64,000 bases of DNA from Austropuccinia psidii (lineage: Eukaryota > Basidiomycota > Pucciniomycetes > Pucciniales > Sphaerophragmiaceae), in the NCBI GenBank assembly GCA_023105745.1, contig JALGQZ010000006.1, positions 65,702,316 to 65,766,315 of the forward strand, in the 5' to 3' direction. The notes beneath the pieces were generated by a model. It did not search any database and had not been told where the DNA came from. It worked only from the letters and a program-made list of their open reading frames with translations. How positions within the stretch are numbered: the first letter of the stretch is position 1; each line of letters starts with the position of its first letter. Below, one piece after another: positions 1 to 64,000 of this stretch. A program made the translations under genes and the position numbers.

Positions 1-3000
1 TGTGGAAAATTCCAATCTAACTTGATAATACTGCCAACAGGACAACAAATGTTTTTTTTGATAATGTCTGAATACCAGGATTAATCAATTTAATTCAAGA
101 GCTGAAAGAGATTGGATTATACAATGTCAAATAACTCATCCTCATGAAGGATGGGGAACCAATACATTCAGCTTGAATAAGCACCACATGGAAAGAAAAA
201 ATAACATTAAAAAGATTTTTTTTTTCACCAAATCAACCAACCTCAACCCCATTGGGAAGCTCTGGTTTAAGATGAACTATACAGTTACAAATTTTCACAA
301 TCCAAGAGCCATGGAAAAAATTGAAGAGACAATTTTCATGGCCTGTGATTAAATCCCATTGTCTCACCTGTATGCAAGCATTCATTCACAATAATAGTGA
401 TCCAGTGCAATGATAGTAGAAATGTTAAAAATCAACTCTTATTGTTTTATTGTTTTGATAAAAAAATTATTATTGCTTCAAAAAAAAAAATTCATTTTAC
501 AACATATCTAGCCTATTACTAACATGAAGGTGAAATACAATTCATTATTGATATGGTACCTAAGCTTAAAAAAAATTAGAAAAATAATTTTGTTAAAAAA
601 TAAACACAAAAAAACAGTGACCCAAGAAAGTCTTTACATCTTTCTTGTAGGAAAATTTACAAAATTACTCAGCGTAAAGACTTCAAAAGTCAAAGAATAC
701 TTATTCTATTAAGTGTTAATTTAGGTATGAGTTATTATTTAAATATTATAGATCTAAAACTAATAATAAACCGATTGCATTGTATAAGCAGCTACACCAA
801 GTCGTTTCTGAAATTTTATCATTCCTGACTAATAGAATTGACCGTATAATAAGGTATTTATATAAACTAATAAATCACTTTCAATATAGTATTAAAGTAT
901 TTGTTTTATCCAGTAATCACAGTGAAATTTAATTCTAAAGAATTACACCTCTACTAGTATCATTAATCGTTTAAATAATCTAGGTTATTAATAAAAATCA
1001 CTCTCAGTATTGTAGCCTAACTAACTCTCTTTGTCTCTTGGCTTACCACTACTAGCTGTACTCACTTCAATAGAAATAAATTAGTTCTAGGAACTTTAGA
1101 GAATACTAAGAGTGAATCTGATTTAATAACGCATGAACTTTGTATTTCTAAATATATTTGTCTTGTGAGCTTCTCATGTTATGGGGCGAGGAATGCTTTA
1201 AATGAGAAAAGACCTTTTTCCAATTATTCTATAGATACTACTAACAGAGTAGTAGCTCAAAAGAACTCTATCATATAAAGCTAGTATCTCTTCAAAATAT
1301 CTGGATTAAAGTACCAATATCTAGTAACTCTTATTAACATAGCTCAATTCCAGATATGGATTCCAGTTAAATCATCAATTATCTCAGGTACCTTCTAAGC
1401 CTATGAAGAATCTTAATGGACCTTTTTTGAGACTTGAAGAAACAGGTTTTATATTAATATCTGGAATTAATGAAAAAGATTTATCCACTTACATCACAAC
1501 TATGCCAACTGGAACAATAAAAACAGACTAATTATCAGTGTGATAAAACTAGGATTTTCTCTCAATAATGAATGGAATGAGCTTTTAAAAACTCACTCTA
1601 AATAATGATAAGGGGTAATTATACCAAGAAAGTGTTGTAAAAGGATTTACTTCTGGATAGCTGACAGGCTAGACCAAGAAAATGAAGTATTTTTAAAGAG
1701 CTATATCTTTTTATTTATTGAATTAAAACCATCTCATTATTAGATAAAACCAATAGTAATAGTCTGTTGAAAATCAAAAACACAGTTGATAACGAATATT
1801 AATAAGTAGGTCAGAGTAATATAGTAATTTACTGATACCTGAAATCCAAGTATAATGCATTTATAAAATTTTGCAATAGTTATTTAATTGAAGTCTGTTT
1901 TGTCACAACCAAAACCAGCCCCTCAAAAAAATACGATTTGACAGATTCACTTATGTTGATTTTGATTAATAATTACCTTCACTGAGGTATTCTTAGCTAA
2001 TCATGTCTTCAATACTATCGGTAACGACTCCTTGAATACAAACAGAAAGAGTTGAGGATAAGTAGCTAGATATAATAACAAAATAAGAATATGAATTTGA
2101 AGACAATTCTGAATATTTCTGCTTCTGTCGACCACATGAATATAATATCAAATAATAGACACTTTTGTGCATATAAATTTAAATTTTTCAATCTATTATA
2201 TCACAAGAATAGAGACCACAATGTATGAAACTAAATCACTATGACAGTGCGTGTTCCTTCATAATGACATCACCACCCATTTAAATGGAATACCTTAATC
2301 ATTTTCCATAGATGATTCAAGGTGACAAACTTGAGTTCACCTAGTGGGTTAGTGAGCATGCTGGCTAGAATTTATGATTTTGGTACATATTGGATGTTTA
2401 GCAGTATTTTTAATGTAAAGTACCTGAAATACTTATACCTCATTTCAATTTGTTTTGAATTTGGATTAAGCTGAGCTTATTTTTTAATAAACACTGCACC
2501 CATTTTATCATCCAATATTTCTGAAGTGATTGTTTTTGTCGACTAAGAGCTGAGAAAAATTGATAGTCACATCACTTTATGGGAAAATGTTTCAATTCAA
2601 AAATGTGTAAATTTGGTGGTTGACTGTCCCATGATATGTTATTATTTTTTGACAAAGGGATTTGGTTTCCATACAACTTTACAATAAAACCAGAACTTTC
2701 TTTTTGTTCTAGTGAGCTTAAATAGTCAGAATATTCCTAGCTGGAAATATTTAAACCCATGAAAATTTCATTTCTTGACTTGTGTATGGCCTGAGATATA
2801 TCTTATATTCCAAAGAATTCACAAATTTCCTCACCTAAAGTTATTTTGACAAAAAATCAAGAATAACTAATCAAAAAATCTATTTGAGCTCAAAAATATC
2901 ATGATAAATCCTTAACTAGTAAGTAAAAATGATAGTTTTATTGAAACATTGGATTATTCATCCAATTTTACCTAGGGTCAAAGCTTAAATTATTTTACCA

Positions 3001-3746
3001 TATATTCAATACTTTGGCCTACAAATCCCAAAATAGTATTTTTGTGTAAATTTAAGGATTTTCCATTAATCTCAATGAAGTTTTAATAAAGAGAAATTTA
3101 CACTCAATTGAACTTAACTTACAGGAAAGAGGTGGAAATTGAAGGATAGTGTGTAGTTTCAAATTTAGCCTTGAATTTACCATAAAGGTGGTGAATCTTC
3201 CAGGCCCATTTTCCACGATAAGCCCAAAATACCATAGTATAAATTTAACTAAATAAAGAGGGAAGAATTCCATTAAAATTATGGTAAATAAGGAATACCG
3301 GAAATATTTGACAGGGTGCTCAATATTTTGGATCTCCATAGAATGAATTTTAGATTTGGACAGCTTTAATTGTGGTTCTGCAGCCAAATTGAGTTTCTTG
3401 TGTTTTTTTACTTTGATTTAAAGCTAAAAACTCACAAAAAAGCTGAAATTAAAGCCATTTAAGTTTTATTCAAACTAAAAAAATATTATCAAAAAGATAA
3501 ATTTGGAGTAAAAAGTCAAAGTTTCAATATAGTAAAATCTTTTTGTTTTATTGAAAATTTTCATAGGCTTTTCCTACTAAATCTTCAGCACATAGCTGGA
3601 AAATTGAAAATATTTTACCCAAAGTGGAATCATAATCTTTACCCTTTATGCTGGAATTAAGCTCAGAATCCTCTAATAAGTAAATTTCTTTATTTACTTA
3701 TTAAGATTTGTCAAGTTTAAGAATTTTATAGCTTTCATAGAAAAGC
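1..3746. other. AT-rich DNA, no supportable gene
   Basis: This stretch is very AT-rich, with frequent stops in all frames and CpG nearly absent. The longest open frame (3052-3387, minus, 111 codons) has low-complexity hydrophobic composition and no motif I recognise, so I treat it as chance. It ends where the 5' LTR of element C begins. It is probably older transposon debris, but I could not align it to anything else in the window. Confidence 0.6.
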
Positions 3747-5601
3747 TACGAGCCTTGAGGTACATTTCACATACCCAAATACACCACAATTAATATTGAA
3801 ATGAATTCTGAACTATGCATAACCCATAATTCCTGCATATATCCAAAATGTATCATTTTTCTTTAAGAAAAGGGGAGGAGCTTTTTATGAGTAAGTAAAT
3901 ACATGGATTCAAGGCCAGATTTGAATTCTAAAAATAAACCTACCTAGGGTAGCGCCATAGAGTGAATAAGCTCAAAATAACTCTATGAGGTGGTAGTATG
4001 GAAAATAATTCAATACCCCATAAAGCAATTGTAAAAATTATTGTTTTTCTTAATTTCATGCCAATAAAATGGGAATGTGAGAAGTCCCAAGCTAAATATA
4101 CACTAATATCAATTTATTGATGTTTTTGGAACTCAAAACTACAGTATTCTTACATACAGCTTTTTCCTCAATTACTATCTTTGACATGCTAATAGCTAAG
4201 GGGGGCAAAAGACCTCAAAGAGAGCCAGGGTGCCCAGCTTTTGAGGCCTCTTAGGCATCGATATTTATAAAACCTGGATCCATGGCAGATGAATTCCAAA
4301 TCTTTACACTAAAACCTTTTGGGAACTTGGTTACCAATTTAAAGTCTCACTAAATCATAAGAAAATAGCAAATAAGCTGCTATTTTGAAATGACAAGAAG
4401 GTAATGAGCTACTATGACTCCTATAACCATGCCAATTATTAATTATTTTACATGGATAAAACTTGGAAGATTAATTAAAAGCCTTTTTGAACTAGTATCA
4501 TACATTTACCTCATGGAAACCAGCTACAACTGTGCTATTTGAAATTCTACCTGAAGATAAGGCAAAAACTTCAAAAATTCATTAAAAATACAATTATAAA
4601 TGAATACTTCTGAAATTTTCAGGTATAATGGAAAAAGGGAGGATCTATATAGAAACCAAAAATAATTATGACTTAATAGTTTAGATTAAAGGCTTTACTT
4701 ACATTCCATGTTTGACAATTCCATGTGAAACAGTGAATCTTCAAAAAGTCACAGAAAATACATTCTGTGATGAAACTTCCAATAAAATTGATAAATTTGA
4801 TAAATTAATGTTTTATTTGAAATAAAATATTACTTAAAGCTTTAACTCTGCTGTGTCTTAACTATAAATGGATTGGTAGTCATGGAAAATGACTTAATTA
4901 AGTAATTATGATGATTTTACATGACATAAGATGATTAAATCAATGATCCAAAGAGGTTAATCAGTTTTTAACACATTGATTTGTCAGCTTTCTCCATTGG
5001 ACTCCTCTGTGAGCTGTTATTGACTTAAGAGAAGCCTCCTCTTGCTGTTTTTTCCAAATCATCTTATTATTAAATCATACCATTAGTACCAAGTAAGTAT
5101 TAGCTAATCCTTTTCTTAAGCTTAATAATTATTTAAAAAAAAAATATATGTGAAACAACAGAAGTAGACTATTTATAGTAGTAATTAACTCTTATATTTC
5201 TGTATTACTGTTATATTACAATTTTGATCCGTTAAAACACACAATTAATCCATAAAATCACTCTACCAATTCTTTAAAAAGTATTAGTGAGTGTTTTTAC
5301 TTAGTTCTTGAAGTTTTTCTCTAGTAATAGCTTTATTCAAGAATTATTCTTATAATTATTCTTGAAAAAGATAATTATACACTCAAATAATTTATATTAC
5401 TAAATACTTGTAATTTATTCTTGAGGAAATTACTTCCTACTGTAATACTCACTAGTAGTGTATAGAAATTGAAAGAAATAATTAAGTGTTTAATCATTTA
5501 ATTGTGGTTATAATCAATTTATTTATTCTATTTCATAAGAAAAGTCATAGTACTGTTGATTAATAGTATTATTTTCAACAGTTTCATAGACACATCTTAC
5601 A
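3747..5601 (+). repeat. 5' LTR of element C
   Basis: This is a direct repeat of 12016-13953. Matching landmarks include the first bases (AGCCTTGAGG at 3751 and 12020), a shared segment beginning GAGCCAGGGTGCCC near 4222 with its partner near 12533, and the end CATAGACACATCTTA near 5585-5599 and 13937-13951. The LTR starts TACGAGCC here and TGTGAGCC in the 3' copy, so at least one C/T difference at a CpG separates them. Boundaries are good to a few bases. Confidence 0.75.
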
Positions 5602-6454
5602 TTTGGGGGCCTTGCCATGGTTTTTGAACCTTGTACCATCCATTAATATATTTTTAAGATCTAAAATATATTAATAGTTTTCTCTTTTAGCTTAAAGGTA
5701 AGATTCTTTTTATTTTTTGAAATTGTCTTCTAAATCATTTTCATTGAGGAATTTGGATTAATTTTATATTGTTTTACACATGGCTCTTCACATTCAAAAA
5801 CTTAGAAAATTCTTCTTTGAGTCACTCTGAATTAAATTTTGATCCAAAATCTTAAATTTTGATTTTTTTCCTTTAACAAGAATAATTTTTGAATGTTATA
5901 TAGAAAATAATAAGCTTATAAAAACCTCTTAACAATATTTTAAAAGTATGAAAAATAATTTTTCTTTTACCTTTTTTTTCTAGTGCCTTTAATCAAGTAT
6001 ATTTCAGCTGGTAATGAGCTCAGTAAGAGATATATTGACAGTCCAGAATCTTCAGAAGCACAATCTGAAGGCAGAATTGAAGTGAAAATTTCTAAAAGGG
6101 GAATTTTATTTAAGAAAGAGTTATCCAAAAAACCATAAAAAGGTGTGTGGTATTTTTCTTTATTCCTAATTTTATCTTGAATTGATGTGAAAATGGTGCA
6201 TACCAGAAATGGAAGCAGCTAATCAGTCCAACCAGATTGATCTGGAAAAGTAAGAGGAAAGGCCAGGAACATACCTGGAAGGACTTCTTCATGAAAGGCA
6301 TGTTTTGAGGTTTCCAGAGTTGCCCCCATTCCCCAAGGTATGTACCAACAATCTTTGACATTAAGTCTGAGCCTGAACTTATTCAAGGTAATGTTTTAAG
6401 GTCTGAACCACCTACAAGTGGTAGCCATAGAAATATATCAGTCCCAGTACAACA
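5602..6454 (+). other. Leader of element C between 5' LTR and gag
   Basis: The sequence directly after the LTR begins TTTGGGGGCCTTGCC and could be a degenerate primer-binding site, but I cannot assign a tRNA. The rest is AT-rich with no open frame of note. Gag-like coding sequence becomes readable from about 6455. Confidence 0.4.
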
Positions 6455-8090
6455 ATGGTACTGAAAAGCCAAGGAAGAGGAATTAGAAATTTTTCAAGGC
6501 CTTTGGCAGGGGGCCATGAACTCCTAATTACACATCAAGAGATTTCTGGGTCAGGAAAAGAACATAGAAATCTTGGGAGGATGAAGTCCCATATATTGCA
6601 AAGAGAAATTCACAATTATAAGAATTGGTTGAAGAAAAAAAGTCTTTTATCCATAGACCAAAAGATGGAACTGGAAATGACCCGAGCTTTGGAGAAAGAA
6701 GGACAATTAGTATCAAAATGCTCCAAACCAGCTCCAGAACAGTCCAAAGACAAGCCCAAAGGACCTCATAATAAACAGAGAGGTCCCATGAACAATAAAG
6801 GAAAGGGACAAGGCAAGGATAATTGGCACAGACCTTACCCACAAGGGTACACAATTTCAAAACTGGAACCTTAAGCTATGGACAGCATGTCCAATATGGC
6901 CAGAACCCTTGTGGAGTTCACAGCCAAGGAACAGGAAATTATGAAAAAGACCTTTCCACACAAATAATAGATGAAGTTAGATATATCCAGTCTATGATAT
7001 ATGTAAAATTCAGCAAATTTGATACAGAATAAAAGAAATTAACATCAAACATCAACTACAGAACTTTTACTGAATGGTGCAAAGTGACAAATGAAATACT
7101 TGAGTCAATTTCAAACACATATGACAGAATTGAGAGTAAACTTTAAGTCCAAAATGATGAATTAGAGAATATTTAAATTAATCACATTAATGAGCGACTT
7201 ACAACTCTGAAAGACAATTCTTTGGAAATAGTTGATAACACCAATGTTTTTAACACAAATTTGGCAATGAGTGAAAGTGAAATGCATAAATCAAAGAATT
7301 AAATAATTGCACATTTAGACCAAATTCATGAAGATTATGAACAAAATTCACATATTCCCATAAATTCTACACCTTTAACTAAAGAAAAACTCTGTGTGAA
7401 AGAAAGTTTGACCCCTTTTCTGGGAGAGAATGTAATCTCTGCTGGAGATATTCCCAAACCAGATTAATGGCCAAAATTCTCTGGTGAAAGTGAGCATAAC
7501 CACATTGAGTTCTTTAGTACAATTTATATGTTTCAGGAAGATCTTCATACACCCGATTAAATGATAGTAAGCAAATTGCAATCTTTTTTTACCAGAACTG
7601 AAAAGAAATGATATTACAAGATGAGACAAAAACATGGAAAACATGATTGAATTTTTTGGAGATCTGAGATAATCACCAAATAGTCCAACAATTTCTGAAT
7701 ATTTAAAATAGGAAATCCTTTTGAGATTCCCATTTTAAACTCAGAAAAGGATAAAACACTTACTTGGTTCCTCAAAAAAAAAGACAGATTATCTGCTTTA
7801 CAACCAGATATTTCTGATTGTATTATTGATATGAAAATATTACAAAAATGTGGAGGCAAACTAGAACACTACATCAAAAGCAGATGTATAGAACCCTGTT
7901 CAACAGAAGACTTTATTAATGCTATAAAGATATAATTACCAGAACAAGATTTGGAAAGACCTGGACTACAGGCACTATGTTGTCCAAAATAGTTCCAAAT
8001 ACTTCTAGAGATGATAGAAGACCTGAAAGATATGCCTTAAAGTGTCATATATGTGGGAGAACCTCAAATTTAGCCAGATCTTTCACCAAA
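6455..8090 (+). pseudogene. Element C gag pseudogene with degenerate zinc knuckle
   Basis: An open frame at 6455-6874 encodes a basic, Gln/Lys/Pro-rich 139-residue segment of the kind found at the start of gag in this superfamily. Downstream, gag-like sequence is readable only in pieces broken by stops (for example 6823-7032 and about 7440-8000). Near 8040-8090 a CX2CX4-type zinc knuckle can be recognised, but the conserved His reads Asn and the last Cys reads Phe. Gag would form the capsid and bind element RNA; this copy cannot. Antisense open frames here (6528-6860, 7375-7644, 7614-7859) look like shadows. Confidence 0.55.
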
Positions 8091-8349
8091 AAAATAAAAT
8101 AAAATAATTTCAAGTAATTGAACAGGTTCAGTGTGCTGGAGAGAAAGAACAAACTGACCAAGATTCTGCCATATCTGATGACAATCCAGCAGAAGATTAT
8201 CCTATTGAGAACATTACATCTTTCTTTGAAGTAATCAAAGTCCATACTAGCTTACTGCAATACAGTGAGGATTGCTACAGCCCAATTAATATTCAGGATG
8301 CAAGGATGTGTAAAACTAAACCTGCTATAGACAAAGGATACACTTCTGG

Positions 8350-8890
8350 AGCATCTTGTATTACATAAGTCTTATTAAATGATATTGAAGATAAGGTCAA
8401 TTTGGACCCAGGGGCATTTTGCACTTGTGTAGGCAAAGACTAAATTCAATTCATACTTCCCCAATTTAAAAAACATCTATTAAAATTAGAGGGAGTACAA
8501 TTCAGAAGTGTCAGTAATAATATGTACCCTTTGGAAATATTAGACACCAATATTATATTTTCACACCCTGAAGGAAGTATGAGAATAAGGACAGAGATAG
8601 TAGTAATGGACAATTGTACTTCTAAACACATTAATATTTTAAATGACTACTTGAAAATTTATGTTATTGACATCAATAACCATCAAGACAGATATTTTAC
8701 AATTGGAGAGAAAAAGAGACAGAAATTTGCTTTTTCCTATGTTCCCAAACACTTACCAGTACTATCTTCAAGAAAAGATACACTTCAAGAGGAATTTGTG
8801 TTAAATCAACTTAGTGAAGCACAAATTAATCCAGAATTATCACCAAAAAAGGAAACACGAGCTCTTAAATGTGTCATGAACAAATAAAAA
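8350..8890 (+). pseudogene. Element C aspartic protease pseudogene
   Basis: Around 8404-8420 the frame reads Leu-Asp-Pro-Gly-Ala, where retropepsins have Asp-Ser/Thr-Gly-Ala. A stop follows near 8440. The open frame 8522-8887 (121 codons) carries the protease flap and C-terminal part plus the linker to RT. Its motif NDYLKIYVIDINN is a hallmark of this Gypsy family. The protease would cleave the Gag-Pol polyprotein. The altered active-site motif and in-frame stops make it inactive. Confidence 0.6.
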
Positions 8891-8892
8891 TT

Positions 8893-10297
8893 CTGTTGCT
8901 TCAGATAATAAAGCCTTAGGAGCTATTAGAGGACATGAAGTTGATATTACTCTGTATATTAATAGACCATACCCTCCAGTACTTAGAAGACCAGCTTACG
9001 CAGGAAGCCCCAAGGCTAGAGAAGCCTTGTAAAAATATATCCAAGAGTTAATACAACTTGGTGTACTAAGAAAAGTAGGCCATAATGAGGAAGTTGATGT
9101 GACAAATCCTTTAATTATTGCTTGGAATAATGATAACTCAAGGATGGTTGGAGATTTTGAAGCCTGGAATACATAAACACTTCAAGATAGGTATCTACCT
9201 CCCAGAATCCAAGAAACCTTGAAAAAATTATCTAAAGCCAAATACATAATGTCATTGGATGCATTGAAGGGATTCAATCAAATTGTTTGATTCCCAGAGC
9301 CAACAAATTGCTTGGAAATATCACTCAATGTGGTATTTATGAGTATCTTACAGAGCCCTTTGGGATTAAAAATTCTCAATCTCATTATCAAAGAATGATT
9401 AATACCATCTTCTGTACAGAATTATCTGAGGGATGGCTCATTATTTATATTGATTATATAATTATATGTTCAGAATCATGGTATTTGAACCTTGAAAGAC
9501 TTGCAAGAGTACTTGAAAAAGCTGCAGGAGTGAATATGAAGATTTCACTCAAGAAATGTGATTTTGGCTTTAAAGAACTGAAAGAATTAGGACATATTGT
9601 TTCTGTCTTATGCTTGGGTATTGAAAAAAAAAGTAGCAGAAGTGTTACTTAAGCCAATACCCCCAAATAAAAAAAAGAAATGATGTCTTTTCTTGGATTT
9701 CAAAGCTATTACAGGAAACAATTGGAGGATTTTGAAATTCTAGCCAAGTCACTTTATAGAATATGTGATCAACAGACAGTATTCAAAATGACACAGGGAA
9801 GGATCAAAGCTTATGAGAATAAAAGGAAAGCTCTTACAGAGGAACCTTTACTCCTCATGTCAGACTGGGATATACCTTTCAAATCGTACATTGATGCATT
9901 TGGAGATGGATTAGGGGAGGCCCTACATGAAGAAAAAGGTTTTGATAATAAGTCAACAGAAGGGCCAGTTTGTTATATCTCAATACAAATAAAACCAACA
10001 GGAGCCAGATATGGTGCAAGCAAAACAGAATTCTTATTTTTAGTATTGGCACTTGAGAAATTACACTATTATTTTGATGGAAGGGGCTTTGAGGTGATAA
10101 CTGACTGTATTGTGGTAAAATCACTTTTGAAAATTAAAAAACCCAACAGACACATGTTGAGATGGAAAATAGCCATTCAAGAATATAGAGGAAACACGAC
10201 CATAGCTCATAAAGCAGGTAATATAAATAAGAATGCTTATGATCTAAGAAGGTGGGCATTATCCAATGCCCCTGATAACCCAGCTTATGTGCCTTAA
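8893..10297 (+). pseudogene. Element C reverse transcriptase and RNase H pseudogene
   Basis: RT fingers sequence is readable from about 8960, including a PYPPVLRRPAY-like segment. The palm region is open at 9287-9652. The catalytic YIDD motif reads YIDY near 9448-9459, so the second catalytic aspartate is lost. The RNase H part (9680-10297, 205 codons) begins with the linker SFLGFQSYYRK and contains YIDAFGDGLGEAL, where a Gypsy RNase H has its first catalytic Asp. It continues into a conserved tail (RHMLRWKIAIQEYRGN). Several stops and frame changes separate the blocks. The enzyme would make element cDNA and degrade the RNA strand. Confidence 0.7.
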
Positions 10298-10384
10298 GAA
10301 GCATACTCCCAGATTCCAATTAAAGGAAGTAAAATAACTGATATAGGTACTGAGATCTTTGAGAAAGTCATAGAGTCATATAAA

Positions 10385-11880
10385 CAAGATAGGAATTGCA
10401 ATATATTGACATCCTTGATGGACAAAGACTTCAAAAACACAGCTTTGGTTGATTCACTGGATGAAATATGGAAATCTTGCTATTCTGAAGGAAGATTTAA
10501 CTTTTTTGATGGCATAATCTCCCACAGAATGAAAGATTATTGTGTAATTAAATTATGCAGTAGATTACTTATTAATACCATTCTTCATCAATCTCATAAT
10601 AGTATCTATTCTGGACACCTGTCAGAGGATAGAACAATTGAAAAAGTCAAAAGCTGTGCATTGTGGCCATCTTGGAGGAAAGAAACCATTGAATATTGCT
10701 ATACTTGAGACAGAATCCAAAAGGAAAACAGCAGTACAGGCAAGAAATTTGGACTTATGATCCATATTAAAGAACCAAAATCCTCTTGGGAAGTTGTTCA
10801 CATGAATTGGGTCACAGAAATTCCTCCAGGTTGTGGCAAAAGCTGTAATGCTTGTTTAGTAATTGTAGAAAGCTAAAGCAAAACTCCCATATTCTTACCA
10901 TTTCATAAAGATGACACTGCTATAGATACATCTCTCCTTGAGTTTAATGGAGTTATTTGTCATACAGGGTGGTTTAAGAGTATTGTACGTGACAGAGACC
11001 CCAAGTTGAAATCTGCACTTTGGGTAAATCTTCATAGATTTTTTCGGACCAACTCATCATTTTTTACAGCATAACATCATCAAACTGATAATCTGTAAGA
11101 GAGAATCATTAAAGCTTTAGAGGACATGATAGGTATATTTTATGCCTATGGATCAGAACTGAAAGACTCAGATGGCTTTACCCATGACAGGTGCACTATA
11201 ATACCTGAATTAGAACTGGCATATAGGACATCAGTTCATTCCTCTACAAATAATACTCCTGCTGTGCTAGAAAAAGGATGTAATCCAAGACTCCCAGCAG
11301 ACAAACTGAGGAAAGAGTCAATTGAAATCAATCCTACATATTCCAGCTTCAAGATAATGATTAATAAAGTGAAAAATCCTGAAAAAAAGAATTAATGATG
11401 CTTTTGACTATGCAAAAAAAGAAGTGGGATAAGAGCCATAAAGTACAAGACTTCAAGGTAGGGGACTTAGTTATAGTTTCAACCTTGAATTTTAATAATA
11501 TCAAAGACCAAAAGAAACTCAAAAATTCCTATGTAGGACCTTTTGTTATTGTTGCCTTACATGGACCCAATTCAGTGCAAGTGGAATTGAGTGGGAATTG
11601 GAAAGCAAACACCCACCTTTTAAGTCAGCCTGATTGAACCTTATCAAACAGCTGAAAAAGAATTTTTCTTCAACGAACCCAACTCCTTTAACTGTACCAC
11701 CAGTGGAACAGAATGAAGACAAAAATATAAAGAAATGAGATTTAGGGATAAAAATCAAAGAGGATTTCCTGTCAGATATTAAAACCTAATACATGGGAAT
11801 GAATTTCTGGCAGAATCAGATAAACATTTGAGAAGATTTAGGCATGGTAGAAGGCAAGGAGCCTGAATATTTCTATAAAT
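10385..11880 (+). pseudogene. Element C integrase pseudogene with C-terminal tail
   Basis: The N-terminal zinc-binding region is seen in 10406-10708 (HQSHNSIYSGHLSEDRT). The catalytic core follows at about 10780-11120 with SWEVVHMNWVTEIPPG and VRDRDPKLKSALW, so the second core Asp is present. The core is interrupted by stops at about 10875 and 11073. The post-core region is open at 11126-11395 and 11395-11637, including the KVGDLVIVS and YVGPFVIV segments of a GPY/F-type module. A degraded chromodomain-like tail is readable to about 11880. Integrase would join element DNA to the genome. Confidence 0.65.
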
Positions 11881-12015
11881 TTGCTTTAAATTACTGTGAT
11901 TTGAGTAATATAAAGAGGTTGGACAGTGGAAATTATTAACCCCCTCCTGAGGCCTCTTTTTTCTTAATATGATTGATAAAATTTGATTAAAATTTTATTT
12001 TTTGGGGTGAGGAAA

Positions 12016-13953
12016 TGTGAGCCTTGAGGTATATTTTAGATACCCAAATAGGCCACAATTAATATCAAAATAAAATTCTGAACTATGAATAATACATAGG
12101 TCATGCATGTATCCAAAATTTATCATTTCTTATTTAAAAAGGGGCATACATTTTTTGTGAGTAAGTAAGTCCATGGATTTAAGGCCAGATTTAAATTATA
12201 CACAGAAATTCACCTAGGGTAACTCCACATAGTGCATAATCTTAAATTAACTCAACAAGGTGGTAATATGGAAAATACTTTAATACCACATCATCAATAC
12301 CACATAAAAGAATTGTAATTTTTTTTGTTTTTCTCAATTTCACTCCAAAATGATGGGAATGTGAGATACCCCAGGTTACATATACACTAATATTAGTGTT
12401 ATTAATGCTTGTGGAGCTTTACATTAAAGTATTCTTACATAAAGATTTGGTAAACCCATAGTGGATATCAGTCTTGGATCCTGAATTACTATTTTGATAT
12501 GAAAATAGCTAAGGGGGACAAAAGACATCAAACAGAGCCAGGGTACCCAGATTATGAGGACTCTGGGGCCTGGATAGCTCTAACGCTTGGATCCTTGAAT
12601 AATGGCTAAATTAATACACTAAATCCTTTTGGGAAGTTGTTTACCAAGTTAAAGTCCCACTAAATCATGATAAAATAGCAAATAAGCTGCTATTTTGATG
12701 TGGCACAAAGGTAATGTGCTACTTTGACTCCTGTAATCATGTAAATTATAAATGAATTTGCATTTATAAACCTTAAAAGAGCAATTAAGACCCTTTTTAG
12801 ACTAGAATACATACATTTAACTCATGGTAACCAGCTCCAACTGTGCTATTTGAAAATCCATGTAGAAATAAGGTAAAAACTTCAAACATTCATTCAAAAT
12901 AAATTCTTGATTAATTGCTCTGAATCCTTCAGGACCAGTGGAAAAAAAGGGAAAATCCATAAAAAACAAAAAATAACTATGACTTCATAATTAAAACTAA
13001 CAGTTTTACTTACAGTCCATTTTTGATGATTCCATGTGAAACACTGAATCTTCAAAAATTCACAGAACATACAGTCTGTGATGAAATTTCCAATGAGATT
13101 GATAACTTTGAGAGCATAATGTTCTTTTTGAAATCAAATAAGATTTAAAGTTTTTACTTCTTTATTTCATAACCATAAATGGATTGGTATTCACATAAAA
13201 TGACTTAATTAAGTAATTATGATAATCTGACATGACAACAGATGATGCAATCAATAATCCCAAGTGGAAAATTGGTTTCTCACAAATTAGTTTCTCAGGT
13301 TTCTCCATTGTATGCCTCTTTGAGCTTTTATTGACTTAGAAGAGGCCTCCTCTTGCTGTTTTTTCCAAATCATCTTATTATTAAATCATACCATTAGTAC
13401 CAACTAAGCATTTGTTAAACCTTGTCTTAAGTGGTTTAATTCTTTCATAATGGATCAGAAAGATTTGAAAAAATATAAGTATACCATTCACAATAGTATT
13501 TAGCTATTATATTGTTGTATTACTGCTATAATGCAATTTTGATCCTTCAAAATCCACAATTAATTCAACAAATAACTCTACCAATTCTATACAAGGTCTT
13601 ATTGAAGTATTAGTGAGTTTTTTTACGTAATTCCTCAAGTGTTTATCTAGAAATAGTTTTCTTCAACAATTATCTGTATAACTATTCTTGCAAAAGATAA
13701 TTATACATTGGAATGATTTATATTACTCTGATAAAGGAGTTTTATTATCAAATACTTCTTATAATTTACTCTTGTAGAAAATTACTTCTTACTGTTATAA
13801 TAACTAGTAGTGTATAGCAGTTAAAAGAAAGAATTAGGTAATTAACTATTAAATTGTAGATATAATAAGCTTATTTATTATGTTTCATAAGAAAAGTCAT
13901 AGTACTGTTGATTAATAGTAATAATATCAACATTTTCATAGACACATCTTAAA
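12016..13953 (+). repeat. 3' LTR of element C
   Basis: This direct repeat of 3747-5601 is about 80 bp longer because of small indels. It starts TGTGAGCC right after a purine-rich tract and ends near CACATCTTA at 13943-13951, followed by (TA)n. The divergence from the 5' copy, obvious by eye in every 60-bp line, marks an old insertion. Confidence 0.75.
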
Positions 13954-15270
13954 TATATATATATTAAATCCAAGTTGGGGAATTTTGGGATTAATTTGTA
14001 AAGATTTTTCTATTTTCAAACAGAAGAAAATAATTCCAAAGTAGCATCCAATATTAAAAAATAGTGTTATACTTCATAAGAAATCACCTTAAATGACCTA
14101 TATAGGTTTGAATAAGCTACAATAGTTTTTAATAAAATTATTTGTTCAAGCTGGTAAATAATTGAGTATTTTCTTGGACTTTTATTCTTGAGAATAGAAA
14201 CTAAATTCTTTATATAATATTGAGTTTGGTAGTATTACAGTGTAAAGATCTAAAATAAAGTCCTTAAGAGTATTGTGGATTTGTGAATGAAGAAGATTAT
14301 TACTTTTCACTTTGAAGTAATTTTTTAAATGTATAAAAGACCTTTCAAGCACCTCAATATATGTAATATTCAGCCCAGGAATAATAGAATATATCAAATC
14401 AGTACCAAACTTACAAGAATAAACTGTAATGGATTGATTTTTTGTGAATCTAATGAAAATATGGTGTGAAATTTCATTCTCAATAAAAATACTTATTCAA
14501 AGTTCAATTAAGTTGTTTATACTATTGAAAGTTTTCACTTCTCATTTTAAATAAACTCCTATTTCTATTTTTGAAGGTTTCACTCACAAATAATCTTTAA
14601 TTAATATTTTTAACATGATATTATATCAATAATAGTGTCTAAAAACAAGGAAGTATTTTATCTACATTATTGATTATTAACTCTATCACTCTATGTTAAC
14701 TTGAGATATTTTTAAAATATCATTGATATTTGTTATGACTGACAAGTTCTTAATATAATTACTTCTTGCTGAACAGTTCTACCATAATTATTATTTCTAT
14801 ATTTATAATAAACAACTTTATACTTCATAATATGAAACATTGGAAATATTATGATTCATGAATTTCAATATATTGATTATTCTATATATATTTCCACAAC
14901 TCTAAGCCTAAGGTTAAAAAATTATTATTATCATGGTATTATCAAGGTTTTCTTTGGCTAAAAATAAAAACAGAAATAGTACAACAATTAAGTTAAATAT
15001 TACCTTAATTACTTTTCTGATAGTAAAATCTTACAGCCTGATATTGAAGCTTAATTTACCTTGTAAGTAGTGGAATAAATGTTTCACAAGTTTCTATTGA
15101 ATTACCATTGGCATTTTAAAATTTTGGAAGAGCGCATTAACTGTAAATTCAATATTAGGCCATATATAAACGGCTGGAAAAGTCATAATTTCTATTTCCT
15201 TTTGTGGGGAATATGTATCAAAAGGAGCTGACCTTGGAAAAAGCTTTTGTCTCATATTTAGTGGCTATGG
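13954..15270. other. AT-rich DNA, nothing recognised
   Basis: The longest open frame (14182-14397, minus, 71 codons) has no recognisable motif. It contains several long A/T runs and no repeats that I could pair with other parts of the window. Confidence 0.5.
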
Positions 15271-15273
15271 AAT

Positions 15274-16110
15274 CTAATGTGAATTTGATTTTTCCATCCA
15301 CAAATTATCAATAATATTTTTGGAAGGATCCTGGTGGTGTACAAAAAATCCATTTTCATAACAATCTGAAGTGTATCTCAGATGTTGAACTGGTTCTTCC
15401 TTAATTTTGATCTTATGAAATTTACAAGGTTCATTAATAATTTTTACAGTTTCATCCCTTGAGATTCCTCCAATAAAGCCATCCTCCTCATGAACATGAG
15501 AAAAGAATATTTTTTTCTTGTTTCAGAAAACTGACCTGTTGATTTCATTTGACAATAGACTGATTCAATTCAATGTTCCTACTAGGTGAGCCTACCAGTT
15601 CCTTGGTGCCTACTTAGTCCCATAAAGTGAGTCATTTGGATTCCATTCCCATTAAATGTTTCTAGGAGCTTTAAAGTACGGAATTTGAGTTATATATATT
15701 GGTGCATTAATTTGTCCATAAAGAAAATCTGTTTCTACAAAAAATTGAGGTTTGGTATAGGTATTCTTACTGCCAGTGAATTTTTTTCAAATAATTCATT
15801 TATTACCACACATGGGTATGGGATTAAGTAGTAAAACATATCCTCTGATTGTTACTAAGAAATGACCCCATACATTTTTACTGGGTTTAACAAAATTCAT
15901 TATTTTTTTAAATGAAGCCCCACATGCCACTTATGGCTTTTTGTTAGGTGTTTTAGGTACCAATGTGCAGATTTTTTGATGCGAATGGGTTTAACTTCAA
16001 ACTAATTGCCTATTTTTATTTCTCATATCCTGAATAATCTTCTGTGAAACTCATTTTATTATGGGATTGGATAAGGAGATCCTTCATGGGGAATACCATG
16101 TAAAAGGTTT
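15274..16110 (-). pseudogene. Decayed Copia-like pol remnant
   Basis: On the minus strand a frame stays open for about 50 codons upstream of about 15795 and contains VKPSKNVWGHFLVTIRGY, which resembles the start of the Ty1/Copia integrase core. A second open stretch of about 80 codons (about 15520 down to the stop at 15274) contains HVHEEDGFIGGISRDE and lies where the post-integrase region would be. Stops and frame changes separate the blocks and no LTR was identified. The Copia assignment rests on one motif and spacing, so it is tentative; another retroelement class is possible. Confidence 0.35.
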
Positions 16111-17000
16111 CAAATTTTTGAAATACGCCTGTAGTTAAGAGTGCTAATGTTTTTCAGATGTCCCTATGAATATAATAAACAATATCCGCACAGAGATCTC
16201 ATATCTATTTTTTAAGAAGTCTGATTTTGCAACTAGATAAGAATTTTGAGTAGTCTCTATCAGACGTAATCAATAACATAAAAAGCTATTTATTAGTGAA
16301 AACAATAGAAACTATGATTTTTTCAAAATGATATGGAAACAATCTAGAGGTAAGCAATTGGTGATATTAGAAGTTTACCTAGTATAGTGATACATATCTA
16401 TAATTTGAGGGTAGGGTCAATAGTGGAGATATACGTCATGCATAATAAATAGTAATCAAAAAAGTGATATTAATATAATTTGAAGGGATTTTTTACATAT
16501 TAAATGGGTGATATAATACAGTATAAGGGTAGGTTATAATATGATACTATATATTTGTAACAGAACTTTAATCGCAAGATTCATTACAGGTTTTTTTGCT
16601 AAGATATAGATGCTAAATGAATAAAATGAATAGGATTAATAATATCAATAATCATATAGCTTGAAAATAGGGTAAATTAATTATAATTTAGACCTTGTGT
16701 TAAAAACTGTTCATTAGAAAACACTATGAATTAAGTTATTAAGTATATAATATGTTAATAATGACTAGAGTATCCTACTAGAAAGGGATGAAAAGCTATT
16801 TGGTGTCTTGGAACATAACTAATTGAATGGAGAATGAGTAAAAATAAGATATTGATAACCTTTATCTATATTTTTTGGGATCTTCATAGAGAAACTTATA
16901 AACAACATAATTTTGGCTTATTTTGTCTGAGATAACTTCTTTCAAGTGGTGGAACTAAAATCTTATGACTTTCCTGAGTTATTGCACCATTTATTTGGAA
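16111..17000. other. AT-rich DNA, nothing recognised
   Basis: There is no open frame above about 50 codons. Repeated ATATTA/TAATAT strings and near-absent CpG are typical of heavily mutated repeat DNA. Confidence 0.5.
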
Positions 17001-17567
17001 GATTTACAGGAGTTATTATGAGTAAAGAGCTCCTGGTACTCATGGATTTGGGAATAACTTTAAGAGGGATCGGAACGAAAGCTAAGAGAACTCAAGTAGT
17101 GCAGGGGAAATTATAAAATTTAAGATATAAAGAAATCAAAATGAAGTTGAAATAAAACTCTTTAATAAAAGATTATTAAGGAGAATAAAGCCACTAACAG
17201 GTCCAAGTACATTTTTACAGCCTGTTCTGAAGGAAGAAAAGGAATAATAAGGATATGACCACCAAACATACACTGAACAGGTTGGGCAAGGAAAAGACTT
17301 ACTTTAAGAAATTAAAAGTAAAATTCTATGAGTGTAAATAAAATAAAGCTAATGAGGAAATAAAATCAATAATCTAACAGCAAAAAAAATCACCAGGAGA
17401 TGGAAGAAAGGCTGGAATGTCTCAAAATTCCCCAGCCTTGATCCCAAAGAGTTATCCTCTTAGAAGGTGTCATATTTGAACTTGAAAGCTCCTATATGGA
17501 TGAAGAGAACCTGTACAAGAGGTTTCTGGTAGCTAGATAACATTAAGATTCAAGATTTGTGATTACA
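17001..17567 (-). repeat. Diverged LTR of the element A/B family
   Basis: Read on the plus strand, this segment follows the same order of landmarks as the B-type LTRs at 23870 and 43420. These are TTACAGGAG near the start, GAGCTCCTGGTACTCA in place of GAGGGCCTGGCACTCA, AATAAGGATATGACCACCA in place of the ATAAGGATATGGCCACCA segment, an ACTGAACAGGTTG motif, and CCAGCCTTGATCC in place of CCAGCCCTGATCC. It is shorter, with many indels. No internal element sequence flanks it, so it is probably an old solo LTR on the minus strand. The ends are approximate. Confidence 0.45.
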
Positions 17568-17598
17568 AGGCTTTATTCATGACGTCATCCTGTTATGA

Positions 17599-17809
17599 AT
17601 GACAGAAGGATGTATTTGTGACTCCAAACTGTATTTCCTTTCTAAACTTCTGAAGCCAAAACTGGATTCCTATACACACATTGAAGCTTCTTGTATTATA
17701 AGATTGAGTGAGGCTATTATCAAACACCCTTCACCCCCAGTAGTGGATGTGACAGGAATATTTCACCATACTAAGTATGCTTATGTAATATTAGATGTTC
17801 TTTGGTAAG
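17599..17809 (+). other. Possible orphan exon
   Basis: A 69-codon open frame ends at a TGG codon split by a consensus donor, GTAAGT, at about 17804-17809; the apparent stop TAA lies inside that donor. The translated segment resembles nothing I know. The pairing of an open frame with a strong donor suggests a host or transposon exon remnant, but no partner exon could be joined to it. Chance is possible. Confidence 0.2.
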
Positions 17810-20020
17810 TAATTTTCAAATGGTGTCCTTTCTTGAATATATTTCACCCTAAATTTAGTTTATTTCAACAGTCTAATGTATTATTATGTAACATGGCTAA
17901 CCTTATTTTCCAACGAGCTTGTGATAGTGTCACTTTGTGAGAATATTTAACCATAGGTATCTGCAGATTTTGAGCTGTAGGTTCAGAGTTCTGTGTCTTC
18001 TATGGATTTCATGTGTCTTATATTGAATTTCAGCTCCCTTGAATAAATGTAATTTGGTTTCTCATTTATCTGCCCTGGTTAAATATATGGCTGTGTTATG
18101 ATTTATGTGTAGGCTTCTGTTTTGGTGAGTTTCCTTTGCGTAAGGTTTTTCCATTTTGTGAGTTTTGATCAACAGAGATTTAAGTTATTTCTCATTAAAT
18201 ACTCTCCACTTTGGTGACTTCATTTCTGGGTAATTCAAAGCTTAATAAATGTTACGATACATTGAGCTTCTAACTACCTCTTCAATTGGTAAATTCATCA
18301 TTATTGTTACATTTTTATTTTACTTTTCTCCATTATATTTTCACTTTTGTCACTAAATAGACCACTATCACGATTTTTCTTATGGAATGATTCAAACTAC
18401 TGAGTTTCATACCATTTGGTGCAAGAATACGCCATTATACTGTGAAATTCATTACCGTTTTTGGTCAGACTCAAGCTGATCCTTTACCTCAGATTACAAG
18501 GAAAGGGGGGAAAGACCATTTAATCAAACAATTCAATAAGTAAAAATAGAATTCACAAATAACCAAAAATAACATTAAGAAAAGGAAATAAAAATAAGGT
18601 TTCTAGAAGAAAATATCAGAGTATCACTAAGATTATTAATAGAACCAGAAATTTCCGTTTCAGAAATGGAATCTACATCAAAGCTAAACCTAAGTCAAAT
18701 TTAAAACCAACTCTTCAGGAAAAGTCTTTTGGAAGTTTATGAGAAGAATTAGTAAACATGGGAGTTGTCTGCATGTAGCAGAAGTTCTGGATCTAGAAAG
18801 AATGGACCTCTCTCTTAGCTGGTAAGGAGGATCTCTGAAGCGGAAAAATTGCAAGGTCATGGGTTCAAGAAACAGTGGTAAAATTATCAAATTTTAGGAT
18901 TTGGCTGGAAATCAATTTTGTGGAAGTTTTGGGAAGAGTTGAGAATTTTTTAGAAAATATCAGAAGATTCAAGAATTTTTAGGAATTTTGAAGGAAGTTA
19001 ATAACCAAAACATAATGTGATTAAAGCTCTAAACATAACCCACAATATTATCTTAAATATGCACAGAAAATGAATAAAAGCTTATGAAACCAGATAATTA
19101 CTAGTATATTACTTACAATTACCTACTAAAAAGAATAAGCACAGTAACAATAAAAACAAAATATCTCATTAATATTATCTTAACTCTAACTCCATAAACA
19201 ACCCTCAACCCATACAATGAATCTCAAATTGGAAGAATTACATGTAAGACATACAAGACCATCCTAAAACCACTGAAATTCCTGAAGAAGACTCTCATCA
19301 CAGCCAAGCTCAAGGTAAAAAAACATATCCACAATACCACCACTCAATGAAATGACACAGCCTCGCTGCATGCATAAATTATAATACATCAAATAATGCA
19401 AGAAAATATCAGCTGAATCCTAAATACCACCAAATTCCCTAGTTCATGTACTGCAAAGCCCAAACACCTGCATCATGACACATCCCCATTATAATATGGA
19501 AGTAGAAACACTATATTAGTAAGCACAGCATGTGCCAAGCTATAGAATGAAACCATCTTGTGCATAGAAGGAAAACTAATTGTGCACAAATCATCACCTT
19601 ACTTGACTTTAAATCTTAAGAAAAAGAAACACAGCCTTGGTTCCTGCATAAATTACAAAGCCTTTTTTGCCAAAAATAACCTCTATAATATGCCAGGAAA
19701 ATCCTAAGTCACAATGTGATACTGCCCAACCAACAGCATATAATGTGACAGAAAAAAGGCTATGAAAAAGAAATATCTCAAGCAAAATAATGAAAAAACC
19801 TCATGGATGCAAGGAAAGTCCAAGACAATTGTGTCATAGCCAGCTGACCAAAAAAGAGTCATGTGATAAATGGAGGCTGTGCAGAAGGAAAATTATCACC
19901 AACCCTTAAATAACCTGACCCATGCAAGCAAGGTACTCACCAAAAACAAAGTAACATGATGGAATCAAGAGGAATTAAAGTGGACAAAAACAGATCCCAT
20001 GGAGGGCCCCCTGGGCTCCC
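17810..20020. other. AT-rich DNA without a supportable gene
   Basis: No open frame here is convincing. At 18816-18870 a TTAGCTGGTAAGG stretch and, about 45 bp on, GGTCATGGGTTCAAG resemble the spacing of RNA polymerase III A and B boxes, but the T-stem does not pair. From about 19.2 kb the plus strand becomes A/C-rich (CCACAA, ACCACC) with many CATGCA-like words, as in some LTR or leader sequences. Confidence 0.4.
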
Positions 20021-20023
20021 AAA

Positions 20024-20060
20024 ATGTATAAATAGAGGGGCTCTCTCACCAAAATTTAAA
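20024..20060 (+). promoter_or_regulatory. TATA-box-like promoter core
   Basis: The sequence CCCAAAATGTATAAATAGAG has a near-perfect TATA box (TATAAATA) followed by a pyrimidine-rich CTCTCTCACC about 20 bp downstream that could hold a start site. No coding frame follows. The simplest reading is the core promoter of a decayed LTR whose borders I cannot define. Confidence 0.3.
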
Positions 20061-20064
20061 AATA

Positions 20065-22945
20065 CCCCCATTCACATTATAAGCACAGGAATAAGTCATA
20101 CCTCACCTTGGAGGTAGTCCAGTATATTATAGTGAGCTTAATTTCCCAGTAGCTAAGCTCAGTGGAATATTATTATTAAATAAAGGAAATTTTCCAGTAC
20201 CCAAAATTAGAGTTGCTACTATATTAAAATATTTTATCCAGCAAAAATAAAACCACTAATCAAGATTTAAAACTAACCTAAGCCATTAAACATGCAATAG
20301 AAATGAATCTTGCCTCCTAAATTTACCCTAATATTAACCACCCTTGAAAAATAACAAACCTTGAAGAAAACTATTCACTATATTATAGATTTACTTAAAA
20401 AATTAAATTTATCAAGACTCATAAAGCTTTCCAGAACACCTTAAATAACTCATCTTACTAAGCTTTTCTCACCAAGAAGAAACCATCCACCCCCATTTCA
20501 CTAAACATAGAGATTATGCAAACAAGTAATTCATTAAAATATGTAAGAATTAGCCTAATTACTGGTATTGAATTTCTTATTATATATTGAATAGGTATAA
20601 TCAAAGACTGCTTAATTTTGTCTTTTGAAGTTTTAAAGCCACTTAATAATGTTATTCTGGTTTGTGAGGTCCAAGGAAGATTTTGTTCAGTATTCTAGAA
20701 GGGGCAGGAAATACAACCTTGCCACCCTTGGTTACAGGAGGTATTAGAAATTCAAAACTAGTTACCTGTGATTTCATCACAGGTACCACCTCATTTTAAT
20801 TCCACAGAAGAGGTGCTCCCACAATATCTCATTAATTTTCAAGTTTTCCTTCCCAAATCTTCAACTAATCATTTAATAAAGGAAAGACTCCTTGAAACTG
20901 GCCTGAAGATTCACAAACTACTATACTTCTAGAGCTTAATTTAATTGAAACAACTCTGTCAGGGAAGCACTTTCCTCAGATTATAAATCCTCTACCATAT
21001 TTAATTCAAAAAATCTTTTGATTTCATTCCTTCATATGGTGCTTGGAGTTATGTTTGATTCACTTAACTTCCTGCTGATGATATTGGGGGAATTGAAATA
21101 GTGTGGTACCTAAGCATACCCTTTATTTGGCGGATGCTTGTTTGTTTTTTACTTTGGATTTAGATTTAGATTTTCCTACATTCATCTAGTGGATTATGTG
21201 TTACAGCTTGTTCAATTCCATTTTTGTCCATTTATCAAAAAGATAATTCGTGGTATGGAGAATAGTAGCTCTACCACTTCTTTAATCATTGACATCATGT
21301 TGCACTAGTTCCATTTTTGCTATGAACAGGATTTTGGGGTATTTTTCTCATAAATTAGTCATAAAAGAATATTGAATTTAAGAATTGTAAATTAGTAATC
21401 TCTGATAGCTACAGTTAGTCTTGTATTGAACTTAGAGTGCCTGATTGAATACAAATATTTCCAAAACCAATAAAGAGGAAGAGTGTGCTATTCCATAGCT
21501 TATTAAGAAATTCAAAAGGTCTCTTTTATTAATTAAATTATGAAGTTGAAAGTCAATAAGGGAAAAAAAAAGAAGTTAGTTACCATGGTGTAATTCAAAT
21601 GTATATAGATGAAAATTCAGTGATATGATTAGTACTATGGAATAAAGCCAAATTAAGATTATATGTCCTTACAGAAACTAGAGTAAAAGAGAGAAAATGA
21701 AAAGGAAATGATAAGGATTGTTTCAAATTTATCAATGAGAGAGGTAGTGTGATTCTCAATTGAACCTATCTTTGATAGGTATTTCAATTACCCAGAAATA
21801 AACTCACTGAATTGGGGCTCATCTAATAAGAAGAAAAATTCAATTTGCCTTACTATATATTAACAATAAATAACAGGAATTTTATTCAGGGAAAGCTCAA
21901 AAAAGCTGAAAACTACACATAATATTTGTGAAAAAACAAGAATCCCTAAATGATAAACCAACATGGATACATTAGAAATAAAATTAAACTCAATTAATGA
22001 GATGAAAATCCATCAAAGGAAGCATAGGATACTCACAATACTCAATATTTTGAATCTAAAGCTTGAAAGGTGCACAGAACCATTGTGAAATACCTGTACC
22101 AAATGACCTAATACTTCCGAAAATGGCTCAATATACCAGAGCAACTGTGCAATGTCTTCAGACAAAGACACCTTCTCAAAATCCCTTACCAGACAAAGCA
22201 TCTCATATTCCATAACCATACAAAAAAATGAAGCATTTTTCCAAGGAACTGGTGCAATGAAATTGAAAGAAGGGATAATTTTGGACTAACCACTATAAAG
22301 AATATATTTCAGCAAAAGGAAATCAGAAATTGAAAATATTTTGTTTTTTGAGTTCCTCCAATAAAATCCCAAAGAATAGAGCTCAAGGGAATATCTCCCT
22401 CATCTCACCCCTTCGTCATGGAAATTATATACCAATAAGGATGATTCTTGATGCATCATTTGACAGGAGCTTAATATGGCCATTATAAAAGTATTGTATA
22501 ATTTTTGAATCAAATAAGAGTTATTTATAATTAACAGAAGTTAAATGAAGGTACAAATTATCTTATTAGTCCACCCCATGCTTGAATTGATAGTCTCAGA
22601 GATAACATATTGTCATTAATAGCTATAATAGTGAGTTTATCTTCCTATATTTGGAATATGAATAAAGAAATATGTATATAATAGTCTTTATAAAAAATAA
22701 ACCTTAAAAATTTATAGTATGGTGCAAAAGGTTATCCTTATATTACTGTCAGGCTGAGTCAATGATGAAGTAAGAAGAAGAATACTTACAGCTTTGACTA
22801 TGATTTTGAGACAGATAATAATTATAGAAAATAGTGTGTTATAAGCTCTAAGGTCTTTACTATAGAATAATAGTGGTGGTTAGCACTATTGGGAGCCCTG
22901 GGTTCAGCTTTGTCAATGGGTTTATCATAATAAATACTACAACAA
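20065..22945. other. AT-rich DNA with one short hairpin
   Basis: No gene is supported. A small inverted repeat lies at 20764-20784: ACCTGTGAT, a 3-nt loop, then ATCACAGGT. It lies in a locally less AT-rich block (20690-20830) that could be a transposon remnant. The minus-strand frame 22013-22219 (68 codons) shows no known motif. Confidence 0.4.
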
Positions 22946-23330
22946 TTAAGAATATAATTCTACATGGTTTATTTTCCAATAGTATAGCTCTTGGTAAAGA
23001 GTTGTACTAAGAAGTAATTTAATAGCAGGATGGGGATTTCTCCTTTGGGAAAAGAAAGGTGCCTTTGTATCCTGAGATTGGGTGGAAGAACTATCAATCC
23101 TTACCACGTAGGATGAATGAAGAATTTTGACCTCCAAGGACAGGCTTGTGGTTAATACAAACCCTTTATACCATTTATTGGGCTAAGGGGTGTTTTGAAA
23201 CCACATCTGGTCATGTTTCACCAATACAGGGTGAAAGATTTCATTTGGGGGCCACATAGGCCTCTTCTGTGGTGTATGGCGCATAGAATACTGTAAAGAT
23301 CCTGCACAGGGACCCCTTACAAGCCAAACT
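22946..23330 (-). pseudogene. Coding remnant of unknown type
   Basis: The minus-strand frame 23137-22946 continues upstream past one stop to about 23280, giving roughly 110 codons with only one interruption. It contains a PMWPPNEIFHP-like segment and an SSTQSQDTKAPFFSQRRN segment. The composition looks like real protein sequence rather than chance AT-rich translation. I recognise no family. It lies about 600 bp from the end of element B and may be part of an older transposon into which B inserted. Confidence 0.3.
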
Positions 23331-23869
23331 ATAATTTATTCAAGGATGAAAATTTTTCTCTGTAGAATTGACACCTCATATTCAAGAATATGGGATACTA
23401 TCCCACTTTAGTGGTGTATTGACCATACTGTGGGACTTTAGCCTTAACCTGCCATACCGTTGTCAGTTTTGAAGATAATGAGCTCAGAGTTGGTTAAATT
23501 TGTATCCCTGGACTAGTTTTAAACAATGGTATCTCATTTTCTATGGGTATTAGGAAGTATGTAACAGTTATACCACTTTTAAATCCCATTATTCGGATAT
23601 TGATTTTTCTTAAATCCTGTATAGAGTTTATTTGCTCCATAACTTTAATTCTAGGTGAGCTGTGAGGAAATGGATGGAGCCACCAGAAATACCTATTTTT
23701 TCTACTCAAAAAAGACCTGATTTAGGTATCTCACACTAAAACTGTAGAGGTTAGATGAGAGGTGAATATTTTTATCACCTTTATTTGGTTTATGTTTGGA
23801 TATAAAATATGTAGTTTTGATGGTTTCTTAATTTATCTAGCACCATTAGATAGCCCTGACTGTGAGATT

Positions 23870-24629
23870 TGGTCACAGTTGCTATTCTAAGTGAAGAGGG
23901 CCTGGAACTCAGTAAACTGGGACTCACTGCAGAGGGCTCAAAGGATAAGAAAGGGAAGAACACTTAAGAATGTAATGAGAGTAAGATTTCTGATAAATAC
24001 TGATATAATAAAAGCAGCAACAAGAATAAGAATAAGAAATAGAAGAGCCAGCCACAAACAAGTCCAATTCTTCTGTTTCAACCTTTCAGAAAGAAAGAGG
24101 AGGGTTGATAAGGATATGGCCACCACACCTCCTACTGAACAGGCCAGAGAAATACAAAGCCTAACTTAATACCAATAAATATAATACACAAAAATAGGGG
24201 TAAGAATATTTATAAAATAATAAATCAACTAAATGAATTAACTGGGAAAACATCCCCAAGGGAGAGAAATAGGGGCTTGTATATGTGAGAATCACCAGCC
24301 CTGATCCAAACAGAGAGTTTTCATGAAAGGGATTGATAATTGAATTGAATCTGGCCAATACAGGTCCTGTACAATCCGTACAGGATCTGTACAGGGGGAG
24401 TGGTAGTGTTGAGTTATCATACTGTTTCAGGATGGTGTATCCAAACTGTATTGGGTAATTCAAACCTGCAAAATTGATGACCGGCTGTATTGATTCACCA
24501 GACTGTATTCATGTTTCAGCAAGGAATATTTCTGAAACTGATTGCTGATACACACAGTGGATTTCTGATTTTAGGTGTTTGAGTGGGTGCATGATTGAAT
24601 ACCCTTAACCCTGACTAGTGGTTGTTAAA
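23870..24629 (-). repeat. 3' LTR of element B
   Basis: It matches 43420-44178 in the same orientation over its whole length; on the plus strand both run from GAAGAGGGCCTGG to GACTAGTGGTTGTTA. It is a diverged reverse complement of the element A LTR. Adjacent internal sequence (TATCCCCCTCTTGAAA at about 24631-24646) is the complement of the polypurine tract, confirming this is the 3' LTR of a minus-strand element. The outer end is uncertain by a few bases (TGGTCACAG rather than TGTCACAG). Confidence 0.85.
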
Positions 24630-25466
24630 GTATCCCCCTCTTGAAAATGGTGGGCTCCCGAAAACTATAATACCCTGCCACTGTTGAGTGGCATCACAAA
24701 ATCCCCACATTTTTTCCAAAGGTTTTCTTTGATTTTTCTTTTCATCTTCGCCATTATCCTGAAAATTCTCTACTGTATTCATTGTCTTTGATTATCTGTC
24801 TTCTCCCCTTCTTTGAATCTTTAGTAAGCTCTTCAACCTTTGAATTATACTCTCCTTCTGAACTTCAATCAATAATTCCCTTAAAGACATGACCCTTGGG
24901 TTGTATCCCAAAATAATAATGGTGATATGAACATATATACCCCTTATTGACTGCGCAATTTTTCCTCTTGGGTGCTATTCACCTTGATTGGCTATTGGCA
25001 TCATCCAAAAAGGGGGCTTGCCCCCATTGTCCTTGAAATTTGGCTTAAAAATTGGTTTTTGGCCATTTGGGACCCTCTTGAGTCTTTTCAGTCTTGGCCA
25101 TTACCATGGCAAGTTTTGATGGAATGGTAATTAGGGGCCTTTTTGGCCTTTTTTGGTCTTTTGGGTTTATTGGGTCCTTGGTGTGTCCTATGGTCTGTGG
25201 GGGTTACCGGAGCCCCCCAGGGCTAAAATGAGCCCATATGGCAGAGCTCCTTGGGCCCATGGGACCATGACTTCACCCCTATGGCCTGGGCCCAATGAGA
25301 GGTTCCAGGACCATGGAATCTGACCGCCCCCAATATTACAGGGAAGGTCTTGGGCAATTGATTGGGGCCCAAATTGAGGGCCATCACTGGCTTCTGGGCG
25401 ATCTTCAGGATTGGAGTGCAGTATTCCGACAGACTGAATTCTTCTGCCTGCACAATTTCTTTATCC
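24630..25466. other. Element B spacer between 3' LTR and antisense gene
   Basis: This corresponds to 34530-35595 of element A. It lies 5' of the antisense gene and so should hold its promoter. It contains several GGCC/GGCCTTTTTGGCC-like words, as does A, but only one TGCGCA (near 24952), where A has about 17. The open frame 25223-25492 (minus) is a shadow. Confidence 0.5.
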
Positions 25467-26037
25467 ATGAGTTCCAAACTGACTGAAATCACTGCATCTT
25501 CTCCTTATGCACTGCCACCATCTGTTCTTTGTGGTTCTGGCATCCTCAGTCAGTTGGCTTCACCTTGGTCAATGGCTTCCTCTGGGCACTTTGATCCTGG
25601 ACAAACCTACAATGGCTACAAGGCAGTTGAAGTTCTTGATCCTCCTTGTACTTAATTTTTGGCCAACGGAAAAGATTGCTTTCAGAACTTCAACCCAAAA
25701 TATTCAAAGTTCCACTTCTTCTTTTATGGGAACGAGCAATTTCCTTGTCCTGGGTCAGTGGCTTCCAATCTCAGAAGTCACTTGTGGAGCAAAAAGGATG
25801 AGCCTTTTGGGAAGGATTTCCCAGTTTTTGAGGGCCCAGCTCCTGATGCTACTTCAGGATATTCTTATTGTGAGTCAAATGAATTTCTTTATTGAATTGG
25901 ATACTGATATCTTGAATTGGTGACTGGTTCTAGGCAGAGGGATGTGGAAAGATGGACCAATGTTGGAGGATCCATTCCAGTTGGTGGTAGGTCAATCTAC
26001 TCCAGCTCAGCAGTCCCAATTTTCAGGATCAAGACTG
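25467..26037 (+). pseudogene. Element B antisense zinc-cluster gene, 5' half, cut by element A
   Basis: The frame starting ATG at 25467 matches the N-terminal half of A's 391-residue antisense product. Shared blocks are SSKLT/SSRLT, PPSVLCGSG/PPSVLYGPG, TYNGYKAVEVLDPPCT/TYNGFKSVRVIEPPCT, RSHLWS/ARRLWS, PDATSGYS/SDATSGHS and VTGSRQR/VTGSRMR. A TAA at 25653-25655 sits just after the first cysteine of the zinc cluster, and the other cluster cysteines are mostly lost. A GTGAGT donor at 25870 matches A's intron donor, and stops lie inside the intron slot (25870-25920). The matching acceptor position reads TTGG instead of CAG, so splicing is probably broken. The frame ends at the GACTG duplication where A inserted. 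Confidence 0.8.
26033..26037. repeat. Target-site duplication of element A, left copy
   Basis: GACTG directly precedes the TGTCACAG start of the 5' LTR and recurs at 36357-36361 directly after the 3' LTR end TGTGACA. Five-base duplications are usual for Gypsy integrases. Confidence 0.95.
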
Positions 26038-26798
26038 TGTCACAGCCAAGGAGGCAGGGGCATTACCAATCATATTCCACAATCATTACTTCATTCATAC
26101 CCCTCAAAACCCAATCAGCAAGGGGGTTTCATCCAAGATTCTCCAAATACAGTTTTTCATACAGGAAAGATCCAAATACAGTTTCAAACCTCAATACAGT
26201 CATACAGGCAAGACCCAAATACAGGATTCACCAAATACAGGCCTGTAATCAATACAGGCGCAAATACCTGTATTGACTGTATAACCTGTATTGGATTCAC
26301 CAATACAGGATTCAATCCCACATCCAACTTCTTCCAGCATACAGACAAGTATCTCAACACTCAAACTCCAAGGCTGGTATTTCTCACATATACCAGCCCC
26401 TCTTCACCCACCTGGGGGTTTTTCCCCCAGTTAATTAAAATAGTTGATTTATTATTTAATATTATTTTATTCTCACTTTGGAATATTATTTTATTATTTA
26501 CTAAGTTAGTCTTAGCCTTCCCTCACCTGTTCAGTAGAGTCCTGGTGGCCATATCCTTATTAATCCCTTTTCTCTTTTCTGAACAGGTTGAAACAGTGAC
26601 TCAGGATTATTTGTGGTTGGCTCTTTATTATTGCTTTTGCTTTGTCTCTCTTATCTTTTATATTTATTATTTTATGACTAGGAATTTATCCTCTTACTCC
26701 ATTACTCTCATCATTTGAGTATTTCCTTTTGAGCCCTCCATAAGTAAGTCTGTTCACTGAGTGCCAGGCCCTCTTCACTTAGAAGAGCCCCTGTGACA
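26038..26798 (+). repeat. 5' LTR of element A
   Basis: It is 761 bp, starts TGTCACAGCC and ends CCCCTGTGACA. I count three differences from the 3' LTR: ATTCATA/ATTGATA near 26095, CAGGAAAG/CAGGCAAG near 26165 and CAGACAAG/CAGGCAAG near 26344. The first 250 bp contain about ten copies of AATACAG/CTGTATT-type words in both orientations. The 119- and 258-codon frames that cross the LTR are chance frames. Confidence 0.95.
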
Positions 26799-27570
26799 TT
26801 CTTTTAATTAACTCATAATGGCTTCTTTTCTTTCATTCATTTTATTCATTTCTCTCATTCTTCAATTATGATCTTTTCATGATTTTATGATTTTTATGAC
26901 TTTTTCTCTCTCATCAATTTTCATCTCACTCTTTTCATTCAAATGAAAATTGATTCTATTTCTCATTTCAAAATTTCTGCTGACCATTTCACTTTATCAT
27001 TATCATTCTCATTTCTCTTTTTTGTCTGAATTCAGGTTTATCAGGTTATTTGAGTGGAATTATTTGGGTTAATTGATTATTCATTCAGGGATTTTATTGA
27101 TTTGGGGTATTCAGTGATTTTGGATTTTGAAATTTCTCAAGATATTGATTGATTGATTGATTCGTCAAGACATTGATTTCACCTCAAGATTTTGAATTGA
27201 CTTTGATTGATTTGATTTGATTGACTTGATTTGACTACTCAAGATAACTGATTTATCCTCAAGATTTGATTTAATTGATTGATTTGAATTTGATTCCTCA
27301 AGAAAATTGAATTGACTTTTCAAGATATTGATTGAATTCCTCAAGACTTAATTGATTTGATTTTGATTGACTTGATTTGACTTATTGATTGAAATTGATT
27401 ATTCATAAGAATTTGACTTTGTCATATTCACTCTTCAAGATTTGATCATATTAATTCACTTCAAGATTATTGATTGAGTTCTCAAGTTCATCAAGATTTT
27501 CATTTGATTGTTTTGGTGGAGCCTTCTTTTATTCAAAGTATCATCAAGTTTTATTTATTCTTCTTTTGTA
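26799..27570 (+). other. Leader of element A, TTGATT/CAAGA-rich
   Basis: This 770-bp untranslated leader is low in complexity. From about 27110 it is dominated by TTGATT repeats interleaved with CTCAAGA words. No conventional tRNA primer-binding site follows the LTR (ATTCTTTTAATTAACTC). Element B has the same type of leader at 42712-43419. The function is unknown; a packaging or priming structure is possible. Confidence 0.6.
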
Positions 27571-28929
27571 ATGCCAGTTCAGCATAGCCCTCCAGCCAAG
27601 AATACAAGATCTCAAAGACATCAAGCTGTTCTCACTCCTACAGCAAGGGCTCCTCTTGACCGCACACCATCAGTTCATCAACTGAGTGCAAATTTGGACA
27701 GAGGACCACCAATGGAAGGAGCAGCACCCTCCAGAAGAGGAGGTGTGAAGTCTAGAAGATCAAGATCATTCTCTGGACTGTTGGGTGGCTATCCAAGCAT
27801 TCCTCAAGGGCCTAGAAGTAGATTGGGGGAAGCTGAAGATGAGGAGGGGGAGGAGTCTGTGGAAGAGGAAGAATCTGAGGAGACTGAAGTGGCAGCTTCC
27901 TTGGCAGGTGTTTCTGAAGCTCCTGAGGCTCCAAATCTAGCCCTTTCTAATCAACCTTCTGTCTCTCAAGCTGAACCAAATTTCCTCAAGATGATGGAGC
28001 AAATGACTCAGTTTATGGGACAACTCACTCAAGCAGTTGCCCCAAGAGACACTTCAAAAGTCCCTGCATTCAAGACTCCATCAATGAAGGCACCTGATTC
28101 TTTTGATGGTACTAAAGCTCATAAATTGAGAGGATTCATTCAATCCTGTCAATTAATCTTTCATAATGACCCAGCAAACTTCTTCTCTGACAAGAAGGAG
28201 GTGCTTTATTCAACTTCTTTTCTTACTGGTAGAGCTGGCAAATGGATTGAACCTTACCTCTCAAATATCTCCAATGAAGACCCATCTTATCTCCTCAATA
28301 ACTGGCAGTTATTTGAAACCCAGTTATTCACTCTGTTTGGTGATCCCAATGAAGTCAGAAAAGCTGAACAATAGTTGGACAATTTGAGGATGAGGGAAAG
28401 TGGTCAGGTTTCCTTGTACATAGCGGATTTTAGAAGTTTAATGTCAAGAATTGGAGACTGGGGGGAAAGAGCCTATATTCATGTGTATAGGAGAGGCTTG
28501 GCATCAAGGTTGTTGGACCAATTGGCTTCTCACCCTGGAACTTTTGATAGTCTTCAAGAACTCATGGACATCACCTTGGAATTAGATACCAGGTACCATG
28601 AGAGGCAGAAGGAAAAGGGTAGCCATCAAGAGAAGAAGCCTCCAATCAGTGGATCCAACTCCTCCAAGCCCCCTCAAAGTTCATCATCAAAGAAGCCTTA
28701 TCACAAGAAGAATAAGAAGGGGAAGAATTTTCAAGTGTCCAAAGACAAGCCTCATGCTGCTCTCCTCAATAAGGACAATAAATTAATTGGTTCTGAAAAG
28801 GAGAGGAGGATTAAAGAAGGCTTGTGCAATTATTGTGGTGGTAAACACCCATTTGAAAAATGCTTCAAGAGGCCTGAGAATAGGCAAGGGTCATCAAAAG
28901 GCTTCCCTAGCAAGCAGGGAAAAGCCTGA
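27571..28929 (+). pseudogene. gag: Element A gag, one internal amber codon
   Basis: From ATG 27571 the frame runs 452 codons to TGA 28927-28929, with one TAG at 28372-28374 (codon 268). The N-terminal third is Arg/Pro/Glu-rich and disordered. A Retrotrans_gag-like capsid domain lies at about codons 170-345 (with FDGTKAHKLRGFIQSC and ELFTLFGDPNEV-type blocks), then a Lys/Ser-rich basic stretch. A zinc knuckle lies at 28825-28863 with spacing CX2CX3HX4C, one residue shorter than the usual CX2CX4HX4C. The Gag protein packages element RNA. In-frame ATG 27508 lies upstream, but B lacks it and homology with B starts near 27571. The frame is otherwise intact, so the single TAG is either a recent lesion or suppressed. 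Confidence 0.85.
28917..28923 (+). promoter_or_regulatory. Candidate -1 ribosomal frameshift site between gag and pol
   Basis: G GGA AAA fits the X XXY YYZ slippery consensus in the correct gag phase (codons GGA 28918-28920 and AAA 28921-28923), two codons before the gag stop. Slipping back one base puts the ribosome in the pol frame, which is then open to 29908. Element B has the same -1 relation between gag and pol, but its heptamer reads T GGA AAA. I see no strong downstream hairpin by eye. Confidence 0.5.
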
Positions 28930-31900
28930 GTGGGAATCATGATGTGTTCAATGGTTCTCACTTATTTCCTTCAAGAGCACAATTGTGCACTCTGAATACT
29001 AGTGTCAAGAAATCTTTGAAATTTCTTATTTTTTCTTCAATCTCTGATATTTTTTATAGTATTCTCATTGATTCTGGTGCTACAAACTCCTTTATTGCAA
29101 AGAATTTTGTTCTCAAGTACTCATTGACCATGTCAGAGCTCCCTGAAAAGATTCCTCTTTTCATTCTGGATTCCAGTGAATCCACTTCCTTGTTCATCAC
29201 CCATTATACCAAGTGGGTTGTTGATTTACCTTCCTTCCCAAGCTTTGAATGGTATTTCTTTATCATAGATTCACCCAAGGGAGAAGACCTAATATTGGGC
29301 TATGATTTTCTTTACCATTTTAATCCCATTATTGATTGGAAAAATGGATTGATCACCTATGATTCTAATCATAAGGATTCTAGTGGTATTATTCCTTCTA
29401 CTAGTAATGACTTTTCCACTGCTGTCAACAGTGTTGCTCTGGTTGGTGAACTTAAGACACCTTCCTTTCCTCCTTCTGTCCATAACCCCTCCATTTTTCC
29501 CTCTCAGTCATTACTTCCATTAAGAGATGAAGTCTTCAAAGAGATAAAAGATGTTGGAGAAGATGTTGCTATATCTTCACTTCATCTCTTTCAAGGGGAT
29601 ATGGACCTTCCTCCTTTATCTTTTCATGCCTCCCTGGAGGAGCAGTGGGATGAGGAGGAAGAGCCAGAAGAGATTGAAACTGTGCTGAAGGTAGTCCCTC
29701 CTGTTTATCACAAATATTTGGATGTATTCTCCAAAGTGAAAGCAGAGAAACTTCCCCCACACCGTGCCTGTGATCATCATATCGAACTGGAGGGTCTTCT
29801 ACCTCCAGTTGGTGTTATCTACTCTTTATCAAGAAATGAGTCAGAAACACTGCGGGCCTACATTTCAGAGAATGTAGAGAAAGGTTTCATTAGACCAAGC
29901 TCCTCCTGAACAGGAGCACCTGTCCTTTTTGTTAAGAAAAAGGATGGTGGTCTTTGTTTGTGTGTTGACTACCGCAAACTTAATGCTGTCACTAGGAAGA
30001 ACAGGTATCCTGTTCCTCCAATGAATCAGCTTCTTACCGTATTCAACAGTGCTACTATCTTCTCCAAGATAGATCTGTGTGGTGCTTATAATCTCTTGAG
30101 AATCAAAGAGGGGGATGAGCACTTAACTGCCTTTAGAACCAAATATGGCAGTTATGAATATTTGGTTATGCCATTTGGCTTAACCAATGCTCCAGCTTCA
30201 TTCCAAAATCCTGTGAATGATATCTTTGCAGATTATTTGGATGTTTTTGTTGTAGTGTACTTAGGTGATATTATGGTCTTCTCTAGCTCTTTGGATGAAC
30301 ATGTTAAACATGTGGCCTCTGTTCTCCAAAGACTGAGAGACAATAATTTGTTTGCTAAAGCCTCAAAGTGTGTATTCCATGCCTCAAGTGTGGAATACTT
30401 GGGCTATGTTGTTTCAAGTGATGGCCTCAAGATGGATTCTTCAAAGGTTCAACAAATCCTCAATTGGCCTCAGCCCAAGAACATCAAGGCCCTTCAATCC
30501 TTTCTTGGCTTTGCCAACTTTTATCGTCATTTCATTAAAAATTATTCCAAAAAAATCTCTGCTCTCACTTCCCTCCTTAAAAAAGATTCTCCCTTTATCT
30601 TCAATGAGGAAGCTCTTAGTCAGTTTCAGAGACTCAAAGAAGCTTTCACCACTGCTCCTATCCTCTCTCACTTTAATCCTTCTCTTCCAACTATTGTAGA
30701 GACTGATGCCTCTGATTATGCCTTGGGTGCTGTACTGAGTCAGGTGAATGACTCAGGAAAGCATCCCATTGCATTTGATAGCCGCAAGCTCTTACCAGCT
30801 GAGCTCAACTATGAAATTCATGACAAGGAACTCCTTGGCATAGTTTGGGCTCTCAAGCGCTGGAGAGCCTTTCTCCTTTCTCTTTCTGATTCCTTTGAGG
30901 TCTTGACAGACCATTGTTCTCTCCAATATTTTATGTCCTCTAAAGTCCTTACTCGTCGTCAAGCCCGTTGGGCTGAATTTTTGTCTGAATTTCACTTTGT
31001 TATCACTTACCGCCCAGGCAGGCTGGCCACTTTACCAGATGCCTTGTCACGTCGGGAAGACGTGTACCCAGAGAGGGGGGTGGATTTCATCAGCAAGAAT
31101 CCTCAAAACTTTCATCAAGTTCTCAAGCAAAATGAAATTCAAGAGTCAAGATTCTTTTCCATAAAAGTTGAAATGTTTTCAGATTTAGTTGATCAGATTC
31201 AAAGACAAGTATGGCAAGACAAAGACTATAAGGAGATCCTCAAGAAATTAGAAAGAGGAGAATCAGTCCCAGACTATTCTCTTGAACCTCAAGCAAAATT
31301 ATTATTGTTCAAAGATAGAGTAGTTATTCCAAGCAATCATGAAGTTCAATTGGACATTCTTCAAAGGCGTCATGATTCACCATTGGCTGGCCATCCCGGC
31401 CAGGAGAAGACCCTCAAGCTCATCAAGAGGGATTTTTATTGGGCTGGCATGAATCAAATCATCAAGGACTATGTGTCCTCATGTCAGCAATGTTCAAGAA
31501 ACAAGAACATCCACCATAAGAAGTTTGGATTACTCAAGCCTCTTCAAATTCCATCTGGTCCTTGGAAGTCTTTATCAATGGACTTTATCACCCAATTGCC
31601 CTTGTCAAGCAACTTTGATTCAATTTTAGTAGTTGTAGACAGATTTTCAAAAATGGCAATATTTATTCCAACTTATTCAACAATCACTGCTTTGGATTTA
31701 GCTCAAATATTCATTAATCATGTCTTTTCCAAACATGGTCTTCCAATCAGTATTGTTAGTGATAGAGGTTCATTATTTGTTTCATCATTTTGGACTCAAT
31801 TGTGTCAGCAGCTCAAGATATCAAGAGATCTTTCAACTGCCTTTCACCCTGAAACAGATGGACAGACAGAGAGGGTAAATCAGATTCTAGAACAGTATCT

Positions 31901-32645
31901 TCGGATGTATGTCAGTTACCATCAAGATGACTGGCACACCTGGCTCCCTCTGGCTGAATTTGCCTATAATAATGCAGAACATTCATCAACAAAGCAGTCT
32001 CCATTTTTCACTATTTATGGAAGAAATACCAGCTTTGATTCAATTCACAATTCTCAAGATACACCTGCTGGAAAGTTATCATCAAAAGTCCAATCAGTAC
32101 AGCAAGTTGTCAAGGAAGAATTAGAGTCAGCAATAAAGCGTTTTAAGAAGTATGCAGATAAAAATAGAGCAATTCCACCTGATTTCCAACCTGGGGACAA
32201 AGTATGGCTAGCTTCCAAGAACATCAAGACAACAAGACCCACCAAGAAACTTTCAGAAAGATGGTTGGGACCCTTTGAAGTTCTCAAGAAGATTGGCAGC
32301 CATGCATATCACCTCAAGTTGCCTCAACAATGGAAGTCAGTTCACCCTGTTTTCCATGTGTCCTTGTTAGAACCAGTAAAGCAATCAACTATCCCAAATC
32401 AACACCAATTGCCACCACCTCCAGTAATAGTGGAAGAGCAAGAAGAATGGGAAGTGGCTCAGGTTCTGGACTCAAAACTCAAGAGAGGTTCATTATGGTA
32501 TTTAGTGGAGTGGAAAGGATTCAATGAAGACCCAGAAAGAACAACTTGGGAACCAGCTTCCAACCTTACCAACTCCCCAGACCTTGTCAAGGATTTTCAC
32601 ACTTTGTATCCAGACAAGCCTGGCCCAAATGCCTCAAGAGTTTGA
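28924..32645 (+). pseudogene. pol: Element A pol: protease, RT, RNase H, integrase, chromodomain
   Basis: The frame lies -1 relative to gag and is open from the overlap to 32645 except for TGA 29908-29910, where B has TCA. Domains in order: aspartic protease with Asp-Ser-Gly-Ala at 29070-29081; RT about 29930-30470; RNase H about 30690-31060 with TDASDYALGAVLS; integrase with an H2C2 zinc domain about 31360-31500; a DDE core with SMDFITQL, SDRGSLF and HPETDGQTERVNQ; a GPF module near 32265; and a C-terminal chromodomain about 32435-32625 (WYLVEWKGFNEDPERTTWEP). The chromodomain should direct integration to modified chromatin. The RT motif reads YLGD at 30258-30269 (YLDD or CLDD in relatives), which removes a catalytic Asp. 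There is no ATG at the start, consistent with expression by frameshifting. Confidence 0.9.
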
Positions 32646-33300
32646 TTTATGGTGCTTGGTGGGGATTGGAGTTTATGAAAGTAAGTTCCTCTCCTGGCAT
32701 GCACCTTTAAGGGGGTATTCTACCCAAATTTGTTGTAAGCATCACCTTGGCCACTTTGTGAGCACTTGTCAATTCTTTGGACAGGTTCAGAAGGCCTTGC
32801 AACATCATACCCTCAAGATTTGGACCTTTTCATCAAGATATGGCCCAATCTTTTCTTTTATTTTCTCTTCTTTCTTTAATCATGCCATAAATCATCTTTC
32901 AAGACATTCATTATCAAATTAATCTTATGGCATATTTCAATTTTCATTTATGGTGCTTGGTGGGGAGTGGAAGTTATGAAAGTAAGTTCCATCTCCTGGT
33001 ATGCATCCCTGAGGGGTCTAATTCTTGTAATAACATTACCTTGGCCACGCTGTGAGCATCAAATGCTTGCTTTCATCTTTCAGAATCTTTTGGCCAAAAA
33101 TCAAGCAACTCACCACAAGAAGGACAACCCTCAGGCATTTCTTATTTCTTTCTTTACTCTCTTTTTCTCTCAATTCTCTTTCATTTTTATTTTTTATTTT
33201 TTATTTTATTTTCTTTTACTTGTATGATTTATTTTTCATTTCTTGTTTCAAAAGCAGCAATCATAACTCCCATATCTTGTTTGGGGAGTGAATTTATTTA
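32646..33300 (+). repeat. Tandemly duplicated block after pol
   Basis: Two related units of about 290 bp start at about 32649 and 32950. Both begin with TTTATGGTGCTTGGTGGGGA, continue with a GAAAGTAAGTTCC segment and CTTGGCCAC, and end T-rich. Element B has the same pair on the minus strand (starting near 37625 and 37322). The block lies between the 3' ends of two convergent genes, pol and the antisense gene, so it may hold transcript ends. The open frames 32524-32922 and 32967-33227 run through it without known motifs. Confidence 0.6.
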
Positions 33301-33353
33301 ATAATCAAGAGCAAACACTAGTAATGGTAAAGACCAGCTACAGATAATCCTCA

Positions 33354-34529
33354 TCAAAATTTCTTCAAGGCTTCTCTAAACTTAACAACCATCGCATCTT
33401 CATAAGCAACTGCCTCCCTGGCCAAAGCAGCAGTGGGCTCCCCTGGAATAGCACTCTTCATGGCCTTATCAACAAACACCTCAGTTAAAGCATCAACTTC
33501 AGCAAATAGAGAGGTGACCACCTTCTTGTTCACCCTTTTTTGATCAGTGAAGTTGCCAGTAATATTCCAGCGGCGACGGGTTTCAAAGATTGATTCAGGT
33601 TCTGGAGACATTGGGTCTCTAGAAGTGCTGGCCACTGGTGGTTGGATATTGGTAGAGGTGGAGGCAAGTGTGGAGGCCCTGGTTGGGGATCTAATTGGAA
33701 GTTGAGGTGGTTGGGGGGACCTGATCACTTCATTATTGGTGGTACTGGCTTGGACTGGGGATTGTGAGGTGGATTGGATTCTTCTTTTCTGGATTGGGGT
33801 AGTCATTTCAAGCTCTTCTCCATCAATCTCATCACTTCCTTCAGCATCAGTATCATTTTCATCTTGAACCACCAAATTTCTCTTCAATTTTCCAAGTCTT
33901 CCATCTTTTCTGGTGACCAAAATGGGAACCTCTGGGGCCACTCCAATGGGATTTCCTTGGGGGTGAATTGATCCTCCAATGGCTGCCCAGGAACCACTGG
34001 TATTATTCCATTGTTGGACACCCCTCATTCTAGATCCAGTCACTGAAGAAGAATAAAAAGAAAACACAGAAGTCAGTAACCCATCAATTTTATGGCCAAT
34101 CAACTCACAATTGGAGTGACCAGAGGTGGCATCAGAGGTGGGAGGTTCATCAACAGGAGCTTCCAATCCAAATCTTCCACCCTTCTTGATGCTGCTCCAT
34201 AATCTTCTGGCATCTTCAGGAAAGCTATAGTGGGCTTGGGAACAATTTCTTTTTCCAAGATTGCAAAACTGACACCTGGTGGACCTAGCAGTAGCAGATT
34301 CCACACAAGGAATCCCTTTCCTCTTACAATTGGTGCAGGGTGGTTCAATAACTCTGACAGATTTAAAACCATTATAGGTTTTATTGATGTCCCAAATCTC
34401 TGTAGGGGCCATACTCTCTTCAGAAATCTCCCTCAAGTTATCAAAAACACCAGGACCATAAAGTACAGAGGGTGGGGAATCAGAGTGATTGGAATCACAG
34501 AGGGAAGTCAGCCTTGAACTCATCTTCAA
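33354..34529 (-). CDS. Antisense gene in element A: Zn(II)2Cys6-type protein
   Basis: An uninterrupted frame of 391 codons lies antisense to the element, between pol and the 3' LTR. Residues 65-96 carry Cys-X2-Cys-X6-Cys-X10-Cys-X2-Cys-X6-Cys (C65, C68, C75, C86, C89, C96), which fits the fungal Zn2Cys6 binuclear cluster, with basic residues between the second and third Cys (KRKGIP). An acidic/serine-rich stretch at about 225-245 (DENDTDAEGSDEIDGEE) follows, then a Ser/Thr/Pro/Gln-rich linker, and a C-terminal segment of about 60 residues predicted helical by eye (ALTEVFVDKAMKSAIPG region). Zn2Cys6 proteins usually bind DNA as transcription factors; here that role is inference. A 66-bp in-frame intron is likely (34108-34043), giving about 369 residues when spliced. 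Element B carries a homologue. The start at 34529 has a second Met two codons on. Confidence 0.8.
   Translation of the reverse strand: MKMSSRLTSLCDSNHSDSPPSVLYGPGVFDNLREISEESMAPTEIWDINKTYNGFKSVRVIEPPCTNCKRKGIPCVESATARSTRCQFCNLGKRNCSQAHYSFPEDARRLWSSIKKGGRFGLEAPVDEPPTSDATSGHSNCELIGHKIDGLLTSVFSFYSSSVTGSRMRGVQQWNNTSGSWAAIGGSIHPQGNPIGVAPEVPILVTRKDGRLGKLKRNLVVQDENDTDAEGSDEIDGEELEMTTPIQKRRIQSTSQSPVQASTTNNEVIRSPQPPQLPIRSPTRASTLASTSTNIQPPVASTSRDPMSPEPESIFETRRRWNITGNFTDQKRVNKKVVTSLFAEVDALTEVFVDKAMKSAIPGEPTAALAREAVAYEDAMVVKFREALKKF
34043..34108 (-). other. Predicted intron in the antisense gene
   Basis: The donor GTGAGT (34108-34103) and a pyrimidine-rich acceptor TTCTTCTTCAG (ending 34043) define 66 bp. 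The length is a multiple of three, so the frame is open with or without splicing. In element B the same donor is kept at 25870 while the slot contains in-frame stops, supporting a non-coding role. An intron transcribed antisense to the element cannot be spliced from the genomic RNA of the element, so it can persist through retrotransposition. Confidence 0.65.
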
Positions 34530-35582
34530 GTCAAAATTTCAAATTCAAGACCAAGAGATTTATGGACAATTGCAAGTCAGCAAGGCATTTATGGCAATTG
34601 ACCAGTCAAGAAGGGGATAAGAGAAAAGAAATTCAAGAAGAAATCAAGATCAAGAAGAAAAACTGCTTCAAATGACCCAATTGACCAATTTCATGATTTT
34701 ATGCACTTTGGCGCAAATGGCCACATCAGACCTCAAAGCTTCAAAATTGCTCTATTTTATCATTTTTCATCAAAATATGCTTAATTATGCATATTGGCAA
34801 TTTTGTGCATTTTGCGCAATTTTGTGCATTTTGTGCATTTGCGCACTTTTGCGCATTTTTGCGCAAAAGGCCCTTTTTTCTTGTCAAAAGGCTTCAAAAG
34901 GCCTTTTTGGCCAATTTCATCATAATTGCGCATTTGCGCAAATTTTGCGCATTTGCGCACTTTTGCGCAAATTCTGCGCATTTGCGCACTTTGCGCATTT
35001 TGCGCAAAAATGTGCAAAATGGCCAAAACACCTTATAAGGCCATTTTTTCAGCATTTATCATTTTTTTTCAGTTTCCCACCAATATATGCCATTTTGGCA
35101 TATATGCGCATTTGCGCACTTTGCGCATTTTTGCGCAAATTGGCCAAAATCCCCTCTAATCACAAAATCAAGGAGTTTGGCCAGGACTTCTGAAATGGTC
35201 CAAAACCTCAAGTGTTGGCCACTTTATGCCAACACCCTCAAGATGAAAATTATGATGAAATCCGGTGTTCTTGGGACATAAACCCAGATCACCCACTTTT
35301 CAAAAAGCCATGAGGACTCAAGAAAAGTTTGGTGAAGACACTCAAGACAAGAATGAAGACATTTTAAGAAGAGTGAAAGAATTTTGAAGTGAAAGAGGGA
35401 ATTCAGAATCAAGATCAAGGGGAAAATACCTACAGGTGATCAAATGAGGATTTTTGTTGAGTATTGGTTGAAGAAGAAATTTTAATGAATAAATTTAAGG
35501 AATTGGGGAAGAAGAACTGTATGGATTTTTGCAAGCTCATCAAGACTCACTGTACTTATGGTGCTCAGAGCTCACCACTTTC
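34530..35582. other. Spacer between antisense gene and 3' LTR of element A
   Basis: It lies upstream of the antisense gene and so should contain its promoter. It holds the TGCGCA array (34813-35140). The rest is A-rich with several CAAGA words. The overlapping open frames at 34672-35193 and 34781-35026 are translations of the low-complexity array in several frames. Confidence 0.5.
34813..35140. repeat. Array of about 17 TGCGCA palindromes
   Basis: About 17 copies of the self-complementary hexamer TGCGCA, mostly spaced 7-13 bp by T/A-rich linkers (TTTGCGCATTTGCGCAC style), occur here in three sub-clusters (34813-34865, 34927-35007, 35104-35140), with several TGTGCA variants. Each contains a CpG, in otherwise CpG-poor surroundings. 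It lies about 280-610 bp upstream of the antisense start codon. Element B has a single TGCGCA in the corresponding spacer. Confidence 0.8.
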
Positions 35583-35583
35583 A

Positions 35584-35595
35584 AGAGGGGGATAA
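35584..35595 (+). other. Polypurine tract of element A
   Basis: AGAGGGGGATAA lies directly before the 3' LTR start TGTCACAG, as expected for the plus-strand primer. Related tracts lie next to the 3' LTR of element B (complement at 24631) and at 45556-45565 before the LTR of element E. Confidence 0.75.
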
Positions 35596-36356
35596 TGTCA
35601 CAGCCAAGGAGGCAGGGGCATTACCAATCATATTCCACAATCATTACTTCATTGATACCCCTCAAAACCCAATCAGCAAGGGGGTTTCATCCAAGATTCT
35701 CCAAATACAGTTTTTCATACAGGCAAGATCCAAATACAGTTTCAAACCTCAATACAGTCATACAGGCAAGACCCAAATACAGGATTCACCAAATACAGGC
35801 CTGTAATCAATACAGGCGCAAATACCTGTATTGACTGTATAACCTGTATTGGATTCACCAATACAGGATTCAATCCCACATCCAACTTCTTCCAGCATAC
35901 AGGCAAGTATCTCAACACTCAAACTCCAAGGCTGGTATTTCTCACATATACCAGCCCCTCTTCACCCACCTGGGGGTTTTTCCCCCAGTTAATTAAAATA
36001 GTTGATTTATTATTTAATATTATTTTATTCTCACTTTGGAATATTATTTTATTATTTACTAAGTTAGTCTTAGCCTTCCCTCACCTGTTCAGTAGAGTCC
36101 TGGTGGCCATATCCTTATTAATCCCTTTTCTCTTTTCTGAACAGGTTGAAACAGTGACTCAGGATTATTTGTGGTTGGCTCTTTATTATTGCTTTTGCTT
36201 TGTCTCTCTTATCTTTTATATTTATTATTTTATGACTAGGAATTTATCCTCTTACTCCATTACTCTCATCATTTGAGTATTTCCTTTTGAGCCCTCCATA
36301 AGTAAGTCTGTTCACTGAGTGCCAGGCCCTCTTCACTTAGAAGAGCCCCTGTGACA
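35596..36356 (+). repeat. 3' LTR of element A
   Basis: A 761-bp copy of 26038-26798 with about three single-base differences. It is followed directly by the GACTG duplication and the second half of the element B antisense gene. Confidence 0.95.
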
Positions 36357-36361
36357 GACTG
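36357..36361. repeat. Target-site duplication of element A, right copy
   Basis: GACTG follows the 3' LTR end and matches 26033-26037. Confidence 0.95.
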
Positions 36362-36987
36362 AAGGAGTAGTGAAAAGAATAAGAAAAATTGCTGATTTAC
36401 CTCCTGATCCAGATTCTGAAGGTAGTAGTGAATTGTATGGTGAAGAGGTTGAGGTGGTTAATAATCCAGTTGGCCATAAATACAGAGCTTCTCCTTCTCA
36501 GCCTCCTGCCAAAAGATTCCAAAGCTGCCTTATTCCCAGTACCCCTAGAAATTTTCAGCCAATTCTTGCTACCATTCCTACTTCCCTTCCTCATTCTTCA
36601 CCAAGCTCTTCCCACACCAGGCCTGCCATAAATCTAGAACTAATACCATCACCCATTCAACAGTCCAGAGCCTCACCCATAGCCACCTCTCAACAACTTC
36701 AACCTGAGGCCAGCTCCAGTAGAAGAAGAGAAGAGCTTTCACCTTTATCCTTTCCTGCCGCCCAAGTATTTCAGCAAAGGGATCATTGTCCTATCCAAGT
36801 TACCAAAGAAGATCCAAATAGGGCAAGTGAAAGTCAAGATGCTGTGGCCAGGTTGTTTAGAAAAGTTGATAGGATTATTATGAAGGGAATTATGTATGCT
36901 AATGATAGAACTATTCCTGGTACTGCTTCTGAAGAGACAGCTGCAAAATTTGCCTGGTATGAAGATGAATTTATAAATGATTTCTAA
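36362..36987 (+). pseudogene. Element B antisense zinc-cluster gene, 3' half
   Basis: About 205 codons remain open from the insertion site to TAA at 36985-36987. Alignment with the C-terminal half of A's antisense product is recognisable: a KRIRK/KLKRN basic run, DPDSEGSSELYGEE against DTDAEGSDEIDGEE, a Ser/Pro/Thr-rich linker, then ARLFRKVDRIIMKG against TSLFAEVDALTEVF, with TIPGTASEETAAKFA against AIPGEPTAALAREA. Absence of stops in this half contrasts with the many lesions in B's gag and pol. It joins directly to 25467-26037 if A and one GACTG are ignored. The promoter and zinc cluster are now 10 kb away, so it cannot make the full protein. Confidence 0.8.
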
Positions 36988-37620
36988 ATAAATTTGGATC
37001 ATATGGGTAGAGATAACTAGTTTCCTTGTCCTTGTTTGTGTTTGGTTTGACTTCTATCCCCACTTTTATAACTACTCAAAAATAAATTGAACCTCCCAAT
37101 ACATCATATGGGAGGGGATGCTGCTGCTTTAAAGATAAAGAGATAAAATAAAATATACAAGTAAAGAAAAGGAAAGAAAATGAGCGGGAAAGAGAGTGTA
37201 GAAAATAAATAAAGAAAGTCAGAGTGGCTGAGGTAATTTTTTACAAGAAGTAGACCCCTCAGGGATGCATACCAGGAGAGGGATCTTACTTTCCCAGCTC
37301 CCACTCCCCAACAAGCACCATAAAAGGATAACTTTGCCATAATTGATTTTAAATTAAGGAATGTATTTAATAATTATTATTGGCATGAGTTGGAAAAGAA
37401 TGAAATAAAGAAAAGAAAAAGGAATTTGGCCATATCTTGAAGAAAAGTTCAAATTTCAGGGTATTGATGTTGCAAGGCCTTCTGAATCTGTCCAAAGAAT
37501 CAACAAGTTCTCACAAAGTGGCCAAGGTTATTCTTACAACAACATTTGGGTAGAATACCCCCTTCAAGGTGCAAACCATGAGAGGAACTTACTTTTATAA
37601 AACTCTAGTCAACACCAAGC
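36988..37620 (-). repeat. Duplicated block after pol in element B
   Basis: This is the counterpart of 32646-33300. On the minus strand a unit starts near 37625 (TGATGCTTGGTGTTGACTAG) and another near 37322 (TGGTGCTTGTTGGGGAGTGG), each followed by the GTAAGT/GTAAGA-type segment. The frame 37340-37104 is not conserved in A and is treated as chance. Confidence 0.55.
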
Positions 37621-40600
37621 ATCATAAAATCAAACTCTTGAGGTAATTGGGCCAGGCTTGTCTGGATACAATTAATGGAAATCCTTGACAAGGTCTGGTG
37701 AGTTTTTAAGGTTGGAAGCTGGTTTGCAAGTTGTTCTTTCTGGGTCTTCCCTGAAGCCTTTCCATTCCACAAGATACCATAATTTGCTTTTTTTGAGTTT
37801 TGAGTCCAGAACCTGAGCTACTTTCTATTATTGTTGATCTTCCACTATGACTGGGGGTGGTGGAAATTGATGTCAATTTGGGATAGTTGATTTCTTCACT
37901 GGTTCTAATAAGGAAAAATGAAAGACAGAGTGAACTGACTTCCATTGTTGAGGCAAATTGATGTGATCTGCATGGCTTCCAATCTTCTCAAGAACTTCAA
38001 AGGGTCCCAGCCATATTTCTGACAGTTTCTTGGGGGGTATTGTAGTCTTTATTTTCTTGGAAGCTAGCCATACCTTATTCCCTGGCTGGAAACAGGTGGA
38101 ATTGAAATATTTCTATCTGCATACTTCTTTGATCTCCTTACTTCTGACTCTAATTCTTCTTTGACAACTTGCTGTACTGATTGGAGTTTTGTTGATAAAT
38201 TTCCAGCAGGTGAGTCTTGAGAAATAGGGATTGAGTCAAGACTGGGATTTCTTCCATACAAGGTGAAAAACGTTGATTGCTTTTTTGATGAGTGTTGTGA
38301 ATTATTATAGGCAAATTAAGCCAGAGGGAGCCAAGTGTACCAGTCATCTTGATGGTAACTGACATACATCCGAAGATACTTTTCTAGAATCTTATTTACT
38401 CCCTCTGTATGTCCATCTGTTTCAGGATGAAAAGAAGTTGAAAGATCTCTTGATATCTTGAGCTGCTGACACAATTGAGTCCAAAATGATGAAACAGATA
38501 AAGATCCCCTATCACTAATAATACTGGCTGGAAGACCATGTTGGAAAAGACATGGTTGATAAAGATTTGAGCTAATTCCAGGGAAGTAATTAGTCCATAA
38601 GCTGGAATGAAGCTTGCAATTTTTGAGAACCTGTCCACAACTACTAAAGTTGAATCAAAGTTGTTTGACAAGGGCAATTGAGTGATAAAGTCCATTTATT
38701 AAGAATTCCAAGGACCAGATGGAATTTGAAGAATTTTATTTTTTCTTGAACATTGCTGACATGAAGAAACATAGTCCTTAATGAATTGATTCATGCCAGC
38801 CCAATGAAAATCCCTCTTAATGAGCTTGAGGGTCTTCTCCTGGCCAGGGTGGCCAGCCAATGGTGAGTCATGACGCCTTTGAAGAATATTCAGTTGGATT
38901 TCTTCATTGCTTGGGACTACCACTCTATCTTTGAATAACAATAATTTGGCTTGAGGTTCAAGAGAATAATCTGAAATTGATTCACCTCTTGCTGATTTCT
39001 TGAGTATTTATTTGTAGTCTTTTTCATGCTTTACTTATTTTTGGATCTGATAAACTAAATCTGAGAAAATTCCAACTTTTATTGAGAAGATTCTTGACTC
39101 TTGGGTTCCATCTTGCTTGATTACTTGATGAAAATTTTGAGAATTCTCACTGATGAAGTCCACCCCTCTTTCTGGGTACACATTGTCCCGACGTGACAAG
39201 GCATCTGGTAAAGTGGCCAGCCTGCCGGGGCGGTAAGTAATAGTGAAATGAAACTCAGAAAGAAATTCAGCCCAATGGGCCTGACAACAAGTTAGAATTT
39301 TGGAAGACATGAAATACTGAAGGTAAGAGTTGTCTGTCAAGACTTCAAAAGGATTGGAAAGAGAAAGAAGGAAAGCTCTCCAGGGCTTGAGAGCCCAAAC
39401 TATGCCAAGGAGTTCCTTGTCATGAACTTTATTTTTGAGTTCAGCAAGGAGACACTTGCAACTATCAAATGCAATGGGACGCTTTCCTGAGTAATTCACC
39501 TGACTCAGTAGAGCACCCAAGGCATAATCAGAAGCAGCAGTCTCAACAATAGCTGGTAGAGAAGTATTGAAATGAGAAAGGATAGGAGCAGTGGTGAATG
39601 TTTCTTTGGGTATTTTAAAATGACTAAGACCTTCTTCATTTAAGAAAAAGGTGAGTCTTTTTTGATAAGGGAGGTGAGAGAAGTGATTTTTTAGAGTAAT
39701 TTTTAATGAAAAAACAATAGAAGTTGGAAACGCCAAGGAAGCATTGAAGAGCTTTGATGTTCTTGGGCTGAGGCCGATTGAGGATTTGCTGAAATTTTGA
39801 AGAATCAACTTTGAGGTCATCACTTGAAACAACATAGCCCAAGTATGCCACACTTGAGGCATGGAATACATGCTTGGAGGCTTTGGCAAACAAATTATTG
39901 TCCCTCAGTCTTTGGAGGACAGAGGCCACATGTTTGACATGTTCCTCCTCAGAGCTGGAAAAGACCATAATATCATCTAAACAAACTACAAAAACAATAT
40001 CCAAGAAATCTGAAAAGATATCATTCATAAGATTCTGGAAAGAAGCAGGAGCATTAGTAAGGCCAAATGGCATAACCAAATACTCATAACTACCATATTT
40101 GGTTCTAAATTCAGTTGAGTGCTCATCCCCCTCTTTTATTCTCAGGGGATTATATGCACCACAAAGATCTATCTTGGAGAGGATAGTGGCACCCTTTAAT
40201 ACATTAAGAAGCTGATTCATAGGAGGAACAGGATACCTGTTCCTCCTAGTGACAGAATTGAGTTTGCGTTAGTCAACACACAAACAAATACCTCCATCCT
40301 TTTTCTTGACAAAAAGGACAGGTGTTCCTGTTGAAGAGGAGCTTGGCCTGATGAAATATTTCTCTAAATTATCTGGAATGTAGGTTGACAGTGTTTGTTA
40401 CTCTTGATTTTATAGTGAGTAGGTAGCACCGACTGGAGGTAGAAGACCCTCCAGTTCAGTATGATGATCAAAGGCGTGGTGTGGAGGAAGTTTCTCTGCT
40501 TTCACCTTGGAGAGTACAGCCAAATATTTGTGATAGTCAGGAGGGACTACCTTCAAAACAGTTTCAATTTCTTCTTGCCCTTCCTCCTCATCCCACTTCT

Positions 40601-41299
40601 CTTCCAGGGAGGCATGAAAAGATAAAGGAGGAGGGTCCATATCCCCTTGAAAGAGATGAAGTTGAGATATAGCAACATCTTCTCAAACATCCTTTATCTC
40701 TTTGAATACCTCATCTTTTGACTTAAGTAATGACTGAGATGGCATTATGGAGGGGATATGGATAGAAGAAGGAAGGGGAGGTGTTTTAATTTCACCAACC
40801 AGAGCAACACTGTTGACAGCAGTGGCCATAGCATTTTCCTAGCAGGAGATTTAATACCACTAGAATACATATGACTATAATCATAGGTGATCAGTCCATT
40901 TTTTGAATCAATAAAAGGATTAAAATGGTAGAGGAAATCATAGCCCAATATCAGGTCTTCTCCTTTGGGTGAATATATGATAAAAAAGTCCCATTCAAAG
41001 CTTGGGAAGGAAGGCAAGTCAACTACCCACTTGGTATAATGGGTGATGAACAAGGGAGGGGATTCATTTGAACCCAGAATGAAAAGGGGAGTCTTTTCAG
41101 GGAGCTCTGACATAGTCAATGAGTACTTGAGAACAAAATCAATGGCAATAAAAGAGTTTGTAGCACCAGAATCAATGAGAATACTATAAAAAATATCAGA
41201 GACAGAAGAAAAAATAAGAAACTTCAAAGAATTCTTGACACTAGAATTCAGAGTGCACAATTGTGCTGTTGAAGGAAATAAGTGAGAACCGTTGAACAC
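37621..41299 (-). pseudogene. Element B pol pseudogene
   Basis: All pol domains match element A, in at least eight separate open pieces: protease (41299-40745, Asp-Ser-Gly-Ala kept), linker (40640-40410), RT (40220-39636, CLDD active site kept), RNase H (39889-39035, TAASDYALG with the first Asp lost), integrase zinc domain (38941-38699), integrase core (38695-38150) and a frameshifted chromodomain (about 37945-37640). Stops, frameshifts and small deletions separate the pieces, and about 100 bp of the zinc-domain-to-core linker has been lost. It serves as an outgroup for reading A: where A has TGA at 29908, B has a Ser codon, and where A has YLGD, B has CLDD. Confidence 0.85.
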
Positions 41300-41313
41300 A
41301 TCATGATCCCCAC

Positions 41314-42711
41314 TCAGGCTTTTCCATGCTTGCTAGGGAAGCCTCTTGATGACCCAGGCTTGTTCTGAAGTCTCTTGAAGCATTTTTCAATAGGGTGCTT
41401 TCCACCACAATAAGTACACAACCCCTCTTTGATCCTCCTCTCCTTTTCAGAACCAATGAATTTATTTTCCTTATTAAGCAGAGCAGAATGGGGCTTGTCC
41501 TTTGAAACTTGAAATTGCTTTCCCTTCATATTCTTCTTATTGTGAGGCACTTTTGAAGGTGAGTCTTGAGGAGGCCTTGAAGAATGGGATCCAGTTACAG
41601 GGGGCTTATTTTCTTAATGACTACCCTTCTCTTACTGTCTCTCATGGTACTGGTCTCTAAGTCCAGATTAATGTCCACGAGTTCTTGAAGAGTATTCAAA
41701 TTACCAGGGTAGGAAGCCAACTGATCCAAAAGTCTTGATTCCAATCCTCCTCTATAGACATGAATATAAGCCCTTTTTCCTGAATATCCAATTCTTGAAA
41801 TTGAACTTCTAAAATCAGAAATGTACAAGGATACATGACCACTTCCCTTAAGCCTCAAATTGTCCTACTCCTGTTCAGCTTTTCTAACTTCATTGGGATC
41901 ACCAAACAGAGTGAATAATTGGGCTTCAAATAACTTCCAATTATTGAGGAAGTAGGAAGGATCTCCATTGGAATTATTTGAAAGTTTAGGTTCAATCCAT
42001 TTGCCAGCTCTACCAGTGAGAAAAGAAGTTGAGTACAGAACTTTCTTCCTGTCAGAGAAGGATTTTTCTGGATCAGTATGGAGAATCAATTGACAGGATT
42101 GGATAAATCCTCTCAATTTATGGGCTTTAGTACCATCAAGAGGATAAGGTGCTTTCATTGATGGAGTCTTGAATGCAGGGTCTTTGGAATTGTCCATGAG
42201 GGCAGCTGCTTGAGAGCGTTGTCCCATAATAGTAGCCATTTGCGCCATGATCTTGAGAAGACTTAGATCAGATTGAGAGACAAGAGATTGATTAGTAGGG
42301 GCTAGATTAGAACCCTGGGGAATCTTCCAAAACATCTGCCACTTCAGTTTTCCCAGAGTCTCCCTCTTCCACAGACTCCTCCCCCTCTTCATCTTCAACT
42401 TCTCCTGGTCTTGCTCTTGCACCTGCAGACATGCCAGGGTGGCCACCCAAAGGTCCAGAGAAAGATCTTGATCTTCTTGATTTCATTCCCCCTCTTCTGG
42501 AGGGTTCTGCTCTTTCTATGGGTGGTCCTCTTTCCAAATTTGCACTCAGTTGATGAACTGATGGGGTGTGGTCAAGAGGAGCCCTTGCTGTAGGAGTGAG
42601 AACAGCTGGTTTGCTTTGAGATCTAGTATTTGTGGCCGGAGGGCTGTGATGAACTGGAATGATTGGGAAATTAAGAAAAATATTGATGTTACTTGAGAAT
42701 AGGGAATCCAA
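41314..42711 (-). pseudogene. Element B gag pseudogene
   Basis: It matches element A gag from the Pro-rich N-terminus (SPPATNTRSQ) through the capsid domain to the knuckle CTYCGGKHPIEKC, again CX2CX3HX4C. A frameshift lies near 42320, a TAG at 41859-41861 one codon after the position of A's TAG, and another frame change between 41595 and 41550. The start codon aligned to A's 27571 is lost (Ile). Gag ends GKA-stop in the same place as A. Confidence 0.8.
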
Positions 42712-43419
42712 GCTTGGCCAAATCAGTAATCAATAAAATCTTGATGATCTGGAAGAATCAATCAACAGTCTTGAGGTGAAATCAAATTGAATCAATACAT
42801 CAATCAATTCAGCCAATAACAAAAATAAATCAAATATAAATAAATGTTAAAGAATTAGACAATCAATCAATCAATCAATAATTCAACATGAATAATCAAT
42901 CAAATATCAATCAATAAGTCAATTTCTTAAATATAAAAGGAAGTCTTGAGGATCAAATCCATCAAATAAGTATCTTCAGGATTCAATTCAATATCTTTAT
43001 GATTCAAAGTCAATCAATAATCAAAATCAATTCTTGAAGATCAATAAGTTATCTTGAGGATCCAAAATCAGTCAATCAATCCACTCCAAACAAAAATCCT
43101 GAATTTCTGAATCAATAACCCAATGAATCCCAACTAATCACTTAACCAATCAATAAAATTCCTGATAAGACCTGAATAAGCAAACAAAAGAGAAATTTGA
43201 TTTGAGATAGAATTGAGAATGAAATGAGATGGTAAGAAATGATTAAGAAATGAAAAGAATAAATTTTTATATGCATATAATGAATGAGATGAAAATTGCT
43301 GAGAGAAAAATTCATAATCATAATAATCATAAAATCATAAAGAGGTCATAATTGTGGAATAAGAGAAATGAAGTTAAATGAATGAAAAGAAAGAATCAAA
43401 TATGACTTAATTAATTTAA
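42712..43419 (-). other. Leader of element B, AATCAA-rich
   Basis: On the minus strand this is the same TTGATT/CAAGA-rich low-complexity leader as 26799-27570 of element A. It has no coding potential. Confidence 0.6.
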
Positions 43420-44178
43420 TTTCACAGGGGCTCTTCTAAGTGAAGAGGGCCTGGCACTCAGTAAACTAGGACTCACTGCAGAGGGCTCAAAGGATCAGAA
43501 AGGGAAAAATACTTAAGAATGTAATGAGAGTAAGATTGCTAAGAAATACTTATATAAGAAAAGCAGCAACAAGAATAAGAATAAGAAATAGAAGAGCCAG
43601 CCACAAACAAGGCCAATTCTACTGTTTCAACCTGTCAGAAAGAAAGAGGGGGGTTAATAAGGATATGGCCACCACACCTCCTACTGAACAGGCCAGAGAA
43701 ATACAAAGCCTAACTTATTACCAATAAATATAATACCCAAGAGTATGAGTAATAATATTTGTAAAATAATAAATCAACTAAATTAATTAACTGGGGAAAC
43801 ATCCCCAGGGGATGGAAATAGGGGCTTGTATATGTGAGAATCACCAGCCCTGATCCAGACAGAGAGGTTTCATGAAAGGGATTGATAATTGAATTGAATC
43901 TGGCCAATACAGGTCCTGTACAATCTGTACAGGATCTGTACAGGAGGAGTGGTAGTGTTGAATGATCATACTGTTTCAGGATGGTTTATCCAAACTGTAT
44001 TGGGTAATTCCAACCTCTACAAGTATTGACAGGCTGTATTGATTCACCAGACTGTATGCATGTTTCAGTAAGGAAGATTTCTGAAACTGATTTCTGATAC
44101 ACACAGTAGATTGCTGATTTGAGATATTTGAGTGGGTGTATGATGGAATACCCTTACCCTTGACTAGTGGTTGTTACA
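43420..44178 (-). repeat. 5' LTR of element B
   Basis: It pairs with 23870-24629. On the plus strand it begins TTTCACAGGGGC and ends GTGGTTGTTACA. Outside it lies the 3' flank of element D. Confidence 0.85.
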
Positions 44179-44497
44179 GCTTCAATTTTAACACCAATTC
44201 CATGCATTTCAGAATTTTCCTCTGTATTTTTGATGGGAGGTGAAAATTAATGTTTATGCTCAGCAATTTGTTGGAGCCTGAATAACTTGGATATTCTTGG
44301 TGGTATGTTTATAGGAGTTTTATATTTAGAAAGACGTTAATCTCCTCCTTTGTGAAATAAAATTCATGAGATTTTCTTCCTCAGTTAAATATTTGATTGT
44401 ATTTTTCTCTATTATTGGTTTATGGCATTTTGGCTTTCATTCTTATGCTCTGGTATTGATTCACAGGTTGACATACCCTTCTGCTAAAAAAGGCTCA

Positions 44498-44748
44498 TCA
44501 TTTCTCAAACTGTTCATCCCTCCAAGAGGCTCTTAATCTTTTCAGATTAGAGGAATCATCTGGTATGGCATATTCTTCCAACCATTTGTCTTTTTCAGTT
44601 GTCTGGATCTTGAATCTGACCAAGTACTGTCTATGGTATTTCCCATTAATTCTGATATTCCTGGCCTTTATGATATTCTTTAATGATCCAAGGGACTCCT
44701 CCAAATTGACTATCTCTTGAGGAGTGTGACTCTTGTTCCTGGAGGGAA
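44498..44748 (-). pseudogene. Element D pol C-terminus, chromodomain-like
   Basis: An open minus frame (44857-44498) codes from about 44748 for the pol tail of this family: PSRNKSHTPQEIVNLEES, then KNIIKARNIRINGK, HRQYLVRFK and DKWLEEYAIPD, ending RASWRDEQFEK. The pattern Tyr-Leu-Val-Arg-Phe-Lys followed by a Trp in DKWLEEY fits a degenerate chromodomain. The first 36 codons of the frame (44857-44750) belong to inserted element E, not to pol. Confidence 0.6.
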
Positions 44749-46193
44749 CTGCCACAACCACAGGAACAAAATTGTCAATGGGTCCTTTATGGAAATTCCT
44801 CATCTTCACCATTTTATGGCCGATTAGTGTCTGGGACACATCAAATTTCTCTGGCAAATCCTGGCCTCAACCCTCACTTATGGCCCTCAGGTCATATTCT
44901 GAATCCAATTTTCTTTTAGGCCTTTTTCATAATCTGTTCCCCCCAGGCCATTCCACTAGACTTGGGCCTTGGGGGTCTTCTCAGCCCCTTGAGCCATGTC
45001 AAGGATTTTTGGCCCATCTCTGATTAGGTGGTTTGGACCATTTAGGCCCCCTATGGCCTGCACAGTCTGTAGGCACCTCTAGGCCCCCCTTGGCCTAAAT
45101 ACAATGAGGCAAATTGACTATATGTATTGGTCCCAGGCCACATTTTGGCTCACCTGGGCCAATTTGACCCACCAATTCCCAAGGGTAACAATGGCTAGTT
45201 TTACCATGGACCCAAAGTACTCAAGCGATGACCTCTGGTAGTCACCAAAGGCCATCAGCCATCCTTTGCTAGGCTTTCTCCTAAAGAAAAGGGAATGCCT
45301 TCCCCAATGCTGGACTCATGCCTGGGGCTTATAAGGTATTATATACCATTATGCACCATGCCTTTTTAACAATTCAATGGTGACAATTCCAAGACTCAAT
45401 TTTCCCATCTTAAGCCAAGTAAGAAGTCCACAAATACATTTAGAAGGGAAGCTCCCAAGGCCTCAAGCTTGCAATTCATGGGAGACACTAAGAAGGCTAT
45501 TTGAGGACACCAATAACTTGGTCCCCCAGCCTTTACCATCCAAAATTATTCCCCCAAGGGGTTAATGTCCAAGGATTTTCCAAGGGGTTGTTATGCTTGA
45601 ATCAGTTGTCAAGCCATCAAAGCTCCAGAACTTCTTGGAAAACTCAATTGATCCATACAGGCTGTAATCAAAAAACCTGTATAGAATTTACCTTTTGAGT
45701 CAATTCATATGTACACTGTGGGAATTCAATACACACAGCTTCATTTATTAAGATGGCCAAGCATTATTTACCAAAACAATCAATAAAGCTGGATTCTCAA
45801 TACTCCAGGATCAGTCCTCCAATTTTTCACATATACTGGCCACTCTTTAATCCCCTGAGGAATTTTTCCCCAGCTAATCAATTTAGTGAATCTATTTATA
45901 TTATTAATTTACTTTTATTATTGAAAACAAATGTCAGTGGATATTGGTGGTCATATCATTTACTAATTCCATTGTTTGTTCTTTCATGTTGAAATAGTTA
46001 ATTGAGGATTCATTTGGTTGGCTCTTTGGTCTGTGGCTGTTTTACTATTATCTTCTGTGCATCTGTACTTGCCCTTACTTGTTGTTAGACAGATATTTTC
46101 TTCAGGTATTTCTTTAATATTTGAAGCCCTTCAAGTGAGTTCTTGATTCCTGAGTGCCAGGCCCCTATTTTTATTCCCAAGAGCCCATGTGAA
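44749..46193 (+). mobile_element. Element E: 3' end of an A-family element inserted in D
   Basis: The pol frame of D is interrupted between GEDKI (about 46195) and PSRNKS (44748). The insert ends on the right with a diverged A-type LTR preceded by a polypurine tract. Its left part (44749-45555) is GGCC-rich like the spacer next to the 3' LTR in A and B. Its left end reads TGCCACAACC, close to an LTR start. It could be a 5'-truncated or internally deleted copy. Flanks share only GGA, so a duplication is not proven. Confidence 0.5.
45566..46193 (+). repeat. Diverged A-type LTR of element E
   Basis: The sequence AAGGGGTTAA then TGTCCAAGG parallels AGGGGGATAA then TGTCACAGC in element A. Later landmarks match in order: TTTTTCACATATACTGGCC, TTTTTCCCCAGCTAAT, GTGGTCATATCATTTACTAATTCC, GAGGATTCATTTGGTTGGCTCTTTGG, and CTGAGTGCCAGGCCCC before the end GAGCCCATGTGAAA. 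It is about 130 bp shorter than A's LTR. Confidence 0.7.
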
Positions 46194-46194
46194 A

Positions 46195-47600
46195 GGATTT
46201 TATCCTCTCCTGTCTGGTGGTAAGGTTTAACCAAGATCACTGAGAACACTTGGTGTTTCCTAGAGAGTGACTATGTGATCTTGACCTCCACTGCATTCTT
46301 AGCTATGATTTTATTCCAGAATAAAAATTCTATATCCATAGCTGTATCATCCTTGTGGCATGTAAGGCATCCCACACTTCTTCTAAGCATATCTACTATT
46401 ACTAGGAGATATTTTTAGTTCTCCTTTCCTCCTTGGACAAGGCCTGTACCTAGTCCTTTTTGGTAATTTTCCATGGGTTCTTGGGCTCCTCTGTGGATGG
46501 GAGTAGTCCATACTTCTTCCAATGCTTCCTGTTTTTATTCTTGCATCTTTCACAAGTTTTTATGTATTCACCTAAATCTTGTTCCCACTGAGTCCACCAA
46601 GTTGTACCTGGTCACCTCTCTTTCTTCCTGTATTCACTCATGTGTCCCATGTAGGGGAAGTTATTGCATTCTTGAAGATTCAGGGAGGCATGGTCCCTTT
46701 CTATCACTGTGAGGGCACTAATGTGCTTCTCCCTGTGTTACAGGAGTCAATCTATAAAGAAAAATCTTTTTTACTTATAATCTCTCAACCAAGGTTCCTT
46801 CAACTAGGATTCCCATTATGGGCTACTGCACTTTTGTTGAAGGTGTGACATTAATATTCTACACTGTTTGTGTTTTGAATAAGATTTATACACTGAACTG
46901 AATAATTTATTATAGATTTCAGGGTACCTTATCCCTAATATTGGTTTTTAGCTCTCCTCTGGTCCAATATGGTAAGTTTGTGGGGTACAACCTCCTAGTA
47001 CCCATTCTGTGATCTTAAAGTTTCTCTTGCTATATGTTTCCATGAAATGGATGCGGATATTTGCTTCCACTTCAGGCTCATAAGCTTTATTTCTTTCAAA
47101 CTTTTCCAGTGGCCATCTACTAAGGGAGTATGCATTATTATGGGTTTTTCCTTCCTTCTACATGATGGTCATATTTCCACTATACTATTGGATGGATAAT
47201 TGCAACCTCAACATGTACCTATTAGTAGTGTCAATGTTGAGAAATTACTTGAGTGAAGTAATTTTCTGTATACTTCAAAGACTGAACCCTCCAGATAGTA
47301 ATGGAGGTTTTCTAGAGCCCATACCAGACATAAAAATTCTTCTTAGTTGCTCAATACCTGGCTTCTGAATATTTCACTTTCCCAGAGATATAACAGATTA
47401 CCCCTTCTTTAGGCTCACTACTTACAGTTTTTCTTTGGTGTAGGGCTGCTCCCAATCCTTGACTGAAATCTTCCTCTATGTAGTACTAGAATGGCACTTC
47501 AAATCTGGGTAGTATAAGGAGAGGTGCATTAGTGCGTTCATGTTTTGTCCTCTAATATGAATCCCTACTCCCCTAGTAAACTCAAAACATACATCTTTTG
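46195..47600 (-). pseudogene. Element D RNase H and integrase remnants
   Basis: On the minus strand RNase H-like sequence is readable in pieces from 47600 to about 46900. Integrase follows with a recognisable EEPKNPWKIT segment near 46480 and a DTAMDT-like block, and then jumps directly to the post-core block (KNAVEV, SRKHQVFSVILVKPYHQTGEDKI) at about 46340-46195. Comparison with element C suggests that most of the integrase catalytic core has been deleted. Many stops. The plus-strand frames at 46473-46848 and 47162-47368 are shadows. Confidence 0.5.
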
Positions 47601-48600
47601 AGCATAGCTTATATAAGCTGCTAGTGATGTGGGCAAATTATATGGTGTGGTTTCTGTGTTAGCTTCCAAACACAATGCAGGATTGCATTTACTTGATGTT
47701 CTTTTTTACTGGCTTCTGCCCTACTGCTGCTACTTTTTTTCTGTCTATGAGCAAGCTGAGGCCTGAGACCTTTTGTCCTAGTGCCAATAGTTCTTGTTAG
47801 CCAAAAGTACACTTTTTAAGTGAAATTTTCAGATTAACAGGTGTGAACTTACTCAAGACTCTGTCTATCTATTTTGCATGGTTTTCCCATTTATCCGAGT
47901 ATATGATGATATAATAAATGTATACAACCATCCATATTTCCAATAGTTCCGCTTAAAATATTGTGTTCATCATCATTTGAAAGTGGGCTGGTGCATGTTT
48001 TATGCCAAATGGCATCCTAGTGTACTTACATATGCCCATATGGCATAGAATTTGCAGAAGTTTCATGGAGTTTGATTGATCTCCATTCCAGTGAAAGCCT
48101 TTCATACAACCCATATTGGTAATGTATTTTTCTTTTTCCATTTTATCCAGTGAATGCGGTATCCTTGTTATAGGGTACCTGTCAGTATTTTTGTAGTTTC
48201 TCAGTGCTCTGAAGTCTCCACACAATCCATATATTTTCCACCATGCCAAGTGCTTAGGACAGGTGTGGTTACTTGCACTATTTTATTATGTCCAATATTT
48301 TGATTCCATCCATTTCTAAGAGTTCATTGACATTTTTTCCAATTTCTTTCCTAGTTTCAAAAATTTCTGAATACCAAGGTCTTCTGAGCATGGGTGGATA
48401 AGGCCTTTCCTCATCCATATATAATTCTATAACATGGCTTCTAATTTTTCCTAAGGGTTCTTCTCCTATGGAAAGGGCTTGGTTGTTCTTCCTCAGGAAT
48501 TGTACTAGACTAACTGTTTGTTTACTGGTGAGGTTAAAACTGAATTTACCCTGTTTAAATGAATTTAGCAGTTCCTCCAAGGGGGCTTGGTCAGACAATT
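47601..48600 (-). pseudogene. Element D reverse transcriptase pseudogene
   Basis: Two open pieces, 48598-48278 and 48249-47953, cover RT from its N-terminus (ERPYPPMLRRPWY) through LCGDFRALRNYKNTDRYPI and MGICKYTRMPFGIKHAPAHF, which is typical Gypsy RT palm sequence. The frame breaks near 47950, before the catalytic YxDD region. A stop and frameshift separate the pieces near 48270. Confidence 0.7.
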
Positions 48601-48639
48601 AGTCTATATCAAGTGAAAATTCCTTTTCCTTGTTGGTAC

Positions 48640-51000
48640 CTATGTTAATGTTCCTGTTTTTACAATTGTAAATATCACCTCCATACATTCTTTGGTAATA
48701 CTTTCCCAATAAGAATCCTTGAATGTGGGCATCCTTAAGACTAAAAGATCTGGATTTATTCTTATTTTACCTTTTATATTGGGTATTATCATATCTTTGA
48801 TAATAGTCCCCACATAGGTCATCTTTCCAAATTCACGCTTGAAATTCTTTTCCTTTTTGGCAATATTTGGCTTTCACGATTTCTGAAAGACTTCTACAAA
48901 TATTCTTTGGCCACTATTGAGAAATGTGAACCACTTTCATCTATGAATTGGTGTTGAGAATTGTCTAAACCTACAGTCATATTAGTGGCTGTACCATATA
49001 TATATGCCATTCCTTCAGTTGGTGTATCTAGGAATGTTTTTGTATCTTTTGTATGTTTGCACAAATTGTTTTTGGGAGTATCTTTTGGAAATCCGGCTTC
49101 CAACTCTATTCCGTGGATCTCTAACTGGGTTTCCTCTTGTTGCTCCACCAGGAATTCCTATATTGGGGCTTGGTTATCATCAGAGGTTTCTCTGATGTAA
49201 TCACCAAGAAATTCATAGTCAGATTCTTCTTCTTGAATTTCTTCCCCTGGGACTGGTACAAGGGAATAGATTTTATTCTTTGCCTTTGAAATTTTTTGGC
49301 ATAGTGGTATGTGGATCCACAATTATGAAAGGAATCCTTTTTTATTGAGGACTTCTTCCACATTCTCTATGGGCTTATCCTTGTTGTAAGCCCTGAAGTC
49401 CTGTTCCTCTCTGAAAGTTTTGCCTTTATTTGGGGAAAAATTTCCAATATCTTTCCTCTCCCTTACTTCTTGTAAGGTGTTGGCAAGATAATCTAGGTTT
49501 CAGCCATTAATACACCTGCATTTTAATGAATTTTCTAGTTATTCCAGAAGTTGTTTTAGAGGTTTGTGATCACCAATTTGAATATTCATATGAGGATCAG
49601 TGCCTTTGAGTCTTCTAGACTGTCTGAGACACCACTAGTAAGGATATTCTTTTCACTGAGTAGTTTTCATCTTCAAATGACATGGTTGTTTTCCATATCC
49701 AAGTGACATTACTTTACTTTTGGGTGATTTGACTTTTCCACCATGGCCAGTTTCTTCTTCCATGAATTTATTTCATTTACGTGTACCAAATACTAGCATG
49801 TCCTTCAATTTCTGTGTTGATTCTGGCTGTTATCCAGTAGTGTGGTATACTTGGCACCTCAATAAGGAGTCCAGAAATATAATCAATGTGTTCTGTATGA
49901 TCATATTCTTGTACACCAGGGAAGTTTGGCTGCTTGTGGTGTCTGGAAGTTGCTTCAGCACTTTGTTCTCTGAATAAGTCATGTTATATCCATCTTGGTA
50001 TTTTGATGGGGATCTTTACTCATTTTCCACCAAGGCATCTGGTTTGATATCCTCTTGGTGGCATGGAGTGTTTCCAAAAACATGGCCCTGTGTTTGGGGT
50101 TGTATGTTTTGGAAGACATTGAGAAAATTTTTCATGTCTTGATCCAAATATTCCCTTTCCCTATTTCAGTGATATTGCTCCTCCAAGACTTCATTCAGTC
50201 TCCTTTTGACTTCTTCTGAGGCTTTACTTAGTGCATTATAGTCCTCTGGAAGAGTATGAACTGTTTTGGTTTGTAAGGTATTTACCTCTTGTAGCCTTGA
50301 GATGTTTTCATGGAGTGTTTCAAACTATTTTTGAGTTTTTTTTACAAATTGGGATATTTGCAACCACCTTTCATTACTGTTGATGTTACTATCAGGTGTA
50401 ACAACATTATTTTCTTAATGAGGGGAAAATAATTTGTAATAGTAGGGCTAATGATTCTATCAGTAGTATTTACAACTATTTATGGATCTTGTGCACTTAT
50501 TTCACCAAATCAAACAGCTTCTGTATCATTGTGTCTGACTCTCTCTGCCTCTGGTTGAAAGAAGTCTTGTTCTTTACCTTTGATCCTTGTCTTCTTCTGG
50601 GAGCTACCTGGGATTATGAAGAATGGTGACTCTTGGCCACTGATCTACTGGCTCTTGGGTGGGTTAAAGCAACTGGGAAGTCTGGTTTGTTTACTCCTTT
50701 TGAGCCTGAAGGAATCATAGTATGCTTTTTTTGGTTCAATTTTTCTTCTATGGCCTGGATAATGGATTGATTCTACCCTACCCTGGCTGCCCTTTCCGCC
50801 AGGAGTTTGAACTTCCTATTGGGATTAAAAACTTTGGTGATTACCATTAGGTCTTTGAAGGGTATCTCTTTGAAAAATATATTCTGAAAGCCTGCACCAA
50901 GCTCTTCCCAGTGTGAGGATATGTTGAACCTCTTTTTGTCCATTCTACATTGGAATAAGTCCTTGTGGAACTGGTGGGGGTGAAGAGCTTGATCCATATC
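48640..51000 (-). pseudogene. Element D gag and protease pseudogenes
   Basis: Protease sequence is seen in 49148-48894, where the active-site Asp-Ser-Gly is disrupted (IDESGSHFS), and in 48822-48640. The zinc knuckle in 49363-49121 reads FHNCGSTYHYAKKF, with the first and last Cys replaced by Phe. Gag capsid pieces extend to 50997-50773 (HWEELGAGFQNIFF region). All are separated by stops. A plus-strand frame at 49720-49977 is not supported. Confidence 0.6.
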
Positions 51001-51839
51001 CTTCCAGTCCTCTTGTGTGAGGTCCTTGTTTAACTGGAAGGTACATTAAATTGTGGGAATAGCTTAACTGAGTGTTCTGCCATCCACTATGGTGTATGGA
51101 CCCTGATCTTCTGGTTGTAAACAGTATTGATCAGTCCTCTGGCTGGTTCCTGGGGTGTACAGGAGACATGTTATCAGTGTTTGCAAGCAGTAAGAAACTT
51201 TTTTTTCTGAGGGCATTTACCTTTTAATGTTCCTTGTACATATGTATGTTCAGATGCCTTGGGAAATTTGCCTTTAGAGGTTCAAAATAGGTTAATTATT
51301 GTAATCTTCCCTGTACAAGTTATCAAAGTTGGATTGGCTTGTATGGAAGAAGGGATTTATGGTTTTCTAGTCCTCTGAGTGGCAATATGTGTCCAGCTTT
51401 TTTGTATAGGAGGTTTTCCCCATGCTCCTTGCCTTTGCCCTTCTGAAATTCTGTGTCTGAGGGTGCCACTGGTGTATTTCCCTGCAACTTGGTCCCTAGT
51501 GGTATGAGATTTCTTTCCACTGATAAGGAAAATGAGGGCTCATGTCAGTTAAGACTCTTGTTATTATTTTTGAATGCTTGATAATGGCCTCAAATACAAT
51601 ATTTGTGTGTATTGTACCTTGTATTATGATGCATTATTGAAATTATCACTTGTAAATCAGAAATACTGTTTTTTGGATATATGTTTTACTATTTTATCCC
51701 ATATATCTCACAGATTAACCTTTAATTAACAAGGACAATTTTAGAAGTGGTTATGTAATGGAAAATTGAAATTATTAATATGTCCAACATTTAATTAAAT
51801 AATAATAATATCAGGGCTTTCTGTTTTTTATATCCAAAA
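51001..51839. other. Transition region, nothing recognised
   Basis: It is probably the 5' part of element D (gag N-terminus or leader). The minus frame 51520-51323 (65 codons) is unassigned. The sequence becomes AT-rich to about 51830 and then changes abruptly in composition. Confidence 0.4.
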
Positions 51840-51861
51840 ACACACCCACCAGGGCAAATCT

Positions 51862-52023
51862 TGCGTCAATTGTTGGCGATTGACTTCATGTCGCACTGCT
51901 GTCAGTATAAAATCTTGCTTCAGTTGCGTTAGTGTCACTTTATAGTCACTGGATTTAGTGGGTCACGTCATGTCAGCGTCAAGACAACGTCAATCGTCAC
52001 ATGTGTCACATTAGAATGTCACT
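51862..52023. repeat. Dense cluster of GTCA motifs
   Basis: Twelve GTCA tetramers lie in about 160 bp, eight of them between 51962 and 52022 (as in CACGTCATGTCAGCGTCA), nearly all in the same orientation. Several are CGTCA. The cluster begins just at the compositional border and could be subterminal transposon repeats or a regulatory array for CRE-type factors. Confidence 0.6.
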
Positions 52024-52189
52024 CAAAGCTCAAACCCATTTCAACACTATTTGCAATGTTTGGATAATTTCACCTCATTAGCTTGCGCATCCCCACCTAA
52101 TCCGCCCCAATGCTTTGCATGCTTACGCACCCACACTGCCCTCCACATGAGACTCCGACACTGCCCCCCCATCTCCATCCTCACCACTC

Positions 52190-52955
52190 CTTACGCTTTC
52201 ACACCCCTGCCCTTACCATCTTTATGCTCACGTGGTGCCCTCCCGACATGCCTCTGACACCGCTAGCCATCCTTACACTTGTGTAGTACCCTCCCAACAT
52301 GCTCCCAACACCACTTATCCTTACGCTCGCAGAGTGCCCTCGCGACATCCTCCCGACACTGCTTACCAGCCTTATGCTTGCGGAGTGCACTCCCAACATG
52401 CTCCCAACACCACTTATCCTTATGCTTGTATAGTGCCCTCCCGACATCCTCCTGACACCACTTATCCTTACGCTCGCGGAGTTCCCTCCCGACATCCTCC
52501 GACACTGCTTACCATCCTTATGCTTGCGGAGTGCCCTCCTGACATGCTCCTGACACCACTTATCCTTACGCTTGTGTAGTGCCCTCCCAACATGCTCCCG
52601 ACACCACTTATCCTTATGCTTGTGGAGTGCCCTCCCGACACTGCTTATCATGCTTACGCTCGCGGAGTGCCCTCCCAACATGCTTCCAACACCACTTATC
52701 CTTACGCTTGTGTAGTGCCCTCCCGACATGCTCCCAACACTGCTTACCATCCTTACGCTTGCGGAGTGCCCTCCCAACATCCTCCTGACACTGCTTACCA
52801 TTCTTACGCTCAGGGAGTGCCCTCCTGACATGCTCCTGACACCACTTATCCTTACGCTTGTATAGTGCCCTCCCAACATCCTCCCGACACCACTTATCCT
52901 TACGCTTGCGGAGTGCCCTCCCAACATGCTCCCAACACGGCTTATCCTTACGCTT
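52190..52955. repeat. Minisatellite of about 15 units of 48 or 51 bp
   Basis: Units begin with GTGCCCTCCCAACATGCTCC or variants and contain CCTTACGCTTGTG. Units with CACTTATCC are 48 bp and those with TGCTTACCATCC are 51 bp, so both keep the reading frame. A minus-strand frame of 242 codons (52927-52199) and plus-strand frames run through the array. This follows from the unit length and does not by itself show coding. Confidence 0.85.
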
Positions 52956-53496
52956 CCGTACTACATCAAGAGTGTACGGTGGCTTGTTGGCCTACACGAT
53001 GAATGCAATCGCCAAAATATGCTGAGTGGCCTTCTCTGCCAACAGGACCTAAGGGGAAATTGGTCAGTATATTCACAATGTTGTGGTTAGGGTTTAAATA
53101 ATGAGACTCACAAATTAAAACCTAATAACTGGACTATTTAAGACAAGAAGTGTGTCTCCTGTTTCCCCAACAAAACCATTTTATTTCATATCATTCAAAT
53201 GGAACACTTTGCTTAGTCCTTACCTCATGAGTGTTGAATAGTTCAAAATTTGACTTTAGTAGGTTTCTCACTAGTCAACTTTATTCAATGTCTCACAGGG
53301 AAGTGATTTCATTTGCATGATATGAAATAATTTGCAATAAATCGCCTCCTTCAATTTCCCAACAAATTGCATTTTCCAAATGCAATTATTTTACTTCCAC
53401 CTTTTTTCTTCAATTTGGATCTTTTTATTCAAAAATTTTCAAACAAGTTATCAATCAACTCGTCACCATCTATTTGCTTAATAAACTACCTCCACT
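52956..53496. other. Spacer upstream of the 53.5 kb gene
   Basis: No coding frame. Toward the right end it becomes pyrimidine-rich (TTTTCTTCAATTTGG, CTCGTCACCATC), which suits a fungal promoter or 5' leader before the ATG at 53497. Confidence 0.4.
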
Positions 53497-55688
53497 ATGG
53501 CCCAAACCTGGGGAAATTCAACTGAATTCAATGAACGACCAACTTCAGCCCCAGAGAGTGGAAGTGAAATCTCTGATATTGCCAGTAGTCGTGAATTAGG
53601 CATTGAAGTAGAGAGCCAGTCACATGAAGATAATCAAGATCCACCAGTTCTTCCAGAAAGTGAGGATGCATCCATCTTGAATATTTCTAATCTCTCAAAA
53701 CCTGATATTGTGTCATAGCCTTTATGTCAGGTCAACCTCCAAGCTCTCAGAAACCAAATTTTAAAACTTATGAGAAGGAAAAGACTGTTGAACCTTGTGC
53801 ACCGACAGAAGATGATGGGCAAGATGATTTAATTTTCAATGGGGAGGTGGAAATTATATCCAAGGAAGAATTTGTCTCCAACATTACTCAAACAATCCCA
53901 AGGCTTGAAAAAATTCAAAATGATAGTAAAATTCCTGATTATGTGCGTCAAAAGATTGCTGAAGCCATGAGCTTGCTCAAAATGGATTTGAACCGTAAGT
54001 CCATTACTAATTCAAAACAAAATTGATAAAAATAGCTGCTTACAATATATGGGCAGGTGTGGAGGTGGGAGAATCTCTACCTGAAGGATCTCGAGTCGTA
54101 ATTGGATTTCCAGGCAAAGGATTAGGAAAAAGACCAAATATACATGTGACCAAAAAAACAAACAAAAAATGCTGTACCTTTGAAGCCGCAAAGGATTCTT
54201 GTGATCAAGGTGATGAAATGATCAATGTTGAAGGGGACCATATTGATAATGAACCTCTGCATACTGAGCCCCCCCATACTGAATGAAACAATCCATGATG
54301 AAGCTCCACATACTGAAAGCCCCCCAATACCCAATGAAACAATGCATGATGCAACCCCTCCCGCCTCTACTTGGAATTTTCAAGCCTTTCAAGAAAGGGA
54401 AACAATTAAACATGATACAATGGGACAAGATATGACTGATATAGTTCCTGACCCTGAGCCCAAGGTGTCATCGTCTGCTAATTTTCAAGGAATATTTTTA
54501 TCCCGCATGGAAGAGTTTTCAGGAATTTTGAATTATCATTCCAATATTACTCAACAATCATGGAAAAGGGGGCTTCATAATATCAATAGTAGTTACAAAA
54601 ATCAATGGGACAATTTACCAAGAAAAGATGCTAATACATTCCTGCCCATTGGTATTAAGGTGATCAGTAACTGAGAGCTTAAAATGTTGGCCTGGCTGGA
54701 GGACCTTGAGATGGCAGGTGAGTTTTATCTTTGTGCATGATATATGATTATTGGCTGTTGACTGGTGATATAAATTGCAATATACAGGGTTATATTTTTT
54801 TAAGCCAACAGAAACAGAAGCGTTTTTTGATCACAACATTTGGAATCTCAAATTGATGAAGGAAGCAGCTAAAACTCCAGAGAATCTCCCAAAATCTGAA
54901 CACTCCTTCTTCAAAATGGTTCAGAGCCTTCTTTACTCCACCAATCCAGTTAAACATTTTTGGGCAAATGTTATGTTTGAATCCATTAGTTTAGTCTCAT
55001 ACAATGTGATTGCACCCAAACCATATGTTTCACCAACTTCAAATTTGACCGATCCTCTTGGACTCAAATGGGGGCAGTTTAATACCTTTCCTCCTGCTTG
55101 AGTAAATTGAAGCAACGTGCAACCCAACTCAGCATTGAAGGTGGCGGGGCTGACAATGAGATATCCACAAAGCCGCACAAGAACCTGGAGGATTCAATGG
55201 ATACAGTTATCCATTTGATGATTGTGTACAACATGGTACATGCACATACAAAGGTCGAAGTTAATGGCATCAAAGGCAAACTCACGAACTCAAAAAAAAA
55301 TGAGGCCATCAAAGATCTTTTGGCGCATCACAAGAATCTTGGAATAAATAGAATTTGCTATGGTATATTAGCAGCATTCTGTGCGGCGGGGGTTCATGGT
55401 TTGATGGTATGCTCAGATGACTGGAGAATAAGCTCAGTTAAAGGGGCTTTATCACTAATTGACATTTCAAAAAAACTTTCAGAGGGTAAAAATCTAGTGA
55501 GGCCAGTGTGGCTATGTACTAATAAGTATATTTGTAATTTACTGAATAAAAGTTTCTTCTCATCAGAGTCTTTTAACCCCACTGTACCTCTTAGATTTGA
55601 ATTTGCACAATGCTTAGTATTATACTTTGGTGATGCCTGGGTGGCAAAGCGCGGTCTTGGTTCAAGTGACGAAGTCACCTTGACTTAA
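53497..55688 (+). pseudogene. Broken multi-exon gene of unknown function
   Basis: Coding blocks join through two in-phase introns: 53995-54056 (GTAAGT...GGCAG, 62 bp) and 54718-54787 (GTGAGT...TACAG, 70 bp). Lesions are a stop and frame change at about 53716, a one-base gain in a run of seven C at 54269-54275 that shifts a repeat rich in HTE-PP-NET, a TGA at 54672-54674, and a frame change near 55095. The N-terminus is acidic/Ser-rich; the middle has a Gly-rich VVIGFPGKGLGKRP patch; the C-terminal 190 residues look like a folded domain (VIHLMIVYNMVHAH, RICYGILAAFCAAG). I recognise no family. It may be cargo of a DNA transposon together with the downstream dioxygenase. Confidence 0.55.
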
Positions 55689-55847
55689 CCCAGGTCAGCT
55701 AAACTCACAACCAGGATTGACCTGTTTTAGATTAGCTTTGTAATAGATAAATTGTAATTGAATTTTGCAAAGTTATTTATTAATTTAATAATCATGACTT
55801 CCTATCCTACTACTGCCTGGATACCACAGTCTGAATACCAATAGTAA

Positions 55848-56201
55848 TTGTACGGCGGCATGTCTCCATACATCATTGAAAAGACTCCGACAAGATGCAA
55901 GCTGAGTGAGGCAGTTGTGCGCGCGAGTAGTACATGTGGGGTAATTGCGGGAGGTCGCGTTTATCACTTCCCGCCAGCCCATAATAGGCCAAATGTTCCT
56001 GTGTCTTTCAAGAGCACTAGGATAACTAGGGATCCGCAGCAGGATGCATATTGCATTTGCGTGTGCTTGCAATATTCCAAATGGTTGGATTGGAAAGTGA
56101 TTGCATGGGAACATCAATATGTCAAATTGAATAATGCACTATCCACTGCAATTTTCAGGTTCAGTTATTTGAGATCGGGAATTTGCAAAGGGCAGGTGTG
56201 A
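55848..56201 (+). CDS. Hypothetical frame, 117 codons
   Basis: A single frame from ATG 55848 contains ASSTCGVIAGGRVYHFPPAH and DAYCICVCLQYSKWLDWK blocks whose composition is protein-like. It ends GICKGQV-stop, where a GTGTGA sequence could be a weak donor. I do not recognise it. It may be a remnant exon of the preceding or following gene, or chance. The antisense frame 56117-55785 overlaps it and is less convincing. Confidence 0.25.
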   Translation: MYGGMSPYIIEKTPTRCKLSEAVVRASSTCGVIAGGRVYHFPPAHNRPNVPVSFKSTRITRDPQQDAYCICVCLQYSKWLDWKVIAWEHQYVKLNNALSTAIFRFSYLRSGICKGQV

Positions 56202-56308
56202 TCTTTCTTTTTAGCCGCAATTAAAAAATATTCATCAAACGCAATTCAATTTAGGTGATATTAATAAATCAGTAATCATTTGGTTTTATTTCATTTTCTG
56301 CTGCAAGC

Positions 56309-57640
56309 ATGCCATTCACGAAAAAAGAAAAAGAGCGTAAAAGGGAACTCGCAAGAAAGCGTTGGGCTGAGGAAGGAAAGTGTGAGTTGCTTGCTTAATC
56401 TCAGTATATATATATAAATATATATATGCTTCCACATTTATGTGGCACCCTCATTGGGCCCCACAGAAGAACATTGGCTTTAGTCGGTTCAGATTGTGCC
56501 AATGTCATGTGGGCTCCAACAGGGAAGTCAAAGGATGTGTGCCAAAGAAAGCTCCTTGGCAGTATCTGATATGTTGTGTGCTTCAACACATAGTGATCCC
56601 TCAACCACTCAGGAATAGTGGGAGATCCCAAAAGACAAATGAGCGCAAAACGGCCCAAATGAATAGATTGTTTTCCTCCTCTCGCCCAACAGCACAAATA
56701 TCAATGCCAGTATCAGCAAATAACACCCCAAGTGAAATTTGGAGGGTTGTGGATGTCAATCAGATCAAATGCATTCACTTTGGCCTTGTGGCAATTTTCT
56801 CTTCAACCGGATTGCTCATTGCCCTTGTCAAATTCCGACCATTCACAACAATGAGTGAAGTCAAGGTCAATCAATGGGATGAATTATCACAATTCTTATT
56901 TTGCAAAAAGAGATTCACCAACCCGATTGCAACAAATAGAGCAATACTGGAGGGATTTATATTTGCAATTGGGCGGCACAAAGAATGAACAATTTGGTCT
57001 GTATGGAAGTGTTGGGAAAATTGAAAATGCAAAAGATGAATGGCGGAACCAAGGTGCCAATCTTAGCTCAGTGGGTTGCATTCTAGGTCAATCCTTACCA
57101 TATGCTGGGGAAAATTTATTTGAGAAGATTCAAAATTGCTACAACTCATTGGGGGTTCCGTCTTTTGATCAAGTTAGCTATTAAGCCAATATGCCCGCAA
57201 ATCAGGGTGCATTGGAGTTTGCTCCCGCACTCACTTTCACCATGAATGGATTCAAAAACGCACCTCATGTTGATAAGGATGCATCGCTGTATGCTTTGGG
57301 ATGGTGGTTTCAAGATGATAAGCGGACCAGCCAAATTCAAAGAGATGCGTCAAAGCGGTGTACAGGGGGGAAATTGATTTTCCCAAATGAGCATTTTTGG
57401 ATTGATCTATCCGCATGTCATGGGCTCATTCAGGTAGTGTGGGCCAGTAGTGCATTTGTTCATTATACTGATCCAGCACAGGACAACCAAAGCATGACAC
57501 TAGTGGGTATGTCCGCACAATGCTCAAGCAGGTTAGCAAAAACAATGCAGCAAAAAAGCCATGGCTATTATGAGATTGGCGAGAGAGCGGGCTATCAAAT
57601 CAGGGATGGTAATACAATCTCATGCCAATTCAAAGAATGA
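56309..57640 (+). pseudogene. TET/JBP-like 2-oxoglutarate Fe(II) dioxygenase, broken
   Basis: The first exon starts ATG 56309 (Lys/Arg-rich, KKEKERKRELARKRW) and ends at a GTGAGT donor at 56382. An in-phase acceptor CCCAACAG ends at 56692. The body reads IKCIHFGLVAIFSSTG, then shifts frame near 56975 and has a TAA at 57182-57184. The domain after it is open to 57638. Within it, NAPHVDKD gives His-x-Asp at 57266-57274, GGKLIFPNEHFWIDL resembles the core strand, FVHYTD supplies the distal His, and an Arg about 23 residues later could bind 2-oxoglutarate. These fit the Tet-like oxygenases common in rust genomes, which oxidise 5-methylcytosine in studied relatives. Metal-binding residues survive although the gene is interrupted twice. 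Confidence 0.6.
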
Positions 57641-57799
57641 GGAGATTTGCATGTGTGTTGGGTAAATAATGGTGGGGTAAGGCAGAGGACAATATACACC
57701 AGAATTGGATGGTTTTGAGTGTGGGAGATGGGGTGTCTCACATGAAAAAGGGGTGAAGTGGATTATGCACAGTGGCACGCCATTGTACATATGTCCTGG

Positions 57800-58312
57800 T
57801 TTGTTGCTCTTATCCAGGATGCCAATGCTTCACACGTGAATCCTTATGCTTGTGCAGGTTCCAACAATGCTGAAATTTCCTTACGCCTATGGGGGTGCCA
57901 ACGTTTCACATACCAATCCTTACGCCTGTGCAGGCTCCCAAAAATTCACACGCCAATCCTTACGCTTGTGAAGGTTCCCCAAAATGCTAAAAATTCCTTA
58001 CACCTGTACAGGCTTCCGACGGTTCACACGCCAATCCTTACGCTTGTGAAGGTTCCCCACAATGCTGAAAATTTCTTGGCCTGTGCAGGATCCCAAAAAT
58101 TCACACGCCAATTGTTATGCCTGTGCAGGCTCCCACCAATTCACACGCCAATCCTTATGCCTGTGCAGGCTCCCAACAATTCACACGCCAATCCTTACGC
58201 CTGTGCAGGCACCCAAAAATTCACATGCCAATCCTTACGCCTGTGCAGGCTCCCAACAGCTCACATGCCAATCCTTACGCTTGTGAAGGTTCCCAACAAT
58301 TTAAACAATTCA
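57800..58312. repeat. Minisatellite with 40-bp unit
   Basis: About 11-12 units contain TTCACACGCCAATCCTTACG and GCAGGCTCCCAACAA. Because 40 is not a multiple of three, the translation cycles through three motifs per 120 bp (HANPYAC, FTRQSLRL, HTPILTPVQ types) and is open in more than one frame. The frames 57758-58324, 58062-58286 and 58117-58416 are products of this arithmetic. Confidence 0.85.
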
Positions 58313-58669
58313 ATACATGGGTAAGATTAATAGCGTGTGACCATAGGAAAGACCATGTTTCACAAATCTGGAGTGAATTGCTCACATGCGGGAACCTCCT
58401 GCTTTTTTACAATTAAGAATTGATATGGCTCTAAACCATGGAAGAAGAAAATATAGGAGACAGTAACGGCGACTATTGGCGCATTTTTTGAAAAAGAGGT
58501 TCACAAACAAATACTCATTCAAACTTTTTGTGGGGCACTTACAAAAATTACTCTCATGCAATAGGATATTTGAACCATTGAGGAAAATATAATTTCACGT
58601 GAGGAAAGAATTTAATAGAAATGGAAAATAACAATTATTGAATACAAATAATTTATTTGAAAGAAAGTA
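58313..58669. other. Spacer, nothing recognised
   Basis: A/T-rich DNA between the 40-bp minisatellite and the 3' end of the minus-strand gene. No repeat or frame of note. Confidence 0.4.
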
Positions 58670-60060
58670 TTACAAATAATAAAAAGAGGAAATAATGAGA
58701 TTTTTTTTAAATTTTCTTTTTTCTAAGAATTTCAACACTATCCCGGTGATGTCCTCCTTTGGATAAGCCTCCAGTGCCTGGGCAAGGAGGGAGTTTAGTT
58801 CCTCCTGGAATGTCCAGTGCATCTCATTTTGATGAGTTGCATCCACGAAAAGAATCATGTGGAGCAAGCGGCAATGCTCCAGCAAGATTTGGTTGATTGA
58901 TTTGTGGACGATGGAGCGAGGAATCATCAAAGTTGGTCGTAAATTGGTGAATTCCTGGCAAGCCTCATTGTTTGAATGAGAGGGTCTTTGCACCGGGGCG
59001 GAGGAGGCGTTGGGGTTCTCGGGGGCACTGGAAGGGATCTCTGGGGAGGGAACCGGGGTTGGAACAGAAGGGGAAGGTAGGAGAGTCAGGTAAGAAGAAG
59101 TGGGAGGGGGAGGGGGGGATCCAACGGGCATATTGTTGATGATGATTATGGAGCGGGGAGTGGCGGGACGAGCTGAAGATGGTCAAAGGAGGGGTGAGGA
59201 AAAGCTGAGTAGAGTTAAAAAAGTGAAATTGGGACTTACAAAAAGGTTCCTCCATGGATTGCATAGGAGCCACCTCAGGTTCTGGCTCACAAGTCGTATC
59301 GTCCTCAGGTGGTTGGGAGGATGGACTCGGGCCAGGAATAGGTGGCTCTTTGGTTCGGGAGGGTTCTTAAAAAGGAGTAAGAGTCAGTTCACTTGACTCA
59401 AAAGTGAAAGTGAAAATGAAGTGAAACTTTGGCTGCTTACCATGGAATAATTCCTCTGACCATTGGGTGCCACTTGGGCCTGGAGTGGGTTGCTGCGGGG
59501 TTTGCTTGCGAGGCAAACTAGGAATGGGAGAGTCTTGTTGGGGGGGATTTGGGGTGTTTTGTTCTATGAGTATTGGAAAAAAGTCAGTATTCTTGCGTGA
59601 AGAGAAATGAGATAAGGAGGAGAAAGATAACTTACTTTGGCGTTTGAATCCCATCGGTGACAAGACATGGTGACGATAAGCCCAAACTCAAATGTCCTCT
59701 CTCCATTGCCATCCTTCATCGGCTGGATAATCACTTCGCTCAGGTCAAGGAGTGAAGTGACCATCGGATGGTGGACAAATTAATGCTTGAGGGGACAGGG
59801 CTAATCATCTGGAATCGTTCCCGTTGGCCTGCTTGAGGTCCTGGTGTCCATTCACGCTTGGATATTGTTTCATCATCGTTGACCACAAAGGAGTTCTTGC
59901 GAGGGCGTCTTGGGCGAGAACTCCTCTGGCCTTGTGGTCGGAAGGGGCGGACAACAAACAAACATTTCTTGCGTGCTTGTCGGCAAGCATCACAAGTGTT
60001 GGTCGTCATTGAGGAACAAATGCAGGGGATACCCCGCTTGGTGCATAAAGTGCACGACAT
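58670..60060 (-). CDS. Multi-exon gene with Zn2Cys6-like N-terminus
   Basis: ATG at 60060 opens a frame whose first 33 residues hold Cys-X2-Cys-X6-Cys-X9-Cys-X2-Cys-X6-Cys (C3, C6, C13, C23, C26, C33) with TKRGIP between the second and third Cys, close to KRKGIP in the retroelement antisense gene. Three introns fit GT-AG rules and keep phase: 59635-59564, 59440-59366 and 59239-59173. The later exons give a Pro/Ser-rich acidic linker (PPIPGPSPSSQPPEDD) and a C-terminal helical part (LNSLLAQALEAYPKED) ending near 58670. Exon 1 does not join cleanly to this frame: between 59770 and 59714 there is either a weak 48-bp intron (59761-59714) or a frameshift lesion. A DNA-binding role is inferred from the zinc cluster only. 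Confidence 0.5.
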
Positions 60061-60482
60061 CTAAAAACAAAACAATTGAGGTTAGTAACTGAATAGAAAG
60101 TAAACAATCAAGAAAGAAAATGAAGACGTAAAATGAATTATAAATTTAAAACGTTAACAAAATAAAGACGCTCTACTCGGAAGGTTTTAAAAGTCTGGAA
60201 GAGAGTCGTGAAGAAAAATAAGTATTAATATTGGTATGTAATGTCGACAAAAGTTTAAAAAAGAGGTAACGCACGGGGTGGATAGAAGTGAGGTTCTGAA
60301 AGGATCAGCAGGATAAACAAACAGGAAAAAGGCAGGGGAGTGGGTTTAGTGGAGTGCAAAAGACAAAAGTAGAAAGGCTGGAAGACCAAAGGGAATACGC
60401 ACAAGAAGGACAAACGCAGGTGAGGTTGAACTAAGTGGAGCGGGTGAGAAAGAAAGTGAAGGGCGTGTTGTGTGAAGATGGT
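60061..60482. other. 5' leader region of the minus-strand zinc-cluster gene
   Basis: No supported coding. The minus frame 60494-60255 is Leu/Phe/Pro-rich from a pyrimidine-rich leader and is likely untranslated. Confidence 0.35.
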
Positions 60483-60490
60483 CTTATATA
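60483..60490 (-). promoter_or_regulatory. TATA box upstream of the minus-strand zinc-cluster gene
   Basis: On the minus strand CCCAATGGTATATAAGACC contains TATATAAG with a CCAAT-like word directly upstream. It lies about 420 bp before the ATG at 60060, so it needs a long leader or an upstream exon. Confidence 0.3.
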
Positions 60491-60496
60491 CCATTG

Positions 60497-61258
60497 GGAA
60501 GCTGAGACAATCTCAGCAGTTGGAGCACACGCAAAAGGCTCAGCTTCAAGGTGTGTGGGCAAAATTGAAGCTCAGTCGCAGCAAATGCTGCAACTGAGAA
60601 GGGAAATGCTGGCGTGAGGCAGAAGAAAAATGGGGTTCTGGCTGAGTATTGCTATTTATTGAATTGTCAAGCTCATTAAAATCCCCTTTGTTTCCTTAAA
60701 TAGCCACCCAATCACCCAGGAGGGTGGTTGTGAGGCCCGCGTTGAATGTCCATGGTGGGTGCAATTCCCAAATGCCCCATGCAGAAAAGGACGTGGTGCA
60801 TTTGGTCACAAGTGACTGCGGCGAGATCACCGGCCGTATGGCCTGGTGATAGTCTTTGAACAAAGGGGGGGCTGTAAGACAAGTGAATTCAGCGTGAGCT
60901 TGCCTTGACCCATTGCTCAGGTTTGCTTTTGGGTCATAATTGAAATGCTCAGTGGCTGAACATTTTAATTGCACAGTAATTGAACTATTAATATATATTA
61001 ACATCAAATGCACCATGCTGAGCCATTGCTCAGTTGTTTTTGTATGCACACAATCTGAGCATTTGGTACAGCATCGGATGACATTTCAGCCAGGTGCAGC
61101 ATTTCACACGCTTTGGTGAAGTGCTCCAAACTGAGCCTTCCAATGAACTATTCCAAAAATAGTTCATTCCATGGCTTTACTGAGCACTTCCACACGGTGC
61201 TTTTGACCATGACATGCTCAGCTGGCGTGTGCAAATTGGGTGAAACGCAATGCTGAGC
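60497..61258. repeat. Cluster of TGCTCAG / CTGAGCA motifs in both orientations
   Basis: Between 60913 and 61258 nine copies of GCTCAG or CTGAGC occur (near 60914, 60956, 61018, 61027, 61055, 61131, 61180, 61215 and 61252), often as ATGCTCAG or CTGAGCAT. More lie at 60497-60645. Pairs such as ATGCTGAGCC-ATTGCTCAG could form small hairpins. The minus frame 61049-60696 crosses it and is not supported. Confidence 0.55.
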
Positions 61259-61559
61259 ATGTGGCACATGAGCTACGTATATGCAAACAATCGGAAGGTG
61301 CATGCAGGCTCAAGTAGTATGACACCTTCCTAATCTGTACAGCCAACACTGTAGTACGCATTACACCTTTGTAAATGTATGCTGCTGGGCAGAGCAAAAG
61401 CTGTTCAACAATGTAACATGCAATCACGTCAAGCCATCGAGGGATATATCTCAACTGCATCCCTTTGATGCACCTTGTTGGACACCTCTGCCTAACTACG
61501 GCACAGATGCGCATGTAATCCAAGTTAATGTAAGTGGGTCATAGAGGGATGATTGTTTA

Positions 61560-62070
61560 TTTGGGTCATACACAAACAATGGATTCCATCCGGTGCCATT
61601 GTCGGGGCAAACAATGACTGGCCCCGCTTGTTGATTGCATGTTCTCATTGTTGGGCAGCCACACGCTTTCATACGCACCCCCTGACGGGTCATACACAGG
61701 CAACTTTCACGCGCCTGGAAGACATTTTACTGCCAGTCTTCCGACCGGCTATTTTCTTGGTTGGGTAGTCAGCTTGACTGCAGACGCTCACCTGCGCGCG
61801 CGTGGAAACCTGAGGCCAATCAGTGTGGATTTGCTTCAGCCTCATCCGCATTAGAATAATCCTGGCCTATGATTGCTGAGGCTGGTTATGTTTGCATGGG
61901 GATCTCCCACCACGGTTCATCTTCTGCACATTCTCACATACCCCGCACAAGCTGTGAGGCCTGGCTTGCAGCCAAAAATTCCCTTGGGTGGGTAGCCTCT
62001 TGCTCCGGAGTTTTGTACATGTGTGAGGCAAAGACACTGATGCCAATCTCGGTGGATTAGTACCCGCCTC
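61560..62070 (+). repeat. Diverged direct duplication of about 240 bp
   Basis: The block ending CAATCAGTGTGGATT (61818-61832) and the block ending CCAATCTCGGTGGATT (62043-62058) share order: CACATAC, a TCTTGGTTGGGTAG/CCTTGGGTGGGTAG word, then GAGGC and the GTGGATT end. Translated, both give LGWV..., then PISVD. They may be two degenerate units of a longer repeat or two copies of a short exon; frames 61553-61854 and 61869-62060 cover them. Confidence 0.45.
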
Positions 62071-62728
62071 AAACGCAATAGCGGTGAATTTTTATGTGGA
62101 TCACGGCTCATGGTCGGTGCCCCCTTTGATCATGCCACACATCCCCCCCTGGAAGCCCAGTAGGCATCAGTCATCAAAAAACTTCACGCAAAATCAAACT
62201 CATGTTCAGTGGTGTGCCACCAAACATATCTCACCTGCCCACACACAAACATCCCCACAGTGAGTTTGCCCTTTGAAACCGCCAACATTGCCCAGTAGGT
62301 CCCTGTTTGACAATTGACCTGAGGAGGATATGCTCATTGTTTGCTGTCACACCAGCAAACATGGCTGCACGCCTCTAATATTCCCCTCCACAATAAGTTG
62401 CTACAACCCACCCAATTTCGGATATGCTAATGTCAACCTTGTTCTACCAAACGTTTCGTAACTTGCTGCAGATCCAGCAGTCATATTGGTGCACCCACAC
62501 TTTGGCCACCTTGCCTTGATATATGCCCCAAATTGGATATGAGAATCATGAGCCCAAGAGGCCCACCCCCACAAGACCATGCACGTAACCACAGGCCATC
62601 CCCCCTTGACCCCATTGCTGCCTCTCATTTAAGTTCCCCACCTGCGCTTATTTGTCTTCCTTCCCTTTAGCTAACCCTTCCCAATCATATAATTTCCAAC
62701 TGTCCCCAAATAATTTCAAATAGCCATT
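62071..62728. other. Spacer upstream of the SNF2-like gene
   Basis: C-rich sequence with no supported gene. The minus frame 62628-62401 (75 codons) is unassigned. The segment just before 62729 is pyrimidine-rich (CTTCCTTCCCTTTAGC), as expected for a fungal promoter or leader. Confidence 0.35.
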
Positions 62729-64000
62729 ATGTCAACCCCTTCACAACCTCTTTGCATTGGGATGATTAATATTTGTATTCAAATAAATAGTAATATAACC
62801 TTAAATCCTGAGAATTCCCACTTAGCTTCTTGGATTATCATATGGCACAATCAACACAACATATTTGTTTATCTCCCCAATCACCAGCGTGCTATTGGCT
62901 CTCTACCTGGAACCCTTTCCAAAACGTTGATACCATTCCTTGGGGCACCAAAAACTTTCATTCACTGTGGTCCTGGTGGGGCATGGATTGAAAATTGCCA
63001 ATCCAATCCTACTCAAATATTATTTGTTGAGGGAGTATTTATGACTGATGCAATTGATCCCTCCTCATCTCAGAAACCCAATCTAGCATTGATGTTCTTC
63101 ACATGGTATCCAAACATTTTATTCATAATGGAAAGCTTTCAAACACAAGATTTCAAGCTTAAAATGACCAAAGAATATGACTGTAATACTCATAGTCAAT
63201 GTCAACTCTTTACTCCGACCTTTCCCGCTTCAAACTCAACGCCAGCTTCATATCCTGCTGTTTCATCATTGATTTCCAAGCAAAAACTGATACAATTACC
63301 CAGTGGCTCAGACCTCCCCATGCCATTATTCAAACCCCCCTCCTCCCTCATCAAAAGACCAGACTAGCTTTTCTCTGGGATTGAGAAATCCCCAATGGCC
63401 AATCAGCCCATAACCTTTGGGCCACCTCACCCCCAGGATCCACTTTTAATGCCAGGCACATCATTACAAACATGGTTGTTAGCTCATTTGAATCCCTTTC
63501 GACCAATACCCCTCTTGGAGGGCTTCTTGTGGATTATATGGGATTAGGTAAAACCATTCAGGCCATTGCTCTAATTGGTACCCCCAAGGAGCGGATGATT
63601 GCAAACCCCCATTGCTCCACGCCCACCATGATCATATGCGCCCCTTGCTTAATTACCAACTGGCAATCAGAAATATCCAAGCATGCTGAGGCTGGAGTGC
63701 TGCATGCCAAAATCTACCATGGTCCCACTTGTTACTCATTATCCAAGGCTGACATTTTAAAATGTGATATCATCATCACTTCTTACAATACTATCTTCCA
63801 AGAATTTAAGCAAACCAATACCTCTACATCATTCATTTTTCAAATCAATTGGCATTGTATAATTTTGGATGAAGCACAGTGAGTGGCTGAGCTTAAATGA
63901 TTCAAATTACCTTTTATATCCAATAAGCCTTGCCCCATCTTATAGCTATATTTGCTGTCAATACACTTCCACTCACCGTGCCATTAATAGCCTCCTTTCA
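62729..64000 (+). pseudogene. SNF2/Rad5-like ATPase, damaged, runs off window
   Basis: From ATG 62729 a 212-codon frame (SQPLCIGMINICIQ at the N-terminus) shifts to another frame near 63330. That frame continues LLPHQKTRLAFLWD, then a TGA at 63382-63384 (Arg expected), and the ATPase core. Motif I reads DYMGLGKTIQAIAL where SNF2 proteins have D-D-M-G-x-G-K-T, so one acidic residue is changed. Motif Ia (IICAPCLITNWQSEI) and the region before motif II (WHCIILDEA) are good SNF2-type matches. The apparent stop after DEA is an intron donor: GTGAGT at 63879, acceptor TATAG ending 63945, which restores His to give DEAH followed by Tyr-Ile. SNF2 enzymes remodel chromatin or act in postreplication repair. 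The gene continues past 64000. Confidence 0.65.
63879..63945 (+). other. Predicted intron splitting the DEAH motif
   Basis: A 67-bp GT-AG intron, GTGAGTGGCTGAG to CCCCATCTTATAG, interrupts the His codon of motif II (CA before, C after). A CTGAG/TTAAATGA stretch could hold the branch site. The downstream exon is open to the window end. Confidence 0.65.

What the first reader, a model, noticed from the sequence alone, without database searches (positions are those of the whole stretch)
33354..34529. A Gypsy retrotransposon carries an antisense gene for a Zn(II)2Cys6-type protein
Element A has an intact 391-codon frame on its antisense strand between pol and the 3' LTR, with Cys spacing 2-6-10-2-6, exactly the fungal binuclear zinc-cluster pattern. 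Element B has a homologue in the same place and orientation. Extra antisense genes are known in some plant Gypsy elements; a fungal-type zinc-cluster regulator as standing cargo is, as far as I know, not a described standard part. It could regulate the LTR or host genes, or silence the element from its own antisense promoter.
Basis: partly seen in the sequence, partly recalled or inferred. Interest (0 to 1): 0.88.

Follow-up and report, generated by a model that had tools for sequence, protein, structure and literature searches.

The report
Antisense zinc-cluster gene in rust retrotransposon
A family of jumping genes in what looks like the myrtle rust fungus carries, as a standing and selected part, an extra gene read backwards from the rest, which probably makes a nuclear regulator of the element; such backward extra genes are known from plants and from other fungi, but I found none described with a zinc-cluster-like motif.

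Summary
Element A (26038-36356, Ty3/Gypsy chromovirus) has an open antisense frame at 33354-34538 between pol and the 3' LTR, with Cys spacing 2-6-10-2-6. Element B is an older relative on the other strand; A is inserted inside B's own antisense gene (5-bp duplication GACTG), so both carry it. Of 38 genome copies read (element A included, all found through the gene), 36 show pol(+), gene(-), LTR(+) in order; in 2 no LTR was matched in range. The gene holds a conserved 66-nt intron-like stretch (GTGAGT...CTGAC...CAG). Net dN/dS in its frame is 0.14-0.21, against 1.2-1.6 in four other frames (0.22 in the mirror frame, which has 10 or more stops in each copy). It is family-specific: 0 of 30 loci found by chromodomain carry it, and three sister elements have the spacer without it. 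The Zn(II)2Cys6 label is suggestive only: spacing is met, Pfam's cut-off is not. Between gene and LTR lie 17 TGCGCA palindromes. Antisense extra genes at this place are known (plant Retand/Grande; Botrytis brtn), so this is a new variant of a known kind. Best mechanism: a nuclear DNA-binding self-regulator. Transcription, splicing and DNA binding are not shown.

The parts
26038..36356 (+). Element A, Ty3/Gypsy chromovirus, inserted in element B; 5-bp duplication GACTG at 26033-26037 and 36357-36361
   Evidence: LTR pair 99.6% identical; duplication read; domains
26038..26798 (+). 5' LTR of A
27508..28929 (+). gag of A, in two frames
   Evidence: PF16297 above its cut-off; PF19259 and PF03732 below theirs
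28911..29909 (+). protease of A
   Evidence: PF08284, E 2.4e-9
29910..32645 (+). RT, RNase H, integrase and chromodomain of A
   Evidence: PF00078, PF17917, PF17921, PF00665, PF00385
33354..34538 (-). Antisense gene, open frame stop to stop; first ATG at 34523
   Evidence: net dN/dS 0.14
34109..34523 (-). exon 1 of the antisense gene (inferred)
34043..34108 (-). 66-nt intron: GTGAGT ... CTGAC ... CAG (inferred; no RNA evidence)
33354..34042 (-). exon 2 of the antisense gene, with stop (inferred)
34242..34337 (-). zinc-cluster-like six-Cys motif, spacing 2-6-10-2-6
34813..35137 (.). array of 17 TGCGCA palindromes between antisense gene and 3' LTR
   Evidence: 17 of the window's 20 sites; 1.55 expected in 64 kb, no shuffle above 5
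35596..36356 (+). 3' LTR of A
23873..44179 (-). Element B, older relative, with A nested inside it
   Evidence: LTRs 43422-44179 and 23873-24630, 92%; body 82% to A
25461..26037 (+). N part of B's antisense gene (+ strand, antisense to B), broken, interrupted by A
   Evidence: 37% to A's protein, E 7.8e-25; stops
36357..36987 (+). C part of B's antisense gene after element A
   Evidence: 27% to A's protein, E 7.9e-5; open frame

Best explanation
It is a standing accessory gene of one clade of chromovirus-type Gypsy elements in a rust genome that is most likely Austropuccinia psidii. Shown by sequence: it lies antisense between pol and the 3' LTR, is under purifying selection at the protein level, and holds a conserved intron-like stretch whose splice signals read only in the antisense direction. 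Inferred: it is transcribed from the region in front of the 3' LTR on its own antisense mRNA, and spliced. The element's genomic RNA carries the intron in the unspliceable direction, so retrotransposition keeps it. Inferred: the protein is nuclear, binds DNA through its zinc-cluster-like N-terminal part, and acts in trans on the element's own control region (the TGCGCA array and LTR), tuning transcription or relieving host silencing. Trans action would let defective copies spread. Likelihood: standing selected gene about 0.9, spliced antisense mRNA about 0.8, DNA-binding self-regulator about 0.4.
For: Order pol(+)-gene(-)-LTR(+) in 36 of 38 copies. Gene and pol C-part distances co-vary over the 38 copies, Mantel r 0.81, 0 of 999 permutations as high. 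Net dN/dS 0.14 in the coding frame, bootstrap 0.08-0.23 on a subset of 9 copies; other frames 1.42, 1.17, 1.46, 1.64, and 0.22 in the mirror frame that shares third positions, which has at least 10 stops in each of 26 copies. Group pairs 0.14, 0.17, 0.21; pol C-part 0.10. Intron: GTGAGT in 27 of 30 copies, CAG acceptor matched in 28 of 30 and visible in a 29th; its inside differs between groups at 50% of residues against 15% in exons, 0 of 329 exon windows as high; 1-nt indels inside it. L019 has its two inner stops only inside the intron, though its end stop is also changed. TGCGCA array: 11-29 sites in the 1.5 kb upstream of the gene in each of L001-L018, none in the gene or on the pol side in any of 38. 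Analogues: Retand antisense proteins are predicted DNA-binders (PMC11963269), Grande GENE23 is nuclear (PMC7264820), and VANC21 binds motif arrays in its own transposon (PMC5735166).
Against: No RNA, protein or binding data. P0001 itself had no Pfam hit at E up to 1; 18 of 47 relatives hit Zn_clus, best E 0.028; the 4 relatives scanned with scores shown had 10.3-13.7 bits against a cut-off of 21. Profile search of solved structures: 0 hits at E up to 10. AlphaFold model poor, mean pLDDT 51, the cluster region among the lowest. In GAL4 the fourth residue after the second Cys is a DNA-contacting Lys (recalled); here it is Gly. All six Cys are intact in only 1 of the 8 weaker or rearranged copies. 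The array is not tied to the gene: sister L069 has 26 sites in what aligns as its LTR and no gene, sister L070 has none, B has 1, and old gene-bearing copies have 0-9. Ten copies show one split-match pattern; the two of them that were read (L061, L062) share a 20-nt exon deletion that breaks the spliced frame, so such copies seem to have multiplied. The copies were chosen by protein similarity, which biases dN down to an unknown degree. Intron length is a multiple of 3 in most copies read, so retention would also give a protein, and some database models retain it.
Confidence: 0.45

Rival explanations
1. The protein is an accessory factor of the retrotransposition cycle (nuclear import, integration or RNA handling) and does not regulate transcription; the six-Cys motif is a structural or nucleic-acid zinc knuckle.
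For: Zn_clus similarity is below the curated cut-off and the GAL4 contact Lys is replaced (recalled). PMC7264820 offers nuclear entry of the pre-integration complex as a possible role for such genes (section read).
Against: The TGCGCA array next to the gene is not explained; but neither is it shown to be bound.
Confidence: 0.25
2. A passenger: a gene captured once in the A/B clade that gives the element little or nothing, its low dN/dS partly inherited from its source or caused by choosing copies by protein similarity.
For: 0 of 30 chromodomain loci carry it, three sisters lack it, and copies with a broken frame seem to have multiplied. Within the older groups dN/dS is 0.61 and 0.84.
Against: Net dN/dS between subfamilies is 0.14-0.21, like pol (0.10). 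A divergent form is in B, which was not chosen through the gene.
Confidence: 0.18
3. The antisense transcript itself, not the protein, is the functional product: it pairs with the sense RNA and tunes or silences the element.
For: The place and direction would give dsRNA with the 3' part of the genomic RNA. PMC7264820 raises this for plant elements (passage).
Against: Selection is on codons, the intron is free to change inside while its splice signals stay, and Cys codons are kept.
Confidence: 0.1
4. The open frame is chance or an annotation artefact.
For: None beyond the lack of named homologues.
Against: 117 matched stretches in the genome, 139 and 897 database proteins at E up to 0.001, frame-specific selection.
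Confidence: 0.01

Closest known systems
Retand-lineage plant Gypsy elements with antisense TRP28 (PF04195) ORF (PMC11963269; abstract, section 11 part 1 and section 12 read)
   Same: [quoted passage not shown] tandem repeats in the same region in about half; predicted DNA binding.
   Different: Plant, non-chromovirus lineage; TRP28, not a six-Cys motif. No Pfam match to TRP28 here.
brtn of Boty-like Gypsy elements in Botrytis cinerea (Zhao et al. 2011, not held; known from PMC7264820 section 5, and passages of PMC8365987, PMC4227169, PMC5987419)
   Same: Fungal Gypsy element with chromodomain (PMC4227169) and an extra antisense gene between pol and 3' LTR (PMC7264820); the closest precedent.
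   Different: Ascomycete.
Grande gene23, RIRE2, PvRetro13 antisense ORFs (PMC7264820, sections 5 and 7 and passages read)
   Same: Place, direction, presence in most copies; GENE23 is nuclear and is transcribed from an antisense promoter upstream of it.
   Different: Plant; no zinc-cluster-like motif reported in the parts read.
VANC anti-silencing proteins of VANDAL transposons (PMC5735166, passages read)
   Same: Transposon-encoded protein plus a dense, fast-changing array of a short motif in the element's own noncoding DNA.
   Different: Different transposon type (VANDAL are Mutator-like DNA transposons, recalled); binding is shown there, here only an array beside a gene; no sequence relation tested.
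Fungal Zn(II)2Cys6 transcription factors (PF00172)
   Same: Cys spacing 2-6-10-2-6 in the N-terminal part.
   Different: Below Pfam's cut-off; different residue at a recalled GAL4 DNA-contact position; no other Pfam domain of such factors found.

Membership tests
Antisense additional ORF between pol and 3' LTR (aORF-3R) | ORF antisense to gag-pol, between pol and 3' LTR | tested here: met
   36 of 38 copies in order; the other 2 lack an LTR match in range
Antisense additional ORF between pol and 3' LTR (aORF-3R) | Present in most copies of the family | tested here: inconclusive
   38 of 38 carry it, but all were found through the gene, so absence could not show; B carries it independently of that choice. 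A pol-chosen sample of the clade did not complete
Antisense additional ORF between pol and 3' LTR (aORF-3R) | Sequence conservation like that of the element's other proteins | tested here: met
   net dN/dS 0.14-0.21 against 0.10 for the pol C-part
Antisense additional ORF between pol and 3' LTR (aORF-3R) | Antisense transcript from its own promoter | not testable with these tools
   no RNA data; intron signals are indirect evidence
Ty3/Gypsy chromovirus | LTRs, RT-RNaseH-integrase order, chromodomain | tested here: met
Zn(II)2Cys6 (PF00172) | Six Cys with zinc-cluster spacing | tested here: met
   28-30 of 30 copies per Cys codon; all six intact in 1 of 8 weaker copies
Zn(II)2Cys6 (PF00172) | Score above Pfam gathering cut-off | tested here: not met
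   P0001 no hit at E up to 1; 18 of 47 relatives hit, best E 0.028; 4 relatives 10.3-13.7 bits against 21
Zn(II)2Cys6 (PF00172) | Binuclear cluster fold | tested here: inconclusive
   AlphaFold model poor there; no solved-structure match
Zn(II)2Cys6 (PF00172) | Zinc and DNA binding | not testable with these tools
   needs the protein
Retand / TRP28 (PF04195) | TRP28 domain | tested here: not met
   not among the Pfam matches
BRTN (Botrytis) | Sequence homology to BRTN | not tested
   BRTN sequence not at hand; paper not held
VANC-like anti-silencing system | Motif array bound by the element's own protein | tested here: inconclusive
   array present, binding not testable; array also in a gene-less sister

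The most novel reading that the evidence does not exclude
A fungal retrotransposon clade runs a VANC-like, sequence-specific anti-silencing or autoregulatory system: a spliced antisense gene makes a zinc-cluster protein that binds the TGCGCA array beside its own promoter and LTR, and in trans also the same array in gene-less sister families.
Probability: 0.15. Interest if true: 0.85.

Novelty: new variant of a known kind. Interest (0 to 1): 0.58.

Why it matters
Antisense genes in Gypsy elements have been described since 1997 (citations in PMC7264820) without a known function. This case gives a handle: a rust family with about a hundred matched copies scored in one genome (and thousands of unscored candidates), young and old copies, sister families without the gene, codon-level selection, a conserved antisense intron that makes expression testable in any stranded RNA-seq, and a motif array as candidate target. 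It would also bear on how a 1-Gb rust genome, over 90% transposable elements (PMC8063080, passage), was filled. And many A. psidii 'hypothetical proteins' appear to be genes of this retrotransposon.

Tried and rejected
Chance ORF: rejected. Independent capture in every copy: unlikely, gene and pol distances co-vary; but A and B, whose pol C-parts are 86% identical in DNA, have proteins only 27-37% identical, so the 3' module has been exchanged or has two old lineages; unresolved. Universal chromovirus gene: rejected (0 of 30). Fold search: not run, because the model was too poor. Host source gene outside transposons: none seen, but only the best 120 of 139 and of 897 database hits were listed, all A. 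psidii 'hypothetical proteins'. Cys-to-Phe losses in old copies looked special but fit the general excess of G-to-T and C-to-A changes. My first reading that 65-nt introns prove splicing failed: the copies with 65 nt also carry a 14-nt deletion in exon 1 (L021, L026), a 14-nt deletion in exon 2 (L027) or a 20-nt deletion in exon 2 (L061, L062), which restore the unspliced frame downstream, and the single-frame search ranks such copies up. The stop counts for the element-sense reading did not concern the mirror frame; one search did that. Literature: no paper found with a zinc-cluster gene in an LTR element; searches were made, in an open-licence library only, and of their listings I opened only the papers named.

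Dropped rows: L019 and L025 left out of the pol alignment (split matches); L019, L021, L026, L027 in neither group; L018 left out of G1; 8 of the 18 G1 copies used, and L061, L062, L065, L066 left out of its G4. One search counted 129 gene models with loose patterns: among 47 holding both flanks, 23 spliced, 5 retained, 19 missed by the patterns.

Full report
What is there. The window is G000:C6:65702316-65766315 of a 1,015,390,075-base genome in 84 contigs. Element A is a Ty3/Gypsy chromovirus at 26038-36356 with LTRs 99.6% identical and gag, protease, RT, RNase H, integrase and chromodomain. The finding's frame lies antisense between pol and the 3' LTR. Element B, on the minus strand, has LTRs at 43422-44179 and 23873-24630, 92% identical, and a body 82% identical to A. 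A sits inside B's antisense gene, with GACTG on both sides (sequences). B's gene is thus split into 25461-26037 and 36357-36987; it aligns to A's protein at 37% (E 7.8e-25) and 27% (E 7.9e-5) and carries stops. In that alignment Cys 65 and 75 are kept, 68, 86 and 89 read Phe, and 96 reads Phe or, with a 2-residue gap, Cys.

How general it is. A search of the own genome with the protein gave 117 matched stretches from 106 scored of 8621 candidates, so the true number is larger. I read 38 copies: 30 cut (one is element A itself) and 8 of the weaker or rearranged ones from its list. In 36 of 38, pol C-terminus (+), gene (-) and LTR (+) follow in that order; L065 and L068 have pol and gene but no LTR match in the stretch held. 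These copies were found through the gene, so they cannot show absence. For absence I used a search by the chromodomain family PF00385: 150 scored of 17155 candidates, 30 loci cut, with about 1.45 kb beyond pol. None of the 30 had a match at E up to 1e-3 to A's protein and relatives, B's two pieces or a second zinc-cluster family; their pol C-parts are 66-80% identical to A's. In three such elements followed further, A 32448 to about 33220 aligns to their pol end and spacer (L069 1-765, L070 1-763, L071 1-744), and the stretch at A's 3' LTR start (35536-35609 in L069, 35559-35606 in L070 and L071) aligns again 181-190 bases later. Nothing corresponding to most of 33219-35535 lies between. So the gene and its upstream block are a presence/absence difference between sister families. 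L071 runs into another, inverted element further on. The sisters' 5' LTRs were not fetched.

Selection. Copies fall into a young group (G1, L001-L018) and older groups. Net Nei-Gojobori divergence between G1 and G2 (8 copies) in exons is dN 0.036, dS 0.257, ratio 0.14; a codon bootstrap on a subset of 9 copies gives 0.08-0.23. The same alignment read in the other five frames gives 1.42, 1.17, 1.46, 1.64 and 0.22. The last is the mirror frame that shares third positions; it has at least 10 stops in each of the 26 copies. Pairs with a third, older group give 0.17 and 0.21. The pol C-part gives 0.10. Codons fixed within G1 and within G2 and different between them hold 8 nonsynonymous and 19 synonymous changes (8 of 18 G1 copies). 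Within older groups the ratio is 0.61 and 0.84, as expected for decay after insertion. Choosing copies by protein similarity biases dN down; it cannot easily produce the frame contrast between groups, but I could not remove it, because the pol-chosen search did not complete.

Intron. Inside the finding's frame, 34108-34043 begins with GTGAGT, holds CTGAC and a pyrimidine stretch, and ends with CAG. Of 30 copies, 27 have GTGAGT and single copies GTAAGT, GTGAGC and GTGGGT; the CAG acceptor was matched in 28 of 30 by the script, is visible in L023 too, and is CAC in L028. CTRAY was not found in L012, L018 and L020. Inside, G1 and G2 differ at 50% of residues against 15% in exons, and none of 329 exon windows is as high. 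One-base indels occur inside it. L019's two inner stops are inside it, though that copy has also lost its end stop. Database gene models, whose making I did not examine, splice here in many cases and retain it in others. I take it as an intron at about 0.8. Since it runs antisense, the sense genomic RNA cannot lose it by splicing (established logic of antisense introns; inference here). Against a need for the whole protein: L061 and L062 share a 20-nt exon deletion that breaks the spliced frame, and 10 copies show their split-match pattern.

The protein. Six Cys with spacing 2-6-10-2-6; each Cys codon is kept in 28-30 of 30 copies, but in only 1 of 8 of the weaker copies are all six intact. 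Pfam does not call it: no hit for P0001, sub-threshold Zn_clus in 18 of 47 relatives, 10.3-13.7 bits in 4 relatives against a cut-off of 21. UniRef names a few relatives 'Zn(2)-C6 fungal-type domain'. No solved structure matched and the AlphaFold model is poor, with only a C-terminal helix modestly supported.

The array. Between gene and 3' LTR lie 17 TGCGCA sites in 325 bases; the window holds 20 against 1.55 expected. Each of L001-L018 has 11-29 sites in the 1.5 kb upstream of the gene; none of 38 copies has one in the gene or on the pol side; the other 20 copies have 0-9, but L061 has 19. Sister L069 has 26 in the stretch that aligns as its 3' LTR, and no gene; L070 has none. So the array varies fast and is not tied to the gene. 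A protein of the element, or a host factor, may bind it; nothing here shows which.

Comparison. Antisense genes between pol and the 3' LTR are a described kind: Grande, RIRE2, Retand, PvRetro13 in plants and Boty in Botrytis and Sclerotinia (PMC7264820, sections 5 and 7 and passages). In Retand, 97% of clusters carry an antisense TRP28 protein predicted to bind DNA, and about half of the elements have tandem repeats in the same region (PMC11963269). The rust case repeats this anatomy with a protein in which no TRP28 was found. What I did not find in print is a zinc-cluster-like domain or a conserved antisense intron in such a gene; the library is open-licence only, and the brtn paper itself is not held.

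Verdict. Real, standing, selected; a new variant of a known kind. The regulator reading is the best guess and untested.

Noticed in passing
window 59740-60060 (-): A second, different zinc-cluster-like gene (starting MSCTLCTKRGIPC) of a high-copy A. psidii family: 65 database proteins and 150 scored of 3906 candidates in the genome. Its element context was not settled.
   Followed up: partly
window 55083-63882 and L072:4755-5798: Tet-like 2OG-Fe(II) oxygenase (57185-57640, E 2.8e-22), SNF2 domain (63385-63882, E 1.7e-24) and Transposase_21 (E 1.3e-14) near the second zinc-cluster gene: perhaps a TET-carrying DNA transposon of the kind reported in rusts (PMC12730594, passages).
   Followed up: partly
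window 34813-35137; L069 1006-2650: TGCGCA arrays that differ in copy number between copies and lie in the internal region in one family and in the apparent LTR in a sister.
   Followed up: partly
A 26038-36356 versus B 23873-44179: pol C-parts 86% identical in DNA, yet LTRs match over only about 440-450 columns at 73-74% and the antisense proteins are 27-37% identical: the 3' module may be exchanged between lineages.
   Followed up: partly
L019, L020, L022-L025, L028-L030, gene and pol C-part: Private changes in old copies are rich in G-to-T and C-to-A (54 of 177 in the gene, 43 of 121 in pol), not only the C-to-T expected from methyl-cytosine loss.
   Followed up: no
L072:6095-6830 (-): Another A-type LTR (91%) with the adjoining spacer block, just beyond the window's right end.
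   Followed up: no
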